The translations under genes were made by a program, and so were the position numbers. The notes under the pieces were generated by a model that was not told where the DNA came from, did not search any database, and was given only the letters and a program-made list of their open reading frames with translations. Shown here piece after piece: positions 1-64,000 of a DNA stretch of 64,000 nucleotides (within the stretch, counting starts at the first letter, position 1; each line of letters opens with the position of its first letter). Source of the DNA: Styela clava (Eukaryota > Chordata > Ascidiacea > Stolidobranchia > Styelidae); NCBI RefSeq assembly GCF_964204865.1, contig NC_135263.1, positions 14,305,426-14,369,425 of the forward strand, read 5' to 3'.

Positions 1-29
1 AATTTCATAACTATAAACCTTGTTTTCAG

Positions 30-101
30 AGAGAGTTAAATGAAGCAGCAATGGCTTGTTCCTTGCAAAATAAGGAGGCTTGCATGATGTGTAGTGGTTG
101 A
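30..101 (+). CDS. RRM1: Last exon of ribonucleoside-diphosphate reductase large subunit
   Basis: A TTTTCAG acceptor ends at 29, and the exon runs open to a TGA at 99-101. The 23 encoded residues end in AAMACSLQNKEACMMCSG. The large subunit of class I ribonucleotide reductase in animals ends in a very similar tail (AAMVCSLENRDECLMCGS in human, from memory of the family). The tail's C-x-x-C pair is the mobile redox-active thiol pair that re-reduces the active site after each reduction of an NDP to a dNDP. Here the pair is CMMC. The rest of the gene lies left of the window. Only the tail is visible, so the call rests on this short but distinctive match. Confidence 0.75.
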   Translation, partial: RELNEAAMACSLQNKEACMMCSG

Positions 102-1194
102 GTGGCACACTGTGATATTATGGTAATATAACCTTGTTTTTAGCGAGTTATTTTAATTTGGAAATAACTGTTTTAGAATATGGAATAGAAACTTTTTGAT
201 AGAAAGTTTCTGTGCATGTTAAAAATAACCATTCAAACACTTTTGGGTTCAGATTGTGAATATGAGTTCTCGGCTGGCCTAAAATTTGTGGTTACTTTCG
301 GATGCAATGAGATCAAAATTTTCAACATTGAGGAGCCTTCATTTTTTCCTGAAATAGAAATGGGTTATTGCATGGGAGGCGTATTTTTGTTTTTTTGCGC
401 TTGTGGAAATCTTTGGGTCAAACAAACTAGAATTGGAACGTTCGACTGACTTCCAATGTGTGGTAGTTTTTTTTTCTGACTGCCTAGATTTCCCTGACTT
501 GCTTTCTGGAGTGAGGACTAATCACACCAAATTGTATGCAATATAATGCCTAGAGAAGTATGGGTATTGATTACTTGTGTGAAATTTAAAACTGAATTCA
601 TGCTAGAATATTGTTTTCTCTTTAGGTGCACTTATTGTTCTCGTCGACTTCACTGCTTTGAAAAAGGATTTTTGCTCTCAGGTCTCTTCCATAATTGCTC
701 TGTATCATCTAATCTCACTCGGTTACTCGTGGACCGAAATTAAATCTTGTTTAAAAAACGAGATTTGTAAGTTGTTTATTGTATAATACTGCCCTTTGTT
801 TTGTATGTTATGTTTGTTTTTCTTCTTTTTGTTTTGTAACTTTGTGTTCTTGTGACTGTTATAAACCTTGCAAGGAAATATAATCAACTAAAATATCTAG
901 TCTGTTATAGGTATGATTATATCCGGATTATTTTAGAAGGGAAAGATACTGGTCACCGACGATTATGACAAGATGATTTAAGTTACTGGAACTGAATATA
1001 TCGTTTGTGTTTCGGTACGCGCTAAACAGGGCCGATTAACGCAAGTTAATTCGAGCTAATAACGATAAAAACATATACTAAGAGAAAAGACTAGGCATAA
1101 AAATACCTTGGTTTACAGTAGGGGCGCAAAAACCGGCGACCGGTCGATTGTGGTCGCGGCAGCTCTGATCACCTACGCTGGTTCGGATAGTATT
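102..1194. other. Non-coding stretch after RRM1
   Basis: This should hold the RRM1 3' UTR and then AT-rich spacer. I see no convincing coding exon; the short open frames have no splice or codon support. A GC-richer patch lies at about 1120-1190, just before the SINE copy. Confidence 0.4.
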
Positions 1195-1345
1195 TTGCAT
1201 ATTTATCCCGGGGGAGAAAACTGCTTAATCATATGGCTAACCACGGAGGAAAATGCAGAACTCTTCGCTATCGTAGGGTAGTTCACGTAAACGCTGGTCG
1301 GTTTCGGCCTCCATCACCACCTGGGCGAGAGGTCGTGAGTCATAA
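1195..1345 (-). repeat. SINE fragment, minus orientation
   Basis: Reversed and partial copy of the dispersed SINE whose fullest copy is at 34482-34758. Shared blocks are the ATATTTATCCC(GGG) tail, TTAATCATATGG followed by CTAACCACGG, and a GTTCACGTAAAC / CTGGTCGGTT block. The middle part (ATGCATCTGAAA region) is deleted. Confidence 0.6.
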
Positions 1346-3282
1346 GATTAAGCCGTCAAAAATCTAACTATTAGGTACGACTTATATACTTTGATATTAG
1401 TATGGAATTCCTGTTTGATTTTGTTAAAAAGGTAGTTTCTTCGAATCAAAGGAGATGACAATTCGCTGGACAGGTTGAATACTCAACGCTAAAATTATAG
1501 CAGGTAAAACTTTCGTTCTTTTCGGAAGCACTTATCGACGCGAAGAATCATTTTCAAAAATTAACTACTTGAAAAAAGTACAAACCTCGATTGTTGAGCG
1601 CTAACATGGAATTGGAACTAAGAATAATGGTATCCAGCACGTTGAAAACGATATGCCAACATACAAGAACATGGAGGTCCTTAATTATCCTGACTATGAT
1701 CAGAACTTTATTCAGTAAACTCGTTAATAAATGCATCACTTCATTATATTGTCAGTGATATCAATTTTATAGTTACCAGACCTCGTTAACCCTTTCGTTA
1801 GTTTTGTTGTTCCTCAACAACAAATACATTTGATGTGATTGGTTGGCCCACATACCCACTAACCTATCAAACGCGCCCGCTGACTACAACATGTAACACG
1901 CGCGTTTTGGTGACCTTCATAGTTTAATATTGTCTTGGCAAGTTTAGAAACAAGTGGGTTAAAGTTTTTTTTAATGCAGATCGGAAATTGAGCATGTGTG
2001 ATTTCGTACGATAACCTAATTATTGAAGATAATAAAAAATATGGCCGTGGTTGGTAGTTATAGTTCTGGAACAATGATGGAATCGTTTGCTTTACATTGC
2101 TTTGGTAATAGAATAATTGACTCATGTCTAAATGTTGTTGAAAAACTGCTTGAAATTTGAAAAAAAATGTTTTTTACTTCTTTTTTAATTTTGTAGAAAA
2201 TTTTCGTCATTTATTGAAAATCAGGTAATGGGTCTTGTATCTTGCATTCACCAAGACAAGTATTGAAAGCATTATATTAAATGCTGGAATTCGAATGCGC
2301 CAGTGAGAAAAACTTGCGTTACATGCAGGGACGTGTCAAACTTTTTTGCAACCCGGGGCGAGTTTCTCATTGTAATGCCCCTCATACCTAACTTCAAAAA
2401 TAATAAGAGATATAAACAAATTATAGATTTTGTTATACATGAGTATAAATCAATCAATGATCAATAAACAGTGAAATATTTGTATTATTATTATTTCAAT
2501 CATCTAACTAAGCAACAAACTCACCCATAAATCATGCTTCCCGGGGCGGCTGCCCCTATTGCCCCTATGGCGATGATAAATCTTGCTATGCACTTGATTT
2601 TTACCATTGTGAACTTGGAATAGGGTTGGGCATTTTAAATCAAATAGTAAATTTTTGGAATCGGTCAGACGAAAATTTGGAATCGCCGCCATCTTTTTCT
2701 TGTTTACTAAAGATCTAGGTCGGTCATTGCGAGGGGTTTATTGTTGAAACAGGTTTCTTATTCTGTATGAACACAAAACCAGCTGCCTGAATTATGAAGT
2801 GTATGTTTTCGGTAATTCAATAAAAAAGTCGCATTCAATTACCAATCTTTCAAGTATTCGAGATTGGATTTGAAAAATATTCGATTCAATTCTGAAACCA
2901 CTAAGTATTTGAAAATGCCGTGCTCAAATTGCGAACAAATGTTTATGGAATTATTAGTAGCAGCATATATATCTATGAGTGAGCGACGCATGTCCTTATC
3001 TTTGCATTAACTTTCCTTTCTTCATAGTAACGTTTTAAACCTTATTTTAGGTTTTGTCTGCTTTCCCGAAGTTTCTGTTAATATGTCATTGTATTTATCT
3101 GGGTAAATATTGCCTTTCCTTTTGAAAGAGGTTTCAAAATAAACTATGTCTATATATTTATTAATCCCTTGACTTGGACCGGTTTTAAAGACACTTTTTT
3201 ATCGTTAAAAATTGTCGCTTTTGCCGATTGGTTGTTACCGATGGAATGGTTTTTATACTCATAAAATGATGGGAGAACTTAC
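1346..3282. other. Intergenic DNA with degraded repeats
   Basis: No supported gene. Two GC-rich patches at about 2330-2385 and 2540-2590 are full of GCCCC/GGGGC words in an otherwise AT-rich setting and look like decayed DNA-transposon ends, but I cannot define element borders. Confidence 0.35.
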
Positions 3283-3365
3283 AGCGCTCATCCTGTCCCC
3301 GTAGATGGGGGTGACTTGGTCCCGCAGTAGCTTGCCCCGGTTGTCAAAATGACCACGCGCCGCCA
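3283..3365 (-). CDS. Orphan coding-like exon
   Basis: On the minus strand, an 83-nt segment is bounded by an ATTCCAG acceptor and a GCT|GTAAGT donor. One frame is open and reads (in two pieces) AARGHFDNRGKLLR then DQVTPIYGDRMSA. Its third codon positions are G/C-rich, quite unlike the surrounding AT-rich DNA. I could not find partner exons nearby on the same strand and do not recognise the protein. It may be an exon of an otherwise undetected gene, or a fragment carried in by a mobile element. No function is assigned. Confidence 0.35.
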
Positions 3366-3950
3366 CTGGAATTATATATATATGATAAATCTGCGAGGCA
3401 ACAAAAAAGACGATTCGTATATTGGCGCTTTTCCCATGAGCCTAGTCCAACACATATATATGTGCCACAGTAAAGATCAGTATCTGAAAATAATTACATG
3501 GACGATGTTCGGAGAGTATAGCAAACACTGAAGGTGTTTATTTTTTGATATTCTGTCGTCCATGCATCGATTTTGAACTGCGTGCAAGAGCGGGTAATCA
3601 TTAGAAAAATCAATTGAATCGGTGCCCATTTGAGTCTCTTATTGCAAAACCTCCACCATTATCTAGAAAAGAACTGGTACGACAATCGTTAACAATGTCC
3701 CCATCTTATCCAGACTATTCCGTCGATCTCAATCTAGCGATATATATATATATTTGAACATTTCTATCAATAAGAAAAAATCTGTAGAAGCGGATTTTGC
3801 TCGCTGTGTTGGCAAGTATAGCAAACATTTATGATTGATTATGATTTATGAAATTTCGTTGTAAAATTGATCCATGTTAGTGTTCATTATTAGTAGTTTC
3901 ATTGCAGTAATGGGGATTTTAAAAAATTCACTCATCCCCTTTCTTTCGTG

Positions 3951-4325
3951 ATGTTGTTCCCGAACAACGTCACAGAACTCGACGATGACGTCATCATTTT
4001 CAGTATATATGCTATTGACATCGTAAATACTTCATTCCAATACAAAAATAAATTTTTCGTTGTGAGCGAAAAAGTCATGAATGAAAGGGTTAATATAACT
4101 CAACCTCACTACTCATTATACATAAGCGCGGTAGGCATTCTATTCGGTAGTCTGGAAACTCAAGAGCCAAAGTATTACCTGAAACCATATTTTGATAATT
4201 GTAGTTCATATACCGGTATAGACATTACACAGTATTCGGATAGCAATACACTTAAATCACATATCTGTAATCAAACTTGGTTCGACAAGATATACTTCTT
4301 CGATCGCCTACGGCTACTTTGGTGA
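3951..4325 (+). CDS. Hypothetical 124-residue open reading frame
   Basis: An ATG-initiated frame of 124 codons with mixed composition and several N-x-S/T sites (NVT, NTS, NIT, NCS, NQT). It has no clear signal peptide or membrane segment and matches no family I know. The length is only moderately unusual for AT-rich DNA. There is no splice evidence and no neighbouring exon that joins in frame. It could be a real single-exon gene, one exon of a larger gene, or chance. Confidence 0.25.
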   Translation: MLFPNNVTELDDDVIIFSIYAIDIVNTSFQYKNKFFVVSEKVMNERVNITQPHYSLYISAVGILFGSLETQEPKYYLKPYFDNCSSYTGIDITQYSDSNTLKSHICNQTWFDKIYFFDRLRLLW

Positions 4326-4843
4326 CGTCACATGCCCTCCGGTAGACAGCTACAAACCAAATCTATTGAAATTTGTTTTTGGCTAAGATTCCTGATCTTG
4401 AAAAGTGCGTTTGAGCGTTGTAGGCGAAGATTAATTCAACGGGCATATGTACTGTACAATACTGTCCTGTCTGTTGCATTACAGAATAAACGTCGGTTCG
4501 TGATTTTACTAACGTTAGCTTTTCCTGACATTTTTCCAAATGTAGAATAAAGTTGTAAAATATTCAGAAAGTATAGTTTTGAGTGGGGCTTTTTTCAAAT
4601 TTGGGAACGGTAGGATTTATGGTGGCTTAGAATCTTTCATTAAAATGCACTCACGGACTATGGACAAAATATTTAAAATGAATGTTACAGAAAAGTATTT
4701 AATTTTTAGAATTGAAAGTGAATAATTATAAGTATAAAGGTATAAATATCGAACGTATTGGTACGAACATCGATGTCAGTAAGTTACTAATTTAACATAT
4801 TTTACATACATATTCTAGGTTATATCAATTCAAGAACTACGAC

Positions 4844-6186
4844 ATGCGTCTAGCAGAATATTTTATAATATTATTATTATGTTATACAAAATATCTACAA
4901 GCTGACAAAACTGCTAAACAAATCAATAAAGTATATTCTGATGAACTGAGATATTCAAATGAGCAAATATTTTTACACGAAAGAACAAAAAGGAGTAATC
5001 AAGGCAAAAACCAACCCACCGGTAGGTATTCGTTCCGTTTTGTTTCATTCAACTCTAGATAATTATCCAATTAGAAAAAAATTTCAATTTTAAACGCAGG
5101 TCACAACACAACAGTTTCAAGAAATAAACCTGCTTCATCTAATGCGGATTGTCGTCCGTTTAAATCGTGCGAAATATGCGGGAAAAGGGAAGATTGTGTT
5201 TGGTGTGATAATGATAAATTGTAAGTAAAAATATGAGAACTTTGCAGATGATTTTCTGAAACCTCCAAAATGTTTACTGTAGTCTTTGCTGTTTATAGGT
5301 GTCGCTAACGAAATATAATGTTTAACCAATGTCACCACTTTTTAGATGTAAATATGTACCACAGGGACATTTGTTTTTCACCAGCAAGGAATGCAAATCA
5401 AAATATGGTATGTGGTCGGGAGTGAGATGGGGATTCTGTACATTTGATTACAAAACTGTAGCTATAACGATTGCAGCAGTAGGTAAGTCACCAACCTTAC
5501 CTTTTAAAATCCGTCAAATCGAACACGGCTCTTCTCAAATTCTTAATATCTTTTCCCCATTTTGACAAAAGTTGAATCTAATTCTCACAAAACATTAAAT
5601 AGCGTAACAATTCTAAAAAATATTTTTTCTTTTACTTTCAGTACTCGTAGTCATTATTCTACTATGTTGCTATCTTGTCAAATTCTGCAGATGTATTTCT
5701 GATTTTTTCTATTATTTGTGTTGCTGCTGCTGTTGTTCAAGTGATGGTGAGTATATTTTATTTGGGTTCGAAAGGCACCATTAGATAAATTTATGTCGTA
5801 GGATACATGTGATAAATTATGTAAAACAAATTTCGTTTTTTCAGATATTGACTAGACTAGAACATTCTTAACAATATCATTATTCAATGGTGTAGATTTT
5901 TGTAGCCCAGATAACCAGGCACATTTCTATATTTGCGATTAACCGAGTGTTGCCAAAAAGAGCCAATTTCGAGTGTAATTTATAGAAAGTAACCAAACAA
6001 GGAAATTCAGCACATCATTTATTCACAGATTCGTCAAGGAGAGAAGAGCGGAGGTTGAAGCGAATTGAAATGCAAATGGAAAGACAATCCAGGAGGCAAG
6101 AGTTGTTGTTAAAACTAGGTTTGAAAACGAATACTCCATATGGATCAACCCAAGGATATTCAATATTTGAAAATACACCAATATAG
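4844..6186 (+). CDS. PTTG1IP: PTTG1IP-like PSI-domain membrane protein
   Basis: Five exons join in frame: 4844-5021, 5100-5220, 5346-5482, 5642-5746 and 6029-6186, giving 232 residues. All introns are GT..AG. Order of parts: a signal peptide (MRLAEYFIILLLCYT); a polar linker; a PSI-type cysteine module (CRPFKSCEICGKREDCVWC, later ECKSKYGMWSGVRWGFC); one membrane span (VAITIAAVVLVVIILLCCYL); a six-cysteine run (LCCCCCCSS); then a highly charged coiled-coil tail (SSRRERRRLKRIEMQMERQ) ending in GYSIFENTPI. This is the layout of PTTG1IP (PBF), a type I protein that in mammals carries securin into the nucleus. Human PTTG1IP is shorter (about 180 residues) but has the same CCCCCC run, charged tail and NPYxxFENN-like end. 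The cysteine run is a likely palmitoylation site (inference). The upstream start is supported by the signal peptide. Confidence 0.9.
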
Positions 6187-6252
6187 CAGCCCCTTCATAT
6201 TTACTTTTGTATATATTTGGTAATGAAAAATGATATAACAGTATTATATGAA

Positions 6253-6258
6253 AATAAA
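6253..6258 (+). promoter_or_regulatory. Poly(A) signal of the PTTG1IP-like gene
   Basis: AATAAA lies 67 bases after the stop codon, a normal distance for a short 3' UTR. Confidence 0.6.
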
Positions 6259-7436
6259 TTATTTGAAAGTCGGAAATACAGTACTACTCATTTCAATGCG
6301 TGTATGGAGTTTTTGACTACAGACTATTGAGCAATAGTGAAACACTGAAAAGCATTAGGAGTTTCACATTTTCTCATGATAGTTTTCATATCGAAGACAA
6401 TTTTAGAATAGTCCATTATGATGCCTAACTACATGGAGATTTTATGGGTCGTTCGTCAATGGTATTATGGTATATTTTTACGTTGAATGAGCCAAGTGGT
6501 TATTTTACTCGTACCGACGCGGTCTAATGAAAACGTCAGATTTCCAATTCAACCATGCATATTGTGGATTAAATATTAGATAGACCCATATTTTGACGAT
6601 TGAGTCTGTAAAAAGAAGGCTGTGTTTAGGGCTACATGAGCAGAGCAGTAGTTTATTTAATATATATATAATTTATGTATATATACTTGAAGAAATGTTC
6701 ATCTTATATACTGAATGACATTGGAATAAATGAAGAGGGCATTTAATTAGGGCTAGCTTGTCATGAGCTTTCCATTGACGGAAAAGTCTCTTCCCATGAA
6801 ATGAAATATTCTTTTTCGCAAAATCTAAAACAATTTTTTATGTTTCACTTAACAACGCATCATGTTTGACCAATGCCTTCAAAATGAATTCGACTTTTAT
6901 TATCACATGATCTGTACACTCGATACCGACTCAAGTGCACTCAACCGTTTGTACGAGCAACGAAACACTGGGTTAATTTTGGGTAATTTCTGTAGTCGTA
7001 AGACGAAGTCATTATAGGCTATGACTTGAGAAGAGATTTTGAAGTCTCATTATGGAGCAATGTTAGCGACGCGTATTTTGACTTTGCAGCGATAAAATTC
7101 TATTATGATTATTAAATCTACTTGAAGTTGTCCTTTTCGGTTTATTCGGTTTGAGATTTCAATACTTAATTCAACAGCATTGGAAGTAGACAGCAATTTC
7201 CTTTTTCAATAAATTGATGAATCAATCTCGGTTGACAACAAAACGTGTCCTTTTTCCAAGTCTACACTTGACTAGAGTAGACAATAAAAATATGATAACC
7301 CCATTCCTTCAGACATCAGCAAACCAAGTTCATATTTTCAGTATTAGTGAAATAATAAAATTTTCCATTTCTGTTTAAAAATACTGGTAAAAAGGTAGAG
7401 AACAATTTTCAAATCAAGTTGCTAGAGTCATATATA
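6259..7436. other. AT-rich spacer
   Basis: No open frame with splice support and no recognisable repeat. It separates two plus-strand genes and should hold the promoter of the second. Confidence 0.4.
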
Positions 7437-8146
7437 ATGTCATTCGACAATATAAATAACGAACTGGAGAAAGTTGTCGGGTTTCGACTGGATGATATAG
7501 GAAAAATCGACCCTTTTAAGGTATTTATTGTCAACCATTTTTTATAGGTATTATCAATTAAATTACCTCGACTCAAATAGGTATTTTGGTCTCCAGGGTC
7601 ACATGTATATTATTCTAAAGACTTCTGACGTTGAGTAAGCAGCCCGTTGCACGTTGATTATCAAAATTCCTTTTTCCTTTTTGTATTGTTATGATACATA
7701 CGAGAAAAGCAGACCGATTCTATTCTTTATAACAGGATACTTACAGCATTGTCTGGTTCTGCATTTTCGTTGGATTCATTGGGACTGTTGTGATTCTTAT
7801 TGGCATTGCATGTCTGTATAGTATTTGTGATTGTCTATGGTAAGAAAATATTAAACTGATATACTTTTGTCATTATCCATATTTCCATTGTTCTTTGGTA
7901 TCATTCTGTGGTTTCTAACCTTCTCACAAAACTCATTATCAGTAAGCAATATATTTTAAATTTAGATCACATTTGAATATTACTGTTTTCAGTGCATGTT
8001 GCTGCAAAAAGAGAAGAAGAGTGGGAGAGAGAAATATTGATCAAGGGCACGACAATATTGCGATGGAGCATGTGGAAATTCCCACTAAAAAGCCCCGAAA
8101 AAATGTAAAATCAGCCCAAGCACCACCACCACCTTATCGGCCTTAA
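7437..8146 (+). CDS. Small single-pass membrane protein with C-terminal PPPY
   Basis: Three exons join in frame: 7437-7520, 7736-7839 and 7993-8146 (113 residues). The first 28 residues are polar (MSFDNINNELEKVVGFRLDD...), so there is no signal peptide. Residues about 32-54 form one membrane span (SIVWFCIFVGFIGTVVILIG). The span is followed by a cysteine cluster (CDCLCACCC), a KKRRR basic patch, and a C-terminus APPPPYRP. A PPxY motif binds WW domains, typically of NEDD4-family ubiquitin ligases; this suggests an adaptor role at membranes, by inference only. Cysteine clusters next to a span are often palmitoylated. I do not recognise the family; WBP1/VOPP1-type proteins share the general layout but not the sequence. 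The start codon is the only upstream ATG that joins in phase. Confidence 0.7.
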
Positions 8147-8233
8147 CATGACAGCAACAGGACTTCACAAAATTTGTTTCGTGTATATATATATATCTTT
8201 TCAACTCCAACTTTCATATTTTTCACCTGCTTG

Positions 8234-8493
8234 CAGTGGCGTATCTACATAAAATTGCGCTCATGGCAAAATTTGAAAATGCGCCCTCCTTGATAGTTAG
8301 TTCACAATTTATAATGACACTCATGGAAATGAGTGAATTGTACGGTATTATTTGAGTAAAACTACGAGTTTGAGTTATTACCAATTCGAAATTATTTTAT
8401 TGAAACATTTAACGATTAAAACTTTTTTTGCGCCCCTGTCCAAACGGCGCCCATGGTACAAGCCATGGCTGTCACACTCTAGATACGCCACTG
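8234..8493. mobile_element. hAT-type MITE, 260 bp
   Basis: Terminal inverted repeats CAGTGGCGTATCTA (left) and its exact reverse complement (right) enclose 260 bp with no open frame. The element is flanked by a perfect 8-bp target duplication CCTGCTTG (8226-8233 and 8494-8501). An 8-bp duplication and CAGTGGCG-type ends are characteristic of hAT transposons; the element is non-autonomous. Confidence 0.88.
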
Positions 8494-8501
8494 CCTGCTT
8501 G

Positions 8502-9701
8502 CCCTGGTTGTTACACTAGTGAGTGGCGTATAAAAGAAGTTGTTTAATTATAGAATATTTAATGCGATTGTGAATTGATTGTATGCTAATATTGTTCGAT
8601 ACCATTCTGGTCGATTCACTGGAAACCCCCTTTCAGAAAAACAGTCATAATTTTAATTTTCTTAGTTTTTTTTATGTATATTAAAACAAAGAACAACATA
8701 ATAAGTATTGCTTTGATACGCATGCTGATGTTGGGACGAAGTTTCAGTGAATGACATGAAAAGGAATAGGGGTATTTTCATGATTTTTTCATAAAAAAAA
8801 GACTGATGAAATAGGGTAATCAATATTGATAATTTTTGTCATCAAGAGTCTGTTACCACCCAATACAAATAACATGAATAAATAGTTCACAGGTTCAACA
8901 TTTTTGACTCTCACTATGTTTTAAAAAAAATCGGACTAATCGCCATGCTGATTTTGAAATATGAATTGATGATGGGCTAGCAAAATAGTCCCGGTTACAA
9001 AATATCTTGAGGTTTTTGGAGTTCTAGAACATTGAGCAGAATCGTTATGTTAGTCGTTGAGCAGAATCGAAGTTGGCTGAAAAGCTGTGTTTCAGATAAT
9101 CAAGGAGTCAAAAATGTTAAAATAAATATCCGACAGAACTCCGGACTATAGTATGCCCAGTTAGCAAGCAGTTACCCCACCGAAGGCGATCGATCAAATC
9201 GTTACAACTTCTTTATGTTTTTGGTGACGGTGTTTTGGGATTTCTGTGCAGGCCTACCAGTATTTTGTCATAAGTTAGGAAGTAGGAGTTTCAAAATATC
9301 GGGTACCGTCCTTTTAAACCCAACAGAGCGTGATATCGCTATTAGTAAAGCTAGACGAGGAGCAACCCATTCAGCCATTGGCTGTGACCTCTAATTCCTG
9401 AATTTCAGTAATTACAGAATTAAAGTTAATTGATGCAGTAACCGTAATATAGTTAATACCGTAATAACTGCACAGTTAAAACAGAGTTACGGTACCGGTA
9501 GGTAGTACGGTACGGAGTTACAATGTTACCTATGTTCATTCAGTAATTACTGAATTATAATTTTTTCACACAATGACAATCTGTATCCAGATATCATATC
9601 AAAAACTTGTTGCCTGAGAATTATCTTATTGCCACACTATTTCAATATTATTGCAGAATCATTTTCTTGATTTGTATTAAACAAGGTATACTGATTAAAT
9701 C
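8502..9701. other. AT-rich spacer
   Basis: No supported coding exon. Around 9410-9560 there are several related TAATTAC / GTTACGG words, possibly decayed subterminal repeats of a DNA transposon, without definable ends. Confidence 0.35.
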
Positions 9702-10055
9702 ATGTTACAAAAACAAACTTATTTAGTCTTTCTGTGTTTTGTGGCATTCTCTTATTCGGTAAATGGCAAAAGTGTTGTGTATTCTGGGACAACGTCTTCA
9801 ACATCTACAAACAATACAAAGGAATCTTATCGCATGCCTGGATATCTTATTGGTGTTATAATTTTGAGCATAATACTTGGTGCTGTGTTGATCTACAAAA
9901 TATACAAGCATGTCTCTACAAAGCAAATAAGAGTTCCATGCTGTGTTGAAGGTCCTCAACCAAGTAGTTTACAACGAAGAGACACAAACAAACCATTGAT
10001 AAGATCTGACTCAACTTCTTCTGGCGGAAGAGATGGAAGCATCTATAAACGTTGA
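9702..10055 (+). CDS. Small type I membrane protein of unknown function
   Basis: A single exon of 117 codons. A signal peptide (MLQKQTYLVFLCFVAFSYSVNG) is followed by a short serine/threonine-rich luminal part (SVVYSGTTSSTSTNNTKESY, one N-x-T site). A membrane span comes next (YLIGVIILSIILGAVLIYKI, about residues 48-67). A basic cytoplasmic tail of about 50 residues carries a CC pair, RRDTNKPLIRSDSTSSGG and ends YKR. The RSDSTSS stretch is a likely phosphorylation region. I do not recognise the family. The single-exon structure and clean topology make it likely to be a real gene, although intronless small ORFs can mislead. Confidence 0.6.
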   Translation: MLQKQTYLVFLCFVAFSYSVNGKSVVYSGTTSSTSTNNTKESYRMPGYLIGVIILSIILGAVLIYKIYKHVSTKQIRVPCCVEGPQPSSLQRRDTNKPLIRSDSTSSGGRDGSIYKR

Positions 10056-11530
10056 GGGACAATTAGTATTCAATTTTAATTATTGTGCACATTTTTCTGT
10101 AATTTTAATTTTTTTGATGATTAATTGAATTGTAGATTTTTGATTTGTTTTTAGACTCGTGGTTTTATATATAGAAATTAAAATTTGCGATAGCAAAAAA
10201 TTACCTCTTAAAAACATACAATTTCATTCAAATACAAAATGATTTATGTACGTTATTTTATGAGTGCTAATAACTAGTAGATTTTTATTAGCTATTGTCA
10301 GTTTTCGGTTGGTACATTAGTAACAATTCATTCATTTGCAAATCAAGTAATTTTCTGCAGTTACATACAAACATTTTCTGAGAAGGTGCTTGTTTGTTAT
10401 GCAATATGAATTTCTCTGTTAAGTTATGTATGTGCTCATTAGCCAATATTATAATTTAAACTGATAATAGTGAATGGCACACTTCAAAGTAGTTGCTTGT
10501 CCAACTATGTTACTGTAATATACTTCATTGTTGTTTTTAAGCAATTTTTTGGTAGCTGAACACTTCCACTGAAAATGGGTGCATATCAATTCGAAGTTGC
10601 AATTTTATTTATTATAGTTTACCAACTGTATGGATTATATTTCGAATTCAAACATAGGTTTTGCTTCTTTTCACACTACCTATTTTAGTTAAGTTTATTT
10701 GTACCATTCACTGTTATCTTTTTCTCAAATTTTGTTTTTTGAGACCAAACAGTTTGAGCTCTGGGTATCTTAAAAATACACAAATTTCTGCCTATTTGAA
10801 ATCATCATTTGATTTTTGAATATTTTACTTGGCATTCTATACACTTCCGATGCCGCACCAATGATATCTAGTTTATTGATGTGAATACTAGTATATTGTT
10901 TATTCTGAACCAATTGCTTTGTATTTGATGCAGAATTACATGAAGTTACTAAAATATTAAATGAATTAGTGGCTAGATCTCTCCATTTATTTCACTGTGA
11001 CATTGCATGCAATTGATGTATTTTTTATATGGTTTTCTGCATTCTTGGCAATACCGAGTCACCATGAAAATCCAATCTAAAAGGTTTAGGCCTGTCTTAT
11101 CCATCCCTTATCATATATACCCATTCGAATGTTTTATATCAATCGTGTGTGAATGTAAAATCTTGCTTGTGGTAATTTGCTTTGAATTTCATATTATCTG
11201 TAATTTTTATTTTATTAATTTTTTTTTATTGTATAACACTGCAGTGTTACCTTTTCGTTTGCACCACCATCATATATGCTTTGCTTTAATTACTACAGTA
11301 CATAGTTTGTTGCCAATTAATAAAAATCTAAAATTGTAAAACATGTTTCGACAATTTGTATGATATTCATACAGTGTAGTAGTATGGTTGGGTCTGGGAG
11401 ACTTCAGTCTATTCTTATTCTGTTTAGATTAATCCAAGAAGCCAGGGATGACTGCCTAAACCACTCCCCTCTGCTTGCCTTGCCAATGGTTATTATCACA
11501 GTTTAAAAGGAGACGTACATCTGGACAAGA
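10056..11530. other. AT-rich DNA, probably 3' UTR then spacer
   Basis: No supported exon. A 110-codon frame at 11007-11339 is hydrophobic low-complexity translation of T-rich DNA and is not called. Confidence 0.4.
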
Positions 11531-11538
11531 ACATAGTG

Positions 11539-11916
11539 CAGGGGTCGGCAACCTTTTGTCGCTCGCGGGCCGCACATACTTTTAGAAAGTTGAAAAACCG
11601 AACGAATGGTATTTTTTATAATAAAAATCAAGCAATGATATATCTCTCGAATAGAATATAGATTTATTTCCTCATTGAATCTCATAAAATTCCATTTGAA
11701 TAATTTCAGCGCCATTGAACCCTTTGCACATCAGCATCAACTTTTTTGCGTTTTGTTGCCATTTGCTTAATTATAATTAAATTATATGCTCATTAAACGA
11801 GTAATTGTGAAATATATAATAGTTAGGTTATAATATAATCTAATATATTCGTCAAAACGGATGTTTTGTTACTATAAGCAAGTGAAGCGTCGCGGGCCGT
11901 AGGTTGCCGACCCCTG
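11539..11916. mobile_element. hAT-type MITE, 378 bp
   Basis: Ends CAGGGGTCGGCAACCT (left) and AGGTTGCCGACCCCTG (right) are exact inverted repeats of 16 bp. The element is flanked by a perfect 8-bp duplication ACATAGTG (11531-11538 and 11917-11924). CAGGGGTCGGCAA-type ends are those of hAT elements of the Charlie kind. The interior is AT-rich with no transposase frame. A subterminal CGCGGGCCG word is mirrored near both ends. Confidence 0.88.
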
Positions 11917-12216
11917 ACATAGTGCTTGGAGCTTGTTGGAATTGTCCACAAAGTCATAAAGACATAAATAACGGCATAGATTACCGGTACATGGCTCGAC
12001 AAACTAAGAATTCTGACATTAATATACTTTATTCTCCGTAATATTATAAAAATAGGTCTATAACTAAAGCAATAGTACATCTACAAGCACATAAATAGGA
12101 TTTCTTTTTTTTTGCCAAATATTTTTTATCAACGTCATACACACTCACTCAAAAATATAGGAGACTTATCTCGTGCGCATAACTATGTTCGATATTCACA
12201 GTTTACAGCATTTGTG

Positions 12217-13674
12217 TTACATGGAGGAGGGGGTGGGATTTTTAGTTTTCGGAGTAGCAGTTCTTTCACCCCGGTTTTTGAAAAATCTGTGTGGCCTATA
12301 ATTGTAATACTGGGTTCTGTTACCCATATCATTGTTTCTGTAATGGTGGGGTGCATCAAATTGTCTATATCCATATTTTTTAAAATTGGAACCTGAACCG
12401 TCATCTTTAAGTACATTTCTGTCTTCTGCTGTGCTACAATGTGCCATTCCTTTTTTACTACATCTAGTGAAGTGGACGTGTGATATATCGACTTTATTCA
12501 TTGTTTCATTAGAAGATGCATTACCAGAATTCGCTTTACGGCTTTTGTCCTCTGATTCATCAGTTTTTGTGTCTATTTTTTGATGGTTTCGATGTGGAAT
12601 ATACTGCGGAGTTCGGCTTCCTCTATTGTTGTGATAGTGTCTTTTGTTTACCCTATTCCCTCTATTAGAAAATTCTGACGTCTCAAAATCTTTTTCATGA
12701 CTTTTTCTCAAATGAGGCTGTTGTCTATTCTTGTTTTGATAATGTGATCGTCCATGCTGAAATTTTTCATTATTACCCATCTGACGTTGGTTGCCGTTCG
12801 ATTGAATTTCTTTTTTATCATTTTGCCTACGTTCAACATCACTTGATGTGTCGTTTTGATCGCTCACCGAAGTAGCTGCCTCAGCAGCAATTTGAGTTTC
12901 ATAATTTCTTTGAATATTGGATAAAAGAAATTTATTTTGTTCGTATTCCAAATCTATTAAACCACCATTTTTGAGTTGCTTCTGATAGTGTTCATCATAC
13001 TTTTCATGGTACTGTTTCATTATTTGGGAGTCTGGTTCATCGAGTGTATCAAGCAATGGTGGCTTTGCATTTGCTAATTGCTCATGATCCAGTGTTAGTA
13101 GAATCCTACATATTGGGCAAGGCACTGTTGTATTGATCTTATTTGGAGGTACAGTTTTACAATTTGCTATTTCTGTAGTTTTGTCATTTGTAGCACAGTA
13201 GTTGTAATAATTCCATAAACAATGACAATGAAAATAATGATAGCATTCAGTTTTTAAAAAATCATCACCCTCTTGAAAATTTGATAAACATATTGAGCAT
13301 TCACAACTTGGTATATTGTTAGAGGTTAAACTATCTTTTGCCAGCTCCATTAGGTCAAAAATAATGCATTCGCCTTCTCTGTCTTCGATTATTTCATCCA
13401 TTCTATTTTTCAATTCACTTAAACTTGAGTCTGATAATCCTCTTGATAATGAAAAATTGACATGTGGTGGCACAGTAGGATATCTTTGAGGCAAGGTAAA
13501 TGAAATCTTCAAGAAAACATATTGGGACGACTTATCCTCTGCTGTCGCAGGATAAATAGTAATGGTTATTACTTTATCTTCTTCAACATCCTCAATTTTT
13601 AGTTTATCTTCATAGATTGCAGTAAGTGCAACAAGTTCAGAATCAACTTCATCTTCTTGTGAGATATCTGTCAT
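12217..13674 (-). CDS. RNF25: E3 ubiquitin-protein ligase RNF25
   Basis: Intronless, 485 residues, ATG at 13674-13672. Residues about 8-118 form an RWD domain (ELVALTAIYEDKLKIEDV, ISFTLPQRYPTVPPHV). A RING finger follows with Cys126/Cys129 (CSICLSNF), Cys144, His146/His149, Cys152 and a delayed last pair Cys186/Cys189 (VPCPICR). The long insert before the last CxxC and the CYHYFHCHCL signature are specific to RNF25 (AO7). The rest is a low-complexity Arg/Asn/His-rich tail, as in the family. RNF25 works with UBE2D/UBE2E enzymes and, in mammals, ubiquitinates ribosomal and translation factors when ribosomes stall. Human RNF25 is 459 residues. The lack of introns among intron-rich neighbours could reflect an old retrocopy that replaced the parent. 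Confidence 0.93.
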   Translation of the reverse strand: MTDISQEDEVDSELVALTAIYEDKLKIEDVEEDKVITITIYPATAEDKSSQYVFLKISFTLPQRYPTVPPHVNFSLSRGLSDSSLSELKNRMDEIIEDREGECIIFDLMELAKDSLTSNNIPSCECSICLSNFQEGDDFLKTECYHYFHCHCLWNYYNYCATNDKTTEIANCKTVPPNKINTTVPCPICRILLTLDHEQLANAKPPLLDTLDEPDSQIMKQYHEKYDEHYQKQLKNGGLIDLEYEQNKFLLSNIQRNYETQIAAEAATSVSDQNDTSSDVERRQNDKKEIQSNGNQRQMGNNEKFQHGRSHYQNKNRQQPHLRKSHEKDFETSEFSNRGNRVNKRHYHNNRGSRTPQYIPHRNHQKIDTKTDESEDKSRKANSGNASSNETMNKVDISHVHFTRCSKKGMAHCSTAEDRNVLKDDGSGSNFKKYGYRQFDAPHHYRNNDMGNRTQYYNYRPHRFFKNRGERTATPKTKNPTPSSM

Positions 13675-15472
13675 TGTTGTTTTATATATTTAGATATTTA
13701 ATGCACAGGCTTATCTCTTAATTAATGAAAAAGGAATTTACTGTTATTGGGTATGGAAAAATAAAAGTTCAAAATTCCAATTTCTCAGGAAAATAAAAAT
13801 TACTTTCAAAATTCACAGAAAAAATATGGCCCAATGTTTATCAATTGAGAATCATAATTAAATGCAAAAGATATTTCTACCAAATTCAGCTATTCCAACT
13901 TATCAAATCGTCTTGAATGGGATTAAATCGTATACGTAATTCACAACCGTACGTAACTCCATCCTTCTAAATTCTAATTCTCCTTTTTTTTGTCAATTAT
14001 TTTATGTCTTTAAATTAAATTAAAAAAATATATGAATACATTCTAATGGACTTATTTCTGTATTTATGACCCATTCTTCAAAAACTCACTGACATGAGTA
14101 CTGGTGACTACAAATGTGATTCTGACGGCAAGAAGTGATTTGACCTACAGATTTAACGTTATACTTTTAAAATATATTATCCCATTGGTTTCAATCAATA
14201 CAAACATAATTTATCAGGTCCTAAATCAGGATAAAACTTCGTATTTAGGAAAGAAATTGCTAGATACCGGTACCGGTACAAATTACTAAGGAAATAGGCT
14301 TACCGACTCCGCTAAACGAATTAATGACTTGACGCTGAGACCTCACTTTGGCACTTACCAGCTACCGATCGCAGAGAAACAGCTGATTTCAATGTAATAC
14401 TGTTACCAGATATAAAAAAATGACGGCATTAGCATGGAAAAATAAGCGAGGTCGTTTGTAAATAAAAATTACCAATAAGATTATTGCTCTTTTTATTGTT
14501 ACAACAGCTCATTTAATTTTCTTTAAAAATACAACTCAGAATAATTTAATATTTATATCCACTATCCACTCTTATTTCTTTGGAAATATGACACGGGGAA
14601 ATCTGGAAAATGACACGGCAAAGAAAGGCGATTAAAGGACGTCGACGATATGAATGTCAAGTTAAATGCTTCAATCAATGCCGCCGTATTTTCGCTAGTG
14701 CGCTTGTTCTTTACCGCAATCTAAATCCAGAAATCCTAATAATACCAATAACGGTATAGTTTTCATTATGAGATTGAATCGTCAGTTTTTTTTTTTGCTG
14801 GTACCGGTATGGGATTTAATTTCGAAATTTGGTACCGGTATCGCTGTGCGGTATTATGAAGTTTATCAATAAAGAGAGGAAAGGCAATGAAATTATTAAT
14901 ATTACAGTACGGTATTTTAACCCTGTAACTATATCAGTATATGGAGAGCAGGTCCTTATGCTAACTTACCATTCATTGTGAAGATATTCACAATTAGCGT
15001 TTTATGATTGCCGTTAATTCAGTGATTTGCCTATGATTGAATTTCTCATACTACCGGTACTGTACGCCGTACGGTACCACAGTGCAGCAGTAAGACAGTA
15101 CGGTACCGGGCTATGGGTAAATCAAAGTGACTATAAACTGTTTTGGGGTAAATGAAAACCATCTGCATTTGTATGGTTTCTGAAAACCTTTAAATTTAAA
15201 AATATATATTTTGTAGCCTAACAATTTTTATTTTGAGATATACGGGAGTCTTGACTTTCATGATCTTCCAAAATCGACCATTTGACCAACTGTTTAGTAA
15301 AATCAGTTGAGTTCTCTTTGTCATTATGCAAATTATTTGAGACATGTTTTTAACCTTATTTTTTTTATCATAGAACTGTAGAAGAATAATAAGTTTGTTT
15401 TGGTTGTTAAAATGTAAATCTAATTTGAAGCTTTATCAGTGACTGGAATCACAATTCCAAGTTTATCAAAAG
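13675..15472. other. Spacer between RNF25 and the LRR-Ig gene
   Basis: Divergent promoters are expected here. It holds several scattered ACCGGTAC / GGTACCGGTA words (about 14268, 14808, 14831, 15054, 15106), which also occur elsewhere in the window and look like fragments of a small dispersed repeat. No coding exon supported. Confidence 0.35.
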
Positions 15473-18400
15473 ATGATTAAAATAGATAGCTTTCATGCTT
15501 TCTGCTGTATAATACTTGCATCTGTAATATCGGAATCTACTTATGCATGGGTCAGTATACCTGTTTGTCCTTTGGAATGTTCCTGTGAAGAAACTACATG
15601 CCCAAGCACTTTGTTACCTTGTTCAAATGGGGAAGGTGATAGATGGAAAACTGCTATTTGCGAGAATTTCAGTCGAGATATTGTTTCAAATTTACCCCGA
15701 AATCTGAATTCCTTATCCATCGCTACTCCACTAAATGAAACTGAATTTCAGTATATTCTGAGTCAAGATTTTTCTTCACTTCGTGCTTTGTCAGTATTAT
15801 TTCTTGAAAATGTGCAACTTAATGTAACAACATTACCACCAAAGCAGGGACTTATTTCATTGAATTTAAGTAATGGTGTGCTTCGTCAATTTCCATCATT
15901 TCTGGAACTGTTTCCCAACTTGAAACTTTTGAACATGAGCAACAATGCTATTTCAATTGACTTGAATTTAAATATGCTTCATGAAAACTTGGAAGTATTC
16001 GATCTTTCTCACAATGGATTTCATAAGCTGTCTTTGAGAGGTTTAAAAAATGTACGGAAGTTATATCTTCAAAATAACCAGCTTGAAATTCTGCCAAACT
16101 TGATTGGCTTGTCACATTTGAATACTCTGGATGTTTCTAATAATAAATTACTACTTGGTGACTATTATGCTGATCAAAATAAAATGGAAACAGCGCAGAG
16201 GAATTGCGTAATACGCTTACCACCTCTCATCGAGAATTTGAAGCTTCAAGGGAATTCATTGTGGAAAATTCCAAACGAAGATTGTGGCCCGCTGGCGGGT
16301 CTTACGAATCTCAAACATCTCTATTTAGGAAATAATCAATTGAAGACTGTGTCAAGTGATGAGTTTCCTCGTTCGGTTCAGAAAACTTTGATTTCATTGA
16401 TGCTAAATAACAATCATATCAGTTATTTGAGTCCCGATGCATTCCATGGTTTTAACAACCTCAAATACTTGTATTTGTCAAGCAATTATTTGAGAAGTAT
16501 ATCCTTGGAGGTGTTTGAATATATTGGTAAACAGTTGGAGTTTGAACAAGACAAGGATGTCAAAATTAGAAACCAATCACTAGTAATTATGAAAAACAAT
16601 CCAATATCTTGCGACTGCATGCAGAAAGAAGTTTGGAAATTTCTCCAGACTCACGACCAATCAATAATATCCCTAGATGATCTTGTGTGTTCTTATCCAT
16701 ACTGGTCATTCGGATCAAGGCTGGCTGATTTAGAAATTGAAGATTTGACATGCTATAATGTCACAATGCAAAAACCAAAAAATGTAACCTGTAATGAATA
16801 TGATAATTGCAAAATTTCATGCATTTTCGATGGATTACCACACCCAGAAACACAGTGGATATCACCAGGTGGGAAAGAAATTTCCATGGAATCATTATTG
16901 CATGATGGACAACTGAGAAGTTTGTATTCTCTCAGCAGCGATGGTCATGTTCTCACAATAAATGATCTTCGTCTTTCTAAAACTGGGATTTATAAGTAAG
17001 TTTTTTTTTCAATGACTTTCAACATTCTAATTAGACAAATTTTTAATCAGCAATTCTAGTTTTAGTATAAAATATTATGAGATCAGGATGTTTTGAAAAT
17101 TTTAGTCGTGCAGCGTCTCAAATAACTTTGACTCGAAATCTGACTCTGAAGCTATATGAATCCACCTAGCTCGCTAGGCTACAACAGTTCATTTAGTTCA
17201 TGCCATATTGTTCATGGATTACCGGTATTACTAAGCTCATTGTTCTATCTGATTGAGTTTATACCAATTTTATAAAATGTGCTTTATGCATTTATTGTAT
17301 GTGAATAAAAAATTTAGTATGTCATCCATTAGCCCTTTGGTAGAAAAAGAGTTAGTATGAAGACTTCTAACACAGTTAATTATTGAAAGTCGAATAAAAC
17401 TCATGAAAAATTTTTGAAGTCTTAGCAAGGCACCTTGTTTTGCATTTGGTATACCATAGTTTTTTTTTCGTTGATTGATGTGATTTCTTATGTTCTTTGA
17501 TTAATAGTCATCCACAGTTTCAATCTTAAATAATTACTTAGTATGTCGTGCTTCTAAAGCAAACCCTAAGGCAGTGTGTAGTAGATCATTACATCATATA
17601 AATAGTGGATGTCTGTTCTAAATTTATATTCTTACATGAGTACGCTTGGACCTTTAAATGTAATTGATTATGACTGAGAAATTATATTGTTCAAATTACA
17701 TCCTGTAACATAGGGTATATATGCTAGTTTAATTCACATTGGAGATTCAATGAATTATGATTTGTTTTATATATTTCTAATTTTCGTTTATGTACAAGGC
17801 CCGGACAAACATTCGGTAATATCTAACGATATGTAAGGGGATATTATTTTAGGAGCGACCCTAATCTTTCTCGTTCGGCATTGCCTATCCAATTTATTAC
17901 ACACTGAGTGAGGTAGTGGGTAAAGAATTCGAACCCAAGATGGGTAACCTGCAATCCCTACATCAAGCATTTCAATTAACCGCGATATTAGTTCTTCGTA
18001 TATCATCAAGTATAGGAGTACAATTCCTGACAATATAATCTCTCAGAATTACTATACCTGAGAGGGATATTAATAAATCAAAAATTACCAGTACTGCAAA
18101 TTCAAATTTTGTAAATGCATTTAGATGTGTTGGCAACAACAGCATCAGCTCAGTCACTGGTTTTGTGCAAGTGGGTGTAATTCTTGCTCCTGTTGGATCT
18201 ATTGTTGCAATCGTTGTTTCCGCTGTCTCATTCATGGTTGCTATTGTACTGAATAGCGTCAACCTATTACAGTAAGTACATTTGAATTTTGATTTATCGG
18301 GAAGTAAAGAATAGTCTAAACAAATTAAATATTATATTGAAATGGAAAAGTTATAGATGGTCGAAAATGAAATATTCACTATTCCGATTATAGTCCATAA

Positions 18401-21400
18401 ATTTACGATGAATTGCATAAATTGTTCATCGCGTAGGAGCCAAATTAATTCCAAATTCTCTGTTAAAGAGGCGCTGAGTTTGCCTTACTGATTGATATGT
18501 TTCTTGCAAAAACAGCAATTTTTCACCTCATTTCTTGGTTAATTTCCTTGTCATTCTGAGGGTTGATGAAAAATACAAACAATACCTAAATTTTACTACT
18601 TATCCATATTATTCTTACTGAGAAAATGAACGATCTATGATGAGTACCTGAAAAGCAAATCAAAATTAAAAGTGTACACTTTTGAGACACCCTTTATATT
18701 GAATACATATGGGAAAAGTATTATGGGTCACTTCATACATCTCAGCGATTTTGATTTTAGGGGAAGTTTCAATCTTTTAATGTTGTATTTTTGTTATAGT
18801 ATTATGCAAATATTAACACTAAATGTAACAAAATTTATTTTCAATATATTTTAATATAAGTTTTATGGGTCACTCGATACAAAATACTCAATTTTGATTA
18901 TAAAGTAATTTTAATCTTTTAAGCAAATATTAATTTCCTGTAGAAATGACTGGTTTCAGTTATTGATTTGTTAATTACAAAACAGTAATTTTTGATATGT
19001 GCTTGCCGCTTGGCTCATCAAGCTTCATTCATTTTAGTTTCTATTATAGGTTAAATGTCATCAGTTGTTATAACATGCTCTACTATTTATATCTTGTCTT
19101 GAGGTGTACGATCAATAAACTTTTATATTCAGCTATTATTGTCAACACCTTCGTGATCAAAGAGCTAAAAGGGTGCAAGAGGCGATGTCATTCAAGACAG
19201 AATCTCCTATCAAATCTAAACGTAAAGGATTACATGAGTCGGAAGCTTCACTCAATGCAAACAAGTACTTATATCATTATATTTTTAAATTTCTTGAAAT
19301 TCCAATCAATTCAATTTAGAATACAGTAGTTTAATATTTGTAGGCCCCAAACAATTGATTTCTCATTTTTGAAAAAAAATTATTTTAAGTTTTGTAAACG
19401 TATATTATTTCTTGATTTTTATCAACATATTGTCTTAACTTACTCAAACAAGTCTAGGAGTTGGTGAATGATCTATCTCCACCATCAAGTGAATCCACAA
19501 TCATGGACTTGTAACCGGACGAGAGCCCATGGTTCGTTGTATAGTTAAGCCGTCTCAATGGCTTTCTTTTCTCCTGGGATAAATATGTGAATCCTATCCT
19601 TTTATTGTTATATGTAGAGAATTTTTTTTTAAAAATTGTTGTTTTTGTAATTCACAGATATTACAGAAAGTATGACTTCACATGTCAGCAGGTATTCTTA
19701 GATACTGTTATTAAAGGTGCTCACACAGTCAAAAGAACATTGTATGATGCAAGGAATTCTGAATTTTCTACAAATGTATGGGAATATGCTTCACACTTGA
19801 GGTGAGATAATACAAAAATGGGCGACTCATCGTGGATTTTGATCTGCTTTAAAAAAGTAGGCCGTGTTAAGAAGTTAGGGTGCATACTTTGGGTTAAACT
19901 GATTGTTTTATATGAAAAATAGGTATATTTGTCAGTCTTCAATAGCCTATAACATTTCTTCTTATGTGTTCTGCGATTGTGTGTACGATTACTGACTAAA
20001 TCAAAACTACCGTATATTGCACAAAGCAATGGATGAACGAGTCACGACAAAGATGTCACAATTTGCTTAGAGAGAATGTAAAAATAAAACCATAGACCAG
20101 GTGAATGCAATGCCTATATTCTTCGTAATAGAATTCAGAAAACAATTTCTATCAACTTTTTCTCAAAACAGAGACCGTCTACACATTGAATTACCTTCTT
20201 CGGTACAATTCCCTCGTGTTTCTATGCCGAGTATATCAATGCCTACAATCAGCATGCCCAACATCACTATGCCGAGTATGCCAAACTTTCAGGTATGAAG
20301 AATGTTTAATATATTTCAAACCTGAAGCAGATTTGTAGCTTAATCCAACCCAATGTTGCGATGCTGGGTGGTTTACTGGTTAAAATTTTTTCTACCATCA
20401 AGTCCATGCATTTAAAACAAATAACTAGTCAATCATTCCCATAACGAACATGGAATGTAACCCGCGTGAGAGACCGTGGTTCGCCACGCTTAGCCATATT
20501 ATCGGCTTTCTTCTCTCCTGGTTTAAATATGAAAATCCAATCCTAAGTTATAACTTTAAATTTACGGAGAATAGAATCAAGATTTCTCAAATGGATCAAA
20601 CATTTGAAAAAGATTACTTTATAGAATCGACTGACTTAGGCTTGCACGTAATTGACAAAAATCAATTCCGTAATTACGGCAAAATCAATTACGTAATGAC
20701 CCCGTAATTGCGATATTTTCCCACGCATTTAAACCTATCATACCAACCAATTGAATCCACTTCTTTTCCGAATAAGAAATTGAAGTTGGGTTTTCATATA
20801 GTACTACACGCCGGCGGCAGATGTTAAAGACAACTATCAAGGAGTGAATTCAAATTAATCTTGATCTTTTGTGTTAGCTTTGGTTTTCCTTTATCGCCTT
20901 CGCAAATTAACCGTCCCATTTTTATGCGATCAATTTTATTTTATCATTACCGACACTGGTATACGGATATTTATGAAAATGATAGTTTTTTAAAACCACC
21001 TTAGTACTGAATAAAAATTACGGGTTTCTAATTTATTAACCAACGACGAGCGTATTCTCTGGTTTGATTATACTTGAGATTTCCTCGCGACGAAGACTTG
21101 TTTTTGCAGCGTCTTCTGCATTATCCGACATTACTGCCTTGTTAGCATTTTATAATAATAATTATTGATGTCGACTTATTGACGATATTCCGATTACCAT
21201 GCTTCATTTTACATTTAATCATTTTGCGTAGTGAATGTTTATAACATAAATTAGAATTAAATAAATAGAATATACTAAAATAGAATAAATTAACGATAAA
21301 TTCAGATCAAATATTATTTATTTGCGTATAATGTGAATATCGAACTTATATGATATGCCTTCTCCAAAAATACAAAGTTATATCGCAAAACAATGCATTT

Positions 21401-24086
21401 TGTGACATTTATTTTACACTCACGACATTTATTTGCTGACTCAAGTCGGCGATCCTATCGGCCAAGATTGACACAAATTTGGTCGAGTGCCGGTGGTATT
21501 CAAGTCGACGATAAATCAAAATAAGTTGCCGCATTTGGTAAGACAGTTAATCATATATGGCCGAAATATTGGGAGGAATTGTGAAAAACATCATGAGCAA
21601 GGCCAAGTCCGAACTGATATATAACGATAAAACCGTTAACAGAACATCAAGATTTTGTAATAGAAAATGGATCTCGCACAGAATAAACACACTGGCTCAT
21701 ATTTGATAGCAGTTAAATTTTTAGTGGTCCGCGAGGAATCCGTCGTTTTGTTGTTTCTCTGCGGTCTCAATCGCTTTACCGATGCCGAGAAGACGAAGTT
21801 GCGTTGGTTCATTACGCAATCTCTCTTTTGTCGTCATATTACTATTTGATAAGCGCGACATTAATTATCACGGCGAGGTATTGGCGCGAGTGATCAATCG
21901 CTCTTTTCGCTTATTTGGTTCCAATTCGTCGCCAAAGCTCTTCGCTAAATTTCACAAGATCGTCGTATTGAAAGGTTATGGATGTTTTCCTGTTTATACC
22001 CCAAGTCTGAAATAAAACAGCCAAAAACAGTATGATATTCCATGTTCATATATCAAGTGTTGATATTAACAATAAAGAATGGTTAAGCATTGCTAATCAA
22101 CACTTGGTGGGGAATTGCCACTATTTAAACGCGTGACTATAAAATAGAAACGGAACATATATACCATAAGGAACGGAAAACTGGAACAAGTAAATAATAA
22201 ATAAAAGTAAAATGGATACAAATGTTTGATAGATTGATCTCCTGCGTTCATTAGTCATTTCACCCGAAGAAGTTGAAACCGGGCGTGTTAGCGTCCATCG
22301 GTCTTTACACAATTCTTCCCCCTATCTACGGTTATTATGTACATTGGCCATGGCCATGCTAGATAAGATGCGAGAGAAGTTGAAACCAGGTGTGTTGGCG
22401 TCAAACGGCCCTACTCAGTTCTTCCCCCTTAACTACGTTAATAATTTACATTGGCCATGCCAGATAGGTTGATAATAGGTTAGTAAATGGCAACGCGTCA
22501 TGCCTTCCTTCACCTACGTATCAAGAGAGAGAAAAGAGAGAAAAACGGCTGCGAATACCGGAACTCTAACTTCTTCTACTTGTTGAGCTTTCATTTTTCG
22601 CAATCGACGAAATTGACTGCTTTGAAGAAAGCTCGTTTCAATGCAATAATTACGACTTTACGTAATTCGTAACTTCCCTTCCGTAACTCCAAATAATTAT
22701 GTAATTCCGTAAATCCGTAAATTACGTGCAAGCCGATACGACTGTATTCCATTTCCATATTGTATTCTTGGATTCAGAATATTTTCGCTCCAAAATTGTC
22801 ATTCTGTGCAACATTCAACCCCTGAAACTGTAGAAAATCATACAATATATAGTTTAGTTCAACTTTTTATATTATGAAATTAAATTTCTATGGGATGGTA
22901 GACGGTTTTGGTTACTTTTGGATATAAGAATATTGTTTCAAAAGACTTTCATATTGGTTTACAAGTTTTTGTTAAGTACCGTATGTTATTTTAGTAAATG
23001 AAGTCAAAGTCAACAGTTCACCTCTATGTTCATCTTATAGTATTTTAATTTGTTTCAGTCGATAAACACAAATATAGAGAAACTGGGAACAAGTGTGATG
23101 AATCGCAGTCACAATCTTGCGACATCTGTTGGATCTGTCTTCACTTTGAGATGGCTGAGAAATGCAAACAGTGATAATGACAGTGATTCAGGTGTGTGTT
23201 CTGCTTTTAAGTTACAAAAAAATGCCTTAAGTATCCTCAAGTCGCCTGAACTGGAATCTAGTCTAGCTGGGTGCATCAGTGATTGTTTTCGACTCTTTAA
23301 TCAGTACTCTCATTTTTTTTGAGAGTTTCTTGCAATGAGAGTGTGCTCTTAATACCCTGCTTGGATTCGCAGGTTTGAACCCTGTGGAGGATAGTTGTAT
23401 GCGAGAGCATTGCTGTACTCCTACTCGTCTTAGGGTGGTTGTCCCAACCGCTGGTCGTTATGGCTTTCTCCACTATTAAGTCCATGCATCTGAAATGAAT
23501 AACTGGCTAACTATTCCCAAAGAAAGTTAGGTGTTAGAAAAACGTGACAAAAGTCTGACCCATGTCCATAAACCCTGCATATCCCAGTTTTAATAAATGA
23601 GAGATAGTAAAAAAATATTTGACACAGTTTTGTACCTTTTACCAAAGTTCATTTCGTTATTCAGATCTGGAATCTGCAGGTGTATCCCAAGTTCATGTTC
23701 ACGTTCATAAAACCATGGATGGATCCACTCCTGGTTTACAATCAAGTTCGGAAAATTCACCCGTCAATCATCCTAAGTTTCCTAAACTAGAAGGATCAAG
23801 TTGGTTGAAAAGAAAGATGACTAGGCAACCAAATGCGTCTCGGGATGACTCAGCAGTTCCAAGAAGAACAAAATCAGTTCGTTTCTCTGAAGCGCAAAGA
23901 CCTGATCCTGGCACATCTCATCTGAGACGAAGCGCTAGCTATTCTAATATTACATCCATATCAAGTTCCGATTTACCCGCTTGTGTGGACGCATCAAGTC
24001 CACCAGATGATATAATACAAGAAGATAGAATAAGAGTAGTATGCATCAATGTTCCAGAAACATATCAGTTTGAAACAACCGTGTGA
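15473..24086 (+). CDS. Leucine-rich repeat and Ig-domain transmembrane protein
   Basis: Seven exons join in frame to 873 residues: 15473-16995, 18125-18271, 19133-19264, 19658-19801, 20172-20292, 23059-23191, 23665-24086. Parts: signal peptide (1-25); cysteine-rich LRR cap (CPLECSCEETTCP); about ten LRRs (for example LKLLNMSNNAIS, LRKLYLQNNQLE-type NVRKLYLQNNQLE, LKYLYLSSNYL); C-terminal cap (NPISCDCMQKEVWKF); one Ig domain (CKISCIFDGLPHPETQW to KTGIYKCVGNN, with the last Cys supplied by exon 2); membrane span about 526-550 (VILAPVGSIVAIVVSAVSFM); and a cytoplasmic tail of about 320 residues. The tail has a run of MP repeats (VSMPSISMPTISMPNITMPS) and Ser/Arg-rich stretches. Single-Ig LRR receptors (LINGO, AMIGO, LRRC4, LRRC24 types) act in cell adhesion and neural wiring. 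The long tail does not identify one of these, so no symbol is given. Introns 3, 5 and 6 carry SINEs and intron 5 also carries a transposon. Confidence 0.88.
19475..19600 (+). repeat. SINE copy, 3' part, in intron 3
   Basis: Matches the 3' half of the family: CACCATCAAGT, CCGGACGAGAG, ATGGTTCG, then TAAGCCGTCTCA and the tail GGGATAAATATGTGAATCC. Confidence 0.65.
20385..20546 (+). repeat. SINE copy, 3' part, in intron 5
   Basis: Same family as 34482-34758: ACCATCAAGTCCATGCAT, CAAATAACTAGTCAATC, GTGGTTCGCCA, ATTATCGGCTTTC and the CCAATCCTAAG tail. Confidence 0.65.
20639..22734. mobile_element. Degraded DNA transposon, 2.1 kb, in intron 5
   Basis: A perfect 15-bp inverted repeat, GGCTTGCACGTAATT at 20639-20653 and its complement at 22720-22734, encloses 2.1 kb. 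Both ends carry several subterminal TACGTAATT / CGTAATT words, as hAT-like elements do. Inside, the minus strand has GC-richer, coding-like but broken pieces: about 21150-21045 beginning MSDNAEDAAKTSLRRE, one before 21920 reading YDDLVKFSEELWRRIGTK, and one at about 21840-21728 beginning MTTKERLRNEPTQLR. These could be relics of the transposase or of cargo. No clean target duplication was found, so family assignment is tentative. Confidence 0.5.
22267..22470. repeat. Two diverged tandem copies of a ~109-bp unit
   Basis: Unit 1 (22267-22375) and unit 2 (22376-22470) share GAAGTTGAAACC, GTGTT(A/G)GCGTC, TTCTTCCCCC, and TACATTGGCCATG. They lie inside the 2.1 kb transposon relic. Confidence 0.5.
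23350..23520 (+). repeat. SINE copy, 5' part, in intron 6
   Basis: Contains a tRNA B-box-like GGTTTGAACCC at about 23371, then the family's CCGCTGGTCGTTATGGCTTT, AAGTCCATGCATCTGAAA and AACTATTCCCA blocks. The 3' tail is missing. Confidence 0.6.
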
Positions 24087-25306
24087 GAATTTCCACACTT
24101 GGAGGATATTGGTTTAACTAACGTTTAGTATTTGTCAAGCATTATTCGATGGCGGCGTTTTTGGGACCATACGGCAACTTATTGCGAGAAAACTAAGTTG
24201 ATCAGTCAGTTTTATTAACCTTTATTGATTAATTACATTTTTAATAATTTGTATTATATATTATTAAGGTATACTCTTTCTTCTGCTGTGTATTCTCAAA
24301 TGATGGTGTAATCTAGGGTTTCCCAAACTTTTGAGCTTTCAACCCTTCCAATATATAAAAATTTTCTGTGACGCCTGTAAAATCGACATTGTTATGCAAT
24401 CGCGCCGCTTCTCTGATCTTATGTATTTTCTCGAAATCGTGAGATTTATGTTTTGTACAATTCTAAAAATGTACATAAGATATAGTGCTTTGTGTGAAAT
24501 TGGTATACACTTTGTGACCCCTGAAGTTTGTTTCCCAGTTCGCGAAGCCCTGGTGTAATCTACCATTAAGCACTGTATTTTCACAGCAATTACTTTTGTT
24601 ATTTATATAGTTTCCCTTTTAGCGAGTCTTTGGACAGGCAGTTACATGTACAGCAACTACTATACTAAGCAGTAAATTATATTCAAACACTTCAAAACAG
24701 AATTCAAAATAAAATTTTGTGTCCATCAGACAATCAGTATTATATTTGAATTGATTTGAACAATATTCTTACATAATTCTTCACAACCTTTTGATAACAG
24801 TATTAATACATTACATAATCATTATATGGATTTATTTTACTTTATATAATTAGATGAAAAGCATTATACTATTGACTAAAGCTATTCAAAAGATATGTCT
24901 GAATTAAATTTTGAAAAAGTATCATTTTCCGAATACAGACAATTGAAATTACCGCTTTCAATATATTCAACTTCAATATTAACGTATATGATAAGACCAT
25001 AATTTATCTTGTGGAAGAGAATCTTGATAAGATATCATGATAAGACATGACGTTCTGATTTAAAAAGGTTTGGTATATTGATCCATGTATTGATTAAATA
25101 TATCGAAGCAAAATCCGTTTTTCGAGTTTCTCTGTTATGTTCTAAATAAATATTTTCTTCGTATATTTACAATGAAATTGTTATGATGCATATTTCTAAT
25201 ATCTGGTATATTCACCAGAACATACTATTCTTCTTGTTCAGAGCGAATGGTCTGTATTCCTCTCTATTATGTTGTTTTCTTGGATTTCTTCGATCTATGT
25301 TTGGAC
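24087..25306. other. 3' UTR and AT-rich spacer
   Basis: Probable 3' UTR of the LRR-Ig gene (AATAAAATTTTG near 24710 is a possible poly(A) signal), then spacer with no supported exon. Confidence 0.4.
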
Positions 25307-25408
25307 CTCCTGAAGTATGCGCACCAAAATGGCGCACAACCTGAACTCGGGTTGTGTACCAGGTTAGGGTTCAGGTTATGAGACATCTTGGTGCGCATAC
25401 TCCAGGAG
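25307..25408. mobile_element. 102-bp fold-back element, copy 1
   Basis: Almost the whole element is inverted repeat: CTCCTGAAGTATGCGCACC on the left, and the complement of the right end reads CTCCTGGAGTATGCGCACC (18 of 19 matching). Inside are CAACCTGAA / TTCAGGTT words. A second copy of identical length is at 32433-32534. No clear target duplication is visible. Confidence 0.7.
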
Positions 25409-27951
25409 TACCCTATGTTTTGTCTATCTCCTAACTTGGATTATATTAGTAAATATTTATTGAAATTTTAAATGGTTTTGTCCAAGTGTTCGGAGAAACT
25501 GAGAGACATAATAAATAGCATTCTAAGTAGTGACATAATCATTTAATTAATTTGAAACTCATAACTCGTACCTGGATGCCATCTATCCGGCATATTACTT
25601 CGCTGTATGCAGGTGCTTACTTTATTTACAACAAATTACAAACATTTTATTATTCATTCAGTTTATTCCATTACATAAAATTTGAATAAAATTAGTAGAT
25701 TTTATCAGCATCAATCATTTGAGCATATCAGTTAGGGTAATCACTTCAAAAGCTGGTTTGAACTGGTTGATACCAGTGTTGACAGGGTATTATGAAAATA
25801 TACAAGGGGTATAATATGTGATATGCAAATATGGATAGATGCCATGCAGTAGATTGCAAGGAGGACTGAATACTAATATTAAGGAAATGTATTCATATTA
25901 AACCTTCTACTTTCTGTTGAGTGCTGGTTATTTGCAATATTGCATTTCATGGACCTGAATTCTTGTAGCAGAGATAATAGAAAATTTGCATGTCATGTAT
26001 TTTTTTCACATTGTGATTATTCTATCATTTCGTCTTTTTCACTTTATTCCTGATGGCAATTCTTGCTTTGAATGAGTTGTTTATCAAATTTTTATTATGC
26101 AAGAGTTTGCAAACACCAGACGCTCTGAACCAAGATACTTCCTGTCTTGATTATTTCATTTTTTTGGTCAAATATTAGGATGCAATGTCTGTTTACCCGT
26201 TGACATGGATTGGTCGTGGATTTTACGCTTTAATAGGACTTTTCACTCCCCAGATGGTAATTTCGTGCTTTGTACAAAAATTGAGAAATTAAAAAATATT
26301 GTTTTGCTTCTAGAAAAATCTTTTTGTGATGTTTCATCTGAACATGTTAAGGTTGTTTTTGGGCAATAATTCAATGATATAAAAGAAAAAGGAATTTTCA
26401 ACTTTGAGTCAATAAATATACATCATAAAGTAGGAGGTAAAAGATTTTTCCTCAATTAAACTCTGTAAATAACTTGTTCTAAATGTGGATTGTAGTTAAA
26501 ATCTTTCATCTGGGAACATCTGACCATATTAAAAGTCCAAGTTACAGAAATTAATTTTCTCAGATGTATGGGGATACACTAAAATGCGGCCATTTGTTTT
26601 ACTCTGATGTTGAAATATTTCTGTGTATTGAATTGCTGGCGATTCCAATACACATATAGTAGTGTTGTTGACTGATGTTGTCAAATCTGAAATTATCAAA
26701 TGTGAAATTGCTATTTTCTGCTAGTTATTTGGTAATGGAAATTTAAATATATGCTCTATCATACTCATTTCACTCCCGCAATCTATAAAGCTTTAAGAAG
26801 TATTCGAGTTTTTGTGGTATATGTGTACCAAAGTTAAGCTGCACTATTATTTTTCCAATTTATGTTTTTTTTTCTTGATTTTTGATGACATAGTTATTGT
26901 TAATATAAAACATATTTGTCTTGAAACACAATCTCAAAATTAAGTTGAATAAATTGATTGCTGCAAATATGGATGACTTCATAGCTCGTTTTGCTGCCTA
27001 TCTGCGACTGTCGGAAGTATCACACTACATGATATGCAAAGTTGATACCGACAATCAGGGTATGATTAAGACAATGGCTAGGCTATTTGTGTGGTTTCGT
27101 TTCAACAATGACGCCATACCGGTAGTAAACTATTATTACGCCATAGTAAGCTTTTCGCGTTTGTGTAAAAATGTGGTATGGTGTCATGAATAAAATTTTA
27201 AATTGCGTGAAGTACGAATAGACTACCTGTTCATGGTAGCGAGAGGTGGGAAGGCATGGCAAAAATCGCTTTTATGACATTTTAAACCGGTCTTATTCTA
27301 TCAATAACAAGCCTTTACAATTTGAAAACGATTTAAAAATGATTAATGTTTCCCCCTACGCTTCAGCTTACCTTGTCTAATGATAAATACGACACTGCCG
27401 ATAATGCATTGATAGTAGATAATTTAACAATAAGGTATTGCAATAGGCAGAAAACAAGAGAGCTATGCTCAAATATATGGACACGTAGCGCCACCTAATG
27501 GCAATAATTTTGATGACGTCATAGCAACAACAAAAAAGTAATAGCCTTCTGAAGAAAATATTTATCTTTAACCACTGAAAATTTCAAAGCAATTGGTCCA
27601 GTAATCAAAGAGAAAAGCGACTTTTTAAAAACGTGTCAAAGAACAAGAACAGCAACATGATATTGAAACAATCGCTATGTCCACTAAGTGTCCAAAAAGG
27701 CAGAAGTTTGCAATATTTATAGACAAACAGTACATATGAAGCTTTACCTAATGATATTCCAGCTCGACGAGCTTGGTAGGCGTCCGAAAATGTCATGTTT
27801 TGCGCCCTGTTTTATACAATACCCATAGAAAGTGGACTATTTTCCTGACACCGTGTTATGGTAACATGAATAGGTCAGTAATGGAAAATCATAACCATAA
27901 GTAAACTGAACTAAACTCTCTAGATAGACCTCGTTCACTTTTTAATAGAAA
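25409..27951. other. AT-rich spacer with one coding-like exon
   Basis: Apart from the segment at 26179-26256 (listed separately) nothing here is convincing. A 90-codon frame near 26950 has a mixed composition but no ATG-splice context and is not called. Confidence 0.35.
26179..26256 (+). CDS. Orphan coding-like exon
   Basis: A 78-nt segment lies between an AAATATTAG acceptor and a CAGATG|GTAATT donor. It is exactly 26 codons with no stop and reads DAMSVYPLTWIGRGF then YALIGLFTPQM. The hydrophobic reading resembles membrane-protein sequence. No partner exon that joins in phase was found between 24087 and 27951. It might be a 5' exon of the gene at 27952-32042 or of an undetected gene. Function unknown. 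Confidence 0.22.
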
Positions 27952-30900
27952 ATGATATATATGCCGAAACACATAAAATTTCTAACAATGGAAATGGATG
28001 TGAATAAAAAAAATTACAACACGGTGAATTTAACTCTTTTATCAAGCGTCGCCAGACTTGCACAGATATTGGATAAATGGGTTGCAACAGGGTTAAACGT
28101 AACACTCTGCTTTGTTATGGTCAACTTAGCATATATGAGAAAGTACATGTACAATAAGATATTACATATATCCTACATATATTGGAAGCTAAAAACAAAA
28201 ACTTTCCGTATTTTCGTTTCATAACTGCACCCGATAGCAGTTTAAATTTTGAAACAGTCAGAATGCTTGTTCAAAAAGTTGATAGTTCATCCGCAATTTC
28301 GCTTCTGGTGGACCAAGCAAGAGCAGCTGATTCGGAATGGAGATTGTATCAGAAGAAACTGGAGCAAACACTTTTTCGTTTGCGGTAAGTCCACATAGTA
28401 GCTATTACCCAGTTATCAACATAAAAAATGAAATAAATAAATTTATATCCTTTGCACGAGGCCACAGCATCTAATGTGTATGTACAGAACAAAACTTATA
28501 ATATATATATATAATATACAACAAATTGAAACAAGACAGGGCGCGAGTGCAGATATCATCCTTGCACGGAATGTATTTTCTGTTGCGCTTTTCCCAGTTG
28601 CAAAAATAGCATCTGACTCTTCTGGAACTTGAAGTGAAATTAGATTCTGGCCGGTTCTATCATAATCATGATGCTTACATACAAATTTAAAGTGAAGACG
28701 TAAAAAAGTCGGATGGTTATTAATGAAATTCTGTGGGTATTGTAAAATGAAAACTAATCCTCTGAAAAAATTCATGTTGAATAAAATTCCATTATGATTC
28801 AAGGGCACAGTAACTCTTCACAGTAAATTCTTCTTTCCTTAGCCGCGAAATAAAACAAATAGTTCAGATAAGGATTGTCTGTGATTTTAGTGAGCATATT
28901 AAGATGTATCGCCGCACCGGGACCTTTACATAAAAGTCTTTGACTGTATTCGCCTACTGCAATTAATTCGGCCGATGTAGCCTATGCCCTATGTGACAAT
29001 GATTATATTGACTTGTAGGTGATAAAATAAGCTAAGATCAATATCGTCTTATCAAAAACGGAAATACAAATATTCGTAACATTCTCTGACCATGTTATTG
29101 TAAAAATAATGTGGCTCAAAACGAAATCACGTAATCGAATTTTAAGCTGGACATTTAAAACGACGATCTTAATTAAATGTGAAAAAGTGAACACAAAATG
29201 ATCAACACGAGCCGAAGACCAAAGCGAAATAATTGAATAATAGGCATTCGATCTTGTATTACCGAGGAACAAGCTGTTTAGTTTGTATATTCTATCAACA
29301 TACCTTGATACGCGATACCACCATTCCGTGTTATGACATTGTTTAATATCAGTGAGACGCTTTAGCGAAGTGTTGACATATCCTTGTTAAGATTAGCTGA
29401 ACCAGTGTAAGTACATGAGTATTTTTAGATTAACGAAGAAAAAACAAAAACGAGATTTAGTTTAAGTAATTAGTAGTTTCCTAGTAATTACTTTAATCAA
29501 TGTTGGCATATTTTAGATTGAGCATCGCACAATATAACCATTAGATTATTTTGCAGTATGCTCACGAAACGGAGAAGTGAATGTCCTTCTTTGCATTGAT
29601 CCATAATATGAATATTTATAGTTACATTTAGTTGAAATATTTACTTCATTAAGATCATGTCGCTTATGCAGGTTTCCATACGGTGAGTTGATAAATAATA
29701 TTTGCAAGTTATATAGCTTGCCCTCTCGTTATATTCGTGTTTTGGACGTAAATTTACGCCAATTTTAAGACGGATTTTTCATTTAGAGGTTGACACAGCT
29801 ACTCAGGTGCATGCATCTGAAACAAATAACTGACCGACTAATACAACATCCGGAATGAACTGGTAATCGGACGAGAGGACGTGATACGGCATATGATTGA
29901 GCCGTCTCATCAGATTTCCCATCCCCAGAAATAAAATAATTTCCTATTCTTACTTCATGAGTTTAAAACTAATTGCGGAATAAATGATAAATAACGAAAC
30001 AGTTTTGCGTTAAAACCATAGATTAGTTAAAAATAAACGGGAAAACAATAAAAAATTGGAGAGATTAAATATATATACGAAAGATTTGAGCTGCCGTTGA
30101 AATCCAATACAAAAAAATTAAATTAGAGCAACACGTAATCAACAAAGTAGGCATTTCTATTTGAAATTCCAATGAAAACCTTATTATTTTAGGTGGAATC
30201 AAAATCAATCTCTAGCGCAACAATTGCCAAGATTCATTCAGACTGAGGGCTCACCATTTAAACCTTTACAAAGCAGGAGAGCTGCAAGGAGTTATCCTGG
30301 AATAACATCAGGATTCGTTTCAGCAAGAGATTCTGATCCACGAGCTCCATCGACAGCATATAGACTACCAAGACTTCCTCTTGAACGACATCTGAGAAGT
30401 CGGTTGCAAAGAGATTATGTATACAAGGAACCTCTGAGTGAATCGCATTTTCTTATACACAAAGATCCAAGGTACATAATACAGATTGTATTTATGATAT
30501 AGATTCTACTAGAATCAGTTTTAGTATATATATCGCGAAGAAGTATAAAAAATAAAACTATATTTCCATTGGCTTGGCAAAAAAGTCTTTGTCCAGAACA
30601 GATTCAAATGAATTGAATGTCAGCAATGACTCCATATTAAAACTAGGCATGAAATAACATTATATTTAAAATAAAACTATTTTACAGAACTGGGACTCCG
30701 GCTGGACCAGGTATATCACCTGATCTGCGGATAAAACCAAGAAGCACAAAATGCCGTCGCCCACCGCAAACTGCTGCTGCGCTTACAACAACTATAGAAA
30801 ACCATTCATTTCCTACAGGTATGCATCGTCAGATTATCGGAGCTGAGAATTTCAGGGAAACACTTTAACCGTTAACCGGGTAAAATTACCCGGTAAACCA

Positions 30901-32042
30901 TCACGTGACGTTTGCTCGTTGCGTCCCGATGATTACCCGGTTAACCATTCCCAGCCCTACTAATTAGGTCCGCCTGATGGCTTAAACGTAAAATTCAGGC
31001 GATAAATTATATAGCTATAAACGAAAATAGTTTTTATGACTTGGATGTTCTTTTATATCGGCTAGTACCAGAAAATATTAATCTCATTGATTCACAGGTC
31101 TGAAGGCACACAGATTAATTCCTCATTGGAAACATGCGATTTCAAACGCTCCGAATTTGCCTATAATACATCTTCAACGAAATAAACCTAGAGATCCTGG
31201 AACTCCTCCTCAATCAGAAATAGACTACAGCCATCACCTGCCAACGTAAAGTATTTAGTTTTATCAATTATTACTGCGTTCTCCAGGGTTTAAAATTATT
31301 TTAAGTACAACTTAAATTTAAAAACCTAGGTCGAGTAACAGATTTCGCTCGTATTTTTTGGTCTGTGTTAGGTCATTTTTTTTTTATCAGGAGTGACTTT
31401 ATTGATAACCACTGTATAAATCACTTCTTTTTATTGCCCCATAATCACAAGGGCGAATAAAAATTCTATAAAAAAATTCGTTCACATTTAGTTTCCTCAA
31501 ACCTACTTTCAGTCGCCTAATATACTTTTTGAAAGTTCGAAACCGCTTAATAGATTGTGTTGTTTATGGCTTTGTCGACATTTGTATTAAAACTAACTGT
31601 AAATCTGAAAATAATTGCCTAACGCCTTGCCGTTTTTCCTACCGTAGCACTTTGTTGCCTTCGCATTTATATATTGTCCTATGCGCAGTCAGATATTTTG
31701 CCTCGTCTGTTTGGAACTTAACCTATTTTAAATATTTTCAGACTGCATATACATACACAAACACCTACACCAAGTCCGCCACCTACAACAGCACGACAAC
31801 CACAAGAGAATTTTCCTCTTCCACCATCAGTGCATACTTCAGATGAAGAACGAAAATTAACTTGGCAACTTTCGCCATACGACAACAAAAACTTTGACAA
31901 ACAAGGACTTGGTCCAAATCAGGGGCCATTCTCGCGGGAACTGCCAAGAAAGTGCATGCCACCAGCTAACTGGTTGCGTATGAAATTGCGAACTAGAATT
32001 CAAATGAGAAAACGGCAACAACTAAGCGCGACGGTGAAATAA
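27952..32042 (+). CDS. Pro/Arg-rich protein of unknown function, six exons
   Basis: Exons 28238-28384, 30193-30471, 30688-30818, 31098-31245 and 31742-32042 join in frame with good splice sites. A proposed first exon 27952-28091 (ATG at 27952; a further in-frame ATG follows) also joins in phase but uses a weak GTTAAA donor. Without it, an in-frame ATG at 28263 gives 326 residues; with it the protein is 381. The N-terminal part is helical (VRMLVQKVDSSSAISLLVDQ, then ADSEWRLYQKKLEQTLFRLR). The rest is basic and proline-rich (SRRAARSYPGITSGFV, TGTPAGPGISPDLRIKPRS, THIHTQTP-type TLHIHTQTPTPSPPP). The end is MRKRQQLSATVK. There is no signal peptide or membrane span. I do not recognise it; disordered basic proteins of this kind are common among cilium or cytoskeleton components, but nothing here proves that. 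Confidence 0.65.
29808..29951 (+). repeat. SINE copy, 3' part
   Basis: Starts in the family's ATGCATCTGAAACAAATAAC block, then GAACTGGTAATCGGACGAGAG, GAGCCGTCTCATC and a degraded tail. It lies in the intron between the exons ending 28384 and starting 30193. Confidence 0.65.
30841..30960. mobile_element. Small inverted-repeat element (possible MITE)
   Basis: GTTAACCGGGTAA (about 30870) is mirrored by TTACCCGGTTAAC (about 30934), and the outer flanks AGCTGAGAAT / ATTCCCAGCCCT are also roughly complementary. Ends of the GGGCTGGGAA type are common in hAT-like MITEs. Borders and target duplication are unclear. Confidence 0.4.
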
Positions 32043-32432
32043 AAATGAGCCAGCCGTGTTTACATCCTCAGCACCCGGCGGCAAGAGTGACAAATAATCT
32101 TTGCCCAGAGAGCCCTCCACAAAAAAAATGTTTCATTTATGCTTGTTTACGGATACCAATCGGTTGGCACAAAAAGCTTGAAATATTTGCCAGCCCGAAT
32201 TTTCTCTGGGAATCAGCGCTGAGCCCCATTTGCATGAATGAAACTCATTACGTGAATACCCCAACATCCTGCCACCAAATTAACTATCCTGACCCAGAAC
32301 ATAGTCGTGATTGAATCCAACTTCATATGCTAACTCTAACCACTTGCCCTGAAAGTATGTCTACCAAAACTCAGAAGTGTGTTGAAACGGGAAAAGACAT
32401 TTTCGTGACACCGTTTCCAAATCACAAGAGTG

Positions 32433-32534
32433 CTCCAGAAGTATGTATACCAAGATGGCGCACAACCTGAACCCTAACCTGGTACACATACTATTTTCAG
32501 GTTGTGCACCATCTTGGTGCACATACTTCCGGAG
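32433..32534. mobile_element. 102-bp fold-back element, copy 2
   Basis: Left end CTCCAGAAGTATGTATACC and the complement of the right end, CTCCGGAAGTATGTGCACC, mirror each other; the interior has GCACAACCTGAACCC and TTCAGGTTGTGC. It has the same length and sequence type as 25307-25408. It lies about 390 bp after the stop of the gene ending at 32042. Confidence 0.7.
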
Positions 32535-32980
32535 GTCCGTCAAAAGGACTAGGTCTTTCGTAATCACTGAACACCAACATTTTTGGAGCAGACCAGAACC
32601 CTAAACAAGCGATTTCGAGGATATCCTAAGATTCAGAGTGTGCAATTCTTTAAGAAATTTCTAGTTAACGGTACATTTGATTTTAATATAAATTGAATAT
32701 TACGAACCTTATCATGAAGAATATTTTTTATCCATGGCCAGATAAGACTACCTCGAGAAAAATATGAATTTACCTTGACTTACTATATTGTTACAGAATT
32801 GTAGAGGTGGACATTTTTTAACCCATTCCCAGCATACTACAACTGCCAATGGTAAATAGAATGAGCAGAACTATTAACTGCTATCAATTATATAACAAAG
32901 TAAATTTTCTTTATTGGCGAAAGCGACACGAAAGTGCTATGACTTATTACAAAATACTGCAACACATATGGAAGCAGTAA

Positions 32981-35900
32981 CTACAGAGTTTTAATAAATT
33001 TCCTGAAAGTTCTGACATCTTGTCCATGTTTCTCACAAAAAATTTCATCTGTACCACGAAACACATCATCTAATGATATATAACCTGGTTTATCTCTTTT
33101 ATATTGTGCTTTCTTCAAATGTTTCAAAAAATAATGGCGCTCCATTACAATCTGTGAAATAAAAAAATAAATGGGAGAAATACAGAAAAATTACGGTGGA
33201 TTTTATATAGGAGATTACTCTATCAAGTTATCCAGTAAACTAGATTGTGTCCGGGGTTGCCCTTTACAATGGATCACCATTGGATATGGGAAAAAAACAT
33301 TATCTCAATCCCTCAGCATTATCTGATTTCATACAAGAGAGTATACATCAGCTTCTTTTTGTATTTCACATTCAATAATGGTGCTCAGAATGCACTTGAA
33401 ATCATAAATTATCAGTTTTGGCTAACACTACAGTCCCACCACCTGAAAAGCTAATGTTCAGTACAAAAACACAATGCCTCAACAATATGAAGCCATGATA
33501 ATTTCCTTTGGGACTTTGGGCCATATCGAACAATATTAATATATATTGTTGATTCATGTACGAAAGTGTTATGTTTATGCAATATTTACCCCTATTCTTG
33601 AACCGAATGCCATTGGAAAATCAACAAGTTCTTCATTTGAATATCCCATCTCACGATTATAGAATTTGTATAAAAGATCAAGTTGCTTAGCATCTGTAAA
33701 TATCAATATAAAATTCAGAGAAAAAGCTGACCGATGATCTCTGTGAAATGGTGCTTTCTAAGCACTCTAGGTAAAAACTTTGAGAAATGATGCAGAAATT
33801 GATATATTATTAGACCAAAATCTATACTGGAACTGGAATGGCAAACTCAAACTATTAATTAAAGATGAAACAATGCAACTGACAACATGAAACTCCTCGC
33901 AATAAAAATTTACAGAATGAAATGAGAAATAATAAGTTGAAAGTGACCACCTATGCCGGAAATGCTGCAAATGCCTACAATAGAATCATCCTTGCAACAT
34001 AGATCCTAGGGCAGCCTTGGCTGAAGTTTCAAAAAATAAAATCTAATTCTAAACCGGGGTTTCCATTATATACCCAATGTGACTAACCTTTGATAAGTAT
34101 GTGGGGAAATCCCAAAATTAACTTTCTTATTTGTAATAATGTGAATTCACAAGAAAGTTCCAAAGTTCTGACTTGTTCATATACTCCATATAGATTGCTT
34201 AAAATAAGTATTGGACACCTGTAAATATAAGTGAAAATTTTTAGCAATTTAGGATAGAAGAGAACCTATTTATTCTTGAATTAATTGTAATTTTTCAAAG
34301 TACCGGTAATGCTTATTTGAAATTGAAATATATATACAAATTGTCATGAATCATAAATTACAGTCTTAACTTTCGATTTATGACAATTCCAGAGTCTATG
34401 AGAATGACCATGTCTCTTTCAGAGCATGTTTTAATCTTTTGCCTTATTCTCAACATTTATTACAAAATAAATTATCTTCACCTTTAGGCGTGGGTTTACA
34501 GGTTCGAATCCAGTGGGGGATAATTATGTGGGCGAGAATTGCTTTCCACCTCGTCGCCGTAACGTGGTTCACGTAACCGTTTGTCGGTTATGGCTTCCTT
34601 CACCATAAAGTCCATGCATCTGAAACAATTAACTGACCAACCAATCCCATACCAGACATGAACTGGTAACCAGACAAGAGGCTATGGTTCGCCATATAAT
34701 TAAGCCATATTATCGGCTTTCATCTCCCCCGAGATAAATATGTGAATCCTATCCTAAGCATATCCCACTATATTTATATTATCCCACATATCCCAAGTAT
34801 TTCAATGAAAATAAAAAATATACCTTATACTCATTTTCTCAAAACAGCTTTTTCAACTTTGCCCTATGATTACTAAATTCCTCCTAAAATGTCCAAATAA
34901 ATTACATCCCTCCTTTCATTTTGAATGAGCTTTTGGCAAAAAAAAATACCCATCCAAGAATTGAAATTCACCTTAGTAGTTTTAGTGTCTTCTTCCTACC
35001 TTCATAAAGCAGACCAAGCATGTTGTGAAAATTATGTCATAAATTGAGAACAGACCTGATTATTATAATTTTCAGTTCTTTATTTGTGAATTGAATTTTT
35101 CGTTCTGATCTGTTTGTAGCAAGCTTTTGGTAAAATCCCAAAATCCCGTCCAACTCAAGCACAGGATTAGATAGCACAGCTGGACATCTAACTATCAAGG
35201 ACAACATTTCTTCTTTTGTAAACTTTTTTTCAGAGAGATAGTCAACTCTGTGGATAGAAAAAGATGTATAAGTATACGTAGGGCTGTTTAATCGGAGTTT
35301 GTGGTACACTTTCATTGAGTTGAAATTTTGAGTTCCTCAAGTAGAGATTTGGAATTTTTGGCTTTGTTATGTGTTACTTGTTATGGCATGCGTATGGTGT
35401 TAAAGTATAATGAAGTAGAACATACTGGTAGACAAATACTCAAAATAGATCTTGTTTGAACTATTCTCCTCTTAGATTACTCTGATATTAAATTTGGCCC
35501 ATGCTCGAGCAAGTTTTCCTAAACATATCAAATAAAAAATAGAAGGATATACCTCTTCTCATCAACTTACACTTCTTTCATATTCTGTATGTCCAATTTA
35601 GGATCCAAGATAAGAGGATTCTTTGTAATAATTCGGCTTACTTCTTCATGTAATATTCCGAGATCTATTAAAAATTCAACTTTTGGCTTCATGTCATTAA
35701 TTAAGTCTAGAGTTGCCAAGAAATCTAGTGCTTTGGGGTGTGTTCTTTCAATTGAATGAAGCTCAACACCCATTGTTATCAGTGCTTTCAAACTTTTTGA
35801 ATAATTGGCAAAATCCGCAAATGATTGTGAATGATCTGGTGTTGCAGGAAAATTGATATCAATTGTTTCAAGACAATGCTTATTAAAGTCTTTCCAGTCC

Positions 35901-36145
35901 ATTTTTTTGATTTCAACCTCAGTTCCATCCTCCCGTTTTAAAGTGTGAATCGTTGAAAATTTAAAATTGGAATTGTTAATTCTTCGATGTTTATTCTGAA
36001 GAATATTATTCCCCATATTGGAAGAAATAATATTACATATTGTTCTTGAGTAACCACTAAATGAATCAGTGTAATTTGAAACACACATAATCCTTTTACA
36101 AGCCATAGAACACCGAAAACATTGTATGGGAATTGAAGAATACAT
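32981..36145 (-). CDS. MTERF3: Mitochondrial transcription termination factor 3 (mTERF3)
   Basis: Five exons join in frame on the minus strand: 36145-35571, 35247-35056, 34218-34088, 33693-33590 and 33151-32981, for 390 residues. The N-terminus (MYSSIPIQCFRCSMACKR...) is basic and suits a mitochondrial presequence. After a linker come tandem mTERF repeats: PKVEFLIDLGILHEEVSRII, VVDYLSEKKFTKEEMLSLIV, VYEQVRTLELSCEFTLLQIR, and LLYKFYNREMGYSNEELVDF. The C-terminus VMERHYFLKHLKKAQYKRD... PGYISLDDVF ... RKFIKTL matches the ERHLFL...YISL...KFLKTL end typical of mTERF3. The protein binds mitochondrial nucleic acid and controls mtDNA transcription and ribosome assembly. Human MTERF3 is 417 residues. 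A full-length SINE sits in the second intron. The start is the first ATG of the open first exon. Confidence 0.93.
34482..34758 (+). repeat. tRNA-derived SINE, fullest copy in the window
   Basis: The 5' part carries a perfect RNA polymerase III B-box, GGTTCGAATCC, at 34501-34511. Then follow CGTCGCCGTAACGTGGTTCA, GGTTATGGCTTCCTTCACCA, AAGTCCATGCATCTGAAAC, GAACTGGTAACC, ATGGTTCGCCATATAATTAA, and the tail GATAAATATGTGAATCCTA. It lies antisense inside intron 2 of MTERF3. Other copies: 1195, 19475, 20385, 23350, 29808 and 36251. Confidence 0.75.
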
Positions 36146-36250
36146 AACAGTTTTCTGGTTTTGAGTTTTTAAGCTAAAACTGAAAAAAATAAATCACATT
36201 ATTTATATTCTGTGCTAAAGTTCGTTCACTAATATTCAACCAATACTGCA

Positions 36251-36482
36251 ATAGGATAGGATTTACATATTTATTCCGAGGGAGAGGAAAGCCGATAAGA
36301 CAGCTTAATCATATGGCGAACCACGGGCTCTCGTCCGGTTACTGGTCCAGGTCGGGTATGCAGGTATGGGTTTAGTTAGTCAGTTATTTGTTTTTTTTCG
36401 TACGCATGGACTTGATGGTGGAGGAAGCCGTGAACGACCAGCGGTTACGTTAACCACCGTAAGGCGGCGAGGAGTCCAGCTA
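36251..36482 (-). repeat. SINE copy, minus orientation
   Basis: Reverse complement of the family: AGGATTTACATATTTATTCC, TTAATCATATGGCGAACCA, CTCTCGTCCGGTTAC, GACTTGATGGTGGAGGAAG, then AACCACCGTAAGGCGGCGAG. It lies about 100 bp upstream of the MTERF3 start and so could overlap its promoter. Confidence 0.7.
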
Positions 36483-36606
36483 CCGTATGAATCCATTCCT
36501 ATCTGTACAGGAACTCAATTATCACAAATCAAACATTAACAGACAATCAGCGAATGAAACAAATCCAATCTCGTGAGCTAAATACAGAAATATCAGAGTA
36601 TAATAC

Positions 36607-36747
36607 CTGTGCACCCAAGTTCAGAAGTTTGAACAGGCTTGCAATATTGCAAGCAAACTCTGCAAAGTCTACGGTATCATCTAACAATACAATATACTGA
36701 TATTTATATATTCCAGGATCCAGATCGTACTCTAGCACTCCACAGCT
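36607..36747 (-). CDS. Orphan coding-like exon
   Basis: On the minus strand, 141 nt between a GGAATTAG acceptor and a GCACAG|GTATTA donor form 47 open codons: SCGVLEYDLDPGIYKYQY, IVLLDDTVDFAEFACNIA, SLFKLLNLGAQ. The composition is protein-like and both phases are zero. The overlapping plus strand is also open (IVALTQMASMIPNLHQPNDT, then a stop), so strand choice is uncertain. No partner exons were joined. It lies upstream of MTERF3 but does not fit that protein. Confidence 0.3.
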
Positions 36748-36914
36748 CTAATTCCCAAATTTTGAACGCAATAGTTGCGCTAACACAAATGGCTAGCATG
36801 ATACCAAACCTCCACCAACCAAACGATACAAGGGGTTTGCAATATAGGCTACTTTAGAAAGTGGAACGCACAGAACACATTTGAAATGTTTCCTTGGCCC
36901 TTGACCCCGATACC

Positions 36915-36931
36915 GAGAGAGAGAGAGAGAG
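36915..36931. repeat. (GA)n microsatellite
   Basis: Uninterrupted GA dinucleotides directly followed by ATTTATTGTTTTGTC, a context also seen in degraded form near 38760 and 39035-39095. Confidence 0.85.
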
Positions 36932-38033
36932 ATTTATTGTTTTGTCAACCGTAAACGAACAATGGTACACAAAATAATATATACAATATACACAAAGTTA
37001 ATTCGGTATAGACTGGGGGGAGCGATACGACCATAAGGTCATCGGAGTCAGCTCCCCCCAAGTTCACTAGGCTATTAGGATTCACAGTTAAATGTATATA
37101 AATAAGAAATAAAATAAAAAAGATACTCATTGGAGAGTTGACCAGAACTCTTACAGAATATTTTTGGGATTAGGCTATAAGATGGTTTGATCAATGGCAT
37201 TTTCAGCTTTTAGGGGTGGGGTTTGACTCCTAGTAGGTCCATTTCATAACATTTTTTTGTTTTGCATGCAATGTAGGAGACTATCTAATAAATACAATAC
37301 TTATGTATTAAGCTGGTTGAATATTGTTCGTCACATCAAAAATTTCTACTGAAAGATAGAAGCCAGAACATACCAGTGGATACGGTAACTGCCTGAGGCT
37401 TGAAATAAGCGATAATTGGAGTGATATAACAGTACCGGTATTCTTCCTATACTTAATCACCGAGATGCTAATTTTGAGAATGTTTCTTGGGTTCGTGTGT
37501 AAAAAAGATTTACATTTTTAAAATCATTACTTTCTGGTTTGCTCCCAAATATTCTGAATATTCGAGAAACTGCCATTATGCAGTAAAAGACAATGACAAG
37601 GATACTACCAGTATCATACCGGTACCGAAACCAAATATCCCTCAAAACGAAAGCACCGATGAGTTTTATGACATGAGGCTAAATTTTAGAAATATGGTTG
37701 AAAAAGAGCAAAAGATATCCAAAACTACGAAAACGAGCCCATATTTACAACCATGAACCATGCTTGGCACAAGTCAGCTCTAATTTGTTCCATCACTGTC
37801 GACTTGTCGCTTTTCAACATTGAAGTCCTATTCGGGGAAACATCCTATCCGAACCGGATTTTCAGAAAAAGATTTTATTTTCGAATCCTTATAAATCAAA
37901 TTCAATTTGCAAAAAAAACTTGGGTTAAAAAAAAATTTAGTACGGAAATTTAAAAATATCCTTTCTTAGTGAATTACGGACTTTCAAACGAACCATCGGA
38001 GCGTGACGGCTGCTGCCAGACACTGTTTTTATC
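36932..38033. other. Spacer with weak coding-like segments
   Basis: A plus-strand frame ending at 37756 reads KDNDKDTTSIIPVPKPNIPQ and then a stop after TSPYLQP. It is open but has no ATG and no matched upstream exon, so it is not called as a gene. Confidence 0.3.
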
Positions 38034-38499
38034 TCACTCTTGGGGGACGCGGCGGTTTCGCTTTTCATTAGCGAGTTTGAGCTGTTGCTTCAGGGCCAAT
38101 GTTGCACCTGGAGTGTACTGGATCAGGTGGAACTCGTAATATCTTTTTCCAAGGTATAAAATACGGTACCGTACTATATATACTATGCTGACTATATTAG
38201 ATAGGATGTCCGGCTACCAGTACTGCAGTACCTGGTAGCACTGAAGTCCGGTACCTGCCATACAGTTCTTCAAGTTGTGTCAATGCCACTGCTTACTACC
38301 GCGTTTCCCCAAAAATGAAACCTTGTCCGAATTATGAAAATTATTGTAATATAAGCCCTTTAAAATGATAGTCCATACCTAAATTTGAAGAAATTGTAAC
38401 TTGATGGCAAATTTGTGGAGCGAAATCACAGGCTGAAAGACGTCTGTTTGCTGTTGCTGACTTGACTACATAAGGTGAATATAAGTTGTAATCGGAAAC
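38034..38499 (-). CDS. Last two exons of an unidentified minus-strand gene
   Basis: Exon 38499-38379 (acceptor TTTTTGTGAG, donor TTTAG|GTATGG) and exon 38173-38034 (acceptor ATATATAG) join in phase. They read VSDYNLYSPYVVKSATANRR, LSACDFAPQICHQVTISSN, then VRYRILYLGKRYYEFHLIQ, YTPGATLALKQQLKLANEKR and end NRRVPQE with a TGA at 38036-38034. Codon use in the last exon is distinctly GC-richer than the flanks. The basic, helical end suggests a soluble protein. Upstream exons were not found between 38500 and 40700, and I do not recognise the family. Confidence 0.45.
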
Positions 38500-38759
38500 C
38501 TCACAAAAATACAGTATGACAAACCTTTCAAATATAGCATTGGGCCAAAAAACTCCAATCATGAAATAACAAAACATGTTGATTCCAAACAATCATATAT
38601 TATAGTATATATTTCGATACAAGGTGAAATGACACAAAGTTTCAAACACCGATATGACATTACTGTTTAACATATATAATATGTGTTGCCTTTTTGGTTT
38701 TATATATTAGAATCTGAACCTATATATTATTTTCATTAAAAACATGAACTATGACAATA

Positions 38760-39290
38760 GACAATACGTTTATTTCGTCGTGCCATAAATCACAACACAA
38801 GTTCACAACAGATAAAAAATTATGCATTACAGTAACAGATTTCATTGCAATTGACAGGAAATCGCGAAGGGCCAGAAATGGTCATCATAAGTCAGCGACA
38901 CCTAGATTTATGACGAGTCAAAAGTAAAAATTGCAATTAAAGAAAGCAATGGATACAAAGAGAAACTTAGCCTTCAAAAAATTACCAACAAAACAGGGAG
39001 TGATATAAATATTCATATACGGTAGCATTTGAGAGAGAGAGAAAAAACATAAGGCGGGAAAATTCAGTGATTAATTTTTTTTTATCTTCGTTCATTTCGT
39101 CATGCAGGAAATAATACACAAATTCAAGGCACAGCTTATACAATACAGAAACGGATTTAGTCGCAATTTTAAAAGCAGGTGGCTTTCATCGCAAGAAACA
39201 GAAGGGGTCATCATAAGTCTGCGACACCAACATTTGAAATGAGTCAAAAATTGAAATATTAAAAAAAGGTCACGGTAGAGAATATTAGTC
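38760..39290. repeat. Two diverged copies of a dispersed repeat
   Basis: Segments at about 38770-38935 and 39090-39265 share TTTCGTC, AATTCAAGGCACA-like words, GGTCATCATAAGTC(A/T)GCGAC and GA(C/A)(G/A)(A)GTCAAAA in the same order. They look like two copies of one old repeat (LINE 3' ends or similar), about 320 bp apart. Confidence 0.5.
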
Positions 39291-40716
39291 ATTCGAAAAA
39301 ATTGTCCAACAAGGGGAGGGAGGGTAAAGATTCCTGTGAAACATCACATATAATTTTAGAATGAGATAAAAAAAAGTCTGCGAAATACAATAAGACAGAG
39401 TAGTTTTGAGAAAAAAAAACGGTTTAGCATATCAATTTGCTGAACTTCTGTATAATGGCAACTATTAAATATTGTCACTTGCAACATCAAATCGAGCTAT
39501 ATTTTTTTATTTGCAGAAGAATAAATAAATAAAAATTACATAACTTTTAGGTATGAATGCGAAAGCAGAATTCATACTCCATGTACATCCAACATATGAG
39601 ATTTGAAAGTGAGAAGAGAAAATGATGCAGTTTAAATCTGACTGTGAAATAGGAAAAACAGTCTCGGTGAACTTATTGCCACCAACTAACAAATGTCAGC
39701 CGGGCCATCAAAAATCCTGAGAACAGAAACATATTCAAGTCTTATAAGTCTAAAGGTGATTGCATGAGTAATAGAAAATTTAGAATGAAGTGATTGAGGT
39801 ATGTCATATTTGATAAAGCAAAATCAATTCATCGCGACTGTAAAAGCTATCATTTTCATTCCCAAAATCACCATCATTTTATACAATTCATGATTCGTTC
39901 GCTGTTCTACATAGGTAATATATTCAAAAATTTGCATTGCACCTTATTCATCATGTATGTTTTTCTCAATATATTTCAGATGCAGATTATACAATCACAA
40001 AAAGAGCTGTGGTGAAGTTTGAACAAAGTGTACCCTTGCTAAGCATTCTTGGTTGGGAAAGTTGAATTGTGTTCTCATGTTGTTGCAATATATTTTGAAC
40101 CTACTTATCTTGGGAATTCTAAATTAAGCAAAATATTATTGTGTTCAAATTTGAATAAAGAAATTTTTTTTTTTTTAATGCTGATGCAACCAAAGCCAGT
40201 GTAATAAGACCAGATCCCAATTTATTGTAAATTTGAGACATAACTTTCTTCAAAAAATTAAGTCTACCTTAAATTTCAAATGCCATTCACTTATTAATTT
40301 CTTGCATATCACCATTATTGCAATTTATACAAATCAACTTATGTAAAATTTCATTTTTAATAAAAAATATCATAATTATTGTTGAGTGTTCGAGGGGTGC
40401 GAGTTTGACATCCTCTGGTCTACCATGCTGAGAAGGCATCCAAATGATATCCAGGCTTCAGCCCCGATCATCTATTAAACAGATTCCACATCCAGTAGGG
40501 CATTTATGCAGAGTCCCAACAACTTGGGGGATCATTCCTTTTCCTAATTTTCAATTGTAATCTTCTTATTAAAACATGATTGGTACCTAATCAAGGGTGA
40601 AATTTCCTTTCTTGATAGCTGCTTTCTCACTCGATATAGTTACATTCTTTTGCAGTTCATTACAATATACAATACAATTTTATTTCGATTACTCTTACTT
40701 TGCAAAGTACGTCCTT
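39291..40716. other. AT-rich spacer
   Basis: I see no supported exon or classifiable repeat here. Confidence 0.35.
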
Positions 40717-40922
40717 TCATAGATAGCTCTTAGGTATGTAATCCTTTTCCTCTGGAAAGTTTAGCTCCCAAATATCAGGTAAATCCTGCTCGGTGTATTC
40801 CAGTGCAATGACTGAATGAGAAAATCCAGTCTGCCAGTACCATCACTTTTGAAGTAGATCCGTCTGATTTGTGTGACTGTGTAACAGAGCAGCTCAAATT
40901 CATAACAGATATACAAGCTAGT
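40717..40922 (-). CDS. Coding-like terminal exon with a frame break
   Basis: On the minus strand, after an ATACAG acceptor, one frame reads TSLYICYEFELLCYTVTQIR then RIYFKSDGTG. The continuation, in a different frame, reads TGFSHSVIALEYTEQDLPD, IWELNFPEEKDYIPKSYL and a TGA at 40719-40717. The switch falls at an imperfect 8-nt duplication (ACTGGCAG ACTGGATT, about 40823-40838). This is either a decayed gene, a sequencing indel, or two separate exons with the GGCAG at 40831-40835 as acceptor. The opposite strand at 40830-40943 is also open. Family not recognised. Confidence 0.35.
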
Positions 40923-41267
40923 CTGTATTCAATCTATAAATGAGAAAAAGGCTGTTGAAAAAACGCTAACACACAGCGATATATTTAAACAAGTCAAAGC
41001 AACGCACAAGTATAAACCTGACGAAACGTGCTACGCAACGAGTGTCCCCCTAAACAGCACAAAAAACGGAGCTGGCAGCATCGGTCAAAGGTCATGAAAG
41101 TTGGTAATGCCAGATAAAAAACAAAAGTTTTTAATTACGCATGATTACTCAAGCAGAATAACCATTGTGATGTAACAATTTCCCCAGCCTACCAACCAGT
41201 TACCACGAGACTGTTGCTAACGTTACGAACTTGGACTAAAATTCATTCTTGGGTAAATTTTTGTGGA

Positions 41268-43299
41268 ATGGCGTACCATTTTCACACTACAAGAAAAAAA
41301 GAATTCGGTTGGATATCTCGTGTTGTCCTGACTTTGACATTGGTATATATGATCACTATTTGTACAACAAATGGTCTCGAAGTCAAAAGACTCAACTTCA
41401 GTGACAGTTTATGTGAAACCGACGGAGACCAAAACGAACTTCGTGAAGGCATCAGGATAACCAGGTTGAAACACCGTGTTTATCATACTGGCAGATATCG
41501 TAGTCTAAGTTCGAGTGTTTATTATCGTTTGAGGAGTGTTGTTCGTGAAAACCAGAAAGACCTCGTTATTGTCGTAGCGACTGGATTTTTTGCTGTTCTT
41601 GGTCTAGCTTTTTGTCAAATCTTCAGAATTATGTTCAAGAAATGTCTTTTTGACACTGCGGACGCAGGAAAGAGTTTTGAAGTGGCTAGTACATTAGTTT
41701 TTGACGAAAAATTTGGGTCGAAAAAAACGACCGAAGATACATGTCTTCAAGATATTGATGTTCAAAGATTACTGGATGAGTTCAATTCGTCCGGGTATAT
41801 TACAGGAAGTCCAGGATTCAAGAAAAGACAATTATCAAAAGATAGTGCAGGGGAAGAAATTGCCAAAAATGTTGCGCCACTAGAAGATACTGAGAGTACA
41901 TATCCATACGATACAGACACCAGTAATAACAGTGTCGTATCGAATCAAAGTCATTTGTGCACCTTAACGGATGAATATACCAGCACTCCAAAATCATCTC
42001 TTCTTGTGAGCGGGAAGAAATCTAACGGAAATGCAAGTTTTTCAAGTTTATCTACGCCACAGCATCATTTCTATGATAAAAGAGAAACTCAAACATCTAT
42101 GACTACTGGCGCCGTTACATTTGCGTCGTCTGTCAAAACTATAACCAATGTTGGATCCCCAGTAGTTGTCGGGTTTAATGTAGAATCCACAGACTCCGAA
42201 AGTCGTGGAAATGTTTTAGCAAAGGAAAATAATTTTTCTGTTTCGGAAGCTCAGCTTTACAACAAGTTGAATGAAATGAAGCAATTCCATGACGAAAACA
42301 GAAAAGAAAAAGTCCTGAAAACCAAACAAACGGTACAGTATTGATGATAATTACTTACACGGCTAGCGTAGTAGTTTATTATTGTTTAAATTTATTCCTA
42401 CTAAAGAAGGTTCAAATCATCGTTACGAACAATAATTTTTGTGAGTCATTTCAATTGATTAAGTACAAAACTACGTTTCAAGTATCATAAATTTTTATGT
42501 TTTGTATTGTGTATCCGAGGTGATGTGGTGATATTCAAATCTTAGATCTTTAACGTATAATGTCAACGTACTTTGGTATTGTGATTGTACTTCATTTTTA
42601 TATAAATACTCGTATTTTTAGGTTCTGAAAGACATTTCAAAAATGACCAATGTTCCATTGAGCAAAATGCACAAAAACAACCAATCACCACAAAATAAAA
42701 AAGACTCTCTTGAGGAAATGTACCAACGTCTTCAGTCAAGGCGACTCACTTTAAATAAACTAAATAGCCAGATTGTTGCGATTAAAAGTAGAACAGAGCA
42801 ATCAAAATTGCGCGAGTCATACTGGCGAGAAAAATTGTACGAAGCAAGTAAGAATGATCACGAACAGGAACAGAGAAAACTTCTAGCAAAGTTGAAGCTC
42901 ATTCAAGAATATAAACGTTCTATCATTAAATGCACTGACAAAGCAATGGCATTGCGTAGTCAATTTTGTGGCAGGAATAGTCGCCACAGCGGCGAACCTC
43001 GCTGTTATGATTGTCGCATTGGGCGGCACCCTGCGGATGTCGCAGTTAGACCAGCTCTAATTATGCCCTTTCACGATGATATTGTTATGAGCGAACCTGG
43101 CCCGATTCTCTGTCGATCTGACGGATTTTGGCCTGGTTGCCCGATAGTTAAAAATATAAATGAACGTTATGATGCACTGAAAATGGGTCAATATGTATCC
43201 CTTGATGTAAAACTTGAACGTATTTCTAAAATGCAAAAGCAATTACAGTGGGAAATGTTTAATAAAAGGTATTTGAACAATGGCCTTCTGAAAATGTGA
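41268..43299 (+). CDS. Unknown membrane protein with coiled coil, two exons
   Basis: Exon 1 (ATG at 41268 to 42332, donor ACG|GTACAG) and exon 2 (acceptor ATTTTTAG, 42622-43299) join in phase zero, giving 580 residues. If the intron is retained, exon 1 ends at a TGA at 42342-42344, so a shorter form is possible. A hydrophobic stretch near the start (WISRVVLTLTLVYMITICTT) is a signal peptide or anchor. A second one (DLVIVVATGFFAVLGLAFCQ) is a clear membrane span, with about 75 residues between them. The following serine/threonine-rich region is followed, in exon 2, by a coiled coil (SLEEMYQRLQSRRLTLNKLN, KLLAKLKLIQEYKRS). The end is a cysteine-containing C-terminus (EPRCYDCRIGRHP, LCRSDGFWPGCP). 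I do not recognise the family. Its stop codon lies only about 75 bp from the start of the gene array. Confidence 0.65.
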
Positions 43300-43757
43300 A
43301 TATATATTTCATCTTATCGTATTATATCTTTTATGTCCGCACTTAAAATTTCCCAATTAATTGCTTTTACTTTTATTTTTACGCTTCTTTCTTTCTTTTC
43401 ATATTTTGGATAAAAAAATATATGGTTTTCATACTATAAACACATTGTATTTTTAATTGAATATAACGGACATTATCTATCTCTGGGGCGAAAGACAAAA
43501 TAAGCTACAGAAATGAAGAGTTGACCAGTCTGAATGCCTGAAATTCGATTTTCGAGGAAATCTTGAGTAAGCGGAATTTATGTCAACCATTCGAACGGCT
43601 ACAATTTTTTTCACTTAATTGTCTCTTGTGAGATTCGAACCTGTGGAAGAATTGGTATACAGTAATGGCGAGTAATTGAATATTCGTTGGAAAGAATAGC
43701 GGGTGGAGTGCTCAGATTTCAAAAATTAAATTCGAACGGGATATGTTTGTTTTCTTA

Positions 43758-43829
43758 GCACCAACTGTTAATAAACCGCTTGTACCGAAGCCGTCTGCAA
43801 AGAATGAGTTGTCAAAAAAACCTAGCAAA
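43758..43829 (+). pseudogene. Exon 3 fragment of the array family
   Basis: Reads in one frame PTVNKPLVPKPSAKNELSKK then PSK, matching the middle of exon 3 of the array genes (VNKPLVPKSSAKNELS). It is preceded at 43375-43690 by sequence homologous to the 3' flank of the plus-strand genes. It is therefore the remnant of an older unit at the array edge. It lies where the exon fossil at 52011-52150 lies in the intact unit. Confidence 0.75.
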
Positions 43830-44218
43830 TTATTGAGTCTCCTGTTTAGGTGAATGTTTTAACAAACACAATACTATTACGAAATAACCAGTTTTTTAAA
43901 ATAGTCAAAAGCTCTATTCAGGATTGCATAAACCCCATGACATCTACACAGCAAGCATTGCTATTTTGATTGGAATCTATGACAAAATACCCAATAAGAA
44001 ACTCTACAGACGAATAAAATAACAATTAATAATTTGTATTGATATTTATCACAAAATATGATTAATACCGCAAGTGAAATCTTGCTCTATATTCACACAT
44101 ATTGAGATCATTTTTGATCATTTCAAAAAACACTATACAAAATATCAAAATAACCATAATTCATGAAATAAATAAAAGAAACAAGTAATTGCGTTGTTAC
44201 AATTCTGCTGCGTGCAAA

Positions 44219-45394
44219 TCAAGCACATGGATCATTTTTCACAACGTTGGAGTTAAATCCAATTTGATCCATCATAAAAGAAAGGCGAGAAAAGAATCCA
44301 AAAGAAAATGAAGGTTTTGTTGTTTTCTTAACACAAGGCTTCTTCGTTGGCTTCACGTGAGAAGCAGTTGGTTTCTGGTCCGTTGATATTTCTTTGCTAG
44401 GCTTCGTTGACAACTCATTCTTTGCAGACGACTTCGGTACAAGCGGTTTATTAACACTAGGTCTATGACGATTTTTGTTTGATTCTTTCTTGTTATAAGA
44501 TTTCGTAGTCGGTTTTTTCGAGACGGACTTTTTATTTTGAATTTTCTCATGCTTTTTCTGTTCTACTGATGACTTCAATTTTTTGATGACGTTATTTTTT
44601 GTTGGGTTCTTGCTAGTAATTTTTTTCGTGGATGACTCAGTTGGCGAAGAGTCTGATAAACAATTTTCGAGCGGTCGTGCTTGTTTCTGAATTTTCTTTT
44701 TCGATGAAACTATTTTTGATAATTTATATTCTTCTGGAATGATACCTTGTGAGGTTCCGGCTAAAATATATAAAAAATACAATATAAGTGAATAAATAAA
44801 CATACGAAGCCTATTATTGCACTCAAACAATAAAAGCAGACAAACTATTTCATTGTTTAACTAGCGAAAATTAATAAGCACAAAAAAAATAAATAAAACA
44901 AACCTCCTTTAACTATGCAAGAACATTTATAGATACAACAGTGAGAGTACGCTTTGTTTCCACAATCTTTTGGATCGACGAGTTTCTTGTTACGGAAATC
45001 ATAGCAAGGAATCGTTTTTCTTTCAAATCCTTTTACTGTATACAGAAATACCAAATGTTATAAATAGCAATACCTATTACAAAAAAATCTTCTGATTGTT
45101 CGTCAAAGCAAAGCAAGAAAGACGAAGGTATTATGAGATAATATTATATAAAATTAAATAAAAATGCTTTTTATAATTTTATACGAATTTTCAATATTTT
45201 GAATTGATACAAGAAAGGAATATGTGCTGGCATCGTAATAAAATCTAAAATATATATCAGATAAGATGCAATAAAATCTTGAACTTACCAGGAGCGCATT
45301 GTGTTTTGCTGATTTTATATCTGAGCTGAAAAGGGGTCAGTGATGCTGAAATATCGCAAATCCCGACGACCACGACAAACAGTAATAATTTCAT
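44219..45394 (-). CDS. Secreted Cys-rich/Lys-rich family protein, copy 1
   Basis: Three exons, 45394-45289, 45035-44904 and 44760-44219, give 259 residues. Exon 1 encodes a signal peptide (MKLLLFVVVVGICDISAS) and the start of the mature chain up to TQCAP. Exon 2 encodes a compact cysteine module (PCYDFRNKKLVDPKDCG, then HCCIYKCSC). Exon 3 encodes a long Lys/Ser/Thr tail with a conserved end containing FSFGFFSRLSFMMD and a final cysteine (NDPCA). Ten cysteines are expected in the mature protein. This edge copy is the most diverged minus-strand copy (for example PLENCLSDSSPTE instead of LLENCFPDTSPSE). Sequence before the ATG is TTTTTGCAG/AATTACTTTC, suggesting an intron in the 5' UTR. No known family recognised. 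A secreted, highly basic protein could be structural, adhesive or antimicrobial; this is only a guess. Confidence 0.85.
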
Positions 45395-45601
45395 TTTGTT
45401 AGAAAGTAATTCTGCAAAAATATAACAGGTTTTATTTTACTCTTATGATTAACCAACTTTGAGATGGAAATAGTAGTTGAAACTGTACAATATTCATTTG
45501 TATCATGACTAGAGCAAGCACTTGAATATTTCAGTAACTCTGAACATACTTGTTCGAAATACAATAATCGAATCTATGTTGCGACAAGAAATTGTTTGTA
45601 G

Positions 45602-45741
45602 CTTTTATAGTTTCAGATTGACATTTGTGTTTATTGCCTTGAGCAACGATTGCCCTACATTACTATGTAAATTTGCATGCTTGTTACGTTTCTTAGCCAC
45701 AAATCGTAATTTCATTTACTTTGGTAGCGTCACAGTGACGC
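45602..45741 (-). promoter_or_regulatory. Promoter module of copy 1: TATA box and CGTCA/TGACG palindrome
   Basis: Minus-strand TATAAAAG (45609-45602) lies about 210 bp upstream of the ATG. A palindrome GCGTCACAGTGACGC lies at 45727-45741, followed by ATTTTCTGTAAACC. The same two elements with the same spacing occur at the other fully visible copies. CGTCA/TGACG half sites are those bound by CREB/ATF-type bZIP factors, here with a 3-nt spacer. Confidence 0.6.
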
Positions 45742-46090
45742 ATTTTCTGTAAACCTAAACAAAGTGCTCTTGAACACATACTATTAGTAGACTCAAAGAA
45801 TCCGTAGACTTGAATATTGCTATCGCCGCGATAAATACGTCATATTGAGTTTAAAAATAGTACAAGATTAAATCGTTGGATTAAGCTTTTCATGTAAAAA
45901 TCAGGCTGTAATGGATTAACAAAGATGAAATGAGTCATGAAATTTTGTAAAAGTTTCAAATAACGTCAAGGAGACTTTATTTGCTAGTATTTTTCTGTCT
46001 TTAATCAAATGTAATAAAATAAATTGTCATTAGTTAATGACATCATGCGATATAGCACGACATGGAATATCATTTAAATTAGGATTAGAC

Positions 46091-47486
46091 GTTTGACGGT
46101 CGGGATCAAACAAAACCTAAAAATTCATTTAATTGAGCACTAGTTTCTCTGCATAATAAATCATATGAATATAAACCGCTTTATAGTTATATTAAAGTTA
46201 CATTGTTTATTATTCAAAAAAATCGATTATGGATTAGTAGATGGATTATCCTGGTTCTATGTCGTAATTTTTCTAAATTGATCCACAGTTTTTGTTTTAA
46301 AGTTGCAGTTTAACAATTATATAAAATTTAAAGATCTATTCTAACCGAGATATTAAAAATATATAGAAGTTTAAATTTTTTATATTCAGCATTTCAACCG
46401 AGTATATTTAATAAAATAATTATTGCAGAATTTGTTAGATTCTTGTAAATCAAATTCCAAAAAAATGGTTTCCCATAAACAAAATGTTTATCAGACTCAA
46501 AAGTGAATGTAATTAAAGCTTCGCAGCATTAATAAAATCTAAACTAATATTTCAGCAAAATATGAAACTTTCATTTGTGAGTTTCATTGTGAGAATACAC
46601 AATATATTTATTCATACAATTAAAATATAAAACAACAATTTAAAGAAAAAATACAGAAAACTGAAAGGTGGAAATAGGCTGAATTCACTACTGTCATGAA
46701 TATTAAAGTTAAACACGTATATGCATAAGCCCAACACATTCTCTGCGAAAGCTTGATAAAAATTACGCATTTTTATGACAAAGTGATCAGTATAACTACA
46801 ACGTAAGTTACTTCTATTTTAAACAATTTATACCGCGGTTATTAAGCGATTAAGCGTTATGTTTCAATATATCCATAGTTTAAATAGAAAATGAAAAAGT
46901 AATTGATTTAAAATATAATTCATCATTTGTATGATTATAATATTTATTACGTCAAGAAGTCTTACTTTTCGTGTTCGAATTTTGTTTGCAATTTGCTTCA
47001 AAAATGCGTCGGTCAAAAATCAATTTGTGGGCAATAAATCTGCTTACGATAAATGCGACAAATGTCATTCTATCACCTTGGATTAAATAAAGTAATTATA
47101 TGTGTGAACTTCACATATATAATTATTGCACATGTGTAAATGTAATCGAATATGTGAATTTATATTTATCCTGAGCCATAAGTTCAACACAGTACATTTC
47201 TGCCTATTTCCGAAATTCATTTTTCTTTTTCTTTTTCCCCAACATTATTCTTTTATATTTTAATTGTATAAATATATTGTGTATTATTGGAAAGTCACAA
47301 ATAAAAGTACCATGTTTTGCTATGATATTAGTTTTAAATTTTAGTGATGCTGTAAAGCTTTAATGACATTTACTTTCAGGTGTGATACACATTTATTTAT
47401 GGAGAATCATAGTTAAAGCGGTATATCTTTATAAGAATATTCTTACAAAGACTAGTGCCGAATTAGTTTCATCCCGACCGTCAAAC
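46091..47486. mobile_element. 1.4-kb segment bounded by 16-bp inverted repeats
   Basis: GTTTGACGGTCGGGAT at 46091-46106 is exactly mirrored by ATCCCGACCGTCAAAC at 47471-47486. Flanking words (ACTAGT near both ends) are also mirrored. The interior is AT-rich and non-coding. It may be a non-autonomous DNA element inserted in the left arm of the palindrome, or a product of nested inversion. Confidence 0.45.
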
Positions 47487-47517
47487 CTGTAAACCTCTTT
47501 AAAATTATTATACCTAA

Positions 47518-48560
47518 TTGCACTAAAATGCATGATGTCAATAACTTACTAATGATAAAAAAATATGCTAATCACAATTGAATTGAGAAAGTAAAACGCA
47601 TTTAAGTAAAGTCTTCCCGGCGTTATTTGGGTATTTTACAAAAATCCTAATCTCATTCTATCTCTATGTTTCGTTAAACATAAATGTTAATCCATAACAC
47701 CCCAGACATTACCATCCACTATAGCTTAATTTTTACCTAAAAAGATTAATCCAATTCAAGACAATGTAGTTATGGGGAACGTCTGTACCCAAATATGAAA
47801 TAACCATTCTAAATAGTGTGATCAAGTCAAAATATTTCTGACTAATCCAACTTGCAAAAATAATCTTTCCACTTATCTACAGAGAGACTCCAAAATAGAG
47901 AACTTATAAATTTTATGATTACTTGTTAATTTTCTTATCAACCGACCTTCTGTTTTAGTAAGATTGTACCCAAAAGTTTCACGTTGTGCATGAAAGTTAT
48001 GTTCTCTTTGGAACATGTTCCAAATGGCCATTTTGGCGTTGAAGACACACTTGCATACGTTGCAGCCTTGAGTTTACCAGTCGAATAATGATTGCCTTGA
48101 CCAACTATTGTTTTACAATTCAAATTATGTTTGCATTTCACCAATAGTTTTAAACACAATTTGTAATTGTATTAACATCAGTTGCGTCATAATGACGTAT
48201 TTTCAGTAATCACAAACACACCACATACAAATAAATATCATTAATTAATGCTCCTAAAGAAACACCACACTCGGTGGCGTCATGGTGACGTATTTTCAAT
48301 AATCCCAAACAAATCACACTCAAATAAATATCATTAAATAATGCTCTCAAATAATCGACAGACTTGTCTATTGCTATTGTCGGGATTAAACGTCATAGCG
48401 AGTTTAAAAATAGATCTGAATAAATCCGATAGACTAAGTTTTTTACGTAGAAACTACGCGACAACACAGATAAAATGTGACATGAAAATACATTGCAAAA
48501 CTTTTGGATTTAGTCCATCATTTTATCCTTCTTTGACAATGAATGATTGTTAGATTAACT
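47518..48560. other. Extra promoter-module copies in the centre of the unit
   Basis: About 47518-47700 repeats, in the same orientation, the sequence found at 49650-49810 (GCATGATGTCA(A/T)TAACTTAC, then AAGTCTTC(C/T)). About 48184-48560 repeats the upstream region of copy 1 (45727-45920): a palindrome, ATTTTC(A/T)(G/A)TAA, GAGTTTAAAAATAG, and AAAATG-rich ends. They look like promoters whose genes have been lost. Confidence 0.5.
48184..48291. promoter_or_regulatory. Two orphan CGTCA-N3-TGACG palindromes
   Basis: GCGTCATAATGACGT (48184-48198) and GCGTCATGGTGACGT (48277-48291), each followed by ATTTTCA(G/A)TAATC. No gene start is nearby. Confidence 0.5.
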
Positions 48561-49980
48561 TTAAAAAAATATTGTTGAGGTGATAATGATATGTTTAATA
48601 TGTATTGCCTATTAAGGGACCTATATTTTTTCTTGTATAAAAGAATTATTTTTATAAAGTTTATTTCAATTAGGTAGCAAATCAGAAATTAAGCTTTTTT
48701 GTGATAAAAAAAAATTCTGACAAATTTATTCATATACCTAAATTTAATTATTACACAATAGCGCATGAGATCCTTTTTTTTATAAACATATTATAACAGA
48801 AATCTACTGTGTAGAACGTATGGCTCAGGATAAATATAAATTCTCATATTCGATTACATTTACACACGTGCAATAAATATATAGGTGTATAAGTTCACAC
48901 GTATAAATACAGTTTTAATCCAAGACGATAGAATGACATTTGTCGTATTTATTGTTAAACAGATTTATTGCCCACAGATTGATGACGCATTTTTGAAGCA
49001 AATTGCAAATAAAGTTCGAACACGAAAATTACGAATTTTTGACGTCATAAATATTATAATTATACAAATATTGCATTATATTTTATTAAATTATCCTTTT
49101 TTTCAGTTTTTATTAAAACCATTTATTTACTGAAAGTTATAACTGCGTCATAAATTGTTTAAAAATAGAAGTTACTCCTAATGTACTTATCACATTGTCA
49201 TAAACATTCGTGGTTTTTACTAATGTGCAGGACTAATGCATCAACATGCATCAGATGTTGATGTTCAATTTTGGTTTAATATTTATGATATTGGTGATTT
49301 CAGCCTATTTCCACATTTCCTGTATTTTTTCCTAAGGTTGCTTTTTTGTATTTTAGTTGTATAGATATTTGGGATTTCTGGAAATTCAGAACAATCTTAG
49401 TTTTAGATTTTGATGATGTGGTAAAGCTTTAATGACATTCTAATATCTCGATGTAAATTCTTCATAAATTCATACATTTTAAAACTGCAACTCTAAAATA
49501 TAAAATTGTGGATGAACAAGAGTATCTTTTAATGGATACAGGTATATCAATTCCTAATATTCTGAATTAATTTATTTTAAATAATAAACAATGTAACTTT
49601 GGGTATAACTATAAATTTGTATATGATAATAAAATTCGTTATAATGCATTTAAAAGGCATGATGTCATTAACTTACTAATGATAAACACTATGTTAATCA
49701 CGATTGAATAAAGACAGAAAAATACTACCTAATAAAGTCTTCTTGACGTTATTAGGGAATTTTACTAAAATTCATGTCACATTTTATGTTTTTACATCTT
49801 TGTTAATCCATTGCAACCTGATTTTCACGTGAGAAGCTCAATCTAACTTTTTAATCTTGTTCTATTTTTAAACTCACTATGACGTTTTAATCGTGACAAT
49901 AGCAATAATTAAATCTACGGATTCTTTGAGTCTACTAGTAGTATTTATTCAAGAGGTCTTCGTTTGGGTTTACAGAAAAT

Positions 49981-50128
49981 GCGTCACTATGACGATACCA
50001 AGGTAAATGAAATTACGATTAGTGGCTAGGAAACGTTACAAGAGTGCAAATTTACAAAGTAATATGGGGCAATTGTTGCCCGAGGCCAGAAACACAAATG
50101 TCAATCTGAAACTTTGCATCTATAAAAG
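49981..50128 (+). promoter_or_regulatory. Promoter module of copy 2: palindrome and TATA box
   Basis: GCGTCACTATGACGA at 49981-49995 and TATAAAAG at 50121-50128, about 225 bp before the ATG at 50351. It mirrors the module of copy 1. Confidence 0.6.
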
Positions 50129-50350
50129 CTACAAACATTTTCTTGTTACAACATAATTCGATTATTGTATTTCGAAAAAATATGTTCAGAGCGACTGAAA
50201 TATCTAAGTGCTTGTACTAGCCGTAAATGATAAATTGCACAAATGGGTATTTATAAAGTATTATTCCAATTCTATTTCAACCTTAAATTTGGTTAATCAC
50301 AGCATCAAAATAAAATCTAGTTTATTTTTGCAGAATTACTTTCTAACAAA

Positions 50351-51586
50351 ATGAAATTATTATTCTTTGTCGTGGTCGTCGGGATTTGCGATATTGCAGC
50401 ATCATTGACCCCTTTTCAGCTCAGATATAAAATCAGCAAAACACAATGTGCTCCAGGTAGGTTCAAGATTTTATTGTCTCATATCTGATATATGTTTTAG
50501 ACTATATAAAGATTCCAGCACATATCCTATTCTTTAATTCCCTAAAAAAAAATGCGTTCAAAATTACAAATAGCATTTTTATTTAATTTCATTTAATATT
50601 ATCTTACAATATCACAATGTTTTTTGCTTTGCTTTAACGAATAATCAAGAGAATTCTCGGAAATAGTTATTGTTATTTATAACATATGGTATTTCTGTAT
50701 ACAGTTAGAGGATTTGAAAGAAAAACGATTCCTTGCTATGATTTCCGTAACAAGAAACTCGTCGATCCAAAAGATTGTGGAAACAAAGCGTACTCTCACT
50801 GTTGTATTTATAAATGTTCTTGCATAGTTAAAGGAGGTTTGTTTTATTTTTTTTGTGTTTATTAATTTTCGCTTTTCAAACAATTAAATAGTTTGCCTGG
50901 TTTTATTGTAGCCAAAACACAAGAAAATTCCTCAGTTGGTTTATCAGGACATTTTTGAAATTTTATAGGCACAACACTTGTGATACGTTTGAGTGCGATA
51001 ATACTCTTTGTAACTTTTACTTATTCACTTTTATTTTTTTTTAGCCGGAACCTCACTAGGTATCATTCCAGAAGAATATAAATTATCAAAAATAGTTTCA
51101 TCAAAAAAGAATGTTCAGAAACAAGCAAGACTGCTAGAAAATTGTTTACCAGACGCTTCAACAAGCGAGTCATATCCGAAAAAGATAACCAGCAAGAATC
51201 CAACAGAAAATATTGTCATCAAAAAATTAAAGTCATCAGTAGAACAGAAAAAGCATGAGAAAATGCAAAATAAAAAGACTGTCGGTAAAAAGCCGAAAAC
51301 GAAGTCTGTTAATAAAAAAGAATTAAACAAAAATCGTCAAAGACCAAGTGTTAATGAACCGCTTGTACCGAAGTCGTCTGCAAATAATAAGATTTCAAAG
51401 AAGACCGACAAAGGAAAATCAACAAACCAGAAACCAACTTTTTCTCACGTGAAGCCAACGAAAAAACCATGTGTTACGAAAACAACAAAACCTTCATTTT
51501 CTTTTGGATTCTTTTCTCGACTTTCTTTTATGATGGATCAATTTGGTTTTAACTCCAACGTTGTGAAAAATGATTCCTGTTCTTGA
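50351..51586 (+). CDS. Secreted Cys-rich/Lys-rich family protein, copy 2
   Basis: Exons 50351-50456, 50705-50836 and 51045-51586 have the same lengths (106, 132, 542 nt) as copy 1 and give 259 residues. The signal peptide is MKLLLFFVVVVGICDIAAS. Exon 2 is nearly identical to that of the minus-strand copies (VRGFERKTIPCYDFRNKKLV instead of VKGF...). The tail differs more (LPDASTSESYPKKITSKN; KKTDKGKSTNQKPTFSHVKP) and ends NDSCS. Intron 2 is about 65 bp longer than in the minus copies. Exon 2 uses an unusual GTTTGT donor, as in all copies. The strong conservation of exon 2 against a variable tail suggests that the cysteine module is the functional core, or that gene conversion acts on it. Confidence 0.85.
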
Positions 51587-52010
51587 TTAGCATGCAGCAG
51601 AATTTAAATTTTTTTTATAATATTAAATTATTACAACAACAATTACCCTTAAACTTATTTTCACGCTTCTCTGCATTTTTTTTTGTCTTTTGGATAAAAA
51701 TATAGTGCTTTTATACTATAACCACTTTCTATTGGATATGTCGGGGTTCATCATCAATCACTGCGGGCTAGATAAAAATCAATATTCAGAAGAGAATAGT
51801 TGACCGGTCTGAATGCATGAAATTCGATGGTCAAAAAATAAGCGGAAGTTATGTGAGCCATTCTGCGGCGACAATTTTTTTCACATAATTGTCTCTTGTG
51901 GAATTCGAATCTCAATAAGCAATATTGATACGATTGCGAGTAAATGAATAGTCTGATGACTCTCCGGAAATCTTGAATATTGCTGAACAAATAGTGTTGC
52001 AGTTTCTGGT

Positions 52011-52150
52011 TTCGAAATAAAACCCACCGGTTCTTGCTATAATTTCAGAAGCAAGAAAATCGTTGATTTAAAAACAGAACAAAGAAAGCGTACTTTTGTA
52101 GTTGAAAACCCGCAGTTTGCATCTGCAAAGCCTTGTGTTAAAATCGGCAA
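52011..52150 (+). pseudogene. Fossil of exon 2 and exon 3 of the array family
   Basis: 52030-52095 matches exon 2 (TTCTTGCTATAATTTC, AGCAAGAAAATCGTTGAT, ACAAAGAAAGCGTACT against the living CCTTGCTATGATTTCC, AACAAGAAACTCGTCGAT, ACAAAGCGTACT). Then 52118-52141 resembles exon 3 pieces (TCTGCAAAGCCTTGTGTT). Frames are broken. It is a dead third copy in plus orientation, downstream of copy 2. Confidence 0.65.
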
Positions 52151-52189
52151 AATGGACTCTCGTAGATCAGTTTGATTACCACTCTCAAG

Positions 52190-53015
52190 TAATTTGAAGG
52201 ATAATTACTTATGGATTTTAATCGGTAAGTATGTTGATAGGTATTTGTCTGTCTTTAAGTCTGTCTGTCTGTTAGATGCACGCGATATCTCACGAAAACG
52301 AGATTGAATCTGCTCCAGATTTTGCATGTGCATTCGTCATATTTCGGACCAGGAGTCTATTGATTTTGGGCGAAATATGTCGTATAATTAGCGAGTTATT
52401 AATTAATTAGTGATGGGACACAAGGTCACTATGGAATAAGAGCGCTGTTTTGGGGATCCCCCAACTTTCGATCGATAAGTCTTCGGTCTCTGACCGATAT
52501 TTTCGTTATAGTAGTTATTGCCTCTTGCGTCTATGCTTTTGAATAAGCATTAAACACGTGATTTTCACGTTCTTTTGGCGACAGTGATGGTTTCAAAAAT
52601 CGGGAATCGTTGAGAATTGACTTCACATTGTACAATATAATTCTGATCAAACCATTATTGAAACTACTTTCTATATCTTGATAACAAAATGTTTCCAAAA
52701 CTGTGGTATTTAATTGGGACTGTTTCATATCTGAAATAAATTTTAGTTAATAAAAATTTGAACCTTTAGTTCATTGTTTAATTGTCTAATACTAACATTT
52801 AAATTAACAAATTTAGCGGGTAAATTAGTAGTAATTCTAACAACAACTTTCTACGTTTACCACCTTATTCAATACGAAAAACACATTGAAAATCACAGAG
52901 TCTAAAATACCAAGATTAGTCTAACTACCAACAATCTATGCATTTTTTCGGGTAGCCTACAAAACATTCCCACCTTGATTTCAAATATTCATTCAGACTC
53001 AGGCTAATAATTAAA
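52190..53015. repeat. ~830-bp block present in two spacers, absent in the first
   Basis: The spacer between copies 2 and 3 (and between copies 4 and 5, at 61341-62166) has this extra block. At the array edge the homologous spacer jumps from the exon 3 relic (43829) directly to TTATTGAGTCT, which here lies at about 53018. The block contains a GTCTGTCT tract (52250-52273) and a segment around 52275-52400 (GCACGCGATATCTCACGAAA...) that looks repeat-derived. A 65-codon minus frame at 52531-52728 is kept in both units but is not recognised. Confidence 0.5.
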
Positions 53016-53402
53016 TTATTGAGTCTTATTTCCTGATTTAATATTTTAACCATACACCAGACGACGTAAAACAAAATAACCAATTTTGGAATGTTCTAAA
53101 GCTCTATTCTGAATTGTATAAACACCATGACATCTACACAGTATTGCTATTTTGATTAAAATCTAAGACAAAATATCCAATAAAAAAAGCTGGAAATGAT
53201 TAAAATCACAAAAAATAATTTCTATTAATATTTATTATATTGATTGCCGCAAGTGTTTATTGTTCTATAATCACGCATATGGAGAGCATTGTTGATCAAT
53301 TCAAAAAACACTATTTAAAATATCAAAATAACAATTATATTTAAAATAAAAAATAAATAAAACAACAAATAATTGCGTCGTTATAATTCTGTTTCGTGCA
53401 AA

Positions 53403-54547
53403 TCAGGCACAGGCCTCATTTTTCACAACGTTGGAGTTAAACCCAAATTTATCCATCATAAAAGAAAGTCGAGAAAAGAATCCAAAAGAAAATGAAGGTT
53501 TTGTTGTTTTCGTAACACAAGGCTTCTCTGTTGGATTTACGTGAGGAGCTGTTGGTTTCTGGTTCGTTGATATTTCTTTGCTAGGTTTCTTTGAAAACTC
53601 ATTCTTTGCAGACGACTTCGGTACAAGCGGGTTATTAACAATTGGTCTTTGACGACTTTTGTTTGATTCTTTCTTGTCAAAAGACTTCGTAGTCGTTTTT
53701 TTAGAGACTGTCCTCTTATTTTGCATTTTCTCATGCTTTTTCTGTTCTACTGATGACTTCAATTTTTTGATGACGTTATTTTTTGTTGGGTTCTTGCTAG
53801 TAATTTTTTTCGTGGATGACTCACTTGGCGAAGTGTCTGGAAAACAATTTTCGAGCAGTCGTGCTTGTTTCTGAATTTTCTTTTTCGATGAAACTATTTT
53901 TGATAATTTGTATTCTTCTGGAATGATACCTTGTGAGGTTCCGGCTAAAATATTTAAAAAATACAATATAAGTGAATAAATAAACATACGAAGCCTATTA
54001 TTGCACTCAAACAATAAAAGCAGACAAACTATTTCATTGTTTAACAAGCGAAAATTAATAAACACAAAGAAAAATAAAACAAACCTCCTTTAACTATGCA
54101 AGAACATTTATAGATACAACAGTGAGAGTACGCTTTGTTTCCACAATCTTTTGGATCGACGAGTTTCTTGTTACGGAAATCATAGCAAGGAATCGTTTTT
54201 CTTTCAAATCCTTTTACTGTATACAGAAATACCAAATGTTATAAATAGCAATACCTATTACAAAAAAATCTTCTGATTATTTGTTGAAACAAAGCAAGAA
54301 AGACGAAGGTATTATAAGATAATATTATATGAAATTGAATAAAAATGCTTTTTATAATTTATATACGAATAATACACGAATTTTTAATATTTTGAATTGA
54401 TACGAGAATGAAATATGTGCTGGCATCGTTATTGAACTTACCTGGAGCACATTGTGTTTTGCTGATTTTATATCTGAGCTGAAAAGGGGTGAGTGATGCA
54501 GCAATATTGCAAATCCCAATGACAACGACAAAAAGTAATAATTTCAT
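53403..54547 (-). CDS. Secreted Cys-rich/Lys-rich family protein, copy 3
   Basis: Exons 54547-54442, 54216-54085 and 53944-53403 (106, 132, 542 nt), 259 residues. The signal peptide is MKLLLFVVVIGICNIAAS; the mature chain starts LTPFQLRYKISKTQCAP. The cysteine module is identical at the protein level to copy 1. The tail has DTSPSESSTKKITSKNPTKN and KKTTTKSFDKKESNKSRQRP and ends KNEACA. Copy 5 encodes the same exon 3 protein. Its partner is copy 4, whose start faces it 5 kb away. Confidence 0.87.
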
Positions 54548-54754
54548 TTTGTTAGGAAGTAATTCTGCAAAAATATACCAGATTTTATTTTACTCTTATG
54601 ATTAACCAACTTTGAGATGGGAATAGTAGTTGAAACTGTACAATATTCATTTGTATCATGACTAGAGCAAGCACTTGAATATTTCAGTAGCTCTGAACAT
54701 ACTTGTTCGAAATACAATAATCGAATCTATGTTGCAACAAGAAATTGTTTGTAG

Positions 54755-54894
54755 CTTTTATAGTTTCAGATTGACATTTGTGTTTATTGCCTTGAGCAAC
54801 GATTGCCCTACATTACTATGTAAATTTGCATGCTTGTTACGTTTCTTAGCCACAAATCGTAATTTCATTTACTTTGGTAGCGTCACAGTGACGC
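54755..54894 (-). promoter_or_regulatory. Promoter module of copy 3
   Basis: Minus-strand TATAAAAG (54762-54755) and the palindrome GCGTCACAGTGACGC (54880-54894), as at copy 1. Confidence 0.6.
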
Positions 54895-55243
54895 ATTTTC
54901 TGTAAACCTAAACAAAGTGCTCTTGAACACATACTATTAGTAGACTCAAAGAATCCGTAGACTTGAATATTGCTATCGCCACGATAAATACGTCATATTG
55001 AGTTTAAAAATAGAACAAGATTAAATCGTTGGATTAAGCTTTTCATGTAAAAATCAGGCTGTAATGGATTAACAAAGATGAAATGAGTCATGAAATTTTG
55101 TAAAAGTTTCAAATAACGTCAAGGAGACTTTATTTGCTAGTATTTTTCTGTCTTTAATCAAATGTAATAAAATAAATTGTCATTAGTTAATGACATCATG
55201 CGATATAGCACGACATGGAATATCATTTAAATTAGGATTAGAC

Positions 55244-56640
55244 GTTTGACGGTCGGGATCAAACAAAACCTAAAAATTCATTTAATTGAGCACTAGTTTC
55301 TCTGCACAATAAATCATATGAATATAAACCGCTTTATAGTTATATTAAAGTTACATTGTTTATTATTCAAAAAAAATCGATTATGGATTAGTAGATGGAT
55401 TATCCTGGTTCTATGTCGTAATTTTTTTAAATTGATCCACAGTTTTTGTTTTAAAGTTGCAGTTTAACAATTATATAAAATTTAAAGATCTATTCTAACC
55501 GAGATATTAAAAATATATAAAAGTTTAAATTTTTTATATTCAGCATTTCAACCGAGTATATTTAATAAAATAATTATTGCAGAATTTGTTAGATTCTTGT
55601 AAATCAAATTCCAAAAAAATGGTTTCCCATAAACAAAATGTTTATCAGACTCAAAAGTGAATGTAATTAAAGCTTCGCAGCATTAATAAAATCTAAACTA
55701 ATATTTTAGCAAAATATGAAACTTTCATTTGTGAGTTTCATTGTGAGAATACACAATATATTTCTTCATACAATTAAAATATAAAACAACAATTTAAAGA
55801 AAAAATACAGAAAACGGAAAGGTGGAAATAGGCTGAATTCACTACTGTCATGAATATTAAAGTTAAACACGTATATGCATAAGCCCAACACATTCTCTGC
55901 GAAAGCTTGATAAAAATTACGCATTTTTATGACAAAGTGATCAGTATAACTACATCGTAAGTTACTTCTATTTTAAACAATTTATACCGCGGTTATTAAG
56001 CGATTAAACGTTATGTTTCAATATATCCATAGTTTAAATAGAAAATGAAAAAGTAATTGATTTAAAATATAATTCATCATTTGTATGATTATAATATTTA
56101 TTACGTCAAGAAGTCTTACTTTTCGTGTTCGAATTTTGTTTGCAATTTGCTTCAAAAATGCGTCGGTCAAAAATCAATTTGTGGGCAATAAATCTGCTTA
56201 CGATAAATGCGACAAATGTCATTCTATCACCTTGGATTAAATAAAGTATTTATACGTGTGAACTTCACATATATAATTATTGAACATGTGTAAATGTAAT
56301 CGAATATGTGAATTTATATTTATCCTGAGCCATAAGTTCAACAGAGTACATTTCTGCCTATTTCCGAAATTCATTTTTCTTTTTCTTTTTCCCTAACATT
56401 ATTCTTTTATATTTTAATTGTATAAATATATTGTGTATTATTGGAAAGTCACAAATAAAAGTACCATGTTTTGCTATGATATTAGTTTTAAATTTTAGTG
56501 ATGCTGTAAAGCTTTAATGACATTTACTTTCAGGTGTGATACACATTTATTTATGGAGAATCATAGTTAAAGCGGTATATCTTTATAAGAATATTCTTAC
56601 AAAGACTAGTGCCGAATTAGTTTCATCCCGACCGTCAAAC
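55244..56640. mobile_element. Second copy of the 1.4-kb inverted-repeat segment
   Basis: The same 16-bp inverted repeats at 55244-55259 and 56625-56640 enclose a segment almost identical to 46091-47486. It was duplicated with the unit. Confidence 0.45.
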
Positions 56641-57337
56641 CTGTAAACCTCTTTAAAATTATTATACCTCATTGCACTAAAATGCATGATGTCAATAACT
56701 TACTAATGATAAAAAAATATGCTAATCACAATTGAATTGAGAAAGTAAAACGCATTTAAGTAAAGTCTTCCCGGCGTTATTTGGGTATTTTACAAAAATC
56801 CCAATCTCATTCTATCTCTATGTTTCGTTAAACATAAATGTTAATCCATAACACCCCAGACATTACCATCCACTATAGCTTAATTTTTACCTAAAAAGAT
56901 TAATCCAATTCAAGACAATGTAGTTATGGGGAACGTCTGTACCCAAATATGAAATAACCATTCTAAATAGTGTGATCAAGTCAAAATATTTCTGACTAAT
57001 CGAACTTGCAAAAATAATCTTTCCACTTATCTACAGAGAGACTCCAAAATAGAGAACTTATAAATTTTATGATTACTTGTTAATTTTCTTATCAACCGAC
57101 CTTCTGTTTTAGTAAGATTGTACCCAAAAGTTTCACGTTGTGCATGAAAGTTATGTTCTCTTTGGAACATGTTCCAAATGGCCATTTTGGCGTTGAAGAC
57201 ACACTTGCATACGTTGCAGCCTTGAGTTTACCAGTCGAATAATGATTGCCTTGACCAACTATTGTTTTACAATTCAAATTATGTTTGCATTTCACCAATA
57301 GTTTTAAACACAATTTGTAATTGTATTAACATCAGTT

Positions 57338-57445
57338 GCGTCATAATGACGTATTTTCAGTAATCACAAACACACCACATACAAATAAATATCATTAATT
57401 AATGCTCCTAAAGAAACACCACACTCGGTGGCGTCATGGTGACGT
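57338..57445. promoter_or_regulatory. Orphan palindromes, unit 2
   Basis: GCGTCATAATGACGT (57338-57352) and GCGTCATGGTGACGT (57431-57445), copies of those at 48184 and 48277. Confidence 0.5.
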
Positions 57446-59135
57446 ATTTTCAATAATCCCAAACAAATCACACTCAAATAAATATCATTAAATAATGCTC
57501 TCAAATAATCGACAGACTTGTCTATTGCTATTGTCGGGATTAAACGTCATAGCGAGTTTAAAAATAGATCTGAATAAATCCGATAGACTAAGTTTTTTAC
57601 GTTGGAAATACGCGACAACACAGATAAAATGTGACATGAAAATACATTGCAAAACTTTTGGATTTAGTCCATCATTTTATCCTTCTTTGACAATGAATGA
57701 TTGTTAGATTAACTTTAAAAAAATATTGTTGAGGTGATAATGATATGTTTAATATGTATTGCCTATTAAGGGACCTATATTTTTTCTTGTATAAAAGAAT
57801 TATTTTTATAAAGTTTATTTCAATTAGGTAGCAAATCAGAAATTAAGCTTTTTTGTGATAAAAAAAAATTCTGACAAATTTATTCATATACCTAAATTTA
57901 ATTATTACACAATAGCGCATGAGATCCTTTTTTTTTATAAACATATTATAACAGAAATCTACTGTGTAGAACGTATGGCTCAGGATAAATATAAATTCTC
58001 ATATTCGATTACATTTACACACGTGCAATAAATATATAGGTGTATAAGTTCACACGTATAAATACAGTTTTAATCCAGGACGATAGAATGACATTTGTCG
58101 TATTTATTGTTAAACAGATTTATTGCCCACAGATTGATGACGCATTTTTGAAGCAAATTGCAAATAAAGTTCGAACACGAAAATTACGAATTTTTGACGT
58201 CATAAATATTATAATTATACAAATATTGCATTATATTTTATTAAATTATCCTTTTTTTCAGTTTTTATTAAAACTATTTATTTACTGAAAGTTATAACTG
58301 CGTCATAAATTGTTTAAAAATAGAAGTTACTCCTAATGTACTTATCACATTGTCATAAACATTCGTGGTTTTTACTAATGTGCAGGACTAATGCATCAAC
58401 ATGCATCAGATGTTGATGTTCAATTTTGGTTTAATATTTATGATATTGGTGATTTCAGCCTATTTCCACTTTTCCTGTATTTTTTCCTAAGGTTGCTTTT
58501 TTGTATTTTAGGTGTATAGATATTTGGGATTTCTGGAAACTCAGAATAATCTTAGTTTTAGATTTTGATGATGTGGTAAAGCTTTAATGACATTCTAATA
58601 TCTCGATGTAAATTCTTCATAAATTCATACATTTTAAAACTGCAACTCTAAAATATAAAATTGTGGATGAACAAGAGTATCTTTTAATGGATACAGGTAT
58701 ATCAATTCCTAATATTCTGAATTAATTTATTTTAAATAATAAACAATGTAACTTTGGGTATAACTATAAATTTGTATATGATAATAAAATTCGTTATAAT
58801 GCATTTAAAAGGCATGATGTCATTAACTTACTAATGATAAACACTATGTTAATCACGATTGAATAAAGACAGAAAAATACTACCTAATAAAGTCTTCTTG
58901 ACGTTATTAGGGAATTTTACTAAAATTCATGTCACATTTTATGTTTTTACATCTTTGTTAATCCATTGCAACCTGATTTTCACGTGAGAAGCTCAATCTA
59001 ACTTTTTAATCTTGTTTTATTTTTAAACTCACTATGACGTATTAATCGTGACAATAGCAATAATTAAATCTACGGATTCTTTGAGTCTACTAGTAGTATT
59101 TATTCAAGAGGTCTTCGTTTGGGTTTACAGAAAAT

Positions 59136-59283
59136 GCGTCACTATGACGATACCAAGGTAAATGAAATTACGATTAGTGGCTAAGAAACGTTACAAGAGT
59201 GCAAATTTACAAAGTAATATGGGGCAATTGTTGCCCGAGGCCAGAAACACAAATGTCAATCTGAAACTTTGCATCTATAAAAG
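59136..59283 (+). promoter_or_regulatory. Promoter module of copy 4
   Basis: GCGTCACTATGACGA at 59136-59150 and TATAAAAG at 59276-59283, intact although the gene downstream is broken. Confidence 0.6.
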
Positions 59284-59505
59284 CTACAAACATTTTCTTG
59301 TTACAACATAATTCGATTATTGTATTTCGAAAAAATATGTTCAGAGCGACTGAAATATCTAAGTGCTTGTACTAGCCGTAAATGATAAATTGCACAAATG
59401 GGTATTTATACAGTATTATTCCAATGCTATTTCAACCTTAAATTTGGTTAATCACAGCATCAAAATAAAATCTAGTTTATTTTTACAGAATTACTTTCTA
59501 ACAAA

Positions 59506-60738
59506 ATGAAATTATTATTCTTTGTCGTGGTCGTCGGGATTTGCGATATTGCAGCATCATTGACCCCTTTTCAGCTCAGATATAAAATCAGCAAAACACA
59601 ATGTGCTCCAGGTAGGTTCAAGATTTTATTGTCTCATATCTGATATATGTTTTAGACTATATAAAGATTCCAGCACATATCCTATTCTTTAATTCCCTAA
59701 AAAAAAAAATGCGTTCAAAATTACAAATAGCATTTTTATTTAATTTCATTTAATATTATCTTACAATATCACAATGTTTTTTGCTTTGCTTTAACGAATA
59801 ATCAAGAGAATTCTCGGAAATAGTTATTGTTATTTATAACATATGGTATTTCTGTATACAGTTAGAGGATTTGAAAGAAAAACGATTCCTTGCTATGATT
59901 TCCGTAACAAGAAACTCGTCGATCCAAAAGATTGTGGAAACAAAGCGTACTCTCACTGTTGTATTTATAAATGTTCTTGCATAGTTAAAGGAGGTTTGTT
60001 TTATTTTTTTTGTGTTTATTAATTTTCGCTTTTTAAACAATTAAATAGTTTGCCTGGTTTTATTGTAGCCAAAACACAAGAAAATTCCTCAGTTGGTTTA
60101 TCAGGACATTTTTGAAATTTTATAGGCACAACACTTGTGATACGTTTGAGTGCGATAATACTCTTTGTAACTTTTACTTATTCACTTTTATTTTTTTTTA
60201 GCCGGAACCTCACTAGGTATCATTCCAGAAGAATATAAATTATCAAAAATAGTTTCATCAAAAAAGAATGCTCAGAAACAAGCAAGACTGCTAGAAAATT
60301 GTTTACCAGACGCTTCAACAAGCGAGTCATATCTGAAAAAGATAACCAGCAAGAATCCAACAGAAAATATTGTCATCAAAAAATTAAAGTCATCAGTAGA
60401 ACAGAAAAAGCATGAGAAAATGCAAAATAAAAAGACTGTCGGTAAAAAGCCGAAAACGAAGTAATAAAAAAGAATTAAACAAAAATCGTCAAAGACCAAG
60501 TGTTAATGAACCGCTTGTACCGAAGTCGTCTGCAAATAATAAGATTTCAAAGAAGACCGACAAAGGAAAATCAACAAACCAGAAACCAACTTTTTCTCAC
60601 GTGAAGCCAACGAAAAAACCATGTGTTACGAAAACAACAAAACCTTCATTTTCTTTTGGATTCTTTTCTCGACTTTCTTTTATGATGGATCAATTTGGTT
60701 TTAACTCCAACGTTGTGAAAAATGATTCCTGTTCTTGA
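59506..60738 (+). pseudogene. Family copy 4, tail lost by a 5-nt deletion
   Basis: Exons 59506-59611 and 59862-59993 are intact and exon 3 starts at 60202. Compared with copy 2, five bases are missing after AAAACGAAG, which creates an in-frame TAA at 60462-60464. The reading would stop after 166 residues. It would lose the second half of the Lys-rich tail, the FSFGFFSRLSFMMD motif and the last two cysteines. The lost part (about 60465-60738) is still almost identical to copy 2, so the break is recent. The signal peptide and cysteine module remain, so a shortened secreted product is possible; a sequencing error in the A-rich tract is the other explanation. Confidence 0.8.
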
Positions 60739-61161
60739 TTAGCATGCAGCAGAATTTAAATTTTTTTTATAATATTAAATTATTACAACAACAATTACCC
60801 TTAAACTTATTTTCACGCTTCTCTGCATTTTTTTTGTCTTTTGGATAAAAATATAGTGCTTTTATACTGTAACCACTTTCTATTGGATATGTCGGGGTTC
60901 ATCATCAATCACTGCGGGCTAGATAAAAATCAATATTCAGAAGAGAATAGTTGACCGGTCTGAATGCATGAAATTCGATGGTCAAAAAATAAGCGGAAGT
61001 TATGTGAGCCATTCTGCGGCGACAATTTTTTTCACATAATTGTCTCTTGTGGAATTCGAATCTCAATAAGCAATATTGATACGATTGCGAGTAAATGAAT
61101 AGTCTGATGACTCTCCGGAAATCTTGAATATAGCTGAACAAATAGTGTTGCAGTTTCTGGT

Positions 61162-61301
61162 TTCGAAATAAAACCCACCGGTTCTTGCTATAATTTCAGA
61201 AGCAAGAAAATCGTTGATTTAAAAACAGAACAAAGAAAGCGTACTTTTGTAGTTGAAAACCCGCAGTTTGCATCTGCAAAGCCTTGTGTTAAAATCGGCA
61301 A
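61162..61301 (+). pseudogene. Exon fossil, unit 2
   Basis: Same fossil as 52011-52150, 9151 bp further on, with the same broken frames. The fossil predates the duplication of the unit. Confidence 0.65.
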
Positions 61302-61340
61302 AATGGACTCTCGTAGATCAGTTTGATTACCACTCTCAAG

Positions 61341-62166
61341 TAATTTGAAGGATAATTACTTATGGATTTTAATCGGTAAGTATGTTGATAGGTATTTGTC
61401 TGTCTTTAAGTCTGTCTGTCTGTTAGATGCACGCGATATCTCACGAAAACGAGATTGAATCTGCTCCAGATTTTGCATGTGCATTCGTCATATCTCGGAC
61501 CAAGAGTCTATTGATTTTGGGCGAAATATGTCGTATAATTAGCGAGTTATTAATTAATTAGTGATGGGACACAAGGTCACTATGGAATAAGAGCGCTGTT
61601 TTGGGGATCCCCCAACTTTCGATCGATAAGTCTTCGGTCTCTGACCGATATTTTCGTTATAGTAGTTATTGCCTCTTGCGTTTATGCTTTTGAATAAGCA
61701 TTAAACACGTGATTTTCACGTTCTTTTGGCGACAGTGATGGTTTCAAAAATCGGGAATCGTTGAGAATTGACTTCACATTGTACAATATAATTCTGATCA
61801 AACCATTATTGAAACTACTTTCTATATCTTGATAACAAAATGTTTCCAAAACTGTGGTATTTAATTGGGACTGTTTCATATCTGAAATAAATTTTAGTTA
61901 ATAAAAATTTGAACCTTTAGTTCATTGTTTAATTGTCTAATACTAACATTTAAATTAACAAATTTAGCGGGTAAATTAGTAGTAATTCTAACAACAACTT
62001 TCTACGTTTACCACCTTATTCAATACGAAAAACACATTGAAAATCACAGAGTCTAAAATACCAAGATTAGTCTAACTACCAACAATCTATGCATTTTTTC
62101 GGGTAGCCTACAAAACATTCCCACCTTGATTTCAAATATTCATTCAGACTCAGGCTAATAATTAAA
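61341..62166. repeat. Spacer block, unit 2 copy
   Basis: Near-identical copy of 52190-53015, including the GTCTGTCT tract and the small conserved minus frame (61682-61879). Confidence 0.5.
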
Positions 62167-62553
62167 TTATTGAGTCTTATTTCCTGATTTAATATTTTAA
62201 CCATACACCAGACAACGTAAAACAAAATAACCAATTTTGGAATGTTCTAAAGCTCTATTCTGAATTGTATAAACACCATGACATCTACACAGTATTGCTA
62301 TTTTGATTAAAATCTAAGACAAAATATCCAATAAAAAAAGCTGGAAATGATTAAAATCACAAAAAATAATTTCTATTAATATTTATTATATTGATTGCCG
62401 CAAGTGTTTATTGTTCTATAATCACGCATATGGAGAGCATTGTTGATCAATTCAAAAAACACTATTTAAAATATCAAAATAACAATTATATTTAAAATAA
62501 AAAATAAATAAAACAACAAATAATTGCGTCGTTATAATTCTGTTTCGTGCAAA

Positions 62554-63698
62554 TCAGGCACAGGCCTCATTTTTCACAACGTTGGAGTTAAACCCAAATT
62601 TATCCATCATAAAAGAAAGTCGAGAAAAGAATCCAAAAGAAAATGAAGGTTTTGTTGTTTTCGTAACACAAGGCTTCTCTGTTGGATTTACGTGAGGAGC
62701 TGTTGGTTTCTGGTTCGTTGATATTTCTTTGCTAGGTTTCTTTGAAAACTCATTCTTTGCAGACGACTTCGGTACAAGCGGGTTATTAACAATTGGTCTT
62801 TGACGACTTTTGTTTGATTCTTTCTTGTCAAAAGACTTCGTAGTCGTTTTTTTAGAGACTGTCCTCTTATTTTGCATTTTTTCATGCTTTTTCTGTTCTA
62901 CTGATGACTTCAATTTTTTGATGACGTTATTTTTTGTTGGGTTCTTGCTAGTAATTTTTTTCGTGGATGACTCACTTGGCGAAGTGTCTGGAAAACAATT
63001 TTCGAGCAGTCGTGCTTGTTTCTGAATTTTCTTTTTCGATGAAACTATTTTTGATAATTTGTATTCTTCTGGAATGATACCTTGTGAGGTTCCGGCTAAA
63101 ATATTTAAAAAATACAATATAAGTGAATAAATAAACATACGAAGCCTATTATTGCACTCAAACAATAAAAGCAGACAAACTATTTCATTGTTTAACAAGC
63201 GAAAATTAATAAACACAAAGAAAAATAAAACAAACCTCCTTTAACTATGCAAGAACATTTATAGATACAACAGTGAGAGTACGCTTTGTTTCCACAATCT
63301 TTTGGATCGACGAGTTTCTTGTTACGGAAATCATAGCAAGGAATCGTTTTTCTTTCAAATCCTTTTACTGTATACAGAAATACCAAATGTTATAAATAGC
63401 AATACCTATTACAAAAAAATCTTCTGATTATTTGTTGAAACAAAGCAAGAAAGACGAAGGTATTATAAGATAATATTATATGAAATTGAATAAAAATGCT
63501 TTTTATAATTTATATACGAATAATACACGAATTTTTAATATTTTGAATTGATACGAGAATGAAATATGTGCTGGCATCGTTATTGAACTTACCTGGAGCA
63601 CATTGTGTTTTGCTGATTTTATATCTGAGCTGAAAAGGGGTGAGTGATGCAGCAATATTGCAAATCCCAATGACAACGACAAAAAGTAATAATTTCAT
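62554..63698 (-). CDS. Secreted Cys-rich/Lys-rich family protein, copy 5
   Basis: Exons 63698-63593, 63367-63236 and 63095-62554, 259 residues. The exon 3 protein is the same as in copy 3. The only difference I spotted within the transcribed region is one base near 62880 (T for C in the opposite-strand CTCATGC word), silent in this frame. This means a very recent duplication, active gene conversion, or an assembly that carries the same locus twice. Its plus-strand partner lies beyond the window. Confidence 0.87.
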
Positions 63699-63905
63699 TT
63701 TGTTAGGAAGTAATTCTGCAAAAATATACCAGATTTTATTTTACTCTTATGATTAACCAACTTTGAGATGGGAATAGTAGTTGAAACTGTACAATATTCA
63801 TTTGTATCATGACTAGAGCAAGCACTTGAATATTTCAGTAGCTCTGAACATACTTGTTCGAAATACAATAATCGAATCTATGTTGCAACAAGAAATTGTT
63901 TGTAG

Positions 63906-63913
63906 CTTTTATA
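63906..63913 (-). promoter_or_regulatory. TATA box of copy 5
   Basis: TATAAAAG on the minus strand, about 210 bp upstream of the ATG. The matching palindrome would fall just past the window end. Confidence 0.55.
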
Positions 63914-64000
63914 GTTTCAGATTGACATTTGTGTTTATTGCCTTGAGCAACGATTGCCCTACATTACTATGTAAATTTGCATGCTTGTTACGTTTCTTAG

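What the first reader, a model, noticed from the sequence alone, without database searches (positions are those of the whole stretch)
43375..64000. Alternating head-to-head array of an unrecognised secreted Cys/Lys-rich gene family
Five three-exon copies (start codons at 45394-, 50351+, 54547-, 59506+, 63698-) alternate in strand inside 9.15-kb tandem units. All have identical exon lengths (106, 132, 542 nt). Each encodes a signal peptide, a compact cysteine module and a long basic tail. Such a fixed alternating layout, with facing promoters in a palindromic spacer, is unusual and suggests co-expressed, dosage-driven expansion of a secreted product. I know no family with this architecture.
Basis: partly seen in the sequence, partly recalled or inferred. 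Interest (0 to 1): 0.85.

Follow-up and report, generated by a model that had tools for sequence, protein, structure and literature searches.

The report
Sea-squirt secreted protein gene array
A probable sea-squirt genome carries a recently multiplied row of mirror-image gene pairs for an uncatalogued secreted protein, probably a sticky or structural extracellular protein; the mirror layout is simply what copying an inverted pair of genes gives.

Summary
The array is real and larger than described: 14 alternating genes (7 divergent pairs) over about 60 kb, five in the window. Four of the five window copies have 106/132/542-nt exons; the fifth (59506+) is truncated by a 5-bp deletion shared with a neighbour. 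The genome is probably a tunicate's (GH6 exon). The layout needs no co-regulation: an inverted duplication (arms about 2.8 kb, genes about 87% identical) was amplified as a 9.15-kb tandem unit. Starts lie about 5 kb apart in 6 of 7 pairs, so 'facing promoters' is overstated.

The protein belongs to a wider family with at least 27 exon-2 loci on three chromosomes. In 8 aligned members it has a signal-peptide-like start, a Cys-rich head, a spacer of variable length and charge, and an amphipathic tail between two cysteines; ten cysteines are invariant. Three of 8 members carry one further Cys pair. No Pfam match reached its cut-off, and no significant PDB relative was found. dN/dS is lowest in the head.

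Best guess: an extracellular structural or adhesive protein amplified for dosage. Expression is untested.

The parts
45289..45394 (-). copy A exon 1 (signal-peptide-like start and first conserved Cys), pair 1
44904..45035 (-). copy A exon 2 (six-Cys module)
44219..44760 (-). copy A exon 3 (end of head, spacer, tail between two Cys), intact
50351..50456 (+). copy B exon 1, pair 1
50705..50836 (+). copy B exon 2
51045..51586 (+). copy B exon 3, intact
54442..54547 (-). copy C exon 1, pair 2
54085..54216 (-). copy C exon 2
53403..53944 (-). copy C exon 3, intact
59506..59611 (+). copy D exon 1, pair 2
59862..59993 (+). copy D exon 2
60202..60464 (+). copy D exon 3 as read: truncated by a 5-bp deletion that the + copy at C18:14374082 shares
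63593..63698 (-). copy E exon 1 (pair 3; its + partner lies outside the window)
63236..63367 (-). copy E exon 2
62554..63095 (-). copy E exon 3, intact
44197..47202 (-). minus arm of the inverted duplication (gene plus upstream DNA)
48797..51607 (+). plus arm of the inverted duplication
47203..48796 (.). spacer centre: not mirror-symmetric, but holds further copies of the promoter-side element (about 70% identical to those next to the genes)
45728..45740 (.). CGTCA-N3-TGACG palindrome, centre 340 bp upstream of the copy A start; such an element precedes 14 of 14 array genes
49982..49994 (.). CGTCA-N3-TGACG palindrome, centre 363 bp upstream of the copy B start
48185..48290 (.). two further CGTCA-N3-TGACG palindromes in the spacer centre (48185-48197 and 48278-48290)
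43760..43819 (+). isolated exon-3 fragment of a + copy (87% over 60 bp): worn left edge of the array

Best explanation
This is a lineage-restricted secreted gene family in a tunicate (probably an ascidian). A 3-exon gene was duplicated head-to-head with about 2.8 kb of sequence. The divergent pair was then copied in tandem by unequal exchange, giving 7 pairs in about 60 kb; the + genes of pairs 1-5 are nearly identical. The product is exported and built as a disulfide-locked head (8 Cys, or 10 with the extra pair), a disordered polyelectrolyte spacer that varies widely in length and charge (S/T/K-rich to K-P-T repeats), and a short amphipathic tail between two cysteines. The most likely job is an abundant extracellular matrix, adhesive or coat protein, in which the two cystine ends link or anchor while the cationic spacer binds acidic glycans; copy number raises output. 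Shown here: gene anatomy, array structure, the family, the conserved cysteines and dN/dS below 1. Inferred: secretion (from the look of the N-terminus only), disulfide pairing, disorder of the spacer, glycan binding, dosage, host clade, and that the family is lineage-restricted (no other animal genome was searched).
For: Array structure and identities. Inverted arms. Tree: + and - genes separate with support 100, so the inversion is older than the tandem copying. At least 27 exon-2 loci. Ten invariant Cys in 8 of 8 aligned members, and an extra Cys pair present in 3 of 8 and absent in 5 of 8: repeated with three corrected exon joins. dN/dS (24 pairs of intact + and - copies): head 0.12, spacer 0.31, tail 0.35. 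Spacer +17 to +36 net charge per 100 residues in 8 of 10 members measured; one K/P-rich spacer gives sub-cut-off matches to HC2 and Extensin_1. Acceptor-like AG 17 nt before the ATG in 14 of 14 array genes. Host: GH6 exon (PMC7464555, passages). Precedents: silkmoth chorion pairs (PMC4639761, passages) and Oikopleura oikosins (PMC3390340, passages).
Against: No RNA or protein evidence at all: expression, tissue and secretion are untested. Near-neutral spacers in the two C14 members measured argue against charge being essential for the whole family. Three of 14 copies are truncated, which weakens strong dosage selection. Copy number in one assembly may include false (allelic) duplication: 14349304-14369005 matches 14376797-14396483 at 98.8%. 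Folding gave no confident model. The branching of - genes does not follow that of + genes (P1- is the outlier; P6- and P7- group with P4- at support 59), so the copying history is not a simple series.
Confidence: 0.5

Rival explanations
1. Cationic immune effector: an exported, disulfide-stabilised antimicrobial protein of blood or gut cells, whose basic spacer and amphipathic tail attack or agglutinate microbes.
For: Net charge of the mature protein +34 and pI 9.98 for one array copy; conserved tail, weakly helical in a single-sequence model (residues 154-166 of exon 3); arrays and truncated copies are usual in defence families (own knowledge). Ascidian Cys-rich antimicrobial peptides are in print (PMC7024374, PMC13208793; seen in the search listing only).
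Against: The head, not the cationic part, is what selection holds most (dN/dS 0.12 against 0.31). Neutral spacers in the two C14 members measured. dN/dS is below 1 in all regions tested, so no sign of fast adaptive change.
Confidence: 0.2
2. Gamete or egg-coat family (reproductive protein) amplified in tandem, as in silkmoth chorion, with divergent pairs under shared control.
For: Close parallel in layout to silkmoth chorion pairs (PMC4639761, passages); all 14 array genes carry the same palindrome at -340 to -363, though these copies are not independent.
Against: Chorion pairs share one common promoter region; here the starts are about 5 kb apart in 6 of 7 pairs and each gene of the pair examined has its own upstream block. 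No tissue data.
Confidence: 0.15
3. Mostly non-functional recent repeat: a segmental duplication hot spot, or an assembly false duplication, whose copies have no special role.
For: Three of 14 copies truncated; 98.8% match over 19.7 kb between two parts of the array.
Against: dN/dS below 1 between + and - copies (0.29 overall); ten Cys invariant across paralogues that are 27-53% identical to the array protein. Pair 6 has a spacer about 3 kb shorter, and the + genes of pairs 6 and 7 differ from those of pairs 1-5 by about 4-6%, which makes plain allelic duplicates unlikely for them; the - genes of pairs 6 and 7 are closer (about 1-3% from those of pairs 2-5).
Confidence: 0.12

Closest known systems
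Silkmoth chorion locus, A/B gene pairs
   Same: Tandemly repeated, divergently oriented pairs of related secreted-protein genes with some pseudogenes (PMC4639761, passages).
   Different: Chorion pairs share a common promoter region; here about 5 kb separates the starts in 6 of 7 pairs, and the two genes of a pair are 87% identical copies of one gene rather than A and B types. The proteins were not compared directly; no chorion family came up in Pfam.
Oikosins, house proteins of Oikopleura
   Same: Tunicate secreted proteins, about half with no known domain, enlarged by gene duplication (PMC3390340, passages).
   Different: Oikosin paralogues are described as dispersed through the genome, not kept in one homogenised array; no sequence comparison was made here.
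Vanabins of ascidians
   Same: Cys-rich ascidian proteins; VanabinX has a charged tail (PMC9486056, passages).
   Different: 16-18 cysteines in the core against 10-12 in the mature proteins here; VanabinX tail is acidic; Vanabin2 (1VFI, in the PDB) was not returned for this family.
Fibronectin type I module
   Same: The only PDB profile hit, with a loose C-x-C ... G-x-G likeness (3EJH, E = 5.7 and 5.9).
   Different: Not significant, partial alignment only.

Membership tests
[quoted passage not shown]
   10 invariant Cys, 12 in three of 8 members, signal-peptide Cys not counted; the definition is from PMC9486056 passages
Any Pfam family | match above the curated cut-off | tested here: not met
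   head domain: 0 families for the first alignment; with three corrected joins one member matched DUF7772 at E 0.15. Full proteins, 8 members at E up to 0.1: HC2, Extensin_1 and BORCS8, one member each; all below cut-off: HC2 33.5 of 40 bits, Extensin_1 24.5 of 105, BORCS8 15.7 of 25
Extensin-like / HC2-like | homology beyond shared K/P richness | tested here: not met
   both matches lie in the K/P-rich spacer (residues 150-289) of one member of 8 and are below cut-off
Fibronectin type I module | significant profile similarity | tested here: not met
   E = 5.7 and 5.9, partial alignment
Chorion-type divergent-pair array | tandem divergent pairs of secreted-protein genes | tested here: met
   7 pairs; secretion inferred from the N-terminus only
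Chorion-type divergent-pair array | one common promoter region per pair | tested here: inconclusive
   start-to-start distance 4957-4960 bp in 5 of 7 pairs, 1914 in one, 5228 in one speaks against it, but transcription starts were not mapped
Secreted protein | cleaved signal peptide | not testable with these tools
   hydrophobic N-terminus in the 8 aligned members by eye; no signal-peptide program on hand

The most novel reading that the evidence does not exclude
An undescribed tunicate protein family in which a conserved disulfide head and a conserved amphipathic tail between two cysteines are joined by a freely evolving polyelectrolyte spacer (near neutral to +36 charges per 100 residues): a natural series of two-headed extracellular cross-linkers. 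Its mirror-image clusters (C18 and, less regular, C14) would share a palindromic CGTCA-N3-TGACG control element that is about 8 times over-represented in this genome.
Probability: 0.2. Interest if true: 0.65.

Novelty: new variant of a known kind. Interest (0 to 1): 0.42.

Why it matters
About half of the known house proteins of one tunicate have no known relatives (PMC3390340), and such secreted families are hard to study. This locus gives one with much of its history readable: an inverted duplication, tandem growth, homogenisation and decay of some copies. The conserved head and tail against a variable spacer make clear structure-function tests possible, and the paired layout lets one ask whether array orientation affects expression at all.

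Tried and rejected
Nemertean origin (first guess from genome size): dropped after the contig lengths and the GH6 exon. Mitochondrial COX1 as a clade marker: no match in the assembly. Globin as a clade marker: not completed.

Ciona-type spliced leader as the explanation of the acceptor-like site before the ATG: no such array found. Matches with up to 2 mismatches were 43 forward and 117 reverse against 27 and 36 in the reversed control; many of the listed matches lie in a tandem tRNA array on C3 (the list was cut). A diverged leader would be missed, so trans-splicing versus a non-coding 5' exon stays open.

Thrombospondin type 1 and inhibitor-knot likeness of the cysteine pattern: my own recollection only; no profile support. 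Structure of the exon-2 module and of exon 3: mean pLDDT 55.7 and 62.2, not used further. RNA genes in the window: none at Rfam thresholds. One script had a faulty pattern and printed nothing.

An error of mine, mended: in the first alignments (A1, A2) the exon 1/exon 2 join of three of the 8 proteins (C19, C14, 12.837 Mb) was typed one residue too long. correct this; the invariant columns are unchanged. One search used the uncorrected C14 head, and the Cys numbers of those three are one too high after the join. The joins of the older C18 members were chosen by hand to fit the array's; script 35 also offered other joins.

Papers: the searches listed no paper whose title or shown abstract describes this family. 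That covers an open-licence library and listings only, so it does not show that the family is unpublished.
Full report
OBSERVATION. The five starts, the alternation, the exon borders and the 9.15-kb unit are in the sequence as described. One claim fails: copy 59506+ does not have the 542-nt exon 3, because a 5-bp deletion, shared with the + copy at C18:14374082, ends the frame early. In the whole genome (window = G000:C18:14305426-14369425) the array holds 14 genes in strict alternation between 14349.6 and 14409.2 kb. Ten of 14 have 106/132/542-nt exons, one has 545 in exon 3 and three are truncated (14364931+, 14374082+, 14402752-). A lone exon-3 fragment marks the left edge at window 43760-43819.

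HOST. A glycosyl hydrolase family 6 exon occurs on C9 (E 1.5e-6, 35.4 bits against a cut-off of 27). [quoted passage not shown] Among contigs C1 to C23, 15 are 18.7-32.7 Mb long and add up to about 361 of 376.6 Mb (lengths); the other contigs were not looked at, so a further chromosome is possible. TTAGGG-type repeats stand at some contig starts. Tunicate, probably ascidian, is the best reading; it rests mainly on the one GH6 exon, and the species is not established.

HOW THE LAYOUT AROSE. Within a unit the two genes lie head to head with starts 4957-4960 bp apart in pairs 1-5, 1914 in pair 6 and 5228 in pair 7 (from the starts). In pair 1 the plus and minus arms match over about 2.8 kb, gene plus upstream DNA, at 68-95% in bins; the centre falls to 51-58%. 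In the gene tree + copies and - copies separate with support 100, and + against - genes are 86-88% identical. The + genes of pairs 1-5 are 99.4-100% identical to each other, with those of pairs 6 and 7 outside (94-96%). The - genes tell a less simple story: pairs 2-5 are 98-100% identical, P1- is the outlier (about 94%), and P6- and P7- are 97-99% identical to those of pairs 2-5 and group with P4- at support 59 only. So: inverted duplication first, tandem copying later, with exchange between units. Alternation is then inherited and is no evidence for co-regulation. The stretches 14349304-14369005 and 14376797-14396483 match at 98.8% over 19.7 kb; without reads, a false duplication of part of the array cannot be excluded.

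THE FAMILY. A protein search of the genome found the exon-2 module at 27 loci, a lower bound by the tool's own statement: 14 in the array, 5 at C18:12.81-12.85 Mb (plus an exon-3 fragment), 7 at C14:20.26-20.37 Mb (plus a weak exon-1 match, E 0.08), 1 at C19:4.67 Mb. In the C14 cluster the three left loci are on the minus strand and the four right loci on the plus strand. I aligned 8 full proteins (2 array, 4 older C18, 1 C19, 1 C14); the 12.832-Mb member was left out because its exon 1 was not placed at the time (a candidate showed up), and the other C14 members were not spliced. Ten cysteines are invariant in 8 of 8: C33, C46, C60, C68, C69, C73, C75, C113 in the head and C222, C258 around the tail (the same after correction of three exon joins). 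Three of 8 (C19, C14, 12.837 Mb) have two extra cysteines, one before the first and one four residues after the second; the other five have neither, so these two probably bond to each other (inference; the three may share one origin, so this may be a single event). In one further C14 locus (L045) the second head cysteine is replaced. The spacer between C113 and C222 runs from 65 to 198 residues and from +1.5 to +36 net charges per 100 residues in ten members measured. The tail keeps [FI]-x-x-[RK]-[LMF] and G-[FLM] between its cysteines in the 10 sequences aligned.

SELECTION. Between the 4 + and 6 - copies of 259 residues (24 pairs; the 260-residue copy and three truncated copies dropped), dN/dS is 0.12 for the head up to residue 79, 0.31 for residues 80-229, 0.35 for the tail and 0.29 overall (Nei-Gojobori). 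The 24 pairs are not independent. dS itself is uneven (0.10 head, 0.36 spacer), which suggests gene conversion in exons 1-2 or codon effects, so the ratios are rough.

KNOWN RELATIVES. Head domain against Pfam: nothing in the first run; DUF7772 at E 0.15 in one of 8 members after correction. Full proteins: HC2, Extensin_1 and BORCS8, one member each of 8, all below the curated cut-offs, the first two within the K/P-rich spacer. PDB: none for the array protein; one non-significant fibronectin hit for the head profile (E 5.7 and 5.9). AlphaFold on window sequence only: exon 2, pLDDT 55.7; exon 3, 62.2, with a helix in the tail at modest confidence. Neither was used for fold searches. No other animal genome could be searched, so the spread of the family is unknown.

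CONTROL ELEMENTS. The palindrome CGTCA-N3-TGACG occurs 8 times in the window (0.03 expected). It precedes 14 of 14 array genes, with its centre 340-348 bp (- genes) or 362-363 bp (+ genes) upstream of the start, and sits twice more in the spacer centre of 6 of 7 pairs. Because the array is duplicated these are not independent. It also lies about 410 bp upstream of the 12.826-Mb gene and 160 and 187 bp upstream of 2 of 4 C14 genes examined (of 7 loci); it was not found in the 562 bp held upstream of the C19 gene, nor within 10 kb upstream of the three other older C18 genes whose starts were placed. Four exact copies fall in the 50-kb older cluster (0.12 expected from the genome rate, P about 1e-5), only one of them shortly in front of a placed start. 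In the genome it occurs 938 times against 111 for the reversed control. It is therefore a common palindrome of this genome, possibly a transcription-factor site or part of a repeat, and not specific to this family.

5' ENDS. An acceptor-like T-rich AG stands 17 nt before the ATG in 14 of 14 array genes, and acceptor-like AGs stand near the ATG in several paralogues by eye. Either a non-coding 5' exon or spliced-leader addition, known in Ciona (PMC7986045, passages), would explain it. A Ciona-like leader was not found as an array.

FUNCTION. No expression data exist here. From anatomy (signal-peptide-like start, Cys-rich head, low-complexity K/P/T/S spacer, tail between two cysteines, recent copy growth) I favour an extracellular structural or adhesive protein, at about 0.5, over an immune effector (0.2), a gamete coat protein (0.15) and a functionless expansion (0.12). 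The parallels are silkmoth chorion for layout (PMC4639761) and Oikopleura house proteins for kind (PMC3390340); both are analogies, not homology.

VERDICT. Real, wider than reported, an uncatalogued protein family as far as Pfam and the PDB go, with an ordinary origin for the striking layout.

Noticed in passing
G000:C3:24847563-24961794 (L082 = 24912601-24914600): Dozens of tandem repeat units, commonly about 0.5 to 2.4 kb apart; the 2-kb stretch read holds six Rfam tRNA matches. Found while looking for a spliced leader.
   Followed up: partly
starts of several contigs (among them L048, L049, L054, L062, L064, L065; other strand in L051, L058, L059, L063): A repeat of about 50 bp (with TTTTTGACGGTTTTTCACTGTTTTTAAGCGTTTTAGCAGGGTTATTG) occupies many contig starts, while others start with CCCTAA repeats.
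   Followed up: no
G000:C14:20265000-20375000: The C14 paralogue cluster is also mirror-like: three exon-2 loci on the minus strand at left, four on the plus strand at right; the 20332-kb locus (L045) has lost a head Cys.
   Followed up: partly
whole genome: CGTCA-N3-TGACG is 8.4 times more frequent than its reversed control (938 against 111).
   Followed up: partly
window 46465-46700 / 47183-47410 (inverted), 47524-47661 / 49651-49787 (direct), 45923-46114 / 47463-47663 (inverted): The spacer holds further internal repeats, 68-78% identical, besides the main arms.
   Followed up: no
window 12217-13689 (-), 15443-16999 (+), 35567-36193 (-): Neighbouring reading frames: RWD-RING protein, LRR-Ig protein and an mTERF-like exon (the last just below cut-off).
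   Followed up: no
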